Part shown: piece after piece, positions 1 to 64,000 of the stretch
How the letters are laid out: the number at the start of each line of letters is the position of its first letter
Numbering within the stretch: position 1 is the first letter of the stretch
Assembly: GCA_016165875.1 (NCBI GenBank)
Contig: JABBOT010000012.1
Location: 12,998,732 to 13,062,731, forward strand
Direction of reading: 5' to 3'
DNA from: Acanthopleura granulata
Taxonomy: Eukaryota; Mollusca; Polyplacophora; Chitonida; Chitonidae
Length of the DNA: 64,000 nt
The notes under the pieces: model-generated
Database searches by the model: none
What the model was told of the DNA's origin: nothing
Seen by the model: the letters and a program-made list of their open reading frames with translations, nothing else
Translations under genes and position numbers: made by a program

Positions 1-1785
1 TGTGATATATGATAAATTATGGTTACGTTGATGGTTCTTCACATTTTTTATTTATTCTTCACGTGCTATTATCATTTGTACATTTGAATGTTCAAAAACA
101 GTTTAATCTCACATTTTAAAATTTAACAGTGTAGTGATGCATAATATTATACAAGGCACAATCCAACAGCTGTGATCTCTGGGTTGTAGACATATTACAT
201 GCGTATTTAAGACTCCTTTAAGCATGCTGTCTAGCATGTTATTAGTCTCTCTCACACGTGTATTCTCCTGATGAAAGCAAGGAAGCTCGATTAACAATTG
301 GCCTGTAATATTTTTCACCAGAACACTGGTCTTATACAGTATATCACCTTTGAAAGTTAGCCCTGGAAGTCATCCACAGTATCTTTTTAATAAGAACATA
401 TATATGTAGCCCTACGCATACATGTATGTGTGCATATCTGCATGTGGTCTTATATGGCATTATGGTAGGAGTTTTCATTTTATTTCCTATCAGTCAGACT
501 TCCTTATGTTACTGTTTATAAATATGTGTAAATGTATGTTGCCTCAGTTTGCACCATCATATTACTGTACTGGCTTATTGAATCTTGTGATACATTACAT
601 ACATGTAGATGATGTAGATAAACTATATAGCTCTGGATGGTACAACACCTACCAGTTGCTGTCTGTGTAGCTTTGGAATAGACCTTCTAATTGGGACAGC
701 CTATACTCTTAAAGCACATGTATATTGCTGGTGGCCTGGCCTTGATATGACATTAGGCAGCTGGCCATGTGGGCCCTATGGGGCATCCCACAGGAACTAT
801 TGGCTACTCAATGGTGTGTGCTCACATCCAATTGGCATTACATATCAATGTTGTTGACATCTGGCTGTGCCTCACACCACCTTCTGGCATACAAACTGAA
901 ACATGTACTATCAAGCATGTACATATATATCATCAGGTCGCTTATTACCAGGATGTGTTTTCCATGGTCTCCTAGTTGTGTACATGTCACACACTAACTA
1001 TCACTTTACCTGAACAGAAACAGCTGTTGCGTGTTCATGATGCAACAAACAGAAACAGTTCTGCTAGCTTGGTGACCCCTTATGATATGATGCAAGTTTT
1101 GTGAAGGATCAGTCTCTGGCTGAGTGGTAAATAGTGGTATACTCAAAACTACTAGATACACTGTTATTTTATAACATGCACAGGAAAATGGTTGAGCTGT
1201 TTCTGTAACCTTTTTTGGCTGCCATTTAAATAATGACTCTTGAGCGCACAATTAAAGAAATAAATTATTTGAATACATGAAAGTATAAATTTACATGTAG
1301 AGGCATTTGCATTTATGATAAGCATCTTGGAAGTCAAGAAAACATCTACAGTTAATTATTGAGATTTACTTTACTCTTTCTTTAGCTCATGTTTAAATTG
1401 TTCGTATATGCAGATGTAAATCCTCTGCCAGTTTTTTGTTTGCAAAGTAAAGCTCTGTCTAAATGTAATTATTCTTGGTGATGAGCTATTCATAGTCATA
1501 GAGTAAGGCAAGTGCATGAGCAAGCATCAGCAAAACCACCTGACAGGACTTCACATCTGGCAGCCTCCCAGCAAAGATCAGCACAACACATACTTGTAAC
1601 TCCTGCTATTCTGCTTAGGTACTGATTCCTTCAAGAAACACACTGCGTTGTTAATAAGAGTTTTCCTTCCTTGTATGTGTCCTGATTACTATGTACTGTA
1701 GAACACTGTACTGATATACACCATGTAGTTCATTAATGAAAGGAAAACTACATTGTCAGGTATTAGAGAAATCTAAAAAGGCTGT

Positions 1786-1906
1786 ATTTATTTATTTATT
1801 TATTTAATTGCTGTTTTACGCCGTACTCAAGAATATTTCACTTATACGACGGCGGCCAGTGTTTGGGTGGGAGGAAACCGGGCAGAGCCCGGGGGAAACC
1901 CACGAC
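1786..1906 (-). mobile_element. SINE fragment (tRNA-headed molluscan type), 3' part
   Basis: Read on the minus strand the copy ends in an (AAAT)n tail, seen on the plus strand as repeated TATT at 1786-1806. It contains the core words shared with the copies at 31.7, 35.1, 41.2 and 47.6 kb: GTACGGCGTAAAAC, AAGTGAAATATTCTTGAG and GCCGTCGTAT. The tRNA-like head is missing, so it is 5'-truncated relative to its own sense strand. Confidence 0.8.
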
Positions 1907-3261
1907 AAGAATGCTGTATAAAAATTCAATCATAGGTGGATTTGAACTTCAGTAGTAAGAAGCCATTGGTCTGGGCTGAAGTACATTGTGGTCGAACTTG
2001 GTTAAGAGCTACTTGTATACATATGCTCATGTACATATGCATTTTGTTGCTGCACCTGGGTTGTACATGTATTCCAGCTATGTTTCGCTTCTTGAATCGA
2101 TCAGCTCAACTCCTAATGATGTTGTTTAATGATGGCATTGAAGCCATCTAAAATTACTGACTAAAGAGTATGCTTTCAGTTGTCATCAAGGGCAGTGTGT
2201 TGCACACAATTGGAGTTAAGTGTGCAGGATGTCATTTTGCATGTACTTAAAATATTTATAAAATTACTAATACCACGTGCTTGCACACATGTAACCAATA
2301 TGTCAGCTTAACTGTATTTTTGTCCACCAAATCTTTCAGCAATCAAAAACTCATGTCTAATTTTTCTAAAGATTTTAGACAGATTAAAACAACAGAGTAC
2401 TGATGAATTAAAACAATTAAAGTTGATACAACTATAATTTTGTACCATTGGTATCCAAAATAACATTATTGTTGGAAAGGAAATGTTCTGGTATTAAGTA
2501 TAGGTTCAAATCACAAATCTCTGTGTCCACAACCAGTCCCATCACACAAGGATACAGAAAAGGGCATTTTGATTGACATTTCATTGTTTATTTAGATAGG
2601 TGAAGCCAGAAATTCCAAACCACGAAATGTAAGGTTATCTCCTACACAAATCTGAAAAGCTTGTTTTTATATCAGTTAGGTACATGTAATTGGACTGTCT
2701 GGCACCATAAAAACATGTGCACTTAAAATTTGGCTGAAAGGTTTACATGTAGTGTACATGTACACGAGCGCATTGATTTGAGAGAATTGAAGGGGATAGG
2801 GTGCACATGTTCCACGCATGTACATGTAATCCCCAAGGTTTATATGACAACTGTCCCTGCATGTACAGAATGGGTGATGATAAAATCACACAATATTCAG
2901 ATTGTGTATGACTGTTATTGACTGGTTTGATCCGTAAGATCAAGTGTATATTCTTGGTAGACTTGAAATTTAGAATGAAATTAAATCCCCATCTTCTGTT
3001 TATGCTGACCAGCGTTTTTGGCAAGGCTTACTTTTATGCTGGTGAGGGACAGAATTCGGCAAAAATCAGAAGGAACCAAATACCATTTTGACATAAAGGT
3101 TTCACAGTTTTGCTTCCCAACACTGATTGGTTCTTTCCAATGTCATACTTGACTATATCCTGTTTTGAAATCCTGTTCAGGTCCAACTTTTGTCTATAGT
3201 CTTATTTGCTGACAAAAAAGGTTTTAGTTTTCATGTAACCCTGTGTGTACATCTACATATG

Positions 3262-3281
3262 TGTGTGTGTGTGTGTGTGTC
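3262..3281. repeat. (GT)n microsatellite
   Basis: About ten uninterrupted GT dinucleotides. No associated feature was seen. Confidence 0.85.
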
Positions 3282-3754
3282 ATGATGATGGTATCTTCTT
3301 TCACAGTACAATGGTGCTGCTGTTTAATGTTCTTATCAACACAGCTCATGATCAATCCTCACAGAGTCCCTAGAAATCGAGAAGTGTCCCATTACAGGTT
3401 TCTCAGTCTCTGAGCAGGCCTGTTGTATTTCAGGACATATTGATCACTATGGTGTGCTGTACACACACGCACACACAGAGCCTGGGGTGGGGGAGCTTAG
3501 CCTGGTCTGTTAGGGATATCTTTTGTTCAGGAAAACACCACTCAATTTGTCCTAATTCAGATATTCCCTCTGGCCTAATGGCATCACGCTCCGTCTCCTG
3601 GCCTGATGGTACAGAAATGATATTTTGCACAGGCTGATACCCTCTCTGTGATTTTGGCGGGTCCTCACATCAAAGGTTCATGGCATCTTTCACCAGATGT
3701 TTATGTAAAACCTATATTTGCTTCTACTGTATATGTACAATAATACATTATATT

Positions 3755-3990
3755 GAGATGAGGCTTAGTGGCAGGGTGTGTGATTTCAAACTGCTGGTAC
3801 ATTAGGTGTGGGTTCTATCCCGGCCATGGACAGGCTGGCTCTCTCTGTTTATGTTGCCCACATGTGGTTGACAGTAAGGGGCCTTCTCTGCAGTCTTAAG
3901 TGTATGTAATGGACATTTAGATATAAAAAAAAAAACCTGCATCATATGCCTTAATATGAGGGTCGCTGGGTAGGTTTCCTTCTTGCACCA
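3755..3990 (+). mobile_element. Possible second SINE family, tRNA-like head
   Basis: A stretch resembling a Pol III promoter is present: an A-box-like TTAGTGGCAGGG, then about 45 bases on a B-box-like GGGTTCTATCCC. It is followed by a tail shared in part with 15.05-15.24 kb (CTGTTTATGTT and CCCATGTGGT-like words). No poly-A tail or target duplication was resolved, so the call rests on the head and on the partial second copy. Confidence 0.4.
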
Positions 3991-6900
3991 AAAGAGCACT
4001 TAGGAGATTGACAGGGCTAATGTGGGTAATTTTTTATTTGTGCCAAAAGGGGGCACCTTTTAGTCAATATTTGGGAGAGCTGCACTGGGTATCAGACTTT
4101 CCGTTGACCTAGATAAGGTCCTGAATGAGTTTTAATATTTTTAATATTAATTTTTTCATTTTAATATATTTGCTGTCAGTTTTGCCTTTATCTGGTCTTT
4201 TGTATCTATATGTTTCAATGTATGCAAACTGTAATTAACAATGTAATGGCATATCACTGCATAGCATTTTTTCCCTTTATTATTACACATTAGAATTGAG
4301 ACTTTCCAAGATTTAAATGTACTTTGCTGCTTAAAGCAATATCAGTGGAAGCATTTACATATTTGATCACCCAAATCAATGAATGTCACGACCTTGTTTT
4401 TGTCTCTGTTTGAATATATGTAAGCTGACATGTACATAATAAATGCAAGTGTAAAGGAGTAAAACAACAGCTGTTCATGAGGCTGACTGTTCTATATACA
4501 GTGCATGATGTATAGTGGAGACAGGAAACCATAGAGTTGGCCCTTAGCCGCATTCTCTCTGCCTGGCCAGCATTTCCTGTCAGTTCATTATAAGGGATCT
4601 GTTGTAATTGGTGTAACGCTGGGGCTGGTCCCTCTCTCAGATTGCCCCTTATTAGTCTAGCACCCTAGGGGATTATAAAGGTCAAAGAGCACAATCACAT
4701 GTTCTCTGTGTGTGTGTGGAAGTCAGCCTTTGTGTGTGTATATTATATATACATGCACCGTATATGAATCTGCACACAATTGAAGTTCCTTATCACTGGT
4801 GCTGATGCATGAAATTCTAATAAATGAATTGTTTGAAGAAGAAGGAAAACATATGCTTCAGCCTGTTTCTGATCTTCTCATATGTTTGTTTACGTGCAAT
4901 TACTGAGCTTAGAATAATAATTTGAAAAGATTTTGCAAGGAAACAAATGTAGAGGAAAAATAGTACCTCATTGGAACATAAAAAAGAATGACTGTTTTGT
5001 ACAGTATTGTTAAAACATCATCATGATGACCTGCACAGTTGATCATGTGTAAGATTGACCTAACATGATGAACATGTATTTTTTTGAAAAAAGAAAGTTC
5101 ATGATTGCGAAAATAATTCAATAATTTAACTCAAGCGTGAATGACACCAGTGTGTGTATTGAGCTATAGCTGTTATAGAAAAGAAATCTATATTTGTTTA
5201 TTAGAACCTGGAGGGTTTTAATCTTTACCATAAGGTAACTAAACTGTTTTCTAGTATGTGTATACATAATGATATGTGGTACTTTCATCGATTATGTAGC
5301 GTGTAAGCGAAACTCCTTGTATTCTAATAAAACGAAATGTGTTACACAAGATATTTTCGATCTTTGAATTGAACATTTCTTTTCAAGACGTAATGAATTT
5401 TGTGTAGACAGTACAATTGATTGGCAATATTTTTATACCAGCAGTAAAGTAGAACTTACCTTTTCTACTGATTTTATGGATTAGTAGATCTATGTTAAAA
5501 TGAGAGAAGCCTTCTTAGAAGTAGATTCAGGGGAGGTAATTCTTGGGGCCCAAAACCTGGAGGGAAATAAGCTGTTAAAGAGACGAAGCACTCTAGACAT
5601 ATTCAGTGTTTTAGTGTTTTGATAGAGAGCAGATATGCTTAATAAAGTATTTTCATCAAAAATGTGTTTTGAGTAGTCCTGCTTTATACCTGGCATGTGT
5701 TTTATAAGCTATCGTCTCTTGTACATATACAAATTATATGAAGAAATACATATGGCAATGTAGTTCATGTGTACTTACTTGTATATATAAAATTTCAAAT
5801 AATCTGATAATATATTTGTGTGGTGGGCAGCAGTTCCTGTGTCTCACAAGACTGAAAAGCTTTGAAAAGTTAAGATGTAAACATATGGGTGACTGTGACA
5901 TCAAAGAAGTTAAAACGCAAACAGATAGGCTGTTGAATGATCTATTTATACATGTAGGCTACACAGTGATGTTGAAGGAGGACTCCATAACAGTGTGTGG
6001 GTGACAAGGTGAAAATACAAGATGAGTCATTGCTGAATATATGAATGATTAATCCATTTTTTTGTGGAATTGGCTACAGCTGGTGCCAGAGCTAATGGAA
6101 GCGTTAGAGTGGTGTAATAATATCAAGGCTAGTGCACTCTACTCTCCAAGATTTTCAATTTCGATCCTCAGTTTTACTGTGTGATCACTTTCATTTTTAC
6201 TCTACTTTAGATGTATGCAATGCACTGAAAATGCATGCTTTTGAGAACCAATGTTTTAAAACTTATTTTAGAAACATTGATGTTCAGTTTGTTTTTGTTT
6301 TTTTGTTTTTTCTCAAAGCATTAATGTAGCAAATTAAAAAACTTTTAAATTTTTGCCAAAATTCTTAAATGCCTGTAAAGTGTGTGTATAACCAGTGCAT
6401 AATAGCCATAGGTTTAAATAATATTGTTGAAAACAGGCGTCATCTCTTTACCACATGTGATAAAATGTTAATCTAACTTTGAATCGTGCATGTGTATTGG
6501 TGAATTTCAGTTGTGACCCAAGGGTTTTTCCGCTCACTTTCTGGTTGTGGTAACCACAAAGAGGAATATCAGAAAACTGAGTTTTAGACAAATTTTGTGT
6601 TGAGTTTTCATGAAATGAATTGAGTTTTTGATAGATTGGTGATGAAAAAATATTGAGTTTTCTGATTTGTTCAAATTGAGTTTCCGAATGAAATTAGCTA
6701 GAAAAATTTGTCAAATGAGATGAATGGCTGCTTATTGTGTACATTTGCAGATAGCTCAGTTTGATTTATTCCTATTGGTTGATGTCCCAGGTAGCGCCTT
6801 CAGGTAATGGGGACAGGTGCTGTGTTTGTGTAGTGATGTCACTGTAAACAGGTGGGAGTGATCCCTAAAGGATATTTGTCACCCCTGTCAAACGACAGTA

Positions 6901-9900
6901 TTCCCTAGCACCAGGCCATCAGAATATCAGATTGTATTGTGTATAGGGAACTGGCTTTTAAAGGCCACCCTATAAAAATAGTCTTTCTAACTGGTAAATA
7001 TTCTTGGTTGTGAGGGATTTTTTTTCCCCAATTGTAGATAATGAAAAAGATCGACATTTAAAAGAAATTAACAGTTACAGAAAAAGATAGATAGAAGGAA
7101 TTTTACATGTTTCAATGACTCATTTACTTATAGGGCCATTTGTTGGAGTGTTGGTTGAGGTACCCTCATTGAACACATTTTTAATGATGTCATATTTTAT
7201 CTTGGTGTATATACACCTGTAAATGCTCTTCAAGGACAGCTTATAAATGGCTGTGATTAGAAGACTAGTAGGATGGCAAAGTAATTTTGAAGTATAACCA
7301 GGTATCATTATGAACCAAATGGGCTGGCGATATTGTTTGTGATTTATGTAGCATTTATGTCCTGTTTAAATATTTTGGGGGTTTCACCTGCCCTCTGCAG
7401 GCTATCATCTCACCATAATGCTGGCTGCCTTCGTATTTAAGTGAAATGTTATAGATTACAGCGTAAAACACTAATCAAATAAATACCATCCAGCATCACA
7501 GTGTATTCATGTCTGTGTCATAATGTCACAGACTACCAGTGGTTAAACAACTTCATATAACGTGCTTCACTTATAACAGTTACATGGTAGGCAGCGTTGT
7601 AATGAGGGTTGTAAATAAATATTTTGGTAAGTTTGGTTCATACTTGACTGTATCAGATTTATCTGGCTGTAAACTTGACCCATCTTGAGATTGAGGTTAA
7701 CAGTTGAGAGGAGTGTACGTGTCTACCTATGTACAGGAGCTTATTATCATGGACTTCAGACTTGGTGGTATCCTGTAGTGGCCAAAATTTCCACATATTA
7801 CTGTTTAATTAAATCAAATACATCTATGAGGTTATCTGCAATATTCTGGTGCAGGTGATTTATATGCGTATATTATACATGAACATGAAATCACGGCCTT
7901 GACAGATACGTGTACATGTAGATATGTAGGGACTTGTTGCTGAATCCATGTGCATTAGCGATTTGATGTCAATTTTAAATCCTGCTGTAATACATTTAAA
8001 CACATGTTTCTTTTCCAAAAGATGTTTGATAAATTTATGAACAAATTAAAATTCACAAAGGCCTCAGAATGGAAGGAAAACTTTAGTTGCCCCGGTATAC
8101 AGTGTATACATATGTAATTTTAATGTCAAAACATTGTGTATACTATAGGTGTCAAATCGGGTCACCGTAACATGTATGCACATTGTGCAGTGTGGAGGCC
8201 TAATTAATACAGGGAGGATCATTCAGGGAACACAGATTTGGGTATACACGTGCCTGGTAATGTCACTAGATAACAGCAGTGTTCTGAAACTTATCAACAA
8301 AAAGCATACCTGTGTGTCTGCTAAACAACTGTCACCTACATAATTTAACTCGAGTGCAGTGATGAATTATATGTTCAGTATAGATGTAGCTGATCAAGGA
8401 CTAACTTAACATTCTCCAACTTAGGAGTTTCGACTTATTGTAATGGTGCTTCTGTATTCTTAACCTGTAAGTTTTAAATTGTTATTGTGTTTTAAAGACA
8501 TTTAGTGCGTACAACATACCCTGGGTTACCAAGGTTGAAAGTTTTGTTTGGCTGTGATATACATGTTATATGGGTATGGCAGCATAGCCAGAGTTTCCTA
8601 CCAGGTGTTCAGCTTGTATAGAACCATGCTCTGGGAGGTAGACTGTCTTAGCTCACCTGTGTGGCTCTTTTTAATTAGCTTACCTGAAGGGGCCTTAGCT
8701 CTATATATAAACAGGTGAGGTAGCCATACGTTAGGGGCCTGGTTGAGAGGGAGTTGGTGGAGAGAGGGCTGGGAGGTAGAGAGGTTAATAGACATGTTGA
8801 CTGTGTGCTCCGTGTGATACACTAACAGAGTAGCCTCAGATAAAGGTTATGTGTAGCCTAAGGAAAACATCAGTGTGTATGGAACACTTTGACTGTGTAA
8901 GCCAAAAGCCTTTGTGGGTGGCTGTTTACATGCACTGAATGACCGGTGCTTAATTCCATGGTCAAGACAGCTGATTGTGGAGATCATTGGCCTGGCTAAA
9001 TTGATTTCTGGCCCATGGAGCTGACCAGTAGGCCAATAGACCCTGTTGTACAGGAGAAGGAAAACTGTTACATATTCTCCTTGTATATTGGTAGCTGTCA
9101 CCTGGTTACCTCCATGTAACTCCCCAGCAGGGGTATGACCCTTAGGCTATACATGTGTGTGGTTTAACACAGACTGCCTTGAACTACATGTACAAGCACA
9201 GCATGTTTATCTCACGGATTATGATATCATATATGCTGACTTGTGTGTTGTAATACCAGGCTTTTCTGGCTGATGACTGCTGAAAACAATAGCCACATTC
9301 ACATGTTCTCTGGGCATTGGGCATATACATGTGTATCCATTTAGACTGGTGTATATCCACTTTTTTCATGCCTTGTAGGTTTGCTTTTCGCAATGAAGTG
9401 GCTTATATCAATTTACATGATTTGCAAAATTTGAAATGGCAGCTTTGCATGTGAGGCTATTGAAAAAATTAATTCTCCTTGAGCTTTCCACATTACACAC
9501 AAAGGGATATGTAGTACTAGATGCACACATGTACATGTACAACTGTGTTTTATTTATCACAAGCTTTTTGATGGCTGTGCAAAATAGTGTATGGTCCAGT
9601 GGTATTTTAGAATGTATAGTTGCAAAATATTATACTTTGTTCATGTTCCTAAAGGAAAGTAACAAAAGATGAGTAAATGTGCATACAAATACAATGTGAA
9701 AAGTTAGAGGGAAAGTGTGACTGGTTCTTGGTATCTCCATAAATAGAGAATATTACAAGTAACCATTTAGTACATTATATACATGTATGTGTGGACAAGC
9801 TTTCAAATGTACAGGGGCACAGAGGGCTTTGTACATATACATTATGGCTGTGGGTTTATTTCGTCCAAGTGATTACAGGGAGAAACTGATCAAGTAATGA

Positions 9901-12054
9901 TTTCTCACATTAGTTCATCTTAACTGTAAAGGTTATCATATACAGACGTCCCTTGGTGTGAATTACATTTTAATCATTTTGTGTGTTAATAAAGTTTGTC
10001 AGCCACTGGGAATGGTAGATAAGCTGTAATTCTTTTTCTCTAGCTTTTTAACTGGCTGGAGCTGTATGTATGTAGAAGTATTCTTCATCTTAAGGGGGTC
10101 AGGCATTGTGCAAAGAATTTTAAGTGACACCCCAGATTTTGTGCCCAGTTGGCAAAGCTGTAAAGTCTGTGGCAAGAGGGATATACACTTTACCCATCAT
10201 TCCTGTGATGTACTGTTATTTCTTTACCATAGCAAACACAGCTGGTGCCAAAGCCCTGTTTAGAGTCTGTCATTTGAGTTTACTGTCCAGTGTAAACTGG
10301 AGCCCCAAAGGTGTTCTAGAACCAATTCAGCCTGGAGGGAACAGATTAAGATATGGGACCATGTGTTATAGGAAATCCATTGAGGATAAGTAGGAGGTCA
10401 TTGGGGATGTTGACACAGGCTGTAATGTTATATACTCACAGAGAGAGAGGGGCGTTTGCTTTAATCTCACACCTTTGTTAGCTCGCCCCTGTTATAGTCC
10501 ATTTTCTCCCTGCTCATTGTGATGATAAACTTCACTGATAATATCAAGGTGGGAATGAGGGTTTTGGAGAATATCATTGCTCATATTTAGTTAATAGGGA
10601 GTCGTGTGGCGTTTCAGTATTTTGTAATTTTTGGACTGATATAAAGGGGTAACTGTTTTGTGCACCTCTCCTGGCTTAGCTTGATATCGGCTGTCTGTGC
10701 CTTGTTTCTATCAGTCAGCCAAAGGCAACTTAATTACTGTTTTCAGCTCACTGGACTCACTAGTGACAGCAACCAAATGATTCATGCACCTGTGTGGGTA
10801 TTATTAGACCAAGCCTTAATATTACAACAGTTTCAGGTAATATCAAGACTTTTTTTTACTTGTAAACTAAGCTAAGGGCCAAAAAAAGGACTTGAATGTG
10901 AATCAGATATTGTGGGACCGTACCTATATGTATTGTGTAGACTATCTTTTGGAGATATGATCAGGTGGTGTACAGGTAAATAACGAGAGATATGCTCACA
11001 CAGCTTGGCACTCAGAGCCTATCCTGATAGCTTAGGCTAGGGCCTGAAGCTGGGCACAGGACAAAATCAATTCTGCTCCTGCATGTACATGTAAAACTTC
11101 TCTTTGTCTCAGCTGGGCCTGCCACCGGGTCGGTGAGGAAGTAAATCAGCCACATTTTTGCCCTTTTACCTGTTCTCATTTTGTGTGCTGGGCCCAGAAG
11201 CCCTAAGAGAAGAGAAAAGAAGGGATAGGAAATAGTGAGGATGCCTCTCCACTGTGACTAACTACACCTGTGTCCCATAGATCAGAGTGGTGAGAAAAAA
11301 CTGCCATTGCTCAATACTGTGAAGGCTGGCAGCCTGGCCACAACAGCTGGTAAGCTGAGCATCACAGCCAGTAGACAGACTTAGCAGCTTTTTAATCACC
11401 TTGGACTCCTTGCTTCTATAGCCCATGTGGTTTGGCCAGTGAGGAGGGGAGTCTAATCACTACATGTACTGCCACTCCTAGAGGATACAGCTTTACCCTT
11501 TTCTAACTAGATGTCTATAGTAGTGCTTGGACCAGAAACTATGGGCCTCAGCATTTGTTCCGGGAGTTCCAAGGGATCCTCTTTATACAGCCTGAGTGTA
11601 TTAAAGAGAACAGGCTAATGATAACAGACAGACCTTATAAAGCACACGAAGGATTGGACTGGAGTCACTGGACTTTGTAAGCTACATGTAGGAACTGGAC
11701 CAGCTTTTAGCACAGAGAAAAAAGTCCAGGGGGTCCTCCCCAAGAGAAATCAGACCAGACTCATGCTCCAGAACTTGGGAATAATTTTGTCAGAAGCAGC
11801 ACCGGTTCTTTTTTTTCTCTTTCTCACTTTGGGAAGTTAATTTGAGAAGGGATATGGTGCACCAAGGATAACTGAACTACATGTACATGTGCAACAGTGA
11901 GTGGAACAGGCATAACTTTAGGGCTTTTTCGTCTGCGTGAGTGAGCAGGATTCTGGAAAGGGTTACAGTACAAGGGTTCTTAGCCCCCATTCACCTATAT
12001 TTCCCCCTGCCCTAGCCAGACCTTAGCCCTTGTATCTGGTGACCACATGTAAAC

Positions 12055-12144
12055 ATGGCGGTGGATTTGGAGAGCAAATCTCTCCCAATCATACTTGAGG
12101 ACATGAGCGTGTTTTACTACCGTCAGCTGGCCACTAGCCTACAG
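12055..12144 (+). CDS. RTKN: Rhotekin alternative first coding exon 1a (conserved type)
   Basis: ATG at 12055 opens 30 codons ending at a GTAGGT donor at 12145, phase 0. An in-frame TGA lies 15 bases upstream of the ATG, so the start is well supported. The last 19 residues, IILEDMSVFYYRQLATSLQ, match the N terminus I remember for one human RTKN isoform (HILEDLNMLYIRQMALSLE), and in both the next residue begins the shared D-x-x-L-Q-x-K-x-D-H-E-I segment. Splicing to 29546 crosses a 17.4-kb intron containing the other two first exons. This is the best-conserved start and probably the ancestral promoter. Confidence 0.85.
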
Positions 12145-15045
12145 GTAGGTTCAGTGGTACACCGCAGTGTAACAGTAACACATGGGTACTAGCACTTACT
12201 GTATTGTGGATACTTTTGCCTTGTAATGTACTATTACATATATGTAGTACACTGTGTGTGATTCATGTACTGTGGGGTAAGAATAAGAATGGGACAGAGT
12301 TGGCTGGTGAGTGCCTACTCTACAAACCTTCAGGGAAGGATGGTAGTAACTGTGATCTTGTGGCGCATTGGTTCTGTTTCACAATTCGTAGAAAATTACA
12401 TGTTCAATACTAGTACTGCACCCTTTCATTTATTTTGCACTTTACATGTATTTAGTGCTGGTTAAAGTGTTAATTTCATACCAATTCCATGTACTGGTAA
12501 CCATATATGGAACCATTTGTTCTTGCATATCGGATTTCTGATATCTGCATGTATCAGTTTCTTCTGGTTTGTGTATGTTGATATTAATTTCATGAATGAG
12601 CAATAGAATCTGGGTGTTGAGTTAAAATGCACATGTCTGCAGTCTAGAAAGGAAGGAATTACTTATGAAATTGTGTGAAAGGTTATGTTTTTCTCTGGGG
12701 TTTGTGTGTTTAGGAAATTTTTGAGTATTTGTGATTTGCATCTGAATTTGAAAACCATATGTTTGATGGAATGAAGACAGCTGGAAGACAGTTTTTACCT
12801 ATAACAATGATACAGAGGTATTATACACCTTCACATTTGCACCTATATAACACAAGTACTTAATGTTAGGCCATGGTCCTAAGATTGACTACAAGACCTG
12901 CTATTTACATACATGTATACTCAGGAGTTTTGCTCCAGTCACATGTAGATATTATGTTCTGTATGTGAGATAGATAGTGGTACCTGATAAACTGCATATA
13001 TATGATTCGGAAAAAGCAAGATTTCTGATGTCAAGGCAGCTAAAAATATCCATGAGATATAAGTAATGGCCTTAGGATCAGAGTTCATCGGGATGTTCAA
13101 CTTGTAGATGTACACGTTTGTTTTGAGGTACATGTACACACTTATATACCAGTACTTGAGCAAGGTACCCTAAGCTTTAAGTGCCCACGTATACATGTAG
13201 TGCACATTAACGGAACATAGATGAAATGCTGTGTGTAGGTACATGTGTACTCGGTAAGCATGGATGCACAAGTCATGTATCATGTGTACATTTGTGTGTA
13301 CATTTGTGTGTACATGTACCTCAGTAATAATACCTAATTCAGTTTATTATGTTTGGAGAAGTGCTCCTTAAGCAAAAGAAAACAGATAATTTGGAGCCAT
13401 CATTGTCTAAAATAGTCAAGAAAAATAAGACAGTTCTGTTCAAAAAGATTCATTATGTATAATTACATGTACCAGAGATATGCTACAAATGGATCATTTT
13501 AATTTTTTTGCACAAGTTTTCTTATTTTTTTGATTTATTTATAGCAGGCATGTACAGGTACTTTTGTCCTGGTTGATCTTTCATATGAAGTTACAGTGAC
13601 ATACATGTACAGCATGAAACTGTGCAAGACTGGTCCAAGGCTTCCTGTGAAAGTTATACATATGCATGGACAGGCATGTTGTTCCGATTAGGTTGACCAG
13701 TTGTCACATTTACATTGTAACACATGTTATTGCATAGATTAAGAAACGATACTAGCACTGTAAATGTGTCACATTTTCCCTCACTGTGTACAAGTTCTTG
13801 GATCACTCAGCAGAAAGTTGTACATATACAATATGCTGAGTGGGGTTTAAACGTAGTTCACCTTTTCTGTTAGGTCTCCATTAGGTCATGAGCGAAAGCC
13901 TGGATGATAATAATAGAAATGTACACACTTAACAGATTTTTGATTACAAATTACAGTTACAAACTTTTATCTTCTACATGTACATGCATGTAATTTGTAG
14001 ACAGATAGCAAATCCTTGAAAAGAGAAATATATTTATAAATGTACGCTGTAAAAAGCAATCTTCAAACTGATTGTGCCCAGGAACAGCGGTTGTGCATGA
14101 GCAGTGATAGCAATTTACAGCCTGAGTGATTTCCCATTACCTGACAAGTTTATCAATCCTTGGTGTACGTGTATGCACGTAGTGGTAAAGCAGAGCCACG
14201 TCATACATGTACACATGGCCTGACACTGAATCATTCATCAGCGTACATAAGTCGCACTTGTCTCTGAGGTTAAAAATTGTATAGTCCTCAGGAATTTATT
14301 TATTGTTATGTGTATTGCCCATGTAGATGCAGTCATATTCAAGTTAATCTTTGCACATGCAAAGTCTTTGATAAAGAACAGTAGCATTGATTATAAGATC
14401 AGACAGAAATTTTATACTTGAACACAGTGTGGCTGTGGCATGAACAAAGGGCTGTGTTGTGACTGGTGGTAAAACTGTTTTATTAACTTATATTGAATTT
14501 CTTTGAAGAGAAAAATGCATACATGTTTGATTATATAAGGGGGAATTTCTCTGATGTCACTGCAATTCCATTGGGAAAGAAATAATCAACTAATGCTTGT
14601 ATTCATGTAATGCTAAATATCAGTGCAGGTCTTGCACTGCAGGATATGTTTTTATGATTCGGGTGTGGGAAAATATATCACTGAAAATAAAGTGTTAATT
14701 GTATGCATGAGCAAATCAGTGTGTACCGGTACAGTTACATGTACGTCTTAAAAGGAACCGGAAACTTTATCATCCTTGGAGGCTGCAAAAATGTACTTTA
14801 CATGTAGGTGTTCCCTGGTTTCAGCTAGTTTGTTGAATACTTTAACATGCATACATCCATGTGCATATTAGTTGATTTTCATCCATTGGTCATATGCACA
14901 TTTCTACATGTATTAAATGAGAAGACATGTTTTTGATTCCTATAATATCTGTGTAGGGCTAATGATAGTTCTAGCATACACCTGTACCGGTTTCACACAG
15001 TGATTGTAGGTGTGTGGACTGGTGCTGCATTGGATATACATACAT

Positions 15046-15240
15046 TATATACAGAGTGGGTGATAAGTTGTTAAGGCTATTGGTTTCAGCCCCAGTAGGT
15101 TCCCACCCCAGCCCTGGTAGCAACAGTAGCCAGTGCCCTCTGATCTGTTTATGTTTGGCTGACCACAATCCCCATGTGGTGTGGGAGGGTCAGCTGTAGC
15201 CATGCACTGACCCCTGGCCCAGCTGTACTGGCCTCATCAG
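15046..15240 (+). mobile_element. Possible second copy of the 3.8-kb SINE-like element
   Basis: It shares the order of a B-box-like word (AGGTTCCCACCCC), then CTGTTTATGTTTGGC, then CCCATGTGGT with the element at 3755-3990. Divergence is high and the ends are not defined. Confidence 0.35.
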
Positions 15241-18117
15241 TTACATGTATATGTACATGGATGTAGGGGATTTTATACCTTGTGCACACATCACACATTA
15301 TTACACACGCATTGCATTAGGTTTCAGCTAACCAAAGTACCTTAGTTCACCAGCCTGCAAAATGATATGAATGTCAAAGTTTGCATGGTACGTTCTGTGG
15401 TCACCTCCAAAACTTTGTGGACAGTTCGAAAATGGTGTATGATTCACTCATGTTTCTGTTATAAATCTGAAAATAAACTGCAGGCGTAAATCTTATGTTA
15501 AGATTGTAAAATTTGTATACATGTTTATATAGTTTTGATGAACTGGAATTGTTAAGCTAATTTATGGTTACTAAACATGTGTGATTTCTGTGATTATTTC
15601 CAATCACGTCAGTCAATGAGTTATTATATAGCTTCTACTTTGATCACAAGTTCTCTTAAGTTATGGTATTCAGCTCTATAGCCTACATGTGCTTATCTCA
15701 TGTAGAGGTGAGGTTTCAAGTATCTGCATGTAGATCTCTTTTGCTGTGGCCCTAAAGACACATTTTTACCGTTCATAAGTTAGAACTCTGTTAATGTACA
15801 TTTTTGCCTCGTAACACAGCTGGTACAACAGATAGCATGAAATCTTGTATATATTTGTGCTAAGAAATATCGAACTTGATGCTTACTGAAGTTTAGAATA
15901 TGAGTCATAGATTGACTTAACTCTGTGTACATACTGTTTACAGGCAGAAGTTGTTTATGCCTTTGGTATTCAACTTTCATTTGAAAGCTAACTTTGACAT
16001 ACTTCCTTATAAGTCACTATGCATTTGTTAGTGACAGATGTGTAGGCTGATAGTGTCTCTACCCAGGCAGTAATTTACAGCCTTCACATCAGATCTCCCA
16101 AACTTCTGACCTGGAGGTGAGAGTTCAAATCCAGCTGACCTCATTTTGATATAGTGTACCAACAACTTGCATATGAGTGCTGACCTCTGTAATCACTATG
16201 TACATATCTATATATTAACTTGATTATGAACATCATGTCTTACGTTTTAAGTCATCCCAGCTGTATATATGACACAATTGCTTCATGCTGTCCTTTACAC
16301 AACTATGATGATGGCTTTGACCTGCAGTTTCTGACAAAAACACAGGCATGGCCGTCCGGTTCAGACAGTTAACTTGTACATTGTGAGAGTTTAATGATAC
16401 CGTGCTCTCACTCAACAGTAGGTCAGAACACTGTACAGTGTGTTGTACTATAGATGTATGTATAAAGATGGGCATAAATACACACAGTCCATGTAGTGGG
16501 AATCCCCAATATGCATATACATGTAAGCAGCGGTTCAGAGTAATAGAGATTGCTACATTGGAGACCACAGATCATGCGATTCATTGATGTTGACCCATCT
16601 GCTGCATGTAGTGTAGTTTGGCAGCCACTTACCATCAGGAGGTTTACACAAAGATAATGTAAAATGTGAACGGATTGAGGTTAGAATTAATCAAGACTGT
16701 ATGTTATAATAATGGACACTTTGTAATAGTAGAGGCATGTATTACAGCATAGAGGAATCAGCAAGTCCAGTTGTAATTGTAGGCAGCATCTCATACATAG
16801 TGTGTGCACAGCCTGTGTAAAGCTTATATAGCTTGTTTACTGGTACATTTTGTATTGGTCTTGTGCACAGTAAGATAAATGAGCCAGTTGTTCCTCTCTA
16901 AGGAGCAGTTTTCATAGGATTGTGTAAGAAAATTTTCTGTGCACATATTGACATACATGTATGCAAGGCTGTTACAAAATTACAAGAGTGCAATTTCACT
17001 ATTCCAATTTTCATTTATTAATGTCTTCACCTAGATAAAGATGAAGTGTTTATTTTGTTGATTTATTTATTTACAAGTCATTTAATTTGTTACATAAACT
17101 AATTAGGCTAATTGATGAATCTGGGTCATGAATATAATGGGTTCATCAGGTCTGAGCATTTTGCTTTATCACTTGGATAATGTATGCAAATAGAGTTAAT
17201 GCCCAGGCTCAGTGAAATGCATCTGTTACACTTTGCATTAGAACCAGTTTACATTTGTCCTTCATTTTCTGAGCAAAGGAGTGACCTTCATGTGCAGTAT
17301 GAACTGTTGACGTGTGAGTTCTGATTTATTGACTGATTAGGCTTGTGTGATATGGTCTTGCAGGGTTGTTAACTGATCAGTTTGTAAAAGAAAGGGGTCA
17401 CTATGGTGCAGAAAAACCAATCTTCTCTTGTTATTTACCTGTTCCTCCAAACTCATTAATATACTCATCCTTTAAGCAGTTGATGTCTTTGAATGAGAAC
17501 CTCTGTTTGGAGACATCATTAGAATATTAATTACTGTTAATTAATGGAGTTTGAACCTTGTGTGTATGACATGGGATCAATTCATATATTTCAGACTGGG
17601 CAAGATGACATGAATGAAAAGTATAATGTGCTGTAGTTCCTCAGTTGTTTTGTCTCAGTTTGTATAATTTTCTGTTTTGATACTTGTGGATAGTGGTACG
17701 TTTGTAAGCTATTTAAGCCAGTCAAAATATACTTTTTGAAAATTTATTATCTCTTCCACCTGATATTGGAAATGGTCAAAATACAAACAAATACTGTGCA
17801 TTGCATACAATCCAAAAACGTTTTTATGTCCATGTACCAGTGTTGGTGGAATTAGAGTATTTACTACTTATCGTATGGTAATAAGATACTTGTAATGGCC
17901 TCACGACATACTTGCTTGGATAGTCTGTATGCTAATATTTGGCTAAAATTAGTCCGTTTCAGATATTTTTGGGTTGTCCAGTTTCCAGGTAACAATCCTG
18001 ACCATTGTCAGTAAAGTCGTAGGAAGTTGTGAGGTGGATTTACATACTTGCCATGTTCACAGTGATGTCATTAGTTGAACATTGTGTGTTATAGATCAGG
18101 TAGTCGTGGTGCCAGCA

Positions 18118-18180
18118 GTGGTCAGCCGCACCTGCGCAAACTGCATTAGTGGTCAGCCGCACCTGCGCAAACTGCATTAG
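18118..18180 (+). repeat. 31-bp tandem duplication upstream of rhotekin exon 1b
   Basis: Two copies of a 31-base unit containing GGTCAGCCGCACCTGCGCAA, at 18120 and 18151. Each unit includes a CACCTG E-box. The array ends 66 bases before the exon 1b ATG, so it lies in the 5' UTR or core promoter of that exon. Confidence 0.9.
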
Positions 18181-18246
18181 TGCTTCATTGTTGGCAATGG
18201 TCTCTTCTCTTCCCTCGGACGTAGGACTTTGCCAAGACCTAACATA

Positions 18247-18363
18247 ATGGGCAATGCTAACGCCGTCTATCTGATAACAGATGCAGATGCAACTGAGGGT
18301 GATAATTTACAATCGCCAGAATATTCCAGATCATCTAAATTCCTGAGAACATTGGACAAAAAG
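18247..18363 (+). CDS. RTKN: Rhotekin alternative first coding exon 1b
   Basis: ATG at 18247 opens 39 codons up to a GTAAAT donor at 18364, phase 0, the phase required by the shared exon at 29546. The frame is open upstream only to a non-ATG codon, so this ATG is the first. The peptide begins MGNANAV: Gly2 with small residues after it fits a loose N-myristoylation pattern. The rest is acidic then basic, ending in a Ser/Arg/Lys stretch. I do not recognise it in other rhotekins. Assignment to this gene is inference from position, strand and phase; a cDNA would settle it. Confidence 0.6.
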
Positions 18364-18801
18364 GTAAATGTGATATTTCGTGTACATGTAATTGTACATG
18401 AAAATAGTGGTAAAATTGGATTAATTGATGTTACACATGGTACTGAATAATTCACATTTTGTGGGTGGAGAAAACAGGGCAGAGCATTGAACGGCTACAG
18501 GATCTTACCAGGTACCTGATAACCTTCTGACTTGAAGCTGCTGCCTAACCGATAGGAACTGCATTCTGTAACCTGTGACCTTATTGGTCAAGGGATGGAA
18601 TGCTTAACTGCGTGGTAACTTGAATTTGCAGATGCTGATGAAACTCTCTATTTTAGCCTGATCACAGGTTCACATCTGAATACCTGGTTATTCATTGTAC
18701 TTTAGTACAGTGATGCTGAGATGGGGCTTTGCTACTTAGAGTTTACAGGTTTATCACATGAAGACTACAAGCGTAGTTTAAACGTGCATGTAGCTTGCAC
18801 T

Positions 18802-18990
18802 GGCTTGGCAGTGTTTTGACATCAGGAGGGTTGCTGGACACCTGGACTTGGCAGTGGTTTGACATCAGGTAGGTTAGTGGATACATGGACTTGGCAGTGG
18901 TTTGACATCAGGAAGGTTACTGGATACCTGGACTTAGCATTGGTTTGACATCAGGAAGGTTATTGGATACCCGGACTTGGCCTTGGTTTG
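18802..18990 (+). repeat. 43-bp minisatellite, about 4.4 copies
   Basis: The phrase GACTTGGCAGTGGTTTGACA recurs at spacing 43 (near 18802, 18845, 18888, 18931, 18974) with a few substitutions per copy. It is intronic. Confidence 0.9.
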
Positions 18991-21438
18991 CTAGTTTTCA
19001 GAGGGCCATGCCAGACTTCTCCAAGCCATAAATCTGACCATTGTGTGAAATGTGTCACTCAAATATTCCTGAGCTCAGCAGTGAAACGGCCAATTAACAC
19101 GTTCATTGCCGACCACACCCATCCCGACCAGCAGCTGTGGATTATGTTAGTTCTTGGCCTATCATTCAATTTCCGCAAAGTGAATTCGGTGTAACTTTTA
19201 CTAGTAAGCACAGGGAGGGGAATTCCAGTAGTACGAGATATCTTGTAGGCTGGCAGTGTGACAGAAGCAAATGACCTCGTATTCCAGACACCAGAAAATC
19301 TCGTAGCACATTGGGTATGAGAAAAGTCATAGCTGGCTTATGTAATTGACGGCGCACGTGACACCGCCAGTCTAAGAGATAACTTGTATCCATGGGTAAT
19401 CCTTTCGTGTGTGTTTAGTATATAATTCACCTAATACTAGTAGAAAATTTGTTGCGATTCTTATAATATTTTCCAGTTTACGTGGCCATGAATGGGCTAC
19501 TTCAAAGCAGTGGGACTGTCCCATGACCAATTTCCGTCACATTACTATGTGAAAAATAAAGCCCAATTGGATTAATTTTCTCTTATATTTTTGATTTTTG
19601 TTTATTTTCTTCACCAATAAATTACTTAGTGCATAAATCATGCCTACAATACACACCTGGACCTTTTACCAAGCTTTTTACCAAGTCATGATTTGATACA
19701 AATTAACTCGTACGTACTACTGGCAAGATGTGGAACACCCCTTACAACGAGATATCTCGTTTTCCGCAGTCAACATGTTAACAAAAAGCACATGTACATG
19801 TAGTATGTCCAGAAGTTCTTTTTTACATCACATCAACTTTTACTGGTGCTACTTGTACATGTGTCATTGTACATACGTATTGTAAAAACTAAGGTATGAT
19901 AATGTAATAAGATCATACAGGTAATCTGTTTGATATACATGCTATGTACATGTGTGGATAAATTTGAGCTATCATCACATCTTAATAGTTTAGCACATAC
20001 ACGTAGCTTTGTTAGCATTTGTTTACAAATGCTTGTAGAGGTAGGCATGGAAAGTGTACTTAAAGTAATTGATGTGATACAAACTGCATTCTTACAGTTT
20101 GTTGACTCCATACCTGAAATGGCTTCTTTAATTGGCACTTACAGTAGATGATCGTCCTATGGCTCCATTATAATTACGTTCTTTTGACTTTGGAACTTTT
20201 TTTGTTCAGAATTGTAGGTATAATGACATTGACTGAACAAACCAAACAGTGGCAAAATTCTGTGGTCTCCAGCAAGTTGTCGTGATCATGCACATTTATA
20301 CATGTACATGTATGTAGGCGACCGACATTTTACACAGTTTTATGCCCCGTTCTGAAGAATTGCGTATAACTAGACCGCACGCTGCCTGGTCTTCCCTTTA
20401 TCTACATTCTTTCGCTAAATAACTAATAGCCCTTTAATGTACATTTGCATCAAAATGTGATTAGAAGAGAACTGTTAATTAGGTAATTTTCTGTATTAAC
20501 GGAAAAATTCATACAATGTTTCATCTGACAAGCCGCACAATAAAGAGTTGCTGCCCTTCACATAGCATTACTCACTTTCCTTCAGTGATGAGCCTCAGCC
20601 AGTGTGTTAAGGAGGGTCAGAGTTGCTTTGTGCAGGCACCTAGTCAGTGATTAACTAATATTAGCATTAGCTGACATTTGGTGGCCGTTTGTGATGGAAT
20701 TAGGGGAAAGGCAAGCTCCTGCTGGAGTGGTTTATACCAAACGCGTGGCTGGCATTGGGCTGGCTTATAGAGATGTGCTGGGGAAAAGTAATGTGTGTAG
20801 TTTGTACATGTAGCAAGTTCCTGCTACTCACATATAATACCCTTGTGTATGAACAGTGTAGTAAAGAAATGTCACCTGTTACTCACAAGTCTTTTATCTT
20901 AGGAAGATCGTAGATATGCAGTTGTCAATATATTGTTTTGGTATCGCCTGTGAATTGGGAGACCTTTTTTTCAACTCTGTAGATCTAAATGTGAAAGGCT
21001 TTCTGGGTATGAAAGGAATATGCAAAGATATTTGTATGTATGTATCAGGACTTTTTATGCATAAAATGAGGATTCAGTATAAGCTATATTGTAATGAGGT
21101 TTACAGTTCCAAACACACATATATAACATCGGAAATCAACACAAAAAAATTTCAAATTTTCAAATTTTCAATTATAACAGTAGCCATGTTTTAGTTATTT
21201 CCAAATTGATCAGAAACTCTGTACTGCCTCTAGGTAATTCAAATGTGTTTGCCCCACACTATGAACATGAAAAATGATTTTAACTCATGAATGGAAAGTG
21301 AAGGAAGAAAGTGAAAGAGAAACAGGTGTATATCTCAGGTACATAGTGGTGTATTCTTTATCGTTGTCTTTTTTCCTTTGAATAAGTTTATTTGATACAT
21401 GATGTGAAAAATCTCCACTTCTTTGTTTGTTTGATTTT

Positions 21439-21542
21439 TGCCTTCATGTATACATGTATGCATGTAGTTTACTGTAGCAGATATGCGTTTTGCCTTCATG
21501 TATACATGTATGCGTGTAGTTTACTGTAGCAGATATGCGTAT
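21439..21542 (+). repeat. 52-bp tandem duplication
   Basis: Two near-identical copies beginning CCTTCATGTATACATGTATG at 21441 and 21493 and ending TAGCAGATATGCGT. Intronic, no coding meaning seen. Confidence 0.9.
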
Positions 21543-24500
21543 GCTGCCGTTGGAAGTAAAGGCACTTTGCTGCCGTTTTTACCAAGTGGTGAATGTGCAA
21601 ACCATTATAACCTTCCCTGCCAAGTACATTGTACATGTTGTTATGGTAATAACTGGTCTCTGTGTTGCCTAACAAGCCATGCTGATTATACCTGTACATG
21701 TAGCAGAAGTTGAATAAATCACGCCCATAGAGCAGGTTGACATGTACATGTGGATATCTGTATATAAAGCTTGTGGTTGTGACGACAATATGTATACAGT
21801 TTATTTTCACGTCTTGTTCTTCATTGTGGTTATAGTGCATGCATTTGCCCGTTACCTATAAGTGGATTGTAATTTTTAAAGAATGTTGGCCGCAACAGAT
21901 ACAAAGTGATGCAATGATCAGGAAAATTAGTATACCACAAAATGCATACTGTCTCAGGACAACACCCAGATTAGTGTTGCTTTTAATACCTGTAAGACCA
22001 CAGGTCTTGGGCTAAATAGATTTTGTTATGCAAATGATCGTGTGCTGCATATTAATTTGATGCGGCCTGTGGGGTGTATTCTTGTAATTAGTGTGGGAAG
22101 GCTGTGTGAATTATGTATCTGGACCTGTTGAGATAGGCTGTGTGTAATATCACCTGAGGCAATGTCTTTTGCGTGAATATGGTGAGAACATTGAGAGCCT
22201 GGTCATACAGGTATACATATGCTAGAGAAGCAAACGTGTCCCAGGTATATAGATAGATGTAGATACATCTGATAGGAGTGGCCACTTTGATGTACTGTAC
22301 TGCCACAACATGGAAGTGCTACTGTCGGTAAGATCTGATCTGTCTGCATTGTTGTTTTGTGGGGAATAGACCCCATGGATTCGTACTTGTACATGGCATG
22401 TATTCGTCATGGTCTGTATTATGTTCAGACAAATCTGAAAATCTTCCCGACTACGTACATGTGTCAGTGTTGTCACTTAGACCCGTGGACGTTGTCATGC
22501 ATGAAAACATGTCTGATGTGTATTTTTAAATGTGTGTCCTGTTCCATGAGAAGGGATTGTCTTGCTTAGTCTAGGCCGGATGCTTGTGGTGTGTGGACTT
22601 GTTTGTGAATGTATCTGATCTTACCAAGCTTGGACTAGAACTTCTAAAAATCTCAGGGAAATGAATCCAGCAGAACTACATGTAAATGAAATATGGACTG
22701 TACACGATCTTAGGAACTTGCTCGTAAGTACATGCACTCTTGTTTTCAATTCTCATCTTTATCATTAGTTTTACGCGACATGTGGATAGAAATGCACATT
22801 ACATTATACAGCATTTGATGAGCGGGAAGGGATGCATTTTTTCCTTCCTCCATGGGGAACATGTTAATACATACACTCCGTATGTTGACTTGCCATGAGG
22901 TGAATTTGTCAGAATTTGGTTTGTTGATACACAGAGATGTATGTCATTACAATATCAAGATTAGGCCCTGTTACAGTGTACATATGTACATGTATGTGTG
23001 TTATAATTGAACAGTAAATGGTGTTATTGATGTACATGAACATATACACTCACGTGTATACATGTACATTATACCTGACTGACAGGCCTTGTCTCTGGTG
23101 TCAGGAGTATCAATCTTGATCAGTGCATCACTCACATGTCAGATCAGGAGGATTTTAGCTGTGTCAGGTTGTCTTTACTATCGCCCCGAAAAGGCAAGTT
23201 TCTAAATTCAGAGTCGTGCGTTTAATTTTAGACCTTTAGACCCTACACTGTACCTTCTTCAGGCTGTTTATTGTGCTTGCATTCTATGCCCTTTTGACTT
23301 GACCTACAGAATTCAAGACTAACACCACAGGCTAAATTATGGTCCACATACCAGGCTGTTTGTCTACATATGTTGGCATGGATATAAATAAATATTTCAC
23401 CTGTACATTTACTTATGAACAGGTACGTGTAAGTTTACCAATACATCAAGTGTATATTCAAATATCTGTGAAATGACATCTTCCATTACTGAAATGTCTT
23501 CATAAAGATGTATGCACCATATATGGTATACTTACTGGGACCAGTGCTGTAAACAAGGTCATTGACATTCACACGTCTTCAGCTGAGGTAGTGTCCATCC
23601 GGTTTACCCAGGTGGATCTACAGATTCTGTTTGTGTGCTAAGTACGAATGTGTTACAGTTACATACATTATTATAAACTGAATATTCCAGAAAAAGGCTT
23701 TGAGTCACTGACATTTTATCGCTATTCATTGGGATACATTTTATCAGTGACATGCATTCTTTCCTGGTTGACACTCGATGAACATGCGTGTGTGAGTGAT
23801 TCATACATGGGTACCGTGTACACAAAGTATATTACGTGTATGTGGATCAGTTCACAGGACTGTAACACTGATACTGGCAACATGATGTAATAGTGTACAT
23901 GCTTTCCTTTTTTCTTCATCGTGGTACACAACCTCAAAGAGAAAGTTGCCTTTTTACATGTACATGTATATGTAGTTCGACAGAGAGTAATGACTGTCTA
24001 TTTTTACAGTAAATTGCCTACATCCGTAAAACGCTTATACATTCAAATCTACATTTTCCGTAAGTGACATTGCCATAGAGAAATTTAATCCTAGCTGCAC
24101 CTCACCCTCTCCCTCCAACACAACAACAACAAAAAAAAAAAGGGAAACAGGCAAATAAAACTAGGAGATGGATTGCACATACTTAGTGTTATACTAGAAT
24201 GGTAGGAACCATGTAAACCTGTCTGAATAGATTTCAGATTCAGCCTGTATAGCGTATATTCAGCTATATGTATACATGGTTTAGATGTGTTTATTCGTGG
24301 GTTTTGTGGTGTATATACATATTCTGTTCAGAGTGGGTTACAGTGCGTCTGAGGTCACCTCATACACTACGTAACTTCTCACTCCAGCTTAATAATGCTA
24401 TTGTCAAGCATCTACATCATGTTTTCTGAACCATGATAAGTACTTGTATACAGTATAGCAATGGATGTCACGTAATGTTCATGATGTCCTATAATGTTAT

Positions 24501-27091
24501 ATATTCTAAAAGAGCAGGAGTGATGTCATTGTGTCAGCTCGCGATAATTATAATTGTTGTGTGATTGTTGCCGACGCCCAGTTGCCCTCAGGCAGGTTGT
24601 CAGTTTGTGGACGGACATGTACCTGTATTACTGATATATTATTCAGGATCCTCTTACATCAGATATCTCTTTCCACTGAATTTTCATTTACGTTTTTCAT
24701 CACCAGAAGTAGACTTTCAAGTTTAGGTGGAATATTTAACGGGATGTAATTTGGCAGTGCTGTTAAATTGTGTGGAAGATGCAAAGAGAATGTTGAAGAA
24801 TTATATCATTCTCTGATGATCCATGTACATACATCATCATGTACTGTAATGTTTTGACTCTTAAAATACATTTCATGTAGTACAGTTCATCTTGCATTTC
24901 AGCCTGATCATGAAATGATTAGTTTGATTTTACTCTGCAAAGAGTTAGTACAGGGGAGTGGCTGAAGTTGTTGAGACAACTAATTCTACTGTGGGACATG
25001 AAGTCATATAATGTACATGTTATGGTCAAGTTTAATAGCTAATGGCAAAGTTTCAACAAGATCCTTGAATTTGAGAAATATCTGAACTGCTTCATAACAT
25101 AGAGATCTGGTTTATTTTTGTTTATGAACACACACTTATTATGAGCACACACTTATATAGACGCACATTTGAAGCATTATGTAGACACTAAAAGAAGCCT
25201 GGCAATGTTTTCTGTATTTAGAATGTACTTGGTGGTAGTGGTGTGGACACGTCATTTTGCGGATGCTCCGCAGGTTGTGTACTCGGGGATCAGCAGGCTG
25301 TCTGTGTGGTAATGTTGACACTTCACAGGTCCCCGTAATCAGGATTCATCTTATTTCCTGAGGGACCTGGGAATGAGACTCAAGGAAGTAAAAAAAAAAA
25401 AAGAGGCATAGTATATGTACATTGTATAATATAGGTGGTGAAGCACTTTTGGAGTTAGTATGTTTTGTTGTAAACATGGTTTTGATGTGTAATTGTTATG
25501 CCCAGGCTGTGGTTAGCATGTGTTGCTTATGGTAACATACTCCGCCCAGTGTAGTTAATTTGCTACAAATCAGTTTACATCCATGTAGATGTCAGTGTAC
25601 GTATTGTTATGTAGCATTTGAATTTATCAAATACTGAGTGATCAGGTAATGTAAAACTAGATAAGTAATATATGTATCAGATGGTTTACTCCACAGATAT
25701 CAAAATCTAGCCTCAAGCCAAATTGGAGCCATTAACCATGTTTGGTCTCTTTTAAGAAATAGTGGTGTGTGTGTGTGGCTTAGTTTAAAATCTGTAGGTT
25801 GAATACATACATACATACATGTACTCCATGATGGTTAAAAGTATTGAATGTATATAATGATAAGGTGAAATGGGAAAAAAAAATTTGAAGAATTTTTTGA
25901 AAGGACCTGTTGAATAAACATTGAGGCATTTGTGACCAGGTTACACACACGTGTGTATATGTAATTATATGTAGATGGAATTATGATCTGTTGACATCTA
26001 TCCACTTCAGATAATTACAACAAGCTGCATGTAATTGTGTGTACTTGTACATGCAATTGTACCTTATATATGATCTTCGGTCGCGATTTTATTTTTAAAC
26101 TAAGGATAGGTTTTAATTCAGTTAAACATCATAAAGCGTACTTGCACTTTGTTGCCTCACCTGAACCACACACAGTTGTTGGGGATTTATATCACATTCT
26201 TTGGTGGGTGAATCTGAAAGGTGACAAATAAGAAGTTCAGTTGAAAAGAAACGATTTGCAACGACAAGCGTCACCTTTTGAAAAGCAGGGTGAAGTCACG
26301 CGCCAGTCGGTGTTCAAACATTACGTTGGTGGGTTCCGGTGCTGTTGTGTGCAAGTGTTCGTGTTTGAATGGGCCTATACGGAGGCGTGTTTTGCCGGGG
26401 ATAGGACTGTTGACAGAAGACTGAGGGAATGCTCTGACGCTTTGAGTTTTATGATGTAAATGCAGCTAAAAATATATATTCTGGTGGGGTCTATTTAAAA
26501 GGAGTCCGAGTGAAGTCTGGAAAGAGTTGATACAAGTACTGGCATATGTGAAGATAAGCAGCATATAGTACGTGTTTTGTCCGTATGCCAGCTAGACCCA
26601 CAGTTCCCATGTGTTTGGGAGACGCTTAAGGAAGCATTACTCATACCTTACCAATAGGGTGTTCCTTTGAATCTGGGCGGTGAAACGTCTTAACTGCTTA
26701 AAAGCACAGAAATAGGTAAAGTGAAGAAATTGAAACTGCTGGAGTGAGAAGTTTTACCGTTTGAAACCAGAGAAGTTCATATAAACAGAAGCAGAAGAAC
26801 CTGTGTTTGTTAAATATCGCTGTTTATCATCTGACAGAGACTCGACTTATACTGGATATCCAGATCAGCCTGTGTTTTAACGTATCAGCTTCTTACTGAT
26901 GGCATAGACAGGTGTTCTGAAGAATTGTGTCACTACTCAGGAGTTGTTTGTCAAGTTTTCCGCAGCATTATAAGTTGTACGGGCCAACAGAAGGCTGTCC
27001 ATAAACTGTTTTGTGTCTGCCGGAAAGACAGACAAAATTGGGTTGGAATTGGGACTTTGACTCTGTGGTTGTGTAGTTAATCATTGAGAAC

Positions 27092-27151
27092 ATGCTGTCC
27101 CTTGCTACAAACACCATTAGGAATCTGTTTGCCATTTTAGGAGGCAATGAG
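27092..27151 (+). CDS. RTKN: Rhotekin alternative first coding exon 1c
   Basis: ATG at 27092 opens 20 codons ending exactly at a consensus GTAAGT donor (27152), phase 0, compatible with the shared exon at 29546. The peptide MLSLATNTIRNLFAILGGNE has a short amphipathic run (LATNTIRNLFAIL). The preceding kilobase has no in-frame continuation. This is the first exon closest to the shared body, with an intron of only 2.4 kb. I do not recognise the peptide from other species; the gene assignment rests on strand, phase, distance and the clean donor. Confidence 0.6.
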
Positions 27152-30100
27152 GTAAGTTGTTGATGTAAATTGATTCATAACTTATGGTGATAAGCAGTTT
27201 CAATTCTTTACCTTTTCCTACTCTCAAATTCTGCATCACACTAGTACGTAAGGCCTGGCCTCTGTCATATAAGTAAAATACATGCTGTTGTCCCATAAGG
27301 GCGACATGAGACACCAACAAATAGGGAGCTTTTCTTGTTTAAAGTAGCTTGGGCCCAAGCTTTGTAAACTCTTGTTCATTCCAGCCTTTGCGATGAAGAT
27401 TTGCAGGCAAACTGGTAACATAGAATGATACATGTAGTATTTAAATGTTACAGCAGAACATTGGTCAGTTGAATTTGGCCTGAATCGTCATTATGAGGGA
27501 AAAGATACCTCATTATCTCGGTAAATATTTGGACTAAGCTCATCTACGTTGTTAGTGGTTTCTTCATTAACTGGAATTGAAACTGCCAGTGACAGTTAAT
27601 CTTGTAGCTTACATAGGATATTGATATAGCTTTCTGGATAAGTCTTTGGTAGTCTACATGGGAATGTTTAAGTACCTCTTGACATATTTTACCAGTGTTT
27701 TGTATGGTATGGCTCTGATTATTTCTTTTAGCTTTGGTTAAGGCGTTAAAGTTAGAATAATCTAATGGATACTGATATAGAATAAGTTAGGATCTACGAT
27801 TACACAATTACGTTTTAAATACTGTCAAAAGTAAGCTGAAAAAAACCCCCAGTAAGTGTTGATTTTATTGCTTGTTAAACTGAACTGCTCAGGATGTCTG
27901 TGTCTTTTGAGATTATACATGTGTATGTACATGTATTGTGTAAATCAACTTTCTCTTCTTATCAGAACTGAAGTCACTGTGTGGTTACAAAATGAATAAT
28001 TATGATGCTCATTACTGTACATGTGCATGCATATCCCATTCCTGCACGTCGAGTGCTTCCGGGTGTGTACAGGTATATAGCCAGATAGAACCATACTGTA
28101 GGCAGTTTTAAATAAACCACTGATATCAATCTGGGAAAGATATCCTTGGATTTTATTGTGGATGAGTTGACAGTTGTGTATTGTATATTATGACTTATGA
28201 TTGCTTGAAGTCTTACGTCATCTATTCATAGCCTGACTTCAGTGTTGTAAAGGCCTAGCACATGTATACATGGGCCATTCAGTCGACCATGACATTTATA
28301 TCAGGAATTGCTGTCATATTTTTCTCAAAAAGCTAACTTGTACAATCTTCAATGATATTCCCCAAGCTCTGCTGTACCATGAAGTCCATGTACTTGTACG
28401 TCTAAAGAGACCATATCTCTTTATGTTTGCTACAGTATTAGAAGAACTCAAATTGTCTTCTGTATGCACCATATTATGGGTGGGTGATGCAAGAACCCTG
28501 CATGGCATCAAGGTTTCTACAATATGTACACATGTATAGTTGAAAGGTTTATACACTGTACATATTGAATAGTGACGTTGACTCTCCTGTGTTAGCTGTT
28601 TGGCAGCCCCACATATACCTACATCCTGGGTGGCTCAAGATCGCATGTTATCATGTTAATTAAGCTTCCTTATATAAACATGGCTTTTTGAACAGATGCA
28701 GGGATATAAAGCTAAGATCGGGCATATATGACAACCATGAGCTGTGTGTCATCGCATAGAATCTCAGTGCATCTACATGTACACAGTGTTATTTCTTGAT
28801 GGCCATGTGTGGCAGGTTTTTTTCTGACAGTTGTTTGTTGAAAAATACACTCCAACGCCTGAAGATACATGTGTACCGTGCTCATGTATATATGAGCCAG
28901 AAAGTACAAATACTTCATTTGGTGCACATTTCAACAATTAAAGCTGACAAAAAGTTAATCATAGCAGGGGCTTCATTGCAAAGTAGCTTGAGCTTCTGTT
29001 TACACATACCTGCCTACATTATGCTTTGACCAAAGCTTCTGTTTACATGTACCTGCCTACATTATGCTTTGACCAAAGCTTCTGTTTACATGTACCTGCC
29101 TACATGATGCTTTGACCAAAGCTTCTGTTTACATGTACCTGCCTACATGATGCTTTGACCAAAGCTTCTGTTTACATGTACCTGCCTACATGATGCTTTG
29201 ACCAAAGCCTCTGTTTACATGTACCTGCCTACATGATGCTTTGACCAAAGCTTCTGTTTACATGTACCTGCCTACATTATGCTTCGACCAAAGCTTCTGT
29301 TTACATGTACCTGCCTACATGATGCTTTGACCAAAGCTTCTGTTTACATGTACTTCATTTAATTCTCTGTCAGAAAGATACTGAACACCCTGTAAAGGAT
29401 TTAAGCATTGTAACTCCTCGTCCTGCATTATATGTGGATACAACTGTTAGAACTGGAGAGGAGCTAAATTATCCTGATGTTTGAATTCATAGATGTACAT
29501 TGTTCTGACATTAACAGAGTTATCTCACCTTTGTGTCTTCCTCAGGACCATGATTTGCAGCAGAAGATTGACCATGAAATTAAGATGCGAGACGGGACAG
29601 CTAAACTGCTGGCGGCCTCCAAACACCCCGCTCAGATGCTGGAAGCGGCCAAAAACCTGCTCACCTCCAACACGCGCATTATCTCCTACATGACAGAGCT
29701 TCAGCGCCGCAAAACAGCCGAGGTCATGGGCAAAAACTCCACGTGAGTACAACTGTATGCACATGTACCAGATCTCGGGTGTATTTATCAATGGTGCTAT
29801 GTATGCCTAGAAGCAGTTTGATTTTCTAGATGAACATCTGTCAAACATTGTTCTGCATGTACATGTACAAATTTAATCAGTTGTACACAGTTACATATGT
29901 TTTTCCAGTGGCTTAAAATTCCATCAAAATAACTTACAGGTGTTTTTCAAAGGCTATTCTTTTGATGCACAGCTTGACAAATAGACCTTTTCATCTGTCA
30001 TTCAAGAGCATGCATTAGCCAGTAATAATCAACAAGTTTGCAAATTTGTTACATATGAACATATTCAGTCTTTCTGTGACATCATGATTTCACAATGGCT

Positions 30101-33100
30101 TTCATGGGATCCATCCATGTTCCCCAACCCAGCATAGTTTTGTCCAGACATATATATCTAGATATTACATAACAGAGGTCTAATGATTGCTTGTTTTCCT
30201 TGTTTCAGATCTTCAGTAGCTGGTAACCAGGTTCCATGTAAAGCCAAAGTGTGTGTCTCAGGTATGTCCATTGATTTGGAGTTACTTATGGAGGAAAGTG
30301 AAACTAATTTTATGCTGTCGAAACTAATGTTAAGCCCATTTCTTTGAGTTCCTGTACTTTTGGCCTAATGAATGCCTGATTTGTTGTAAGGGATTTCTTG
30401 GGAGACATTCCCTGTCCTGTCCATAGCTTGGTTATAGAATACACTCCAGCTTTCTGGCTCCTGTCATCTCTGATTTTTATGTAACACATGTTTTTTTTTG
30501 CAGACATTAGAATTCCATTGATGTGGAAGGACACGGACCATTTCAAAAACAAGGGAGACCACCGGCGTTATGTGGTATTTTGTCTTTTGAAAATTGGAAC
30601 AGAAATCTACGATACATCCATGGTTAACAATGTAGACAGAAGTATGACAGATATTACCTTCGATGATGTTATAGCTTTGTAAGTATCTGTAGAAAATGTG
30701 ATGATGTTATAGCTTTGTAAGTATCTGTAGAAAATGTGTCAATCAATATGACAGAGTGTAAACTGGTATAGTCATATATGCTACATTTCCAGCCTAATTG
30801 TAAATGTTTACGCTAATAAATATGTGACCTCATTAGCATGGCTTTTTAATACATGTACAGTGTGGTTTTAGTGAGATTGCCAACATGTCATAGCTTTAAA
30901 CTGCTGGACCAAATATCCATAATGGAAATTGATTAGATTTCCTCTTGTCTGTGAACAGAAACTGGAAGTCTAATATTGTTAGTGTCAGATGGTCTATGTT
31001 TATTTCAGTGAATTTTTAAGCTTATAATGTCTACTATGAACAGTTGACTGTATATTTCTCCATTGCATTTCAAGAAATCCTTAGAAAACATAATTTGTGT
31101 TAAAAGATTTAGGAAATTGATGTCATTGAGAGAAAAATATTTACATTTAATCAGTGTTCTTTTGATTTTGATTTCAGCAATAATATCTCCCATGACTTTG
31201 AATGTAAATTAGAAATCTACTGCCACAAATTACATGAAGATTTGACGATTGCAAGCACATCAAAGAAACTACGGAAGAAGATGAACGACCTGTCCGGGTC
31301 TGTGGGACGGAGTGTCGGTAAACGCTTGTCTGGTCTGGTGAGTCATTTGTCGTTCTGTGTTATTTACAATCACGTAATTTCGGCCTAAGAAAAATAAAAA
31401 AATCCAAGTTATTCGATGTAACATAGGTTTTAATGTGATAACTGCTCATGTTTTGATTATACATGTATATTAAAGCTTGGTGTGTCAGTTGTGAGCATAT
31501 CATTTATTTTAGCAGTCTTGGGGGTACTTTGCAGGGTGTTGTTCTTTCTACCCCAAGCTTCTTTACCCTTATAAATAAACTAAATAAATGAACACTTTTA
31601 TACTATGGCTTCTTTTAGTCTCTGTTGCTCTTCTCTTTTCCTTAAAACTGACCTAGACATGTACTTTCTAATGTGACATGTTTTGCAGTGATATGTTCTT
31701 TTTCAGGGAGATCATGCTGGCTTCCTCTCCGGCCGTACGTGGGAAGGTCTGCCAGCAACCTGTGGATGGTCGTGGGTTTTCCCCGGTTTCCTCCCACCAT
31801 AATGCTTGGCAGTTGTCATATAAGTGAAATATTCTTGAGGACGGCGTAGAACACCAATCGATTAAATAAATCAGATAAATTGAGGGGGGGGGGGGGGCTG
31901 TTGAAAGATTGGTTTAATTAGTGAATGTATGCAATAATTTTATGTAACACCAAAAATACATTATTTGTTCTCATTCATTTCCAGAAAGATGATGCTGACA
32001 TTATTGGAAATATGGTTTTGTAAGTGTTCAGTCTTTTTGTCTCCAGAAAATTTCTACATTATTTCGACTTAAAGCAAATAAAACTGTGTTACACAAGTTA
32101 ATGTTTATAACGTGGAGGAGTGTTGTGATGTCAGATGAAAACGATTTCATAGAAATTCTTAGAAATACAAGAACTACCATATATTTCATGCAATCCACAC
32201 ATCTTTGAATTAACTTGGAGTCCTACATACATGTATCATATTAACTTATTCACATTGCAGCATTTAAAGTTAATTATTGAACCAGTGTTCTTGGTATGAA
32301 AATTTGCCTTTCTGAAAATTTCTAAGATTTCTGAGAATTTCTGAGAATTGATTTAACTTGCTTACATATATTCATGTATATATGCAATCATTTTTTACAG
32401 GGGTCCACGGTTTGAGTTGATGGCCACAGGCAGCCTAACACTAGCCGATGTTGACAATTGTATTAGAACCTACGATCTCCAATTAGAACCAGTATCAGGT
32501 ACAGCTTTTGTTATAAACACAGGCATGTTAGTCTTCAGTCTGAATACTGATGTGTTTGTCTTTGAATTTAGGAAGTAGAAAACCATCAAGTGTTATGATT
32601 AAATGGCTGAAGTACATCAGTGTTGTTAGGGTCACAATTATTTTCTGATTTATTAGGATCCTAATTTTTTGTCCTTGTCTATCAATTGTGATTTACGGGA
32701 ACACTCCTTAGACCAGCTGAGCAGTCCAAAAAAATAGCAGTTAACATTTGTAAACTGAAGAAACACACTTGTTGGGGTTTTTTTTAAAAGAGATAAATTT
32801 TGCTGAATTTCCAGTTTATCGACTGCAGTAAATAGGGTGAAAATTTTTATTGTGAAATAGAAAATATGTGCATTTTTAAGAGTAATCTCCCCTTTTCTTC
32901 CACAGAGGCTGGGAGTGAACTCCCCTTGTTTGGTCACTACTGCTGTAAGTTTTCTGCTCATCCAGAATGTCTGAGGGAACCAGCTGGAACAGGCTTCCTC
33001 AATTTACAGGTAAATAAAACATTCATTGTTAACCTTATTACTGCCCCAGTGATTTAATTAACCACTGGTAACTTTTACTAGTACCATGTGTCATGTCAGT

Positions 33101-36100
33101 TGTTTTGAACGAGAAAGGAAAAAAAGTACAGGAAAATTACACAAGATGAAGTTTCTGTAAAGATCCCTTTAAATAGTGAATGGAATAATCAGTTGTTATT
33201 CAGCTGTCTGTGTTGTGTTTGAAATATTTGCATGTCAGACTTCCTCATTAATTACATGCAGGTTTCCATTCTGTTCGTGTTGAAAGTTAGTTTCATGTCA
33301 GGTCATAAGGGAATTTGCGCTCACAGTTGTGAATTGATAGCCAAACCTGATCAAGATGCACAGTAATAAGTAAAAGGCCAAATGTAATGCATGTTATTTA
33401 CAAGCACTTCTTCAGGGAAAGCTGGAAAATATAATTCTGGTGCACATTTTGACTTCGCTTGCATGAAGGAATGGCATTTGATTATGGCAAGAAATATAAA
33501 CATCAGCTTTTCCCAAATTGGCCAAGGGCTATATAATATTTTCCTGATCTTTAAAAGAAATACATTCAAGAATTGGTGATTTTGTTATTGTTGTATGCAT
33601 TGGGGCAATTGTGATTTGCATAATAGTGATCTAAGAGTAGCTTGACAGTTTTCAGTTTGAGAATTGCATGACCTCTCCAGTACAATGATTAGAAAAAGTT
33701 TGTTCCACAAAGCAGTTTGTTGACCTAAATTTACTGTATAATCTTGACTCCCCCATGATAGAAACCCCTGTCATCTATGTTAACAGAGCCCATCATGTAT
33801 CACCTGTGATCTAGAAATCTGATCACTACTGCATGGTCAACAGTATTCTGTACCTGTGGCATTTTGTGACAAACTGTATTTCACCTGAAGTTTGGCTTTT
33901 TTCAGGTGACACATTTTGCTTGATTCTGTACTTCAGAAAGTGCTATGTAGTACACCAGACTTTTAGTGAATGCCGTAGTTCTTATAGTGTAATCAGAAGA
34001 ATTGGATGGTTTGTTGCATTCATTAGCCAAGAATTTCAAGGCCATATATGGACATTAACTGAGAGCTGAGCTGGCTTTACCTGCATGATGGGGAAGCACA
34101 TGGCAATTTTAAAATGTCTGAAACATGACACTAAATTCAAGTAATCCACCCATTAGGATTCTGTCTTTGTCTTCACATTTAAATCTGTGGCTGACATATT
34201 TTAACTCTTATTCGGTTTTGAAATAACTGTTGGACTCATTTATACATCAGTGTGTGAAATGTTTCATTTCAGTCCATAAATGTGAGGGGGAAGTAACTTG
34301 GGCAGTGAAAGGCATTTGTGCATATTACATTGTTACAACGATATTTTCAGGGATGGCTGTGTTGTAATAACCTTGCATTGTTGATATTGTTGACTAACCT
34401 GGCTAGGCTGTTTGTTTGTGCATGTGACGTTAACCTCTGCATGCCACTCTCTTGTCAGGCTAACAGCCAGGCTTCCTTGCAGGAAGATGATGATCTCTCA
34501 AAGTGGAAGAAATATTGGTGTGTGCTGAAGAACTTAGAAATGGCGTGTTGGTCATCACCCACAGATGTGGACGTCACTCAACCACTGTTCACCATCCCAG
34601 TCACCAAGGTAACGACCTGTAACTACATGTATGACTGGTAAATCACTCTGAATTCTGTGGGATTCTTCACAGGCTGATCAACCAGATGTATGATCTGTAG
34701 TACAGAAGGCCGATTACATGCAATTGGTTTTCCCTTGGAACTTTGGTGTACCACCACGGGGAAATGGATTGAAAATATACTGTCATCTGTAATCTGCATT
34801 CAGCGATTGTAGCCATGTTAAGAATTGATGATTAATCATGTGGGTTTGTTGATGTGCTATTTTTACATTTAAATCTGCTAAACTTTGCATGTTACACTTG
34901 TTGTTTTTCGTAAATGGACATGGAAGCATGTAAATCAAGTTTGATTTCTGGGACTCGACTTCAATACTGCCTCTGTGTTTCACTCGTTTCCATTCAGTAC
35001 TACACAGTAAAACCATCTTACAAGTGAAACTTTCAAATAATATAAGATACCAAATGCCATATGGCATGCTGCGTGTATTTATTTATTTATTTGATTGGTG
35101 TTTTACGCCACACTCAAGAATATTTCACTTGTACGACGGTGACCAGCATTATAGTGGGAGGAAAACGGGCAGAGCCTGGAGGAAACCCAAGACAATTTGC
35201 AGGTTGCTGGCAGACCTTCCCACGTACGGTCGGAGAGGAAGCCAGCATGTGCTGCATATATATTTTAGATGAAAAATAAGCTTTAGATTTTGTTTACCAC
35301 TGTCAGTGTGTGAGTATTTCTTTCCACAGAACACACAGATCAGCGATGCTGACCCACGGACGTGCAAACGCTCCCATACATTCCACCTAAAGACGGTCCA
35401 GGGAGAGTTCGTGTCCGAACACACGCTGGCCGCTGAAAACAAAGAGGAGCTCAACAAATGGTGGGAGGCCTTCCAACAACATTTACTAGACCAGGGTGAG
35501 TCTTGACAATATACAGCGTACAGTCAGGAGTATATTCAGTATTGAGAGATGCCTAGTGAAAGGCATTGGTTTACTCTGGGCATTATGGTTTCTTCCAGCC
35601 ATAAACCTGACCAGATCTACTGTGATACAAGTGGAAGACAAAGAAGGGTGGTTTCCTCTGAGCACTCTGATTTCCTCTGCCATGAAATTGACTGCTATCA
35701 TAGAAGTGAAAATTCTTGAATTCTTCAACAAGAAATAAATATGATATGCTAGTGGAGAAGTGCATTGTTGATGTCAACACATCAGTTAAGTAAATAAATA
35801 AATTACAACTAGGAACAAATTATAGGAACAGTAAAGAAAAAACTTGTACATCACAGTCTTCCTCTAGCATAACATTCTTTTTTCACCTACATGTAATTTA
35901 GTTGCTCTTCTTGGTGTGTCAAAATGTCTGAAAATGCTTTGCTTGGTGAGTGATAACAGCGAGGCGTTAGATATGTTTTTTTACACATGGAACAAAATTG
36001 CAATCGGAAACCAACCTGGGGTTTCAAGGAAGGATAGGGCTTGTGTTTTTAGGGCACTGACAGCATTCATACATATAGATTGACAGCTGGCTTGTCACAA

Positions 36101-36941
36101 ACTGACAGCATTTTAAGAAATTAAAGCGTTACCATTTTTTCAAGGCAGGATTAAGAGCTAAGCCTTGGATGTAAATTTGTAACCCTGATTATTTCACCTG
36201 TCCATTTCGGTTTTGTTTAAGTTGACCTTCATGTTTTGCTTTTTGGCAGTATTCTGGAAGCATGCCTGTGAACAACCAGTAGACATGCGATCTGCATCAC
36301 CACGGAAACTACCTCTGTTTTTGAGAAAGAGCTCTCTTTATGAAGATACACCTATAAATGGTGAGTACAGCTGCTACCTATCTAAAGTGCTGAAAGTATG
36401 TCTCTCCTGGAATAATGTTTCCATTTTATATGTATAACAATATTGAAATGAAACCATGAAGAGCTACCATGGGTACAGTCTGAGTCTTTAATAAATTGCA
36501 TTTAACATCACTGTAATTTTGTTTTTTATCTAATTTTGCCTAAGGGCATGGTGCTAGGGGGCGTGTAAGTTGTTACTTCTGAAACTCTTACATAAACAGT
36601 TAGAATAAACCCTAACTGAGGTCAACTGATAAGAGGCCGGATCTCAGCGGTAACGTGTGATCATTTACCAATTATCACTGTTGTCGATGCTCTGGTTTTA
36701 CTCTCTGTGCTGTAAACTATTTTGAAGTGTGGGGTGTGAAAATGGTTGATAAAAGGTGTTTTTATGAAGTACGTATAACTTTACCTTTGCAGACCGCACA
36801 TCATATAATGAAGAAGTTATAGACAACCTTCAAATGGATGAGAAGCAACTGAGTCAGATGTTAAATACGTTGATGGGAGAGGCAAAGGAAATTCGTGGAG
36901 ATACCTCTAGTACAGCCAGCAGTTCATCAACAGGCACCTGA
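27092..36941 (+). CDS. RTKN: Rhotekin-family Rho-GTP effector (gene body, shared exons)
   Basis: Shared coding exons are 29546-29742, 30209-30261, 30504-30678, 31178-31337, 31985-32019, 32401-32498, 32906-33009, 34483-34608 (or from 34459), 35330-35495, 36250-36360 and 36793-36941, all GT..AG with matching phases, stop TGA at 36939. With exon 1a the protein is 487 residues: HR1/REM Rho-binding region about 31-100, anillin-like region about 114-304 starting IRIPLMWKD, and a PH domain about 305-402. Family knowledge: rhotekins bind GTP-bound RhoA-type GTPases through HR1 and link them to septin/cytoskeletal and survival signalling. It ends about 85 residues after the PH domain, shorter than the human proteins, without their Pro-rich tail or C-terminal PDZ ligand. 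The family call is firm; RTKN and RTKN2 are not separated here. Confidence 0.93.
28992..29355 (+). repeat. 43-bp minisatellite, 8 full copies plus a partial, beside the HR1 exon
   Basis: The unit begins GCTTCTGTTTACATGTACCT and recurs at 28992, 29035, 29078, 29121, 29164, 29207, 29250, 29293 and partly 29336. Copies are almost identical, so expansion is recent. The array stops 190 bases before the 3' splice site of the HR1 exon. Confidence 0.97.
29546..29742 (+). CDS. RTKN: Rhotekin exon 2: HR1 (REM-1) Rho-binding region
   Basis: The exon follows a TCTTCCTCAG acceptor and ends AC|GTGAGT, phase 2. It reads DHDLQQKIDHEIKMRDGTAK and continues as a long coiled-coil-prone helix pair ending in the ISYMTELQRRK motif, which I recognise from vertebrate rhotekins (ILSYMGELQRRK). 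In the family this helix hairpin binds the switch region of active Rho. G+C content and third-position C/G bias are clearly higher than in the surrounding introns. All three first exons must splice here. Confidence 0.93.
30209..32498 (+). CDS. RTKN: Rhotekin exons 3-7: anillin-like/C2-like region
   Basis: Exon 3 (30209-30261) encodes the CKAKVCVS strand; exon 4 (30504-30678) gives D-IRIPLMWKDTDHFKN and ends in VIAL; exon 5 (31178-31337) gives the SHDFECKLEIYCH strand and a Lys-rich stretch KKLRKKMNDL with SVGRSVGKRLSG; exon 6 (31985-32019) is a 35-base microexon; exon 7 (32401-32498) gives GPRFELMATGSLTLADV. Phases run 2-1-2-0-2-1 without conflict. The order and motifs match the anillin homology region of rhotekins, thought to be a cryptic C2-type membrane-binding fold. 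The exon 4 donor is duplicated (see the 38-bp repeat). Confidence 0.92.
30662..30737 (+). repeat. 38-bp tandem duplication containing the exon 4 splice donor
   Basis: The unit GATGATGTTATAGCTTTGTA and the following 18 bases occur twice, starting at 30662 and 30700. Each copy contains CTTT|GTAAGT, so there are two equal donors, at 30679 and 30717. Use of the first keeps frame; use of the second reads straight into a TAA. Confidence 0.95.
31711..31880 (+). mobile_element. SINE copy in rhotekin intron, sense strand plus
   Basis: It contains CATGCTGGCTTCCTCTCCGG, the CGTACGTGGGAAGGTCTGCC segment, TCCTCCCACCATAATGCT, AAGTGAAATATTCTTGAG and an ATTAAATAAAT tail, the same order as in the 47.6-kb copy. 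The 5' tRNA part is missing. It ends about 100 bases upstream of the rhotekin microexon. A poly-G run (31886-31899) follows. Confidence 0.88.
32906..33009 (+). CDS. RTKN: Rhotekin exon 8: end of anillin-like region
   Basis: Acceptor TTCCACAG, donor GTAAAT, phase 1 to 0. It encodes SELPLFGHYCCKFSAHPECL, matching the LPLYG-x-x-CCRL-x-AQPLC motif of vertebrate rhotekins and ending FLNLQ just before the PH domain. Confidence 0.92.
34459..36360 (+). CDS. RTKN: Rhotekin exons 9-11: PH domain
   Basis: Exon 9 encodes the first PH strands (DDDLSKWKKYWCVLKN), with its start at 34459 or 34483; both acceptors are in phase 0. The shorter form fits vertebrate spacing better. Exon 10 (35330-35495) gives KRSHTFHLKTVQGEF and the C-terminal PH helix with ELNKWWEAFQQHLLD, including the hallmark Trp. 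Exon 11 (36250-36360) gives VFWKHACEQP, then SPRKLPLFLRKSSLY, which matches the SPRKPPLFLTK motif I recall from RTKN2. In the family the PH domain contributes to membrane or autoinhibitory contacts; no phosphoinositide specificity can be read from sequence. Confidence 0.92.
35076..35250 (-). mobile_element. SINE copy in rhotekin intron, sense strand minus
   Basis: (TATT)n on the plus strand, then GATTGGTGTTTTACGCC, ATATTTCACTTGTACGACGG, TGGGAGGAAAACGGGCAGAG and GGCAGACCTTCCCACGTACG up to GCCAGCATG. This is the reverse complement of the 47.6-kb copy without its tRNA head. It ends 80 bases before the PH exon at 35330. Confidence 0.92.
35571..35742 (+). mobile_element. Degenerate SINE-like copy
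   Basis: It contains TCTGGGCATTATGGTTTCTT, then TAGAAGTGAAAATTCTTGAA and an AAATAAAT-like end, resembling the 3' half of the SINE family but heavily mutated and possibly a dimer. Lower certainty than the other copies. Confidence 0.45.
36793..36941 (+). CDS. RTKN: Rhotekin exon 12: C-terminal coding exon and stop
   Basis: The acceptor is CCTTTGCAG and 48 codons end in TGA at 36939-36941. It encodes a helix-prone acidic stretch (NLQMDEKQLSQMLNTLMGEA) and a Ser/Thr-rich end SSSSTGT. Vertebrate rhotekins continue for more than a hundred residues with Pro-rich segments and end in a PDZ ligand; here the protein simply stops. A downstream alternative last exon is possible, but none is visible in the next 4 kb. 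Confidence 0.85.
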
Positions 36942-39119
36942 ACAAGGGAGATAACTGTGTCATTCAGAGACTGCACAAAGGGAGATCACCCCCCTGCTGT
37001 GTATTGATGGACACCCAGGCTCAAGCGTGGTGTCAGTTGTGTGGAAACCAAGAGAAGCCGTCAGCGATGGTATTACAGGCTTGCTTGTGTGCTTAAGGAG
37101 TTCTTATCAAGAATTTTTCAGAGGATGCCATATTACATGCTCGGGAAAAGTGCTGGTTTGTACATGTACAATCAGTGTTGGTTATTATATATCCTGCCTC
37201 ATGAATATTGTACGTATATCAACTTTGTACTGTATGTTACCATGGTGACCTCTCCCTTATGTATCCAAGCAGTTTTGAAAAACGCTACAACAACAACAAT
37301 ATGGCCGTTGTTTTCAGGGTAAAGCCTGTGTGTGTACCAATGAATACTTGTCTGAAACTCCTTATAAAGTTTCCAGAATGTGTAAACAAGAACATCTACT
37401 GGAGAAAATATATATCAGTGAATTTTCATTTAGACTTGGAAACATTGCCAAAGTCTTGCTTCTCTGTTCTCTATTCTGTTTAAAAATCGTTCATAGCAGA
37501 CTGATGTTCTGGTCCTGACACCACTAAGGTGCCATGGCTGGCTTTGTTTTTTGATCATACAGACGCACCGACTATGAAGTTCTCTTTCATGGGGTGTCAA
37601 GGGTTGTGTCAGTAAATTTTGCAAAATGGACAGTAGTTTCCCTTTAATAATAATCTCTGTAATTAGTGATGCATGAAGATACGCGGACACCAAGTTGCAT
37701 CTCCGTCTGACAGATACATAGACATGGGAAACATTTCAAATCCATATACATGCGCTGATTAAATACCACATATTTCCATGGGAGAGACAATGGGATGTAA
37801 CTTTGCAAGTCACAGTGCATGTTGGATGTAGCTGAAGAGAGTTGTCTCTCAGGGGATTACTAGGGGGTTTGCCGACTTGGTGACCTTGATGGTATATTTA
37901 GAATGTACCTATATCTTGAAATGAGAAGAATACCCGTGCATGTAGCTGTAATTCTTGTTTACATGTACACATGTAGCTGTTGCTGTATAACTTAATTCTT
38001 ACATCAAGATTTAATGGTAATCATGAAGTTTTATCTCTTTAAGACATGTAGACTGACTCAAGAATGATTAAACATTTTTAGTGGTGATTCATAACATGTT
38101 TTATTATGTTGGCCTATTTTCTAAATTTATCAGACATATCACATGTTTATTCAGGCGTTAGGGGAATACCTGTGAACTTCACCCAAGACAAATTTAACTC
38201 TTCAATAGAACTGGTTTAGTACACCTGTCATTCAAGGAAATGAGGTTACATTGCATGTTATCAATGGCCTGCATGTCTTGCATTGTTAGCAAAAGGTGGT
38301 CTCTTTCTGTGTTTTGTACACATTGAATGTGAAATTCTGTTATTGAATGTTTCAAAAGCTCTGTAATATTTCCAAATGCACCATCAGTAAATAGTGGTTT
38401 GACAGTTTTTTCAGACTGCAGAATTTATCCGAAATACCCTCAAAAGTTTAATATAATACCTCTTTGTTCAGCACCGATTGTTTTTTTGTTTTTTTTGATA
38501 TATCTAAGTTTCCCAATAACAGGGTTTTTCCAACATCTGAATAGCTAAGTATCCAACATTATGGACTTGTCAGTGTTACAAGCCAAACATGAGACATGTA
38601 GTCTTTCATTCAAAGTGCCCATATTGTATTGCGTTTTAGGATGTGCCTTATATGCATAATGTCACTGTGCGATATGAACTAATATAGTTGAGAAGAAAGT
38701 TTTAAATATTTCTTTTCACATTTTTTGCCCAATATAGTGATTTGCAAATAAAGTTTTCACAGTGATACCAAACATAGGCCAAAGTCAGTGACTTACACAG
38801 TTTACACAGTAATCTAAACTGGAATGAGCAGTACAGCATTTAAAACAGGTCATATACGCTTAAACAGAAATACAATCAAAACTGATTGGTCACCAGTAAC
38901 TAATTTAAAGCTGTGATGCACATACCTTTCAAAATTTAAAGTTTTTCCATCTTAAGCCAATATTCTTTCTTCTTTTTTTTTTTTGGTTTTACATACTACC
39001 AGATATCATGATTCATGCATATTCTCATTGTGTGCATATACAGTTATTTTATCCCCACCTATTGTCCTTTGCAGCTAAACCAAAATGTTCTTACTCATTT
39101 GCTTGAATAAACAAATAAA
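36942..39119 (+). other. Probable rhotekin 3' UTR
   Basis: No coding signal follows the TGA. Candidate poly(A) signals AATAAA occur at 38747-38752 and, closely paired, at 39106-39111 and 39114-39119, the latter followed by a GT-rich stretch (CTGTGTTCTCT). The true end is unknown. Confidence 0.45.
39106..39119 (+). terminator. Paired poly(A) signals, candidate rhotekin transcript end
   Basis: Two AATAAA hexamers three bases apart, with U/GU-rich sequence about 40-60 bases downstream. Choice over the single AATAAA at 38747 is inference. Confidence 0.4.
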
Positions 39120-42100
39120 AAAGTGAAACCTGAATCCTTCAGAATCCTAAGTCTGTGTTCTCTCACCAGAATTCTACTCTATGGTACTTACAAAGTAGAA
39201 CTCTAGTTTAATAGTAATAAAATGGCATGGCAACCTATATTCAGTCTGTCAAACAGAGAAGGTACATGTTGTGTTGAATAATTTATTACACGTTTGCTCT
39301 AAATGGTGATAAATGAGTCATGGTGGTTTGTTGTTACTTACTTTAACGGACATACTTCAGAGGATATTTGCATTAAATGATATCCAGTTGTACATGTACA
39401 AGCACCAGGCTTCTTTAGCTTTTTCTAGTGATTTGTAAACAGAGATGCGTGCTTGCACAGTATCAACTGGCTTTAGCGCTGTAGCATTGTAAGGAGCAGA
39501 GTAGAATAAACATTTGAACTGTGTAAACAGACTTAATTGTCAAGGCACTTGTACACGCAGGCCCTTTGTGTCCTGTGCCTTACATGTATGTTGAAATGTC
39601 GCAAGTGGGACTTCATACATGTATTTAAAAAAGTTAAAACTTCCATCGCATATTCTCAATTACATGTAGAACAACCAAACCGTCCTAATTTCTCAAGTAT
39701 TTTTGGGGTAGCTTAGTTCTTGTTTAAAGTACTGAAGTTGAGAAAACCTGCCAAGTAGTTTCTGTTTCATGTGTGATGTGAAATATTAAGCCATAGTAAA
39801 AGTAGGAGTTTTTAAGTTTCAAGGGGATTTACAGTGGGTATTTACATGTATGTGCAGTTGTATGTATTCATACAAGAATCAAAGCAGGGCAGAGTTAGCG
39901 GTAGTACCCTTCTACTGTTCTGCTGATGGCATATCCAGAGCTGACTGTGTGGCCTGAAACCCGTGTCAAGTTATCCATGCCTGTACACAATTTTGTCTTT
40001 TCTTTCGCTCTAGGCATGTTGTTTTGGGTTTTTCTGTTAAATTTTTTGGCAGTCAAGATATGCATGTCTTGGTTTAGTGCCAAGAACTACAGGTCATGTT
40101 AAATGATATGGACTTTGTAGTTACTGTGACATCACCAATCTCTGTGACCTCTGTCAGACTTTTAACCCAGTTTTCTGGTACTAATCTGAAAAAATAAACT
40201 AGTTCAAGGACCACACAAAAACAGGTCCACCTGTATCGGCACACAGCTATTGCTCAACAAATTCTGTACGTAAATTATTGCTCTTAGGGTGTTTAAATGT
40301 TATTTATGGATCATTGGGATCAAAGATTTCGACAATCACTTGTTTGTCAGTTAATACCTTTGCTCAGTCTCATAGTGTTTGGTTTTCGTAAAGGATTAAA
40401 GTGACAAGAACACCTGTTTTTGACTTTAGTATGGATGGTATACCAACAAGTATGTGCTCAGAAAAAAATGTTCACTGTGAAGGCCATTAATTGTCCAGCT
40501 ACACATCAGGAAGATGGGTAGAAGATGTATCAGATTGTGTTTCAGCCAATCTTCTCATCCACTTCTGGCTAATGAAGTATGACACCAATTAATTTGTTCA
40601 GCTTATAAAAATACTCCACATGTATATTGTCTCCAGACTTGGTTTCAGATGGTATTTAAGTGTATATAGAATGTGTATATACATGTACGACTACAGACTA
40701 TATGAGGCCATCGTTTGTGGTAAGGCCAGCCTAGTCAAGCTCCACTCGTTCTGTTATGTCAGTTAACTGAGGAGATTTTACCAAAATAAAAATTAGAACT
40801 CCCATTTTATGTTGTCTTTGTTCACTTGGAAACTATTTGCATCACACACACCTGTTGTAAAAGGAACCGTCTTATCTTTTTGGCAGGACACATGAGTTCA
40901 AGCTTAAATCAGTTCATACATGGACCTATAAGAATTTGCGATTTTAGTATTTTTTTAAAAATCCTTAAAATGGGGTTCATCATAAATTTTTGGCCTAATA
41001 CATGTATTGTGTATTGGCCAAGTGTATTGTGGGAAAGGTTTCATGTCTGATGTCTTCTACCCGCGTTCCAGAGATGCAGCATTATCAGTGTATCAAAGCC
41101 GGGGTGGACCTCTTACAGGCCCGATGCGAATGACCACGCCTAGGGCAAACAAACCAGTTTTGTATTAACTGATGTCATGATTAAACCGGCGGATGGTCGC
41201 GGGTTCCGCAGGGCGACGCTACTAGGTTTCTCTCAACGTAATGCTGGGCGCTGTCGTGTAAATGAAGTATTCTTGAGTACGTTAAACACCAATCAAATAA
41301 ATATCATGACCCCGAATGATAATCTCTAGAACAACACGCGGAAATTTTTTAGCGACCTTGGCTGGAGGAAAACGGGAGACAACCGCCTAACCACACAGAT
41401 TTTGACGGCATACCAAGTTTCAGGCGAATGTCTTTGATGTGAAAAGGAAGCTATCGCCATCTGAACAGCCATATATGACCGCTGTAGATCGCATATTGCT
41501 ACGTTATAGGTCTACTTAATGATGACGAAAACTGATATCCGAAAATTTACGAATATTCAACATGAATCCATCATGACTGGAAATACGTTTTTTTTATTAT
41601 TACACCGTAATACACAGTAACATTTAAAATGACTCACAACGTCTGACTTAGACAATTCTTCAATTTGGTTTTGGCTACCTTCTTTTTATATCTAACGGGT
41701 TGGCCATCTGTTAACACATAAAGCTTTCACGTTTAAGGCTATACTGCAAACCAGATAGCTGAAATAAATATTATATGGTGCATGGAATATAAGCAGTGAT
41801 TTCAGTGGGTTGTAATAAAACATTAAATACTAGAGAAGTCGTGGCTATTGCAAGATAAACTTCACACAATTCATGTTATGGTTTCAGCCCAGACACAAAT
41901 ACAGACTGGTACTCACATTTAGAGACTACTAAGCTACCATTGATTTGTATTATAGTACAGGTTGTCGCACATTGTCTTACTAATATATAACATTCCACGA
42001 ACTATGAAATGTGTAGATTCAACCCCAAGGATAATTGTTTATACACGTACTGAAGTCATTAAATTGTGAGTGACAATGTTATCGTCATGACAGGACAAAC

Positions 42101-43502
42101 ACCAGTATGTTGTCAACAAGTATGAAAAAAGTACCTAGGAAGATACAAACAACGAACAGGCTCGACCACTGACAATATCGCTACTGAGGTATCCTCTTAA
42201 TTCAGTGAACGCCAGTATGCAGTTAACAAGCATAAAAAGCTAAACTTGATTGAATCCTGACGAGGATACAATCAAAGAAAACAAGCAAGGGCCGAACTAC
42301 TGACAAACAAACTAAACCACCATCACACTAAATGATTAGACGAGGAAACTTTGACATACAGTTTTGATATATGGTCCAAACACTAATATCAATTATGCTT
42401 CTCTGCAACCTTTATGCCCAAGCCTGTATGCTTTTAAAATGTCCCTTTTTTTACAAACAAAATCGTGGCCTAAGTTTTTACATAGGAAGAGGTAGCAATT
42501 CCGTTGATGTACCTGATTTCTTGAAGGTATTGTGTCTCTGGCATTTTGCCGCCAATGTTTACCCCCAAATATAAGTATAGAGAGCCTTGCTGGAGGACCC
42601 CAATGAAAGCACTCATGGCTCAAGTAAACATGCATCGATCAAGTAAATAAATAAATGACTGCTTGGATAATCGGAATTTAACATTTAAAGTAACAAGTAA
42701 CAACACAGATGGTCACATATGCATGTGGCATTCTACAGGATGAATGACATTCAAGTAATCATAACCTCAAATCAAAATTAAGATTGTTAAACAGTTCATT
42801 AGTCGGTGTTACGAAAGTAGAAACTGACATCGATGATCTCTCGAGAGTACAAAGAGGTGGGCCGTGTGTAGGATCTTTCATCAAATTCATATCGAATGTA
42901 AAATTTCCCTGCATTACAGATCCCAGGTGTATGCACTACGTTCGCTCAGATATAACCCTTTGTATGAAGAAGATTGAACATTAATAATAATGATGCCGTA
43001 TCCAATGACATCATTGGTCACTCTGCATCACACGACCAAGATATCCTCCAGGGCAAGCTTGCATATTGTCTCAATAAAAGCACATGGGCAGGGCTTGTCG
43101 CTTCCGATTCATTAAGAAACTATGCCATGGGGAAGTAAATTTGTGACGACTGACTTCAGTTATGCTGGCATGAAGTTAATACCCTAAATTTAGTCCTGTT
43201 TTTGCACCTCCCCCAAAACATGCCCTTTTCGCTGGTTCAAGGGGTATATACATGTACTCACAAACATGTCCTTGTTTAAATGAAACTTTTCTCTGCTACA
43301 ATGGGGAAGACGTCAGATTACAACTTCATCTACCTGGGGGAATGATGGCCATCCAAAGACGCATTGCATTTGGTCCAAGACGCAGGCCTATTGTGTTCAG
43401 TGTCTACATCTCAGGAATTGTTGGCATGTCCTAGGCTGAATTGGAATTTATGCTATGACGTGAAGACAAGTGTGTACCTTGTTTTAAGTTCTATGTGTGT
43501 TT
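39120..43502. other. Intergenic, between convergent rhotekin and MAVS-like genes
   Basis: No open frame with coding character. One SINE copy lies at 41.17-41.31 kb. Two diverged copies of a roughly 100-base segment (ACCAGTATGTTGTCAACAAG and GCCAGTATGCAGTTAACAAG) lie at about 42.09-42.18 and 42.21-42.31 kb. Nothing else seen. Confidence 0.5.
41171..41306 (+). mobile_element. SINE copy, 3' half, sense strand plus
   Basis: GGCGGATGGTCGCGGGTTCC, TAATGCTGGGCGCTGTCGTG, GAAGTATTCTTGAGTACG and CACCAATCAAATAAAT follow the same order as the 47.6-kb copy. The copy lacks the tRNA head and is several percent diverged. Confidence 0.8.
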
Positions 43503-43624
43503 GTACACTAGACACGCCTTTCTTATGGATATACAACTTCTTGGTTTATTAACGCTTGATAACGATGTTACTATCTACATCGAAACGGCGTGTTAATAAA
43601 CTAAGAAAGACATGTCTAGTGTAC
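43503..43624. repeat. 122-bp imperfect foldback at the MAVS-like 3' end
   Basis: GTACACTAGACACGCCTTTC at 43503 pairs with GACATGTCTAGTGTAC at 43609-43624, and an inner pair is formed by TTTATTAACGC and GCGTGTTAATAAA. The outer arm matches at about 21 of 23 positions; the left arm has an extra insert. It begins 37 bases downstream of the MAVS-like stop codon. The left inner arm supplies AATAAA on the minus strand at 43545-43550. No target duplication was recognised. Confidence 0.8.
43545..43550 (-). terminator. Candidate poly(A) signal of the MAVS-like gene
   Basis: AATAAA on the minus strand 111 bases past the TAA stop, located inside the foldback arm. It is the first good hexamer after the stop. 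Confidence 0.45.
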
Positions 43625-43660
43625 TTCCATCCCAACTTCTAAATCCTGCTCAAACAAGTT

Positions 43661-45474
43661 TTATGTGTGTTCCAAAATCTTAAAGGCTAGAACAGCAGCA
43701 CAGGCTGCTCCGATCGTCAGCATGCGATTTACATGTGAAGTATATGAACCACTGGCAACTCCCTGATCTGGGCAAGGAGAGAGATGTTGCGCTTCAGCAG
43801 AATCACTGGATTCGTCTTTCACTTCTGGCATGCCACGGTCACTAAGTCGCATTGTCTGATGCGAGTTATTGGGAGCCGCAGATGGTTCGAAATCCGTATC
43901 GCCATTCTTGAAAGCACCGTCACAAACCCATTTTGTGTTGGGTGTACAAGGTAACGAAGAGCTAGCATTTTTCTGGATTAGTTTATCAGGTTCCGCGAGG
44001 GCATTTGCTGCGTAAGATGGTCTACCTTCTTGGTTGACCTTTGTATTAGGCGCTGCAGTGGCCACCTTGGGACACCATTCGATGTTGGCCATGGTGCTAC
44101 TGGGAAAAGAACTACGCTGATGACTGACTAGGGCTTTCTGATTCTTCAGGCTTGTTTCCATGTTGGGCAAAATTGTAGATGCCTCACTGTCAAAGAACAC
44201 CGACGCTTGGGAAGGATGAGGTCCAAATTCTTTCACTGACTGTTCACTGAAAGCTTCCTTTGGTACAGTGGCCATGTCGTTGGACTTCCCTGTGTATATT
44301 TTCTTGTTATGGGTTGTGGGCGGATCCGTGTATCCAAAGGTAGGCGGACTCTTGTTCAAGTGAGCAGCAGGTGAATTGATATCTCCGGAAGTGTGAACAT
44401 TAACAGATACAGAAGACGTGCCTCTTCTAATGTCGATGAAGCTAGAGCTCCTCTGTAAATGTTTTTTTTGCACACCAACGAAACTTTCGCTGCTCCCAAT
44501 GCCCGGATTAACGGTGCACTGCGGTCGCATGTTGTAAGAATGTAAACTTTTCATCGTGTAGTCGCTGAATTTTTGTTCAACCTCATCTATAAACTGTCTC
44601 CTACGTTTGAAGAAAGCCGAGTTGATAGGTGGCTCTGTCACGATATTTTCACCTAAGATCATCTCTGATTTCTGCCTGGTTTTATTCACATCGCTGACCC
44701 CAACATCCTGGGATGGCCATGCGGGATTCTGCTCCACTGTATGTGGTACATGAGAAGCAGGGTTATGTGTTGAAATCTTATCCAATTCGAACTCGGTAGA
44801 GCTTCGTTTCAAATTAGTTAGCCCGGTAAGGGTCACACTGTGCCTGGCAGACGAGAGACACTCATTAAGAAAACTGGTTCCCTCGTCTGGCTGACTTTCA
44901 AACCTATCCTCTACACGATAAAGCATTTCCCCCTCTGACCCCACGCTTGTCATGTTTCTAGGTCCTGGCGCTCGTGTTGCAAACGATGGCTGCTCCCTAA
45001 TTTTTTTGCCCATGGTCAAGTTTCCTTCCTGTCTATATGTAATATGTTGCTGTGCATCAGGAGCTGATGAGTGTTGTTTGGTAGCTCCTTCAGTGCCCGA
45101 TCTGACTTTGTTTTTGCCAGAGTGTCGTCTCGACGAATCGGAATTCCGACTCGACTGACGGTCTTCTGACAACCTTCTTGGATGCCTGGAGTCAGCGCTG
45201 ACTCCCGAACTTTCAGTGAGTCCCTTATATCCTTGTCCCCCCAAAACAGTGGATTTCACACCTCTTGAGTTCAGGCGCGTCTTTTGTCGGCGCATATATG
45301 GCCCGGCCGACGTGTCTTCTTCCAAGTGTGTCAAGATGTCATCCCTCTGCATTTTGGAAAGTGTTTTCCATAACGTACCCAGAGTTGCGCGACGTGTTGT
45401 CACCCAGTCTTCGAACAGCGCGAGAGCTGGGGATTGCGCTCTCTGAAACTGCTGTATTTCTTTCACGGAATAAC
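43661..45474 (-). CDS. MAVS: MAVS-like exon 4: second half of Death domain, linker, membrane anchor
   Basis: Acceptor TTTTTAACAG, then 604 codons to TAA at 43661-43663. The first fifty codons complete the Death domain: SVKEIQQFQRAQSP, FEDWVTTRRATLGTLWKTL and RDDILTHLEED, which line up with the MyD88 pattern of L-x-x-W, a Gly-x-L/V-x-x-L-L helix and the R-D-D-V/I-L motif. The long linker has clusters of Ser/Arg (for example RNSDSSRRHSGKNK) and one basic-then-acidic helix (FFKRRRQFIDEVEQKFSDY). The end is MLTIGAACAAVLAFKILEHT. Being one long 1.8-kb uninterrupted exon with a preserved frame, it is clearly under coding constraint. Confidence 0.88.
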
Positions 45475-47272
45475 CTGTTAAAAATACACATAGTAATAAT
45501 ACTTATTTCATGGCTGACTCATACAGCTGGTATGTAATGTTTAAGTTGTACAGACACAGAGAAGCTTTACCCAATCACAGGCAAACCCGGTAAACCCAAC
45601 ATGCAAATCTGGGAATTTCATTCTCTGCCGATTTGAGCAATTAAATGACCTCCTCTCCATGTATATACATGTATAAGAAGATCGGCACACTTTCAACGAC
45701 TGAAGGAATGTGCAGTGATTGCATCTACACTAACAAACTCACCATCAATATAATGAAAGCAGTTCAAAGTGTAATATCGCATTTTAAAAGATATATGAGC
45801 CATTGATTTTCTGTGTTCAGTAATGAAATGTAAAGAGGGAAAGTTATTTCATACATGACCATCACTCTACAATAAATGTTTGTGTTCTGAATCCAGTGCG
45901 CACAAATTCACGAGTAAACTATGAGTTGTTTTCTGTAATCCTGTTTTGGGATTGTATGGAAAGGGAAAGTATTCTTACCAACGTTTTCTGCAAAAGTCCG
46001 CCAGTTCTCAAATGTATCCAGATCTAAGAGCTTAAATGCCTTCTGAAGTCCCCCCGTGAGTTCTCTGACAGGGGTGTATTTGTCAACATGATGGCCCCGT
46101 CTCGTATTGTCGTCTGCAATGCAGAAACCAGAACATTTTATGAACACTTCAATGTTTCGTTAATATTTTTAACGTAGCTGCAGTCACGATATTTAAAATA
46201 CTTACCTATTTATAGTGTTTTAAGCAAAGGTCCTACAGGCAAAACATTATACCAAACAGTTTCGCACTGAACATTTTAGTGCATAAGGGGCCAGAATGTT
46301 TTTCTCTTCATGGAAATTATTGCAGATGGCCAAAGTAACACGCAAGACTAAACTGCCAGAAAAATGCTTAAATTTTCAAGATTGAATGAAGCACTCGATG
46401 TGATCGAAAAAATGGTAATAGTAATTGGTAATTGGTTGAAAAAAATGGTACCTCGGAGTGTTCGTCCCTGCAGGTCGGCTTCCAATGTGTCTGCTATGCG
46501 GGGCAAACCTACATCAGGGTGTCTTAAAGCTGCACAAAGCTCCGTAAACCAATTGTCCCTACCCCAAAGATACTGTATGAGAGCTTGAACGGCTATTGCC
46601 TTGCCTTTGTTTCTCTGCTCGCTCTGAACTGTTTCCTGGAAGAAAGCACCGTATATATGATAACATGCGTGAAACCATGCAGGCATGAACAAACCAGTGG
46701 CTCCATTGCAACACAGTTGCAATTTTGAAAAGTTAACGTCAAAATGCGTGTTGCTGCAGCCTTGTAGACCACTCCATCAAACCATGCTACTAGCTAGTAG
46801 GCGCAATCCTATGTAATGTTTTATATCTAAGTCAAACAGGCAGCAACATTACTCAAAATTTCTGAATTCACCAGAAACAGTAAGCTGCTTTTGTCCCACA
46901 TGTCACCCATTATGTCGCCTCTTGGGTCAAGCTTTACTCTGTAATGTAACTGTGCACGAATGTGCACGTCCATAATACATGTGTATCAGTGGTACACAAT
47001 TTGTTGATGTATTACACAAATTACACCACTTGCATACAGCTGGTATACAAAAATAATGTGGATGTGCATTTTTGTCACGATAAGTTTTACCACTCGTGCA
47101 CGGTAGTTTTTATGGAGTAGTTAGTATATATGTGAAGCTGTTATTGTGTTACCTTTCTGGCCGAAGAAATACACGGTAAATATGGAAGCATGACCTCGGG
47201 GTCAATCACTTCGACAAGTTCCGGGAGCCTTTTGGTTACCACGTCCCGTGGTCTCGGTCCTTCGGCGAGCAT
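43661..47272 (-). CDS. MAVS: MAVS-like CARD-Death-transmembrane adaptor (whole gene)
   Basis: Four coding exons on the minus strand: 47153-47272, 46452-46635, 45979-46113 and 43661-45474, phases 0, 1, 1, giving 750 residues. Residues about 5-100 form a CARD with the motif LPYLPC, identical to that of vertebrate MAVS as I remember it. Residues about 118-200 form a Death domain of MyD88 type. Residues 201-729 are a Ser/Thr-rich, probably disordered linker. Residues 731-747 are a short hydrophobic anchor followed by EHT, a tail-anchor layout. Known role of the family: relay of RIG-I/MDA5 signals at the outer mitochondrial membrane through CARD filaments. The CARD plus tail anchor supports MAVS; the Death domain is extra. 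I see no pLxIS IRF-docking motif; PSQAS at 567-571 is a possible TRAF site. Confidence 0.85.
45979..46113 (-). CDS. MAVS: MAVS-like exon 3: first half of Death domain
   Basis: Acceptor CTGCATTGCAG, donor G|GTAAGA, phase 1 at both ends, so the exon is symmetric. It encodes LTGGLQKAFKLLDLDTFENW and RTFAENVG, the first helices of a Death domain with the conserved Trp followed by A-E-x-x-G. The split inside the helix 2-3 region is completed by exon 4. Confidence 0.85.
46452..46635 (-). CDS. MAVS: MAVS-like exon 2: most of the CARD
   Basis: Acceptor TTTCTTCCAG, donor G|GTACCA, phase 0 to 1. Encodes KGKAIAVQALIQYLWGRDNW, then FTELCAALRHPDVGLPRIAD. The W-x-x-x-x-x-ALR segment followed by a D/G-L-A-D-like helix matches the C-terminal half of the vertebrate MAVS CARD (WVEYFIAALRGCELVDLAD from memory). 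Confidence 0.85.
47153..47272 (-). CDS. MAVS: MAVS-like exon 1: start of the CARD
   Basis: ATG at 47272-47270, preceded in frame by TGA 24 bases upstream. Forty codons run to a GTAACA donor at 47152. The peptide ends VMLPYLPCISSARK; LPYLPC is the recognisable signature. The upstream 130 bases include an ETS-like ACTTCCTG. Confidence 0.85.
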
Positions 47273-47579
47273 CTTTGAGCTTCTGCCCACGACTCAGGCT
47301 AGTGTACTGTTCTTCGGTAATAAATTTACGATGTCTTGGCTACTTCCTGTTTGCGGATGACATTTTATGTATCGACTCCTACCGCTAGACCATGATTCCA
47401 ATAGAATGGTTTGCTGAAAGGAAAAATAAACTGCTGTTTAAGCGATGGATATTTATGTTCTAGTTACCTTTGATTCTTTACACTGTAAATTTCGATGTTT
47501 AACTTATAAACACTTTTAGTCATCAGACATTATACACTTGGAGATCATAGCATTATAGTATAGACCATTATACGTGTTT

Positions 47580-47812
47580 TCAATGATCCGAAGCCTCCCA
47601 CCAATGCGGTCGCTGTGAGTTCAAGACCAACTCATGCTGGCTTCCTCTCCGGCAGTACGTGGGAAGGTGTGCCAGCAACCTGCGGATGGCCGCAGGTTTC
47701 TCCCGGTCTCTGCTCCCGTTTCCTCCCACCATAATACTGGCCGCCGTCGTATAAGTGAAATATTCTTCAGTACGGCGTAAAACACCAATCAAATAAATAA
47801 ATAAATAAAATA
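47580..47812 (+). mobile_element. Most complete SINE copy, tRNA-derived head
   Basis: Head CCAATGCGGTCGCTGTGAGT and a B-box GAGTTCAAGACC, then CATGCTGGCTTCCTCTCCGG, the body CGTACGTGGGAAGGTGTGCC, TTTCTCCCGGTCTCTGCTCC, AAGTGAAATATTCTTCAG, and an (AAAT)n tail to about 47812. It lies 300 bases upstream of the MAVS-like start, within its promoter region. The other copies in the window are 5'-truncated versions of this one. Confidence 0.92.
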
Positions 47813-49862
47813 TATACGTGTTTTAGACACTACTTTTTAATACTTAAATATATGTGTATATTTATTTAACACGCGTGTTTGAAGTTTAAGCACCCTTTAA
47901 ACGCTTTCGGCGTTGGTCATTTTACAATGTATACCAAAATGTTTCCAAGCATTTTTGTGCTTATTAAAAGAATCTAATAAAAATGTAAAGATTATTAAAA
48001 CCGGACATTTATTTACTTGCTGGATTGGCGCTTAATGCCGATTGGGGTAAATGAGCTAAATGAAGGGGGAATCATGAACAAATCTGTTTTGTTCAACAAG
48101 AAATGCAATCTCCTGCAAACGATGAAATAATTGAAGCCCTGTATAGTTCGGCAAATAGCTACAGGCTCCACACGAGCAAGCCATTCAAGCTATACATTGT
48201 GCGAAGACCAAGAGGACCCAATGATCGTATAGTGACACTACGCGTCAACAAAGGCGACAGCCTATCACCTATATATACCATGGTATAACCTTCAGATATC
48301 GCAAAAGTAGGCTAAGACAAGCGCATGTCCATAAAGGCATTCGCTACTCTGCGTGTGAAATCCCACATTTCGCGAGAGCTGTGCTGACAAATGTTCACCT
48401 TGGGATATACTACACTGGATCCCAGCTTCATTAAAACGGCGATTGCCTAAACCTAGATGTATTAACAATTTGCGAGTGTTCATAAAGCCAAAATGTGTAA
48501 GCAGATAAAAGTGCAAATGTCGAAAAAGAGTACTATATATAGCGTACGTTCATAGAAATAGTCTCGGCATATTTTTTTTAAATCAGCAAGACTTCAAGGG
48601 AGATAACTTTAGACAAACTTTAGGGGGCAGTAACATCCTTGTCTTAGCTATCATGGCCACCAAAAGTCCGGCTAGATTCAACTTGTCGGTTTGATTCAAC
48701 AGTGATTTGCTATTAAAATCAAACTAAACCATTTAACTTCATCACATTAAATATTTACTTGATTCCCTTTCCGCAAAGAGAAAGGGACACAAACAGACGT
48801 CACTCCGTAAAGGCTGGGACCACTGTACACAGTCCGACTGTCAAAGTATTGTGGCCGAGGGTTGTTAGCAAAATTTTGAAGAAAAATTGACACTACAGGG
48901 AGCATTTTACCATCATTTCTATTGGTGATTGTTAAGCTGAATAAATGATAGTTACAATCATTTAAAACAGTGCCCGTAATGTTCTAGTTCTGTTGTTGAA
49001 CATATATGTAAAAACACTTTCAGGCCAGTAAGTGCACTAAAATGTTTACTTTATGAACTTTATTATTTGTGAATTGAATTATGTAAGTCTTAGAAGGAAA
49101 TATATCTCTATGGATCAAGTACCCATTGTGATTTAGAACTTAAAATTTACAGTCACAAGATCAAAACAGAATTTTTGTCTTTTAATCCTTGAGTTATCAA
49201 AGAACCCCTAACAGAGCCCCCGTTTATATGAGGGCTTCAGCTTTTATGCTTCTCCCATTTAGTCTGTCAGAGACCTCCTCCCAATCCCCTTCTTCGGGTA
49301 AAGAGAAAGAACCCATTCCGGACAACCTACTTTTTTTTAAAAACGGTGACTTTCGCACTGATCAATTTGATCGAAAATGTATCATTTCACTGACACATTG
49401 TTGTGATGGGGAAACACTGAGCATTAGGGTGACTTGAAGAAGACATATGCATTACAGTAAGACAGTAGCAGTTCATACCCAAGGGAAAGGCTGAAAAATT
49501 TCATCCTTTAAACTTCATGCAACGTGACATGATCCTGGCTCTCCTGTTCCTAATATAAGTGCCATGCATGTGCAATGTACTTGTATAGGGCATACACTTC
49601 TCATGCTTTTTGTTTGTTTTTTTTACTTGCACAGCCCCAAAAAACCTTTAAAAAAATGCATCATTTTTTCATCCTCGTATTGAAAACATATCATCTTTTA
49701 GGCTCAGTGTTTACATGAAGTGAAACTTTAGGGAATACACTATACATGTATATCCACACTTTTCTTAGTTTTATGCTCTTCGACCATTTCACCTAAAGTA
49801 TGTGACAAAACTTATTTTATTTCCTTCTTGCATTTTTAAATGAATGTGTCAACAGAACATAA
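47813..49862. other. MAVS-like 5' flank up to the Gypsy insertion
   Basis: No supported gene. A 61-codon plus frame at 48103-48288 has somewhat protein-like composition but no splice context or family resemblance. A 13-codon ATG frame at about 48653 (MATKSPARFNLSV) has a good start context but stops at once. Confidence 0.4.
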
Positions 49863-50178
49863 TGTAAGGCAGGAACAAGAACACCAGCTCGTGATGATAT
49901 GTGAAAGGTGTTTATTTCAGCATGTGTGGCAGTCACAGAAACCAAGACCCGAACATCATACAGCAGCAGACGACAACATCGGGCAGAGTGCTGACACGTC
50001 AGTATTGTAGGGAGTATGACTAGTTTTTTTCGTAGTGTTCTATATCGTGTTTCTCTCGCTCACAAATATGGACGCCGCTTGTGTATAACTTTACAACACC
50101 AAAAGAAACGAACGGTAGGACCGTAACTAACCGTTTTAAAACGTCGTATGCAACGGACACTAAATATAGCATGTTACA
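49863..50178 (-). repeat. 3' LTR of the Gypsy element
   Basis: 316 bp, running TGTAAGGC to GTTACA on the plus strand, which is a TG..CA inverted end pair. It is similar to 55650-56011 throughout, including GCTGACACGTCAGTA and AAACGAACGGTAGGACCGTA. Confidence 0.93.
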
Positions 50179-50180
50179 AA

Positions 50181-50187
50181 CTTCCCT
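50181..50187 (-). other. Polypurine tract of the Gypsy element
   Basis: AGGGAAG on the minus strand directly abutting the 3' LTR, the expected plus-strand primer position. It is short. Confidence 0.5.
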
Positions 50188-50645
50188 GGTACATGGTGTC
50201 GTCCTCGACAACTATTAATGAACAATATTTAAAGACATCTGCCGTGTTACACATCTGTGACTTCTATAAGCTCTGACAGTTCACTTATTAGCAAGCAGTT
50301 GTACTAGCACAATTGGTTCTAGGCAATGTGTTCAACCACTTTAGGATCGAATGAAGAACAGACTGCTTCGTGTGCCGATGGTGGAAGGTATAGGTTGCTG
50401 TGTTGTTCAGCATTCTGCCTTGAGGTTCGGAGTAACTGTACTGCAGACGAACTTGGAAGTTGTTCGACTTCGGGACCTTGGTGACCCAGGGCTTGGGGCT
50501 CCCCTGCCGCAACTGCAGTATCTCGTTCACCTTCATGGTCATGGATGACAGGAAACTCATCTGGTGTGCCCGAACTGGTGAATTGTGGCGAGTTTTCATA
50601 AATAAACACACCACTCTACAACTCGTCGTTTGTGTCTTCCTCATT

Positions 50646-51992
50646 TCAGTTTAACTTCTCTGGGAGTGTTACAGGTTCATTGTTAGCATTTGGTGGATCT
50701 TCCTTGTCGAAAACTATGTCTCTCATGTCCAAAAGGTCCATTCTGTTCCCCGTCTTAGACTCTCCATCACCCACCAACGGCTCTATGGTGTAGACATTAC
50801 CGTCGAGGTAGGACCTGTCGATGACTCTGTATGGAATGGAGCTCCAAGTATCCTGAATTTGGCGTCTGGTCCTGTGGCCCTGCTTTCTTAGCAGAACACG
50901 ATTTCCTATGACTAACCCTGCATCGTTGACCAGCCGCTCTTGTCTCAGCTGCCGTTGAGGACACGCCTTCTTAGTGCTCAAAGCAACAAGATGGTATGCC
51001 TCTTTGAGTCTCTGTAAGTGATCTGATATATAGTCGTCAACCTAACTATAACTGGTTTCTGTGCCGTCTTCACCAAATAATTATCTACTGGTAGGCTCCC
51101 TCCCAAAGAAAAGGTAGTACGCGAATAACCTGTGCTTGAATGTGGAGAGCAGTTGTAAATGTAAACTAACTCCGGTAGATATTCATTCCAGTGGTTCCTT
51201 TTTCTCCTGTGGAAGTGTTCTCAGAAGATCGTGCATAGTTCGGTTGAAACGCTTACACTGACCACTTCCTTGTTGGTGGTATGGCGTGGTTCCTGTCTTG
51301 CTTACTCCATATATTCTGCAAAGCTCGTGAACGACTTCGCCCTCAATGCATCTTTCCTGGTCACTACGCATTCGGAGAGGAACACCAAAGCGAACAAATC
51401 AGTTTTTCACGAGGACTTCTGCAACTGTTCTTGCCTTCTGATTCTTAACAGGGATGTCTTGGGTGTATTTGACGAATGCTTCCGACAACACCAGTTGTCA
51501 CACCGTTTTCTATGTAGTTCGACCCGGACTCAAGAGCTGTGAAGTTTAGCGCGACTACTTCCAGTGGTTTCTTGGCAATGAATGATCCAATACTTGTATA
51601 CACTCGTTTCCCGGCTTTCGCTGTAATCCATCGGATACAGGAATGACAATACTTTTCGATGTCTCGATACATCCCGTGCCAATAACATCTGGATTTTGCC
51701 AATTCAAATGTTCTTTCAGGACCTTGAGGACCAGCACTGTCGTGTACAGTCTGCAGCACCTCAGCCTGAAGACACTTGTTTCGTTGAAGACTTGCCTGAT
51801 GACCCTGGGAAGGGAAGTGGACTCATTCTGAGGAACGTTCACTACCATTTTCTCTGTACGGTAATTCCTGGGATTCTGTCCATGGCCCATCTTCCGGTTC
51901 AATGCATCAGCATTCCTATTTGATTTCACAGACCTGTACTTCGTAGTGTTAAGTCCAACAGTCAGCAGCCCATCTGGACTCAACGGCATCAA
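50646..51992 (-). pseudogene. Gypsy integrase remnant
   Basis: Pieces in different frames carry the parts of a retroviral-type integrase in order. A zinc-binding HHCC end (CHSCIRW) lies near 51.6 kb. Core-domain pieces near 51.2-51.5 kb include the [11 protein letters not shown] motif around 51.25 kb. A C-terminal basic segment follows at 50646-50981. Frame changes occur near 51.55 and 51.37 kb, and between 50.98 and 51.18 kb. A short further tail of the polyprotein (50319-50609) runs toward the LTR. Confidence 0.85.
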
Positions 51993-52608
51993 GCTTCCTT
52001 GACGTCTGCAAGTAGCTTAACGGGTTGTTGTTTGTATAAACACAGAACTTCGCTCCAGTGAGCAAGTCTCTGAACTTTTCCGTTCTGGCCCACTTCAACG
52101 CCAACCGCTCTAACTTCATACTGCTGCAGTTGTTCATCTTGCGTTCAGCATCTCGGAGTCCGCGACTGGCGTAGCACAGGACAACGCTCTTGTTTCCCTG
52201 TTTCTGTGACAAGACAGACTTGCGTCAACCTCAAGGATGAAGGGCAAGGAGAAATCTGGATGTCCCAAAAGAGGAGCCCGAGCTTGTCATTAAGTTTCTT
52301 AAAAGCTTCATCGCACGCGGAGGTCCAAACAACAGAAAAGAAACTTCATTGCACGCTGAGGTCCAAACAACCTGCTTAGCCGACTCCTTTTTCTGTCGCT
52401 TCTTGGAGTACTCCTCACTGAGGAGTGCATGTAACGAAGTAGCTAACTTTGCATAGTTTGCATCAAACCGTCGATAGTAATCGGTGAATCCCAGAAAACT
52501 TCGTACTTCCGTATCGGTCTCTTGGATCTTCCATTCTCGAAGAGCACGAGTCTTTTCGGGGCCAGGCGAAATTCCATCTTTACTTAAGACATGGCCTAAA
52601 TACCGCAA
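51949..52608 (-). pseudogene. Gypsy connection and RNase H remnant
   Basis: RYLGHVLSKDGI and SFLGFTDYYRRF mark the end of RT and the connection region; YASRGLRDAERK and VYTNNNPLSYLQ mark RNase H. The catalytic Asp in the YTDNNP-type motif is Asn. A short direct repeat around 52315-52372 (GAGGTCCAAACAAC twice) disrupts the frame between them. Confidence 0.88.
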
Positions 52609-53553
52609 ACTTTAATTGAACATATGACATTTGGTTTGGATGATTTGACCTTCAGGTTTCTGTCTCCAAGCCTTGTCAGCACGGTATCCAGCCCCTCAAG
52701 TGTTTCCTGGTAAGTTGTTCCGAAGACAAGAATATCATCCATATATATCAAGATGGACTGAAAGTTCCAGTCACCAAACACACTATCCATCAGGCGCATG
52801 AAAGTAAATGACGCATTGGACAATCCGAATGGCATGCGAAGACACTCGTAGAGTCCACCTGTACCAACTATGAAGGCGGTCTTCTCGATATCTGCGGATG
52901 CAACAGGTACTTGATTGAAACCATGTGCTATGTCGATTCTGCAGAAAAAACCTGCTCCCTTTAGAGCTTGGAGAGCTTCCTCAATTCTCGGGAGAGGGTA
53001 GGCGCCTCTGTGGATTTTACTGTTTAAGGCCCGATAGTCCACGCAAATCCTCAAACTCCCATCCGATTTTCGGACGGGAACAACAGGAGAAACTCAAGGG
53101 CTTGTGGATTGGCGGATAATACCTCTATCGAGTGCCCACTTCAGGCAGGTAATCTCGCACTTCTCCCCACTGGTGAGGTAGAACGCCACGATGAGGCACT
53201 CTAACAGGAACATCGTCGATAGTAACAACCCAGTCTAGGACACGATCGCAATATCCAGTGTCATAATCCGACATGCTGAAGGTACTGGCGTGTTTAGCCA
53301 AAAGTTCCTTAAATGCCAGGCCCTGCTTCTTTGTCAATCCTTCTCCAATGTCCATACTTGACATCATCTGATCAGCTACATGCACTTTCACTGCACTTGC
53401 CTCACGCGCAATAACCTCACAGCTACTGACTTGCTGAAGATCTACATTCGGTAACACCACAGCAGATCGAAGCTCACCAATGCTCATCCTGGGCTGTAAA
53501 TCCTTATCTCCAACGATACACAACTGCATGGGGACAGTTCCAGTCTTGCCCAC
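52596..53553 (-). pseudogene. Gypsy reverse transcriptase remnant
   Basis: Two frames: 53125-53553 covers the approach to RT, ending in a PHRG-x-x-PHQW motif, and 52596-53054 holds RICVDYRALN, MPFGLSNA and the YMDD catalytic box at 52734-52745. The frames are separated by a stop and frameshift near 53.1 kb. The catalytic core is intact in this piece, but the polyprotein is not. Confidence 0.92.
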
Positions 53554-53604
53554 AGTAACAAGTGACCGTCCTAATGCAAATCCTCTTGGAACGGGACATG
53601 ACCG

Positions 53605-54318
53605 CTAATGATATTCCACCATACCCTGGTTCTGGATGTTATTCTGAGCAGCTATTCCATCGGTGACTTTGATGGATCTCGCAGGTATCATTAGGTGACC
53701 TTTACTCAATACACGAACACGACTCAAAACATTGTCAACAACCTCATGACACACAGTCTCATGAAGCATGGCTGAAGCCTTGCACCAGTTTGTTTCACCA
53801 GACCTGGCCAACTGCTTGAAAAAGTCACTTCCCAATTGCACACCCAGAGTCTTCATAATGTAATTGATAATGTTTGCCCCAATGACACCAGGAACATCTC
53901 CTTTCCTCTGTTCAAGGGACTTGTCCCTCACTACAAGAAAACCCATTTCACGAAAAATTTGGCCAAGGGCTATCAAATCCACTTCAAGGTAGCCTAAGAA
54001 AGGCACGCTGAATCTTTGAGCTCCGCTTATCTGGATAAATGATGACACATCTGGTAATTCCCCTTAACTAACCAGATTCTCCTTGAAGAAGCTTTCCGTC
54101 ACCGTTGAAACTGATGTCCCAGTGCCCAATAAACACGTCACCCAGTTCCGGCCAACTTTCACCCTTGCTGTTAGACTTTCTGCGATGATCTTCTGCCTAA
54201 ATGAGCCAGTATCTTCTGGCACGTCCACTACGTGGCTCTCCAAAGCTGACGGCTTTAATTTAACTGTGTCCGGCTTTGATTCTGCTTGCTTTTCCTCTGA
54301 TCCTGCCTGCGTGCACAT
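53605..54318 (-). pseudogene. Gypsy aspartic protease remnant
   Basis: The flap-to-C-terminal part is recognisable from the PGVIGANII segment, and the active-site triad lies at about 54119-54129. There the catalytic Asp is replaced by Gly (LLGTGT), which would abolish activity. A stop near 54.06 kb splits the domain in two. Confidence 0.8.
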
Positions 54319-55273
54319 TTCGCCTTGAAATGATCTAGCGACCCATCAATCCAACATCTCCGGTCTCCTCTCTTGTCCCCTGGCGTTGAAATAGCTTGAT
54401 TGTTCAACTGCTTCATCAGCCCGTGCAGTTCTTCCTGTTGATTTGCGATTGAGAAATTGATCGGCCTGAGACTTAAGCTGTTCGGACACGGGAGCATGTT
54501 CACTGACTTCCTGGACCAAAACATTCCTCTTTGAGTTGCCATTCGGTACCTGAGCAGCAGTTCTCATCCACTTCAACAGTTGGTCGCGGGTCTCAAAGAA
54601 ACTCAGATGGGGAGCCTCGATATTCAGTCGTCGAATTTCTGTTGCCAATCTTTCACCAGTAATAGCCTCTGCCAGACGTCCCTTAAGTGCCTTCTCTCTG
54701 TCAGGCCTGAAAGATTCGTCCAACTGAAGAATCCTGTCACAGAGCTGGACTAGCTTCAGACAAAAGGTTGGAAAGTCCTCTCCAACAGGCTGCTGACAAG
54801 AATAAAACCTCTCCTGCAGTTATGCCAAACCGTCACCATCACGGAAAATTCTGGACAGAACATCAAAGATTTTGTCGGGATCAGAAGTAACCTGTTCTCC
54901 TGGTCCACAGACTTCCTGTCTAGCGGGAGCTGAGAGATGTCCGATAATGAAGGCTGTTTGTTCAGCTTTATTGAACTGTGTGAGGACAATATGGCTCTTG
55001 ATCGGAGATCCATTCTTGGATGCTTGGTTCATGGGGATCTTCAGGGCAGCCACGAAATCCTTCCACCTTCCTTTGAGTGGCAATGAACACAGGTCTTGGG
55101 ACCTCTGGTGTTTTTAATCGCGCTGCGCTCAACTGTGCTTCATTCCGCCGTGCCTCGTTGACCAATCGCATGACCTCCACCTTTGCCGCTTCAGCTTCAG
55201 TCTTCGCTGCAAGTGATCTCTCCCTCTCTGCACTCAACTCATCCCTCAACTTCGGAAGTTCACTGTCCGCCAT
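54314..55273 (-). pseudogene. Gypsy gag remnant
   Basis: It starts at an ATG (55271-55273) with a Glu/Ala-rich coiled coil (ELSAERERSLAAKTEAEAAK), continues through a capsid-like helical region in shifted frames (54.76-55.08 kb), and ends in a zinc-knuckle-like C-x2-x-x4-H-x4-C in which the second Cys is Asp. Several frameshifts are present. Confidence 0.8.
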
Positions 55274-55631
55274 AACCAGTTATTACTGTACCATATAACT
55301 CCTATACCAAACTGTAAAGCATACTGGCTTAATAAACTCATGGACACATAAAAAAACATGGGGCAATGCATGGAAAAATAACACTGGAAATATACAAGAA
55401 ATGTTCCTTACTGTATCGTACTTTACCCTGTTCTAGATCGCTTTGTGAGTCCATTAAAATCTGGATCAGTATACAGATGGCAACTCAGTATTTGTCACAT
55501 TCCTCTAGCTCCAAAGTGTTCAGCAACACCCGGTGCCCAATTTCCGTCATCTGTCACAGTATTGGCAACAACGACTCATCAACATGAAAATATGATATTA
55601 TGGGGTGGACATCACTAACCGTAGACACGGA

Positions 55632-55647
55632 CCCACTTCTGACACCA
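55632..55647 (-). other. Primer binding site, tRNA-Leu type
   Basis: On the plus strand CCCACTTCTGACACCA, which equals the 3' end of animal tRNA-Leu as I remember it, lies two bases from the inner edge of the 5' LTR. Sixteen bases match. Confidence 0.85.
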
Positions 55648-55649
55648 AA

Positions 55650-56011
55650 TATAAGGCAGGAACCAGAACACTAACTCGTGACGATATGTGAAAGCTGTTT
55701 ATTTCAGCATGTGTGGTAGTCACAGAAACCAACCGCCTAACATAACACAGCACCAGTCATTGTAATCAGACGACAGCATGGGACAGAGTGCTGACACGTC
55801 AGTACTCTAGGGCATATGACTAGTTTTTTTCGTAGTGTTCTATGTCGTGTTTCCCTCGCTCACAAAAATGGATGCCGTCTAATCATCTGACCAGACGGCG
55901 GTTGTATATAAAATCATATAAATATACTACACCAAAAGAAACGAACGGTAGGACCGTAACTAGCCGTTTTAAAACGCCGTATGCAACGAACACTAACAGG
56001 AGCATGTTACA
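55650..56011 (-). repeat. 5' LTR of the Gypsy element
   Basis: 362 bp, aligned with 49863-50178. Its inner terminal dinucleotide is mutated (TATAAGG for TGTAAGG on the plus strand). It carries about 46 extra bases net, mainly around 55.88-55.93 kb. Confidence 0.93.
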
Positions 56012-56015
56012 ATAA

Positions 56016-58452
56016 CATTTCTATTCTGGGTTCAGTTAGCTAAAATATCAAATCTGCAATCTTGTTGCTTCTTTGTTGTAAGATACTGAAGATATTATTG
56101 ATATTGCAGGCCTTTGACATAATTATTAATCACTTAATCCACTGAGATCGCCCGGCTACATCGAGACGTATTTATGATGTGATTAAATAAAAGTATTGCT
56201 CAATCTTAAAAATAAAATAATCTGTGGAGGCCTGGACTTCTATCACAAGAAGATGCCACCTGCTTTACAGTTCCACTGCTGCAAAGTACACGTATTTTTG
56301 TTAAGTCCTCACTTGGTGCGCCCTGCATTATATCCCCCCAGCCGATCAAATGACGGGGAAAAAAATCCCCCCCCCCAAAAAAATTTCCGACCTACCTATC
56401 TACCCAGTTTTTTTCAGAGGTATTACACAAAATCAAATTTTTTTTGTGAATGGCCTAACATTCACATGAAAGCTACGCATTTTGCGACGCCCACTCACGT
56501 GTATAAAAACTTGCGCATTTCGCGAAGTGATTGCGGACTTATAAATGTCCGTTAAGGCGGTTGCCAATCACATATACTACGGTATAAACAACGTGGCATT
56601 GTCACTATATTATGTCTTACAACTTGGGGTTGCTACCAGCACATATAACTTATCTATACACTGACATGTCAACAACGAAATGTATCTTGAACTTCGTATT
56701 TACACCCTCTGCGTAAATCACAAAAAAACTGAACATCACGTGAGAGTTTTGAGGACCACCTGGGTATTTAGCGTACATGTGCGCCTAAGCCCCTATATCG
56801 CTAGCCTTTATGCACATGGCAGGCTAGAGTCCAGCCTGTAAATGCAAATACGTGTACACGCTCCTACATCTCACAAGAGACTGCCGGTGGTGGCAGTGGA
56901 TTATACATGTATATCGGGAATGTGGCATGTTCATATACAGAGGAACGTTTAGACTTTTTGCATGACTGATTTCTGACAATATACATGGAACAGAAACTGA
57001 TCACGTTAGGTCCTGTCACACACTTATATGTACTTACCAATAGATTTTGTATGACTGATTACTGACAATATTCTTGACACTCTTCGGATAATACTCTTTT
57101 TGTCCCAGCACTCCTGACTTGATAATGATATTTTAATCTAATATTTACCACAAATAAATAACGTAAGAATAAATACATCTTACCATACACCTAGACATAA
57201 TTACTTATAGGTTTTGTATGATTGACTTCTGACAATATAGTTGACATTGATCACGTAACACTCTGCCATGCATGTATTTAAATGCATGAAAATTTACCTG
57301 TGGGTTTTGTGTGGCTAATTTCTAATAATATACTTAGTTGACATCGATGGACTTCAGGCCCTGCCATACAATCATATGCATATTTACCTGTAGATTTTGT
57401 TTGATTACTGACAATATATAATTGACATTGACGACGTTAGGCTCTACCATATAATTATGCATAGTTACTGACAGATTTTGTATAGTTAATCTCTAAAACA
57501 TCTCCGAGCTCATAATTACAGTGCTACTGTCCGTTTCTATAGGCAGACTTACCTGTGGCTCAAATATACGATACTGATATTTGACAATGCAGCATGTATT
57601 GTTCATGTTAAGACATGTACAAATCATATTTAACAGTAACTATTGTGTTCAATTGGCCCTTGACGATATAAAAGTACACTATTGACAAATAAATTCCAAC
57701 ATACTTTCCACTTACCTCCACACTGCGGGCTTGTCTGTATCTTAATTTGATTGACGTCTGGAAATATGGCTGACTCTGATCACATGAGGATTCCACCATA
57801 TACAGTTAATTATATATATGTAAACACACCTTTATGTGTGGTAACATGGTTGATATCGAGGACGTATTTTGTCCAGAGCTACATGTACTGTTCCTGAAGC
57901 TGTTCCTTTCTCTGTCGTGGCGTTCACTGTTTGATGTAATCAGATGAAAGCTGATAGCCTACTGATCTCTGCGCACGCTCAGGCCGGGTTTCGTTTTCGT
58001 AAAGCTGCCCGTCTTTATTGCTCCTTGCTCCTTTACAGGCGATGATATCACGAGGGAAATCACGCGGCCACTGAAATAATACTCCTCCTGCATGCAGTAT
58101 TGGTCAGAAATAAACACGAGTCGCTTATAAACCAAGGCATGTATGTCAATTATAAAACTGACCTATATATGATATCGCTTGCAGGGTGCTCCTTATACAC
58201 TCTCTTTTACAGCCCTACGTATCTTAGACATGTACATGCAAAGCGACCAGAGCCCACGCACTTATAGCCTACCGATCAATACAGGCAGTGGCCTGTGTAA
58301 TGTGTTACATAGACTTGCATGTATGATGCTGTCTCACGATAGACCGTAAACATTTAAACACTATACAAGTTAGACATTGGTGAACGTGCATGATAACATA
58401 TATAAATGGAATTAAGTTACCGGCGTCATGCATAATATATAATATAATAATA
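56016..58452. other. Intergenic, with diverged repeat array
   Basis: No confident gene. The 119-codon plus frame at 56196-56555 is low-complexity and repeat-like. A diverged tandem array fills about 56.94-57.80 kb (separate entry). The 57.85-58.08 kb stretch is locally GC-rich with CpGs and could be a promoter. Confidence 0.4.
56944..57800 (-). repeat. Diverged tandem array with splice-donor-like sites on the minus strand
   Basis: About seven or eight units of roughly 80-110 bases recur, each with a version of TTTTGTATGATTGATTTCTG, ACAATATA, TTGACATTGATCACGTTAGG and CTGCCATACA on the plus strand. On the minus strand five units end in donor-like words: GAG|GTAAGT (57715), CACAG|GTAAGT (57552), CTACAG|GTAAAT (57387), CCACAG|GTAAAT (57297) and TTG|GTAAGT (57037). 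Several units are open from an ATG to this donor. Copies are strongly diverged. Confidence 0.6.
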
Positions 58453-58822
58453 GGGGAGTTTCGAGTTCGAACTCTTTTAACACTATAGCTAAGAAAAGCC
58501 CCACTGTACAATGTGACCTGACAAAAATGTTAGGCAGTTATTTTTGATTACAGTTACTATAACATGGACGTCTAAGACAAGTGTCACAGAGAGTTATGTG
58601 GACTAGGCGTACGATAGGCAAAACTGAGGGGCAGAAAGTTTTTTAACTTCAGAAGCTCCTGATTGAAGGAAAGGTCGTTTGTACCTCCCTAACACGGCAA
58701 GACAGGTGATCGGTAAATTACATTTACATCGGTAAATTACATGTGACATTTTTGATGTCACATGACACAGTTGGACTCTTTTTACGTTTTGTGACAAAAG
58801 AGTTCGAATTCGAAACTTCCCC
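58453..58822. mobile_element. MITE with about 26-bp terminal inverted repeats and TA target duplication
   Basis: GGGGAGTTTCGAGTTCGAAC at 58453 is matched by the complement of CGAATTCGAAACTTCCCC ending at 58822, with arms extending into CTCTTTT. TA flanks both ends (58451-58452 and 58823-58824). The interior of about 320 bp has no transposase. The TA duplication and size suggest a non-autonomous Tc1/mariner-like element. Confidence 0.8.
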
Positions 58823-58851
58823 TATTAACGCTTTATGTATCAGTATGTAAA

Positions 58852-58975
58852 CTAGTGATTTTATTTATTCATTTATTTATTCGTTTCTTTATTTATTCAT
58901 TTTTATTTTTTGTCTAGTGATTTTATTTATTCATTTATTTATTCGTTTCTTTATTTATTCATTTTTATTTTTTGT
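58852..58975 (+). repeat. 62-bp tandem duplication, T-rich
   Basis: Two identical-looking copies of a unit starting CTAGTGATTTTATTTATTCA at 58852 and 58914. Confidence 0.93.
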
Positions 58976-59182
58976 CTTTTGGAAATGCTGGGAAAAAGTG
59001 CAATTAAACAGTCTGGTGTGTTTGAACATGAAAATTGTATCATCCAAAAAGAGTGGTTAAGACGATCGTTCTTCCATCGCATGTATGTATATTTGCTTGG
59101 ATTTTTACCTAGTATGCGTTAACAATTTTTCAATCATATGACAACTAGGCGTCCTTGAATGAATATATACTTTGTCTTCCAG

Positions 59183-59283
59183 TGGCAGGGCGTGTCCATG
59201 TCGCTGAAGTGTTGTCGCCACTGGAACATGATGCCGAAGACACCAGACATGACAACCCACCTAAATCCGATAAAAGCTTATAA
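59183..59283 (+). CDS. Possible orphan last exon of an unrecognised plus-strand gene
   Basis: A clean acceptor TTTGTCTTCCAG precedes a frame (entered in phase 1) of 32 codons ending in TAA: AGRVHVAEVLSPLEHDAEDT and a polar end PPKSDKSL. Composition is coding-like compared with the flanks. A possible preceding exon lies at about 58979-59094 (EMLGKSAIKQSGVFEHENC), but its donor does not join in the right phase. I do not recognise the product. It could be a decayed gene or chance. Confidence 0.25.
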
Positions 59284-59492
59284 ACGTATTTAGGTCCATT
59301 TCAAGCAGTGAAATATATTATTTAAGGCGTGAATTTAAACGTATCATGTTTGATGGAACGTGGAATTAGAAGTGAGAAGTATTTGTAGAGTTTTAAGACT
59401 GTAAATAGATACTATATTTAGTACATAAATACTAGTTGGATGGTGTATAAATTGATATGTATACTAAGGGAGACAACTTTGTATGTGACTTT

Positions 59493-59504
59493 GAAAATGA
59501 AAGT
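59493..59504 (+). promoter_or_regulatory. IRF/ISRE-like site upstream of the tandem-CARD gene
   Basis: GAAAATGAAAGT fits GAAANNGAAA plus GT, the core of interferon-regulatory-factor sites, 220 bases upstream of the ATG. A κB-like GGGAAAATTC occurs on the minus strand at 59596-59605 but is a poorer match. The GAAANNGAAA core alone is expected once or twice by chance in a window this AT-rich. Confidence 0.35.
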
Positions 59505-59723
59505 AAAAAGGGAAGGGTTTCAGTTGCTTTCAGCACTGTTGTTCAGACGGATTCTGTTCCATGGCTAATTTGCCATTTCCAATGTGCCATGAGGAGAATT
59601 TTCCCGAGGTGCAGTTAGGCAGATAAACCACCATCTGGTATATTACAGTGGTTGAATTGCGTCAGCAAGAAATTAACTTCATCGAGGGAGAAATTTTTTT
59701 GGCATCTAAATCTGTCGCACAAA

Positions 59724-59874
59724 ATGGCGTCCGGCTTCGTACCGCCGCACTCCGGCTCTGAGCAAGCATACAGGAAAAACGTGATTAAACATCGCAATGC
59801 TATAGAGAAGAGGATAGATCCCGAGCAGATGTTGTCTTCGCCGGCTGCTGGGCCACTGAAAGTCTGCCTGGGTG
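59724..59874 (+). CDS. Tandem-CARD gene exon 1: start of CARD1
   Basis: ATG at 59724 in a fair context (AAAATGG). The frame extends upstream only to non-ATG codons. Fifty codons and one base to a GTAAGT donor. Contains AYRKNVIKHRNAIEKRIDPE, the first CARD helix with the D-P turn seen in RIG-I (DYIRKILDPTYIL from memory). The Pro/Ala/Gly-rich end bridges to helix 2. Confidence 0.72.
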
Positions 59875-62806
59875 GTAAGTAAGACGTCAGGTAGGCCCTT
59901 GCTAATAGCTAACGACATGCATGTACATGTACTTCGGAGTTTGAAGCCACACATAAGACTGCGTGTTCTGACTAAGAGTCGTACATGTATATCCATGGCT
60001 TCGAATGCTGACGAACAGTACCTGACTCTCAAAAACAACAGCATGTGCCCAGTATATTACCCAAACCATCATGAATTTGGTTCTGAAGTAATCAGACTTT
60101 AAGCGAAATAGTTCAGGAATCGATCCAGTAGGCTTATAAGCTACTTTTTTTTTCTTCTGTCATGACGAAACCCCGCTGCTTCAAGCCGATGAAATCCCAT
60201 GTTTTGGAAAAGTCTGTAACCGGTGTGGTGTTGGATTTGGATTTAATTACAAAACAGACTTTCCTCTAACAACCTGGTTCAGGCTTTTCAGCCAGTTTGT
60301 CACTGTGGGTGGGTTATGTTCTCTGTTATTTATCCATCCGCATGCTGTCGACAGCATAATGTATAGACGGCTACTCCATATATATAACCTAGGCCCACAT
60401 ATTCAGCAATGTAAATGACCCTCCTCCTTTTTCAATAGCTGACGTCAAACTTATCGATCGAAAGATGAATGTCAGAATATCAAATAAGCTTCGGTAGTGT
60501 TTAAAAAGGGTATATGCTGTCAGTTTCACTAGAAAAATTCTTTTCACGGTGCTAAATGAGTGGGTCAACCGCAAACAAATGTGTCTGCATAAAATGTACA
60601 ATAAACACCGGCTACTGGGTAATCTTATTCCGTGTGAGATATGAAACTTAAGCAACGTTTTATAACGATGAAAAACAATTAGTGGGTAGCGCTAATTGTG
60701 CCGCTGAGATATTACCTGTTGTTTTTGTTGTTGTTGTTACTGTTGTTGAAGCTGTAGATAATTGTTCATCTGTTCGTTCTAAAGTACCGTAAATATTTAT
60801 AGATTTGTGTGCATTTGAATGTCCAGATATTGTCGAATCAAGGTGAACAACTCTCCCAAACACATAAACAAGGGGACAATACTTTGCTTTTACTGGCGCT
60901 GGAAATGTGTATAGCCATGTGTATAGAGGCATATAACCCATGGTAAATCTACCTCTATATTTTTTTTTCTCCGCTTTTATCATACACCAGTGTATACCAA
61001 ATCCGGATAAAGCAACATCGCCATCAGTATTGGTTAGTCAAACACTAAAATTTTTCTAACCTGGATTTCCTTGATTTAGACTCTTTGAGATCTACTGAGA
61101 TACTTAGTATAGTGCTGTTCCTTCACGGAAGAGGGAGACTATAAAGATCCAAACTGTGTAAACTGGTTGGTGAACGACTTCCTTGATTCTCACGTGTTCT
61201 TAGTTTCGGTGCTGTAAGTGTTTTGAATATTGTCCGATGCTGAACATTTTCTGTGCATGCTCATTTTCAGGTGTCTTAAACCAAGTCTGAAAACTAGCCG
61301 GATTTGTGCATACTTGGTTATGTTTGTTTTTGCTTTTCTTTTATTTTTTTTTTCATTTTTAGCGATTTCATTGTTAACAACTGCTTCAAATATCTAAAGT
61401 TACTTGAACTGTTTGCAGACCAAAGCGTCCAAGAAATCAAGTCTCAGCAGTGCAACCGTGGACCATTGTCAGCTGCAAGAATGGTGTTTGATAGATTGGA
61501 GCAGTGTGAGAAGGCAGAAGTGTGGACTGCATTCCATAACTTAATACAAGAAGAGAGTGAGTAGATAAGCATGCAGGTGATGCGATTTTCAAGAGAATAT
61601 GCATTTAAGAATAATGATTTAATTCTTTATTTATTTCAAGACGGTTGGCTTTAAACATACAAAGCCTCAAATGTGCAAATGAATCTGTAATTATTGCTTA
61701 AGGTCACAAAGATACAATTGAATGAATGCTTATGGCTTAAGATCATAAAGGTACAAACAGCTTAACCCAATAATTAGAATAATTTTATTGATATGGCTTT
61801 AATGCCTCAAATATAATGATGGAGTGATTATGGCTTAACACCACAAAGGCACACAAATGTAGAAATGAATGAATGATTATGGCTTAACGTGACAAAGGTA
61901 TCCAAATGTGGAAATGAATGAATGATTGATTGATAATGGCTTAACACCAGAAAGTTGGACAAATGTAGAAATGAATGAATGATTGATTGATTATGGCTTA
62001 ACACCACAAAGGTACACAAATGTAGAAATGAATGAATGATTATGGCTTAACACCACAAAGGTATCCAAATGTAGAAATGAATGAATGATTATGGCTTAAC
62101 ACCAGAAAGGTGCACAAATGTAGACATGAATGCATGATTATGCCTTAACGCCACAAAGGTATCCAAATGTAGAAATGAATGATTGATTGATTATGGCTTG
62201 ACGCCACAAAGGTACACATGAATGAATGGTTATAGCTGAACACCTCACAGGTCACTGGCTTCACACTCAGTCGGCGAGGTCGGCGACAGTGACCACTTAC
62301 ACTGGCCAGGGATCAAACATTTTACATACATTAATTAATATAAATATTATATTGTATTAATGATAGCCCCAACAATTGGAATCAAAAATGTGATAACACA
62401 TGTAAAACAACATGTATTTTTATCCTTTCAGGAAATCTTATCTAATATGTTTAATGGATATGTTACACTGTGTTATAATTTTTTTCAGATTACGAGAGAA
62501 TAATTGACATTTTAAATCAGGAGGGCACACACAAGGATGATGCGCACATGAGCCGGATCAGTCAGATTGGTCCAACGGTTACAGACAAGATGTTCCCAGT
62601 GATAATCCTGGATCATCTGGCGAAGCGAGAATGTTTGACCAGGGAGGATCATGAAAACATAACAGCAATCAAAAGTGATATTGCTGGATCTAGAATGCTG
62701 TTAGAAAAGCTAAGGTTGTCAAAGAAAAGAAGATGGTACGAATATCTTATAGAGGCGTTGATTAATAGCAGACATGAGGAGGTGGCACAACAAATCAACA
62801 CAGACA
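59724..62806 (+). CDS. RIG-I-like-receptor-type tandem CARD protein, N-terminal part (runs off window)
   Basis: Coding exons 59724-59874, 61419-61556 and 62489-62806, every junction in phase 1, total 202 residues plus one base so far. CARD1 spans exons 1-2 and the first codons of exon 3: RNAIEKRIDPEQML, QSVQEIKSQQCNRGPLSAAR, EVWTAFHNLIQEE. It follows the RIG-I CARD1 layout (D-P-x-x-I-L, then the G-P-x-x-A-A helix start, then the W-x-x-F-x-x-x-L segment). CARD2 is in exon 3: VIILDHLAKRECLTREDHEN, AGSRMLLEKL, RWYEYLIEAL. Known role of the family: cytosolic RNA sensing with CARD-CARD handover to MAVS. The helicase that would prove an RLR lies outside the window, so a CARD-only protein remains possible. 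Confidence 0.75.
61419..61556 (+). CDS. Tandem-CARD gene exon 2: middle of CARD1
   Basis: The acceptor TGTTTGCAG gives Asp across the phase-1 junction; an alternative acceptor at TTTTTAG (61364) would hit a stop in this phase, which decides the choice. Encodes QSVQEIKSQQCNRGPLSAAR and the helices up to FHNLIQEE. Donor A|GTGAGT. The motif EIKSQQCNRGPLSAA aligns with YIQAEKNNKGPMEAA of human RIG-I as remembered. Confidence 0.75.
61640..62235 (+). repeat. Minisatellite of about 49-60 bp units in the tandem-CARD gene intron
   Basis: At least ten imperfect units of the type ATGAATGATTATGGCTTAAC, ACCACAAAGGTACACAAATG, TAGAA, some with inserted GATTGATTGA. The outer units are more diverged than the inner ones. 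It lies between coding exons 2 and 3. Confidence 0.92.
62489..62806 (+). CDS. Tandem-CARD gene exon 3: end of CARD1 and whole CARD2
   Basis: Acceptor TTTTTTTCAG, 318 bases, donor A|GTAAGA at 62807, so translation must continue in a further exon. The first residues NYERIIDILNQEG complete CARD1. After a short acidic/His linker comes CARD2 with IGPTVTDKMFPVIILDHLAK and SDIAGSRMLLEKLRLSKKRR, ending EEVAQQINTD. Reading through the donor would give a stop eleven codons later, an alternative CARD-only short form. Confidence 0.78.
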
Positions 62807-64000
62807 GTAAGACAAATTACAATATGTATAAGTAAATTCTTATATATTAGAAAAATATATTAAGATAAATCCTCTTCGTTTTATAAAAAAAACTGCTTTA
62901 CAATGAATTGTTCTGTGAATAATATAAATCTCTGCATTCTGATATATGTAATCAAGTCGTAATTTAGGTACATGTATATCCATAATTCCACGTGTAACTA
63001 TGTCTGAAAGATACTTTCCCAGACATCTACATGTAGTTATTATGGAGTATATACAACAGCACACATGTATAGTCGCGTATTCGAAACCGAGGACATCCGA
63101 CCATTAGCAGTTTTACTCGCGCCAAAACGCTTTGCTCGCGCAGTCACGGCGATGAAAACATTATCAAAATAATTCATGGAAGTTAATGGGAAAGTGTGCT
63201 TCATGGCCTCATAAGTCCAAAATTATGTTTCGTTAACGTTCATAATTTTCATATGCTATGCGGATTGTTCTGCAGTAAAACATACTGCAATTTAAAGTGA
63301 TTATATGGCGTAGTTCTCAGAATATTGTCCAGTGTTGTTCATTCTTCTGTCCCTGCCCATATGACCTTTTATCTCGTCGTCTGCTTGCCGCTGCCAAGTG
63401 AAGTGCCCGGTGGTCTCGAATGAAGTGGCAGTATGCCAACATGATTAATCAGTGCCCATTCATTGAAGGAAGATTCCACCCTTAAATTAAGTTCACATCA
63501 TCTGAAATACTCCAAAGATGTATTTCATTATTTTGGCATTCATAAAACGTGAAACTCATCCAGTTGTAAGAGTTTTTTGGGGGGAGGGGGGGGGACATAT
63601 TGAACTGGCTAGAGCACAGTGACATCACTGATTCTGTTTTCCTACTGAATATACTGTAACTATTTCCTCATTAAATACACATACAGCTGTTGTATTATAT
63701 GGACATAAATGTTGAACGTGGACATGTGGCAATAAGAGGGTGAAAGAATGTGTGACGTCACTATACTTCGGCCTGTTCCGTATGGTTCAGAACGTCCATC
63801 CTCTGCACCGCAGCCTTTATTTCCATTTGAATCACCGTAATAAAAATGCCAAGCAACACTGGATGTGGAGTCAGCACGAACTGGCCTATTAAATGATGCT
63901 ACTTTATTCAGAGGTGTTCTATTCGTTTAGCTGCATGTGCTTTTACAACGAAGTCTTCAGGTTTGTTCTCGTGATTGTAACCAAAGACCTCTGAAATCTA
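62807..64000 (+). other. Intron of the tandem-CARD gene, to window end
   Basis: No phase-1 acceptor followed by a convincing exon was found. A CpG-rich patch with GCTCGCGCAG-type words lies near 63.11-63.15 kb, and a poly-G run near 63.58-63.59 kb. Confidence 0.4.

Follow-up and report, generated by a model that had tools for sequence, protein, structure and literature searches.

In the 64,000-nucleotide stretch of Acanthopleura granulata DNA analyzed here (the window), a minus-strand gene encodes a protein with an N-terminal CARD, a Death domain and a hydrophobic C-terminal tail, and a plus-strand gene, head to head with the first, encodes two CARDs of the RLR type. We consider it probable that the first is a molluscan-type MAVS adaptor and the second the 5' end of an RLR gene, and that their lying side by side carries no special regulatory meaning. 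The domains, their order, the gene structures and the hydrophobic tail were established in this analysis. To judge from these, the adaptor appears to add a member to the CARD-Death-TM plan known for MAVS of oyster and scallop.

Both genes begin at the start codons given in a preliminary description of this DNA, at 47272 on the minus strand for the adaptor and at 59724 on the plus strand for the tandem-CARD gene. Joining the four adaptor exons (Table 1) yields 750 codons and a stop, a complete protein of 750 aa (47272 to 43661, minus strand). All five complete introns of the two genes have GT/AG ends, and an AATAAA is present 111 nt downstream of the adaptor gene. The last adaptor exon sits inside a stop-to-stop frame of 613 aa; as a control, 60 simulated 64-kb sequences had no frame longer than 198 aa. 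A short interspersed repeat lies immediately before the adaptor (47633-47809), with relatives that are 76-91% identical to it at 1787-1900, 7380-7485, 31712-31879, 35076-35249 and 41184-41303. Tail to tail with the adaptor, at 29471-35500 on the plus strand, is a gene that we take to be rhotekin-like from its set of HR1, anillin and PH domains, which occur in this order, with anillin above the Pfam cut-off and HR1 and PH below it.

Table 1 Features of the adaptor gene, the tandem-CARD gene and the interval between them.
Feature	Positions	Strand	Description
Adaptor exon 1	47153..47272	-	includes start codon (47272) and beginning of CARD; donor GTAACA
Adaptor exon 2	46452..46635	-	remainder of CARD
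Adaptor exon 3	45979..46113	-	Death domain begins here
Adaptor exon 4	43661..45474	-	remainder of Death domain; linker; tail; stop
Adaptor C-terminal hydrophobic tail MLTIGAACAAVLAFKIL	43673..43723	-	residues 731-747; candidate membrane anchor
LTR retroelement	49861..56012	-	6.15 kb, about half of inter-start distance; between the two CARD genes
Tandem-CARD exon 1	59724..59874	+	start codon; first part of CARD1
Tandem-CARD exon 2	61419..61556	+	remainder of CARD1
Tandem-CARD exon 3	62489..62806	+	encodes CARD2 (residues 113-200); extended by splicing or by read-through

The preliminary description had called the adaptor MAVS-like, and the joined model bears this out, having the CARD-Death-TM plan of molluscan MAVS; the CARD and Death families that it had named were likewise recovered by profile search, with every Pfam match of the joined models of the two genes above cut-off. 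In the adaptor these are CARD_2, not Pfam CARD (residues 11-80, 1.9e-12), and Death (residues 130-199, 3e-12). As an unspliced control, exon 4 alone passed for Death (30.9 bits vs a cut-off of 22.6) and exon 2 alone fell under the CARD_2 cut-off (22.9 bits, E 9e-5). When the adaptor CARD was compared with the PDB, 15 of the 16 sequences listed at E <=10 were RIG-I, MDA5 or MAVS, the other being a designed protein. The best match was to RIG-I (6bzh_A, 1.8e-5 summed over both its CARDs); scores over single stretches were modest (0.015 on RIG-I CARD1 and 0.057 on MAVS), with the matching MAVS chains, which have the string LPYLPC in common with the adaptor, beginning at 0.049. The solved structures nearest to the Death domain were p75NTR (6.4e-8) and then MyD88 (3.1e-5). 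The 15 matches listed for it at E <=1 comprised 10 Death-domain proteins, four viral spike fragments and one antibody chain, and we took the spike and antibody matches (E 0.01 to 0.6) to be due to chance.

In the adaptor, 17-residue hydropathy peaks in the tail (2.1), which, by hydropathy only, makes it a predicted C-terminal transmembrane tail. One homologue, P0001 (623 aa, one record), was found among the 7996 candidates sharing most words, the only ones scored, and is 38% identical to the part of the adaptor encoded by exon 4. It keeps the end of the Death domain, several blocks of the linker and the tail (hydropathy 2.2). P0001 is without a CARD and its matched part corresponds to adaptor exon 4, and it may be a single-exon reading. 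Of the TRAF motifs sought, a single PxQxS match is common to the adaptor and P0001. At the 12 residues taken from a report on human MAVS as important for its filaments (PMC3932521), the adaptor has three identities (D23, Y30 and R65) and one conservative change (D40 to E), and it differs at E26, R37, R41, R43, L48, D53, W56 and R64; F16, also named as a filament residue, falls outside the aligned stretch. Over the whole aligned CARD, 16 of 58 residues are identical, a proportion that the filament residues do not exceed.

The three exons of the plus-strand gene join into 202 codons, with both introns in phase 1 and the gene still open at the window end. The joined protein matched CARD_2 in two stretches (1.5e-21) and CARD (2.4e-7), both above the Pfam cut-offs. 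In the unspliced control, exon 3 alone passed for CARD_2 (41.3 bits vs a cut-off of 28.2), and exons 1 and 2 alone had no Pfam match at E 0.01. Among solved structures, the protein matched the RIG-I tandem CARDs (1.6e-7), with its CARD1 closest to CARD1 of RIG-I (a modest 0.0062 over a single stretch) and its CARD2 closest to CARD2 of MDA5; there was no PDB match to CARDs outside the RLR/MAVS group. A homologue search returned none at E <=10 among 76 candidates, and a repeat aimed at full-length proteins returned none among 518. The structure of CARD2 predicted from its single exon had a mean pLDDT of 46.9 and was set aside. Diverged repeats occupy 61815-62252, in the intron preceding the CARD2 exon.

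The RLR-type assignment of this gene in the preliminary description thus stands for the CARDs, both of which match RLR CARDs and in the right order, and is left incomplete by a helicase that does not appear within the window. A search of all three frames of the plus strand over 62.7-64.0 kb, up to the window end, gave no match to a DExD/H helicase, the single match there, to DUF1924 (E 0.085), being below cut-off; the RIG-I C-terminal RNA-binding (RD) domain would be encoded beyond the window. We nonetheless think it likely that the gene encodes a full RLR. The alternative, possible but unlikely, is that it encodes a stand-alone, helicase-free tandem-CARD protein of 211 aa, a regulator or decoy that would bind the adaptor CARD. 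Reading through the donor at 62806 adds nine codons before an in-frame stop (62833-62835), and this donor is the weakest of the gene's three, ranking 271 among the 4419 GT sites when scored with a simple matrix. Such a protein would also have a counterpart in Aplysia LOC101858480, described as having two RLR-type CARDs and neither helicase nor CTD (PMC9334734), although the model of that gene is itself perhaps incomplete. Against a helicase-free product, splicing at 62806 would use a donor with GTAAG and preserve the phase 1 seen in both preceding introns, and the nearest plus-strand AATAAA or ATTAAA lies 835 nt past the stop.

If the plus-strand gene is the 5' end of an RLR, its helicase and C-terminal domain, encoded past 64000, would bind viral RNA, and the RNA-bound receptor would free its two CARDs to seed the CARD of the adaptor. 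The minus-strand product, a molluscan-type MAVS, would act as a tail-anchored adaptor, with the N-terminal CARD receiving the signal and the Death domain and linker passing it on by recruiting a kinase and TRAF. Three steps of this scheme are inferred: contact between the two proteins, a membrane location of the tail, and a complete sensor encoded by the plus-strand gene.

The starts of the two divergent genes are 12,452 bp apart. The preliminary description had this interval free of other genes, and indeed no host gene was recognized there, a six-frame Pfam scan of 55.4-59.7 kb giving nothing above cut-off and 47.3-49.9 kb being judged by frame length (all frames <=85 aa); the interval is nevertheless not empty. 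Direct repeats at 49861-50179 and 55648-56012, which are 77% identical with gaps and 87-90% in ungapped blocks and which we read as putative LTRs, enclose frames of which three of the four searched match RVT_1 (4.3e-27), RT_RNaseH (4.5e-13) and Integrase_H2C2 (2.8e-15). These end repeats, together with the enclosed reverse transcriptase, RNase H and integrase zinc-binding frames, therefore indicate an LTR retroelement. The shared regulation suggested earlier is not supported: a bidirectional or shared promoter is unlikely because the starts are too far apart for one, with 6.15 kb of retroelement between them. We regard adjacency without special regulatory meaning as the most likely case.

Elsewhere in the window, Pfam scans at E 0.01 gave no match to other domains on either strand of 1-28.8 kb, where genes without such domains are possible, nor on the plus strand of 37-43.6 kb or in two minus-strand frames of 37-41.8 kb. 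The Pfam scans covered the window apart from 47.3-49.9 kb, most retroelement frames, the plus strand of 43.6-47.3 kb, the minus strand of 28.5-37, 41.8-43.6 and 59.7-64 kb, and one minus-strand frame of 37-41.8 kb. A tRNA scan of the whole window found none.

Other histories of the neighborhood are less probable. A local duplication of CARD genes, leaving the adaptor CARD and CARD1 as old duplicates, would account for two such genes side by side; we consider it unlikely. Each of the two CARDs is nearer to RIG-I CARD1 among solved chains than to the other, their introns lie about four codons apart and in different phases, and an 11-row CARD tree has no starred branch, with long rows for the window's sequences. 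The window also contains just these two CARD genes: a CARD model run on all six frames (frames >=20 aa) had no other match above the inclusion threshold, its matches to the two genes' own CARDs proving nothing, as it was built partly from them.

That the two genes form an inherited receptor-adaptor cluster, held together by selection and under shared control, is decidedly unlikely. In its favor, known partners adjoin one another, for which the chance would be roughly twice the RLR number divided by the gene number, near 1 in 1000 or less, a figure that is rough, post hoc and based on an approximate gene number. The distance between the starts, half of it retroelement, speaks against a cluster, as do the candidate regulatory sites. 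NF-kB-type sites are absent within 3 kb of either start, and their number in the window (5 vs 2.35 expected) was reached in 14 of 100 shuffles. The motif GAAANNGAAA, which we take to be IRF-element-like, occurs 231 bp before the plus-gene start, but this is one of 11 sites spread across the window (3.2 expected), a count not attained in any of 100 shuffles.

In vertebrates, to our knowledge, the receptors and the adaptor are encoded on different chromosomes. We found no statement of RLR-MAVS gene linkage for any animal in the literature searched, a body of text that most subscription papers lie outside. Tandem arrays of RLRs themselves are described in bivalves, with 8 of 13 in C. gigas in the account available (PMC8998645). 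A more far-reaching possibility is that the cluster is ancient, a full RLR adjoining its MAVS owing to a local origin of the adaptor from the CARD of an RLR, in which case the linkage surviving in this lineage would be a genomic trace of MAVS origin; we hold this to be very improbable. If the neighbor turns out to encode a complete RLR and the two genes are linked in other molluscs as well, the origin of MAVS would become testable through synteny. Misassembly of the two loci is highly improbable: a retroelement, a usual place for false joins, does lie between them, but it has both end repeats, in order, and there is no N in the window. Least probable of all is that the adaptor is a RAIDD/CRADD-type protein and not MAVS, since, for all that the CRADD layout is likewise CARD then Death, it matches CARD_2 and not CARD, has a 550-residue extension with a hydrophobic tail, and had no CRADD chain among its listed PDB matches (E <=10 in CARD searches, E <=1 for Death).

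The molluscan MAVS proteins with tests in the literature drawn on here are bivalve only (PMC5557890, PMC9879056), and a further CARD-Death-tail adaptor with a complete gene structure helps to define molluscan MAVS. MAVS is reported to be absent in Aplysia (PMC9334734). The tandem-CARD gene resembles Aplysia LOC101858480 in having two RLR-type CARDs and no recognized helicase, a likeness by description only (PMC9334734), whereas the gene found here may continue past the window end. It is like RIG-I and MDA5 in the RLR order of its CARDs, the first RIG-I CARD1-like and the second like CARD2 of MDA5 or RIG-I, and unlike them in that the helicase and C-terminal RNA-binding domains are absent from the window. 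The adaptor shares with vertebrate MAVS (IPS-1, VISA, Cardif) a single CARD_2-type CARD with LPYLPC, a long linker and a C-terminal hydrophobic tail, and differs from it in its extra Death domain, in the few identical filament residues (3 of 12) and in the TRAF motifs sought, most of which are absent.

In domain plan, the adaptor resembles oyster CgMAVS, which has a CARD, a Death domain and a TM segment and recruits TRAF6 (PMC5557890), and scallop CfMAVS, for which the same plan is described (PMC9879056). In the oyster experiments as reported, full-length MAVS bound the CARDs of RIG-I-1 and the TM-less form did not (PMC5557890). Two further results of that study complicate the scheme: no binding was seen between full-length RIG-I-1 and MAVS, and human cells showed no NF-kB activation by CgMAVS alone (PMC5557890). 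In scallop, the full-length MAVS and the full-length TBK1/IKK-epsilon-like kinase are reported not to have bound, and the CARD and the Death domain of MAVS each bound a different part of that kinase (PMC9879056).
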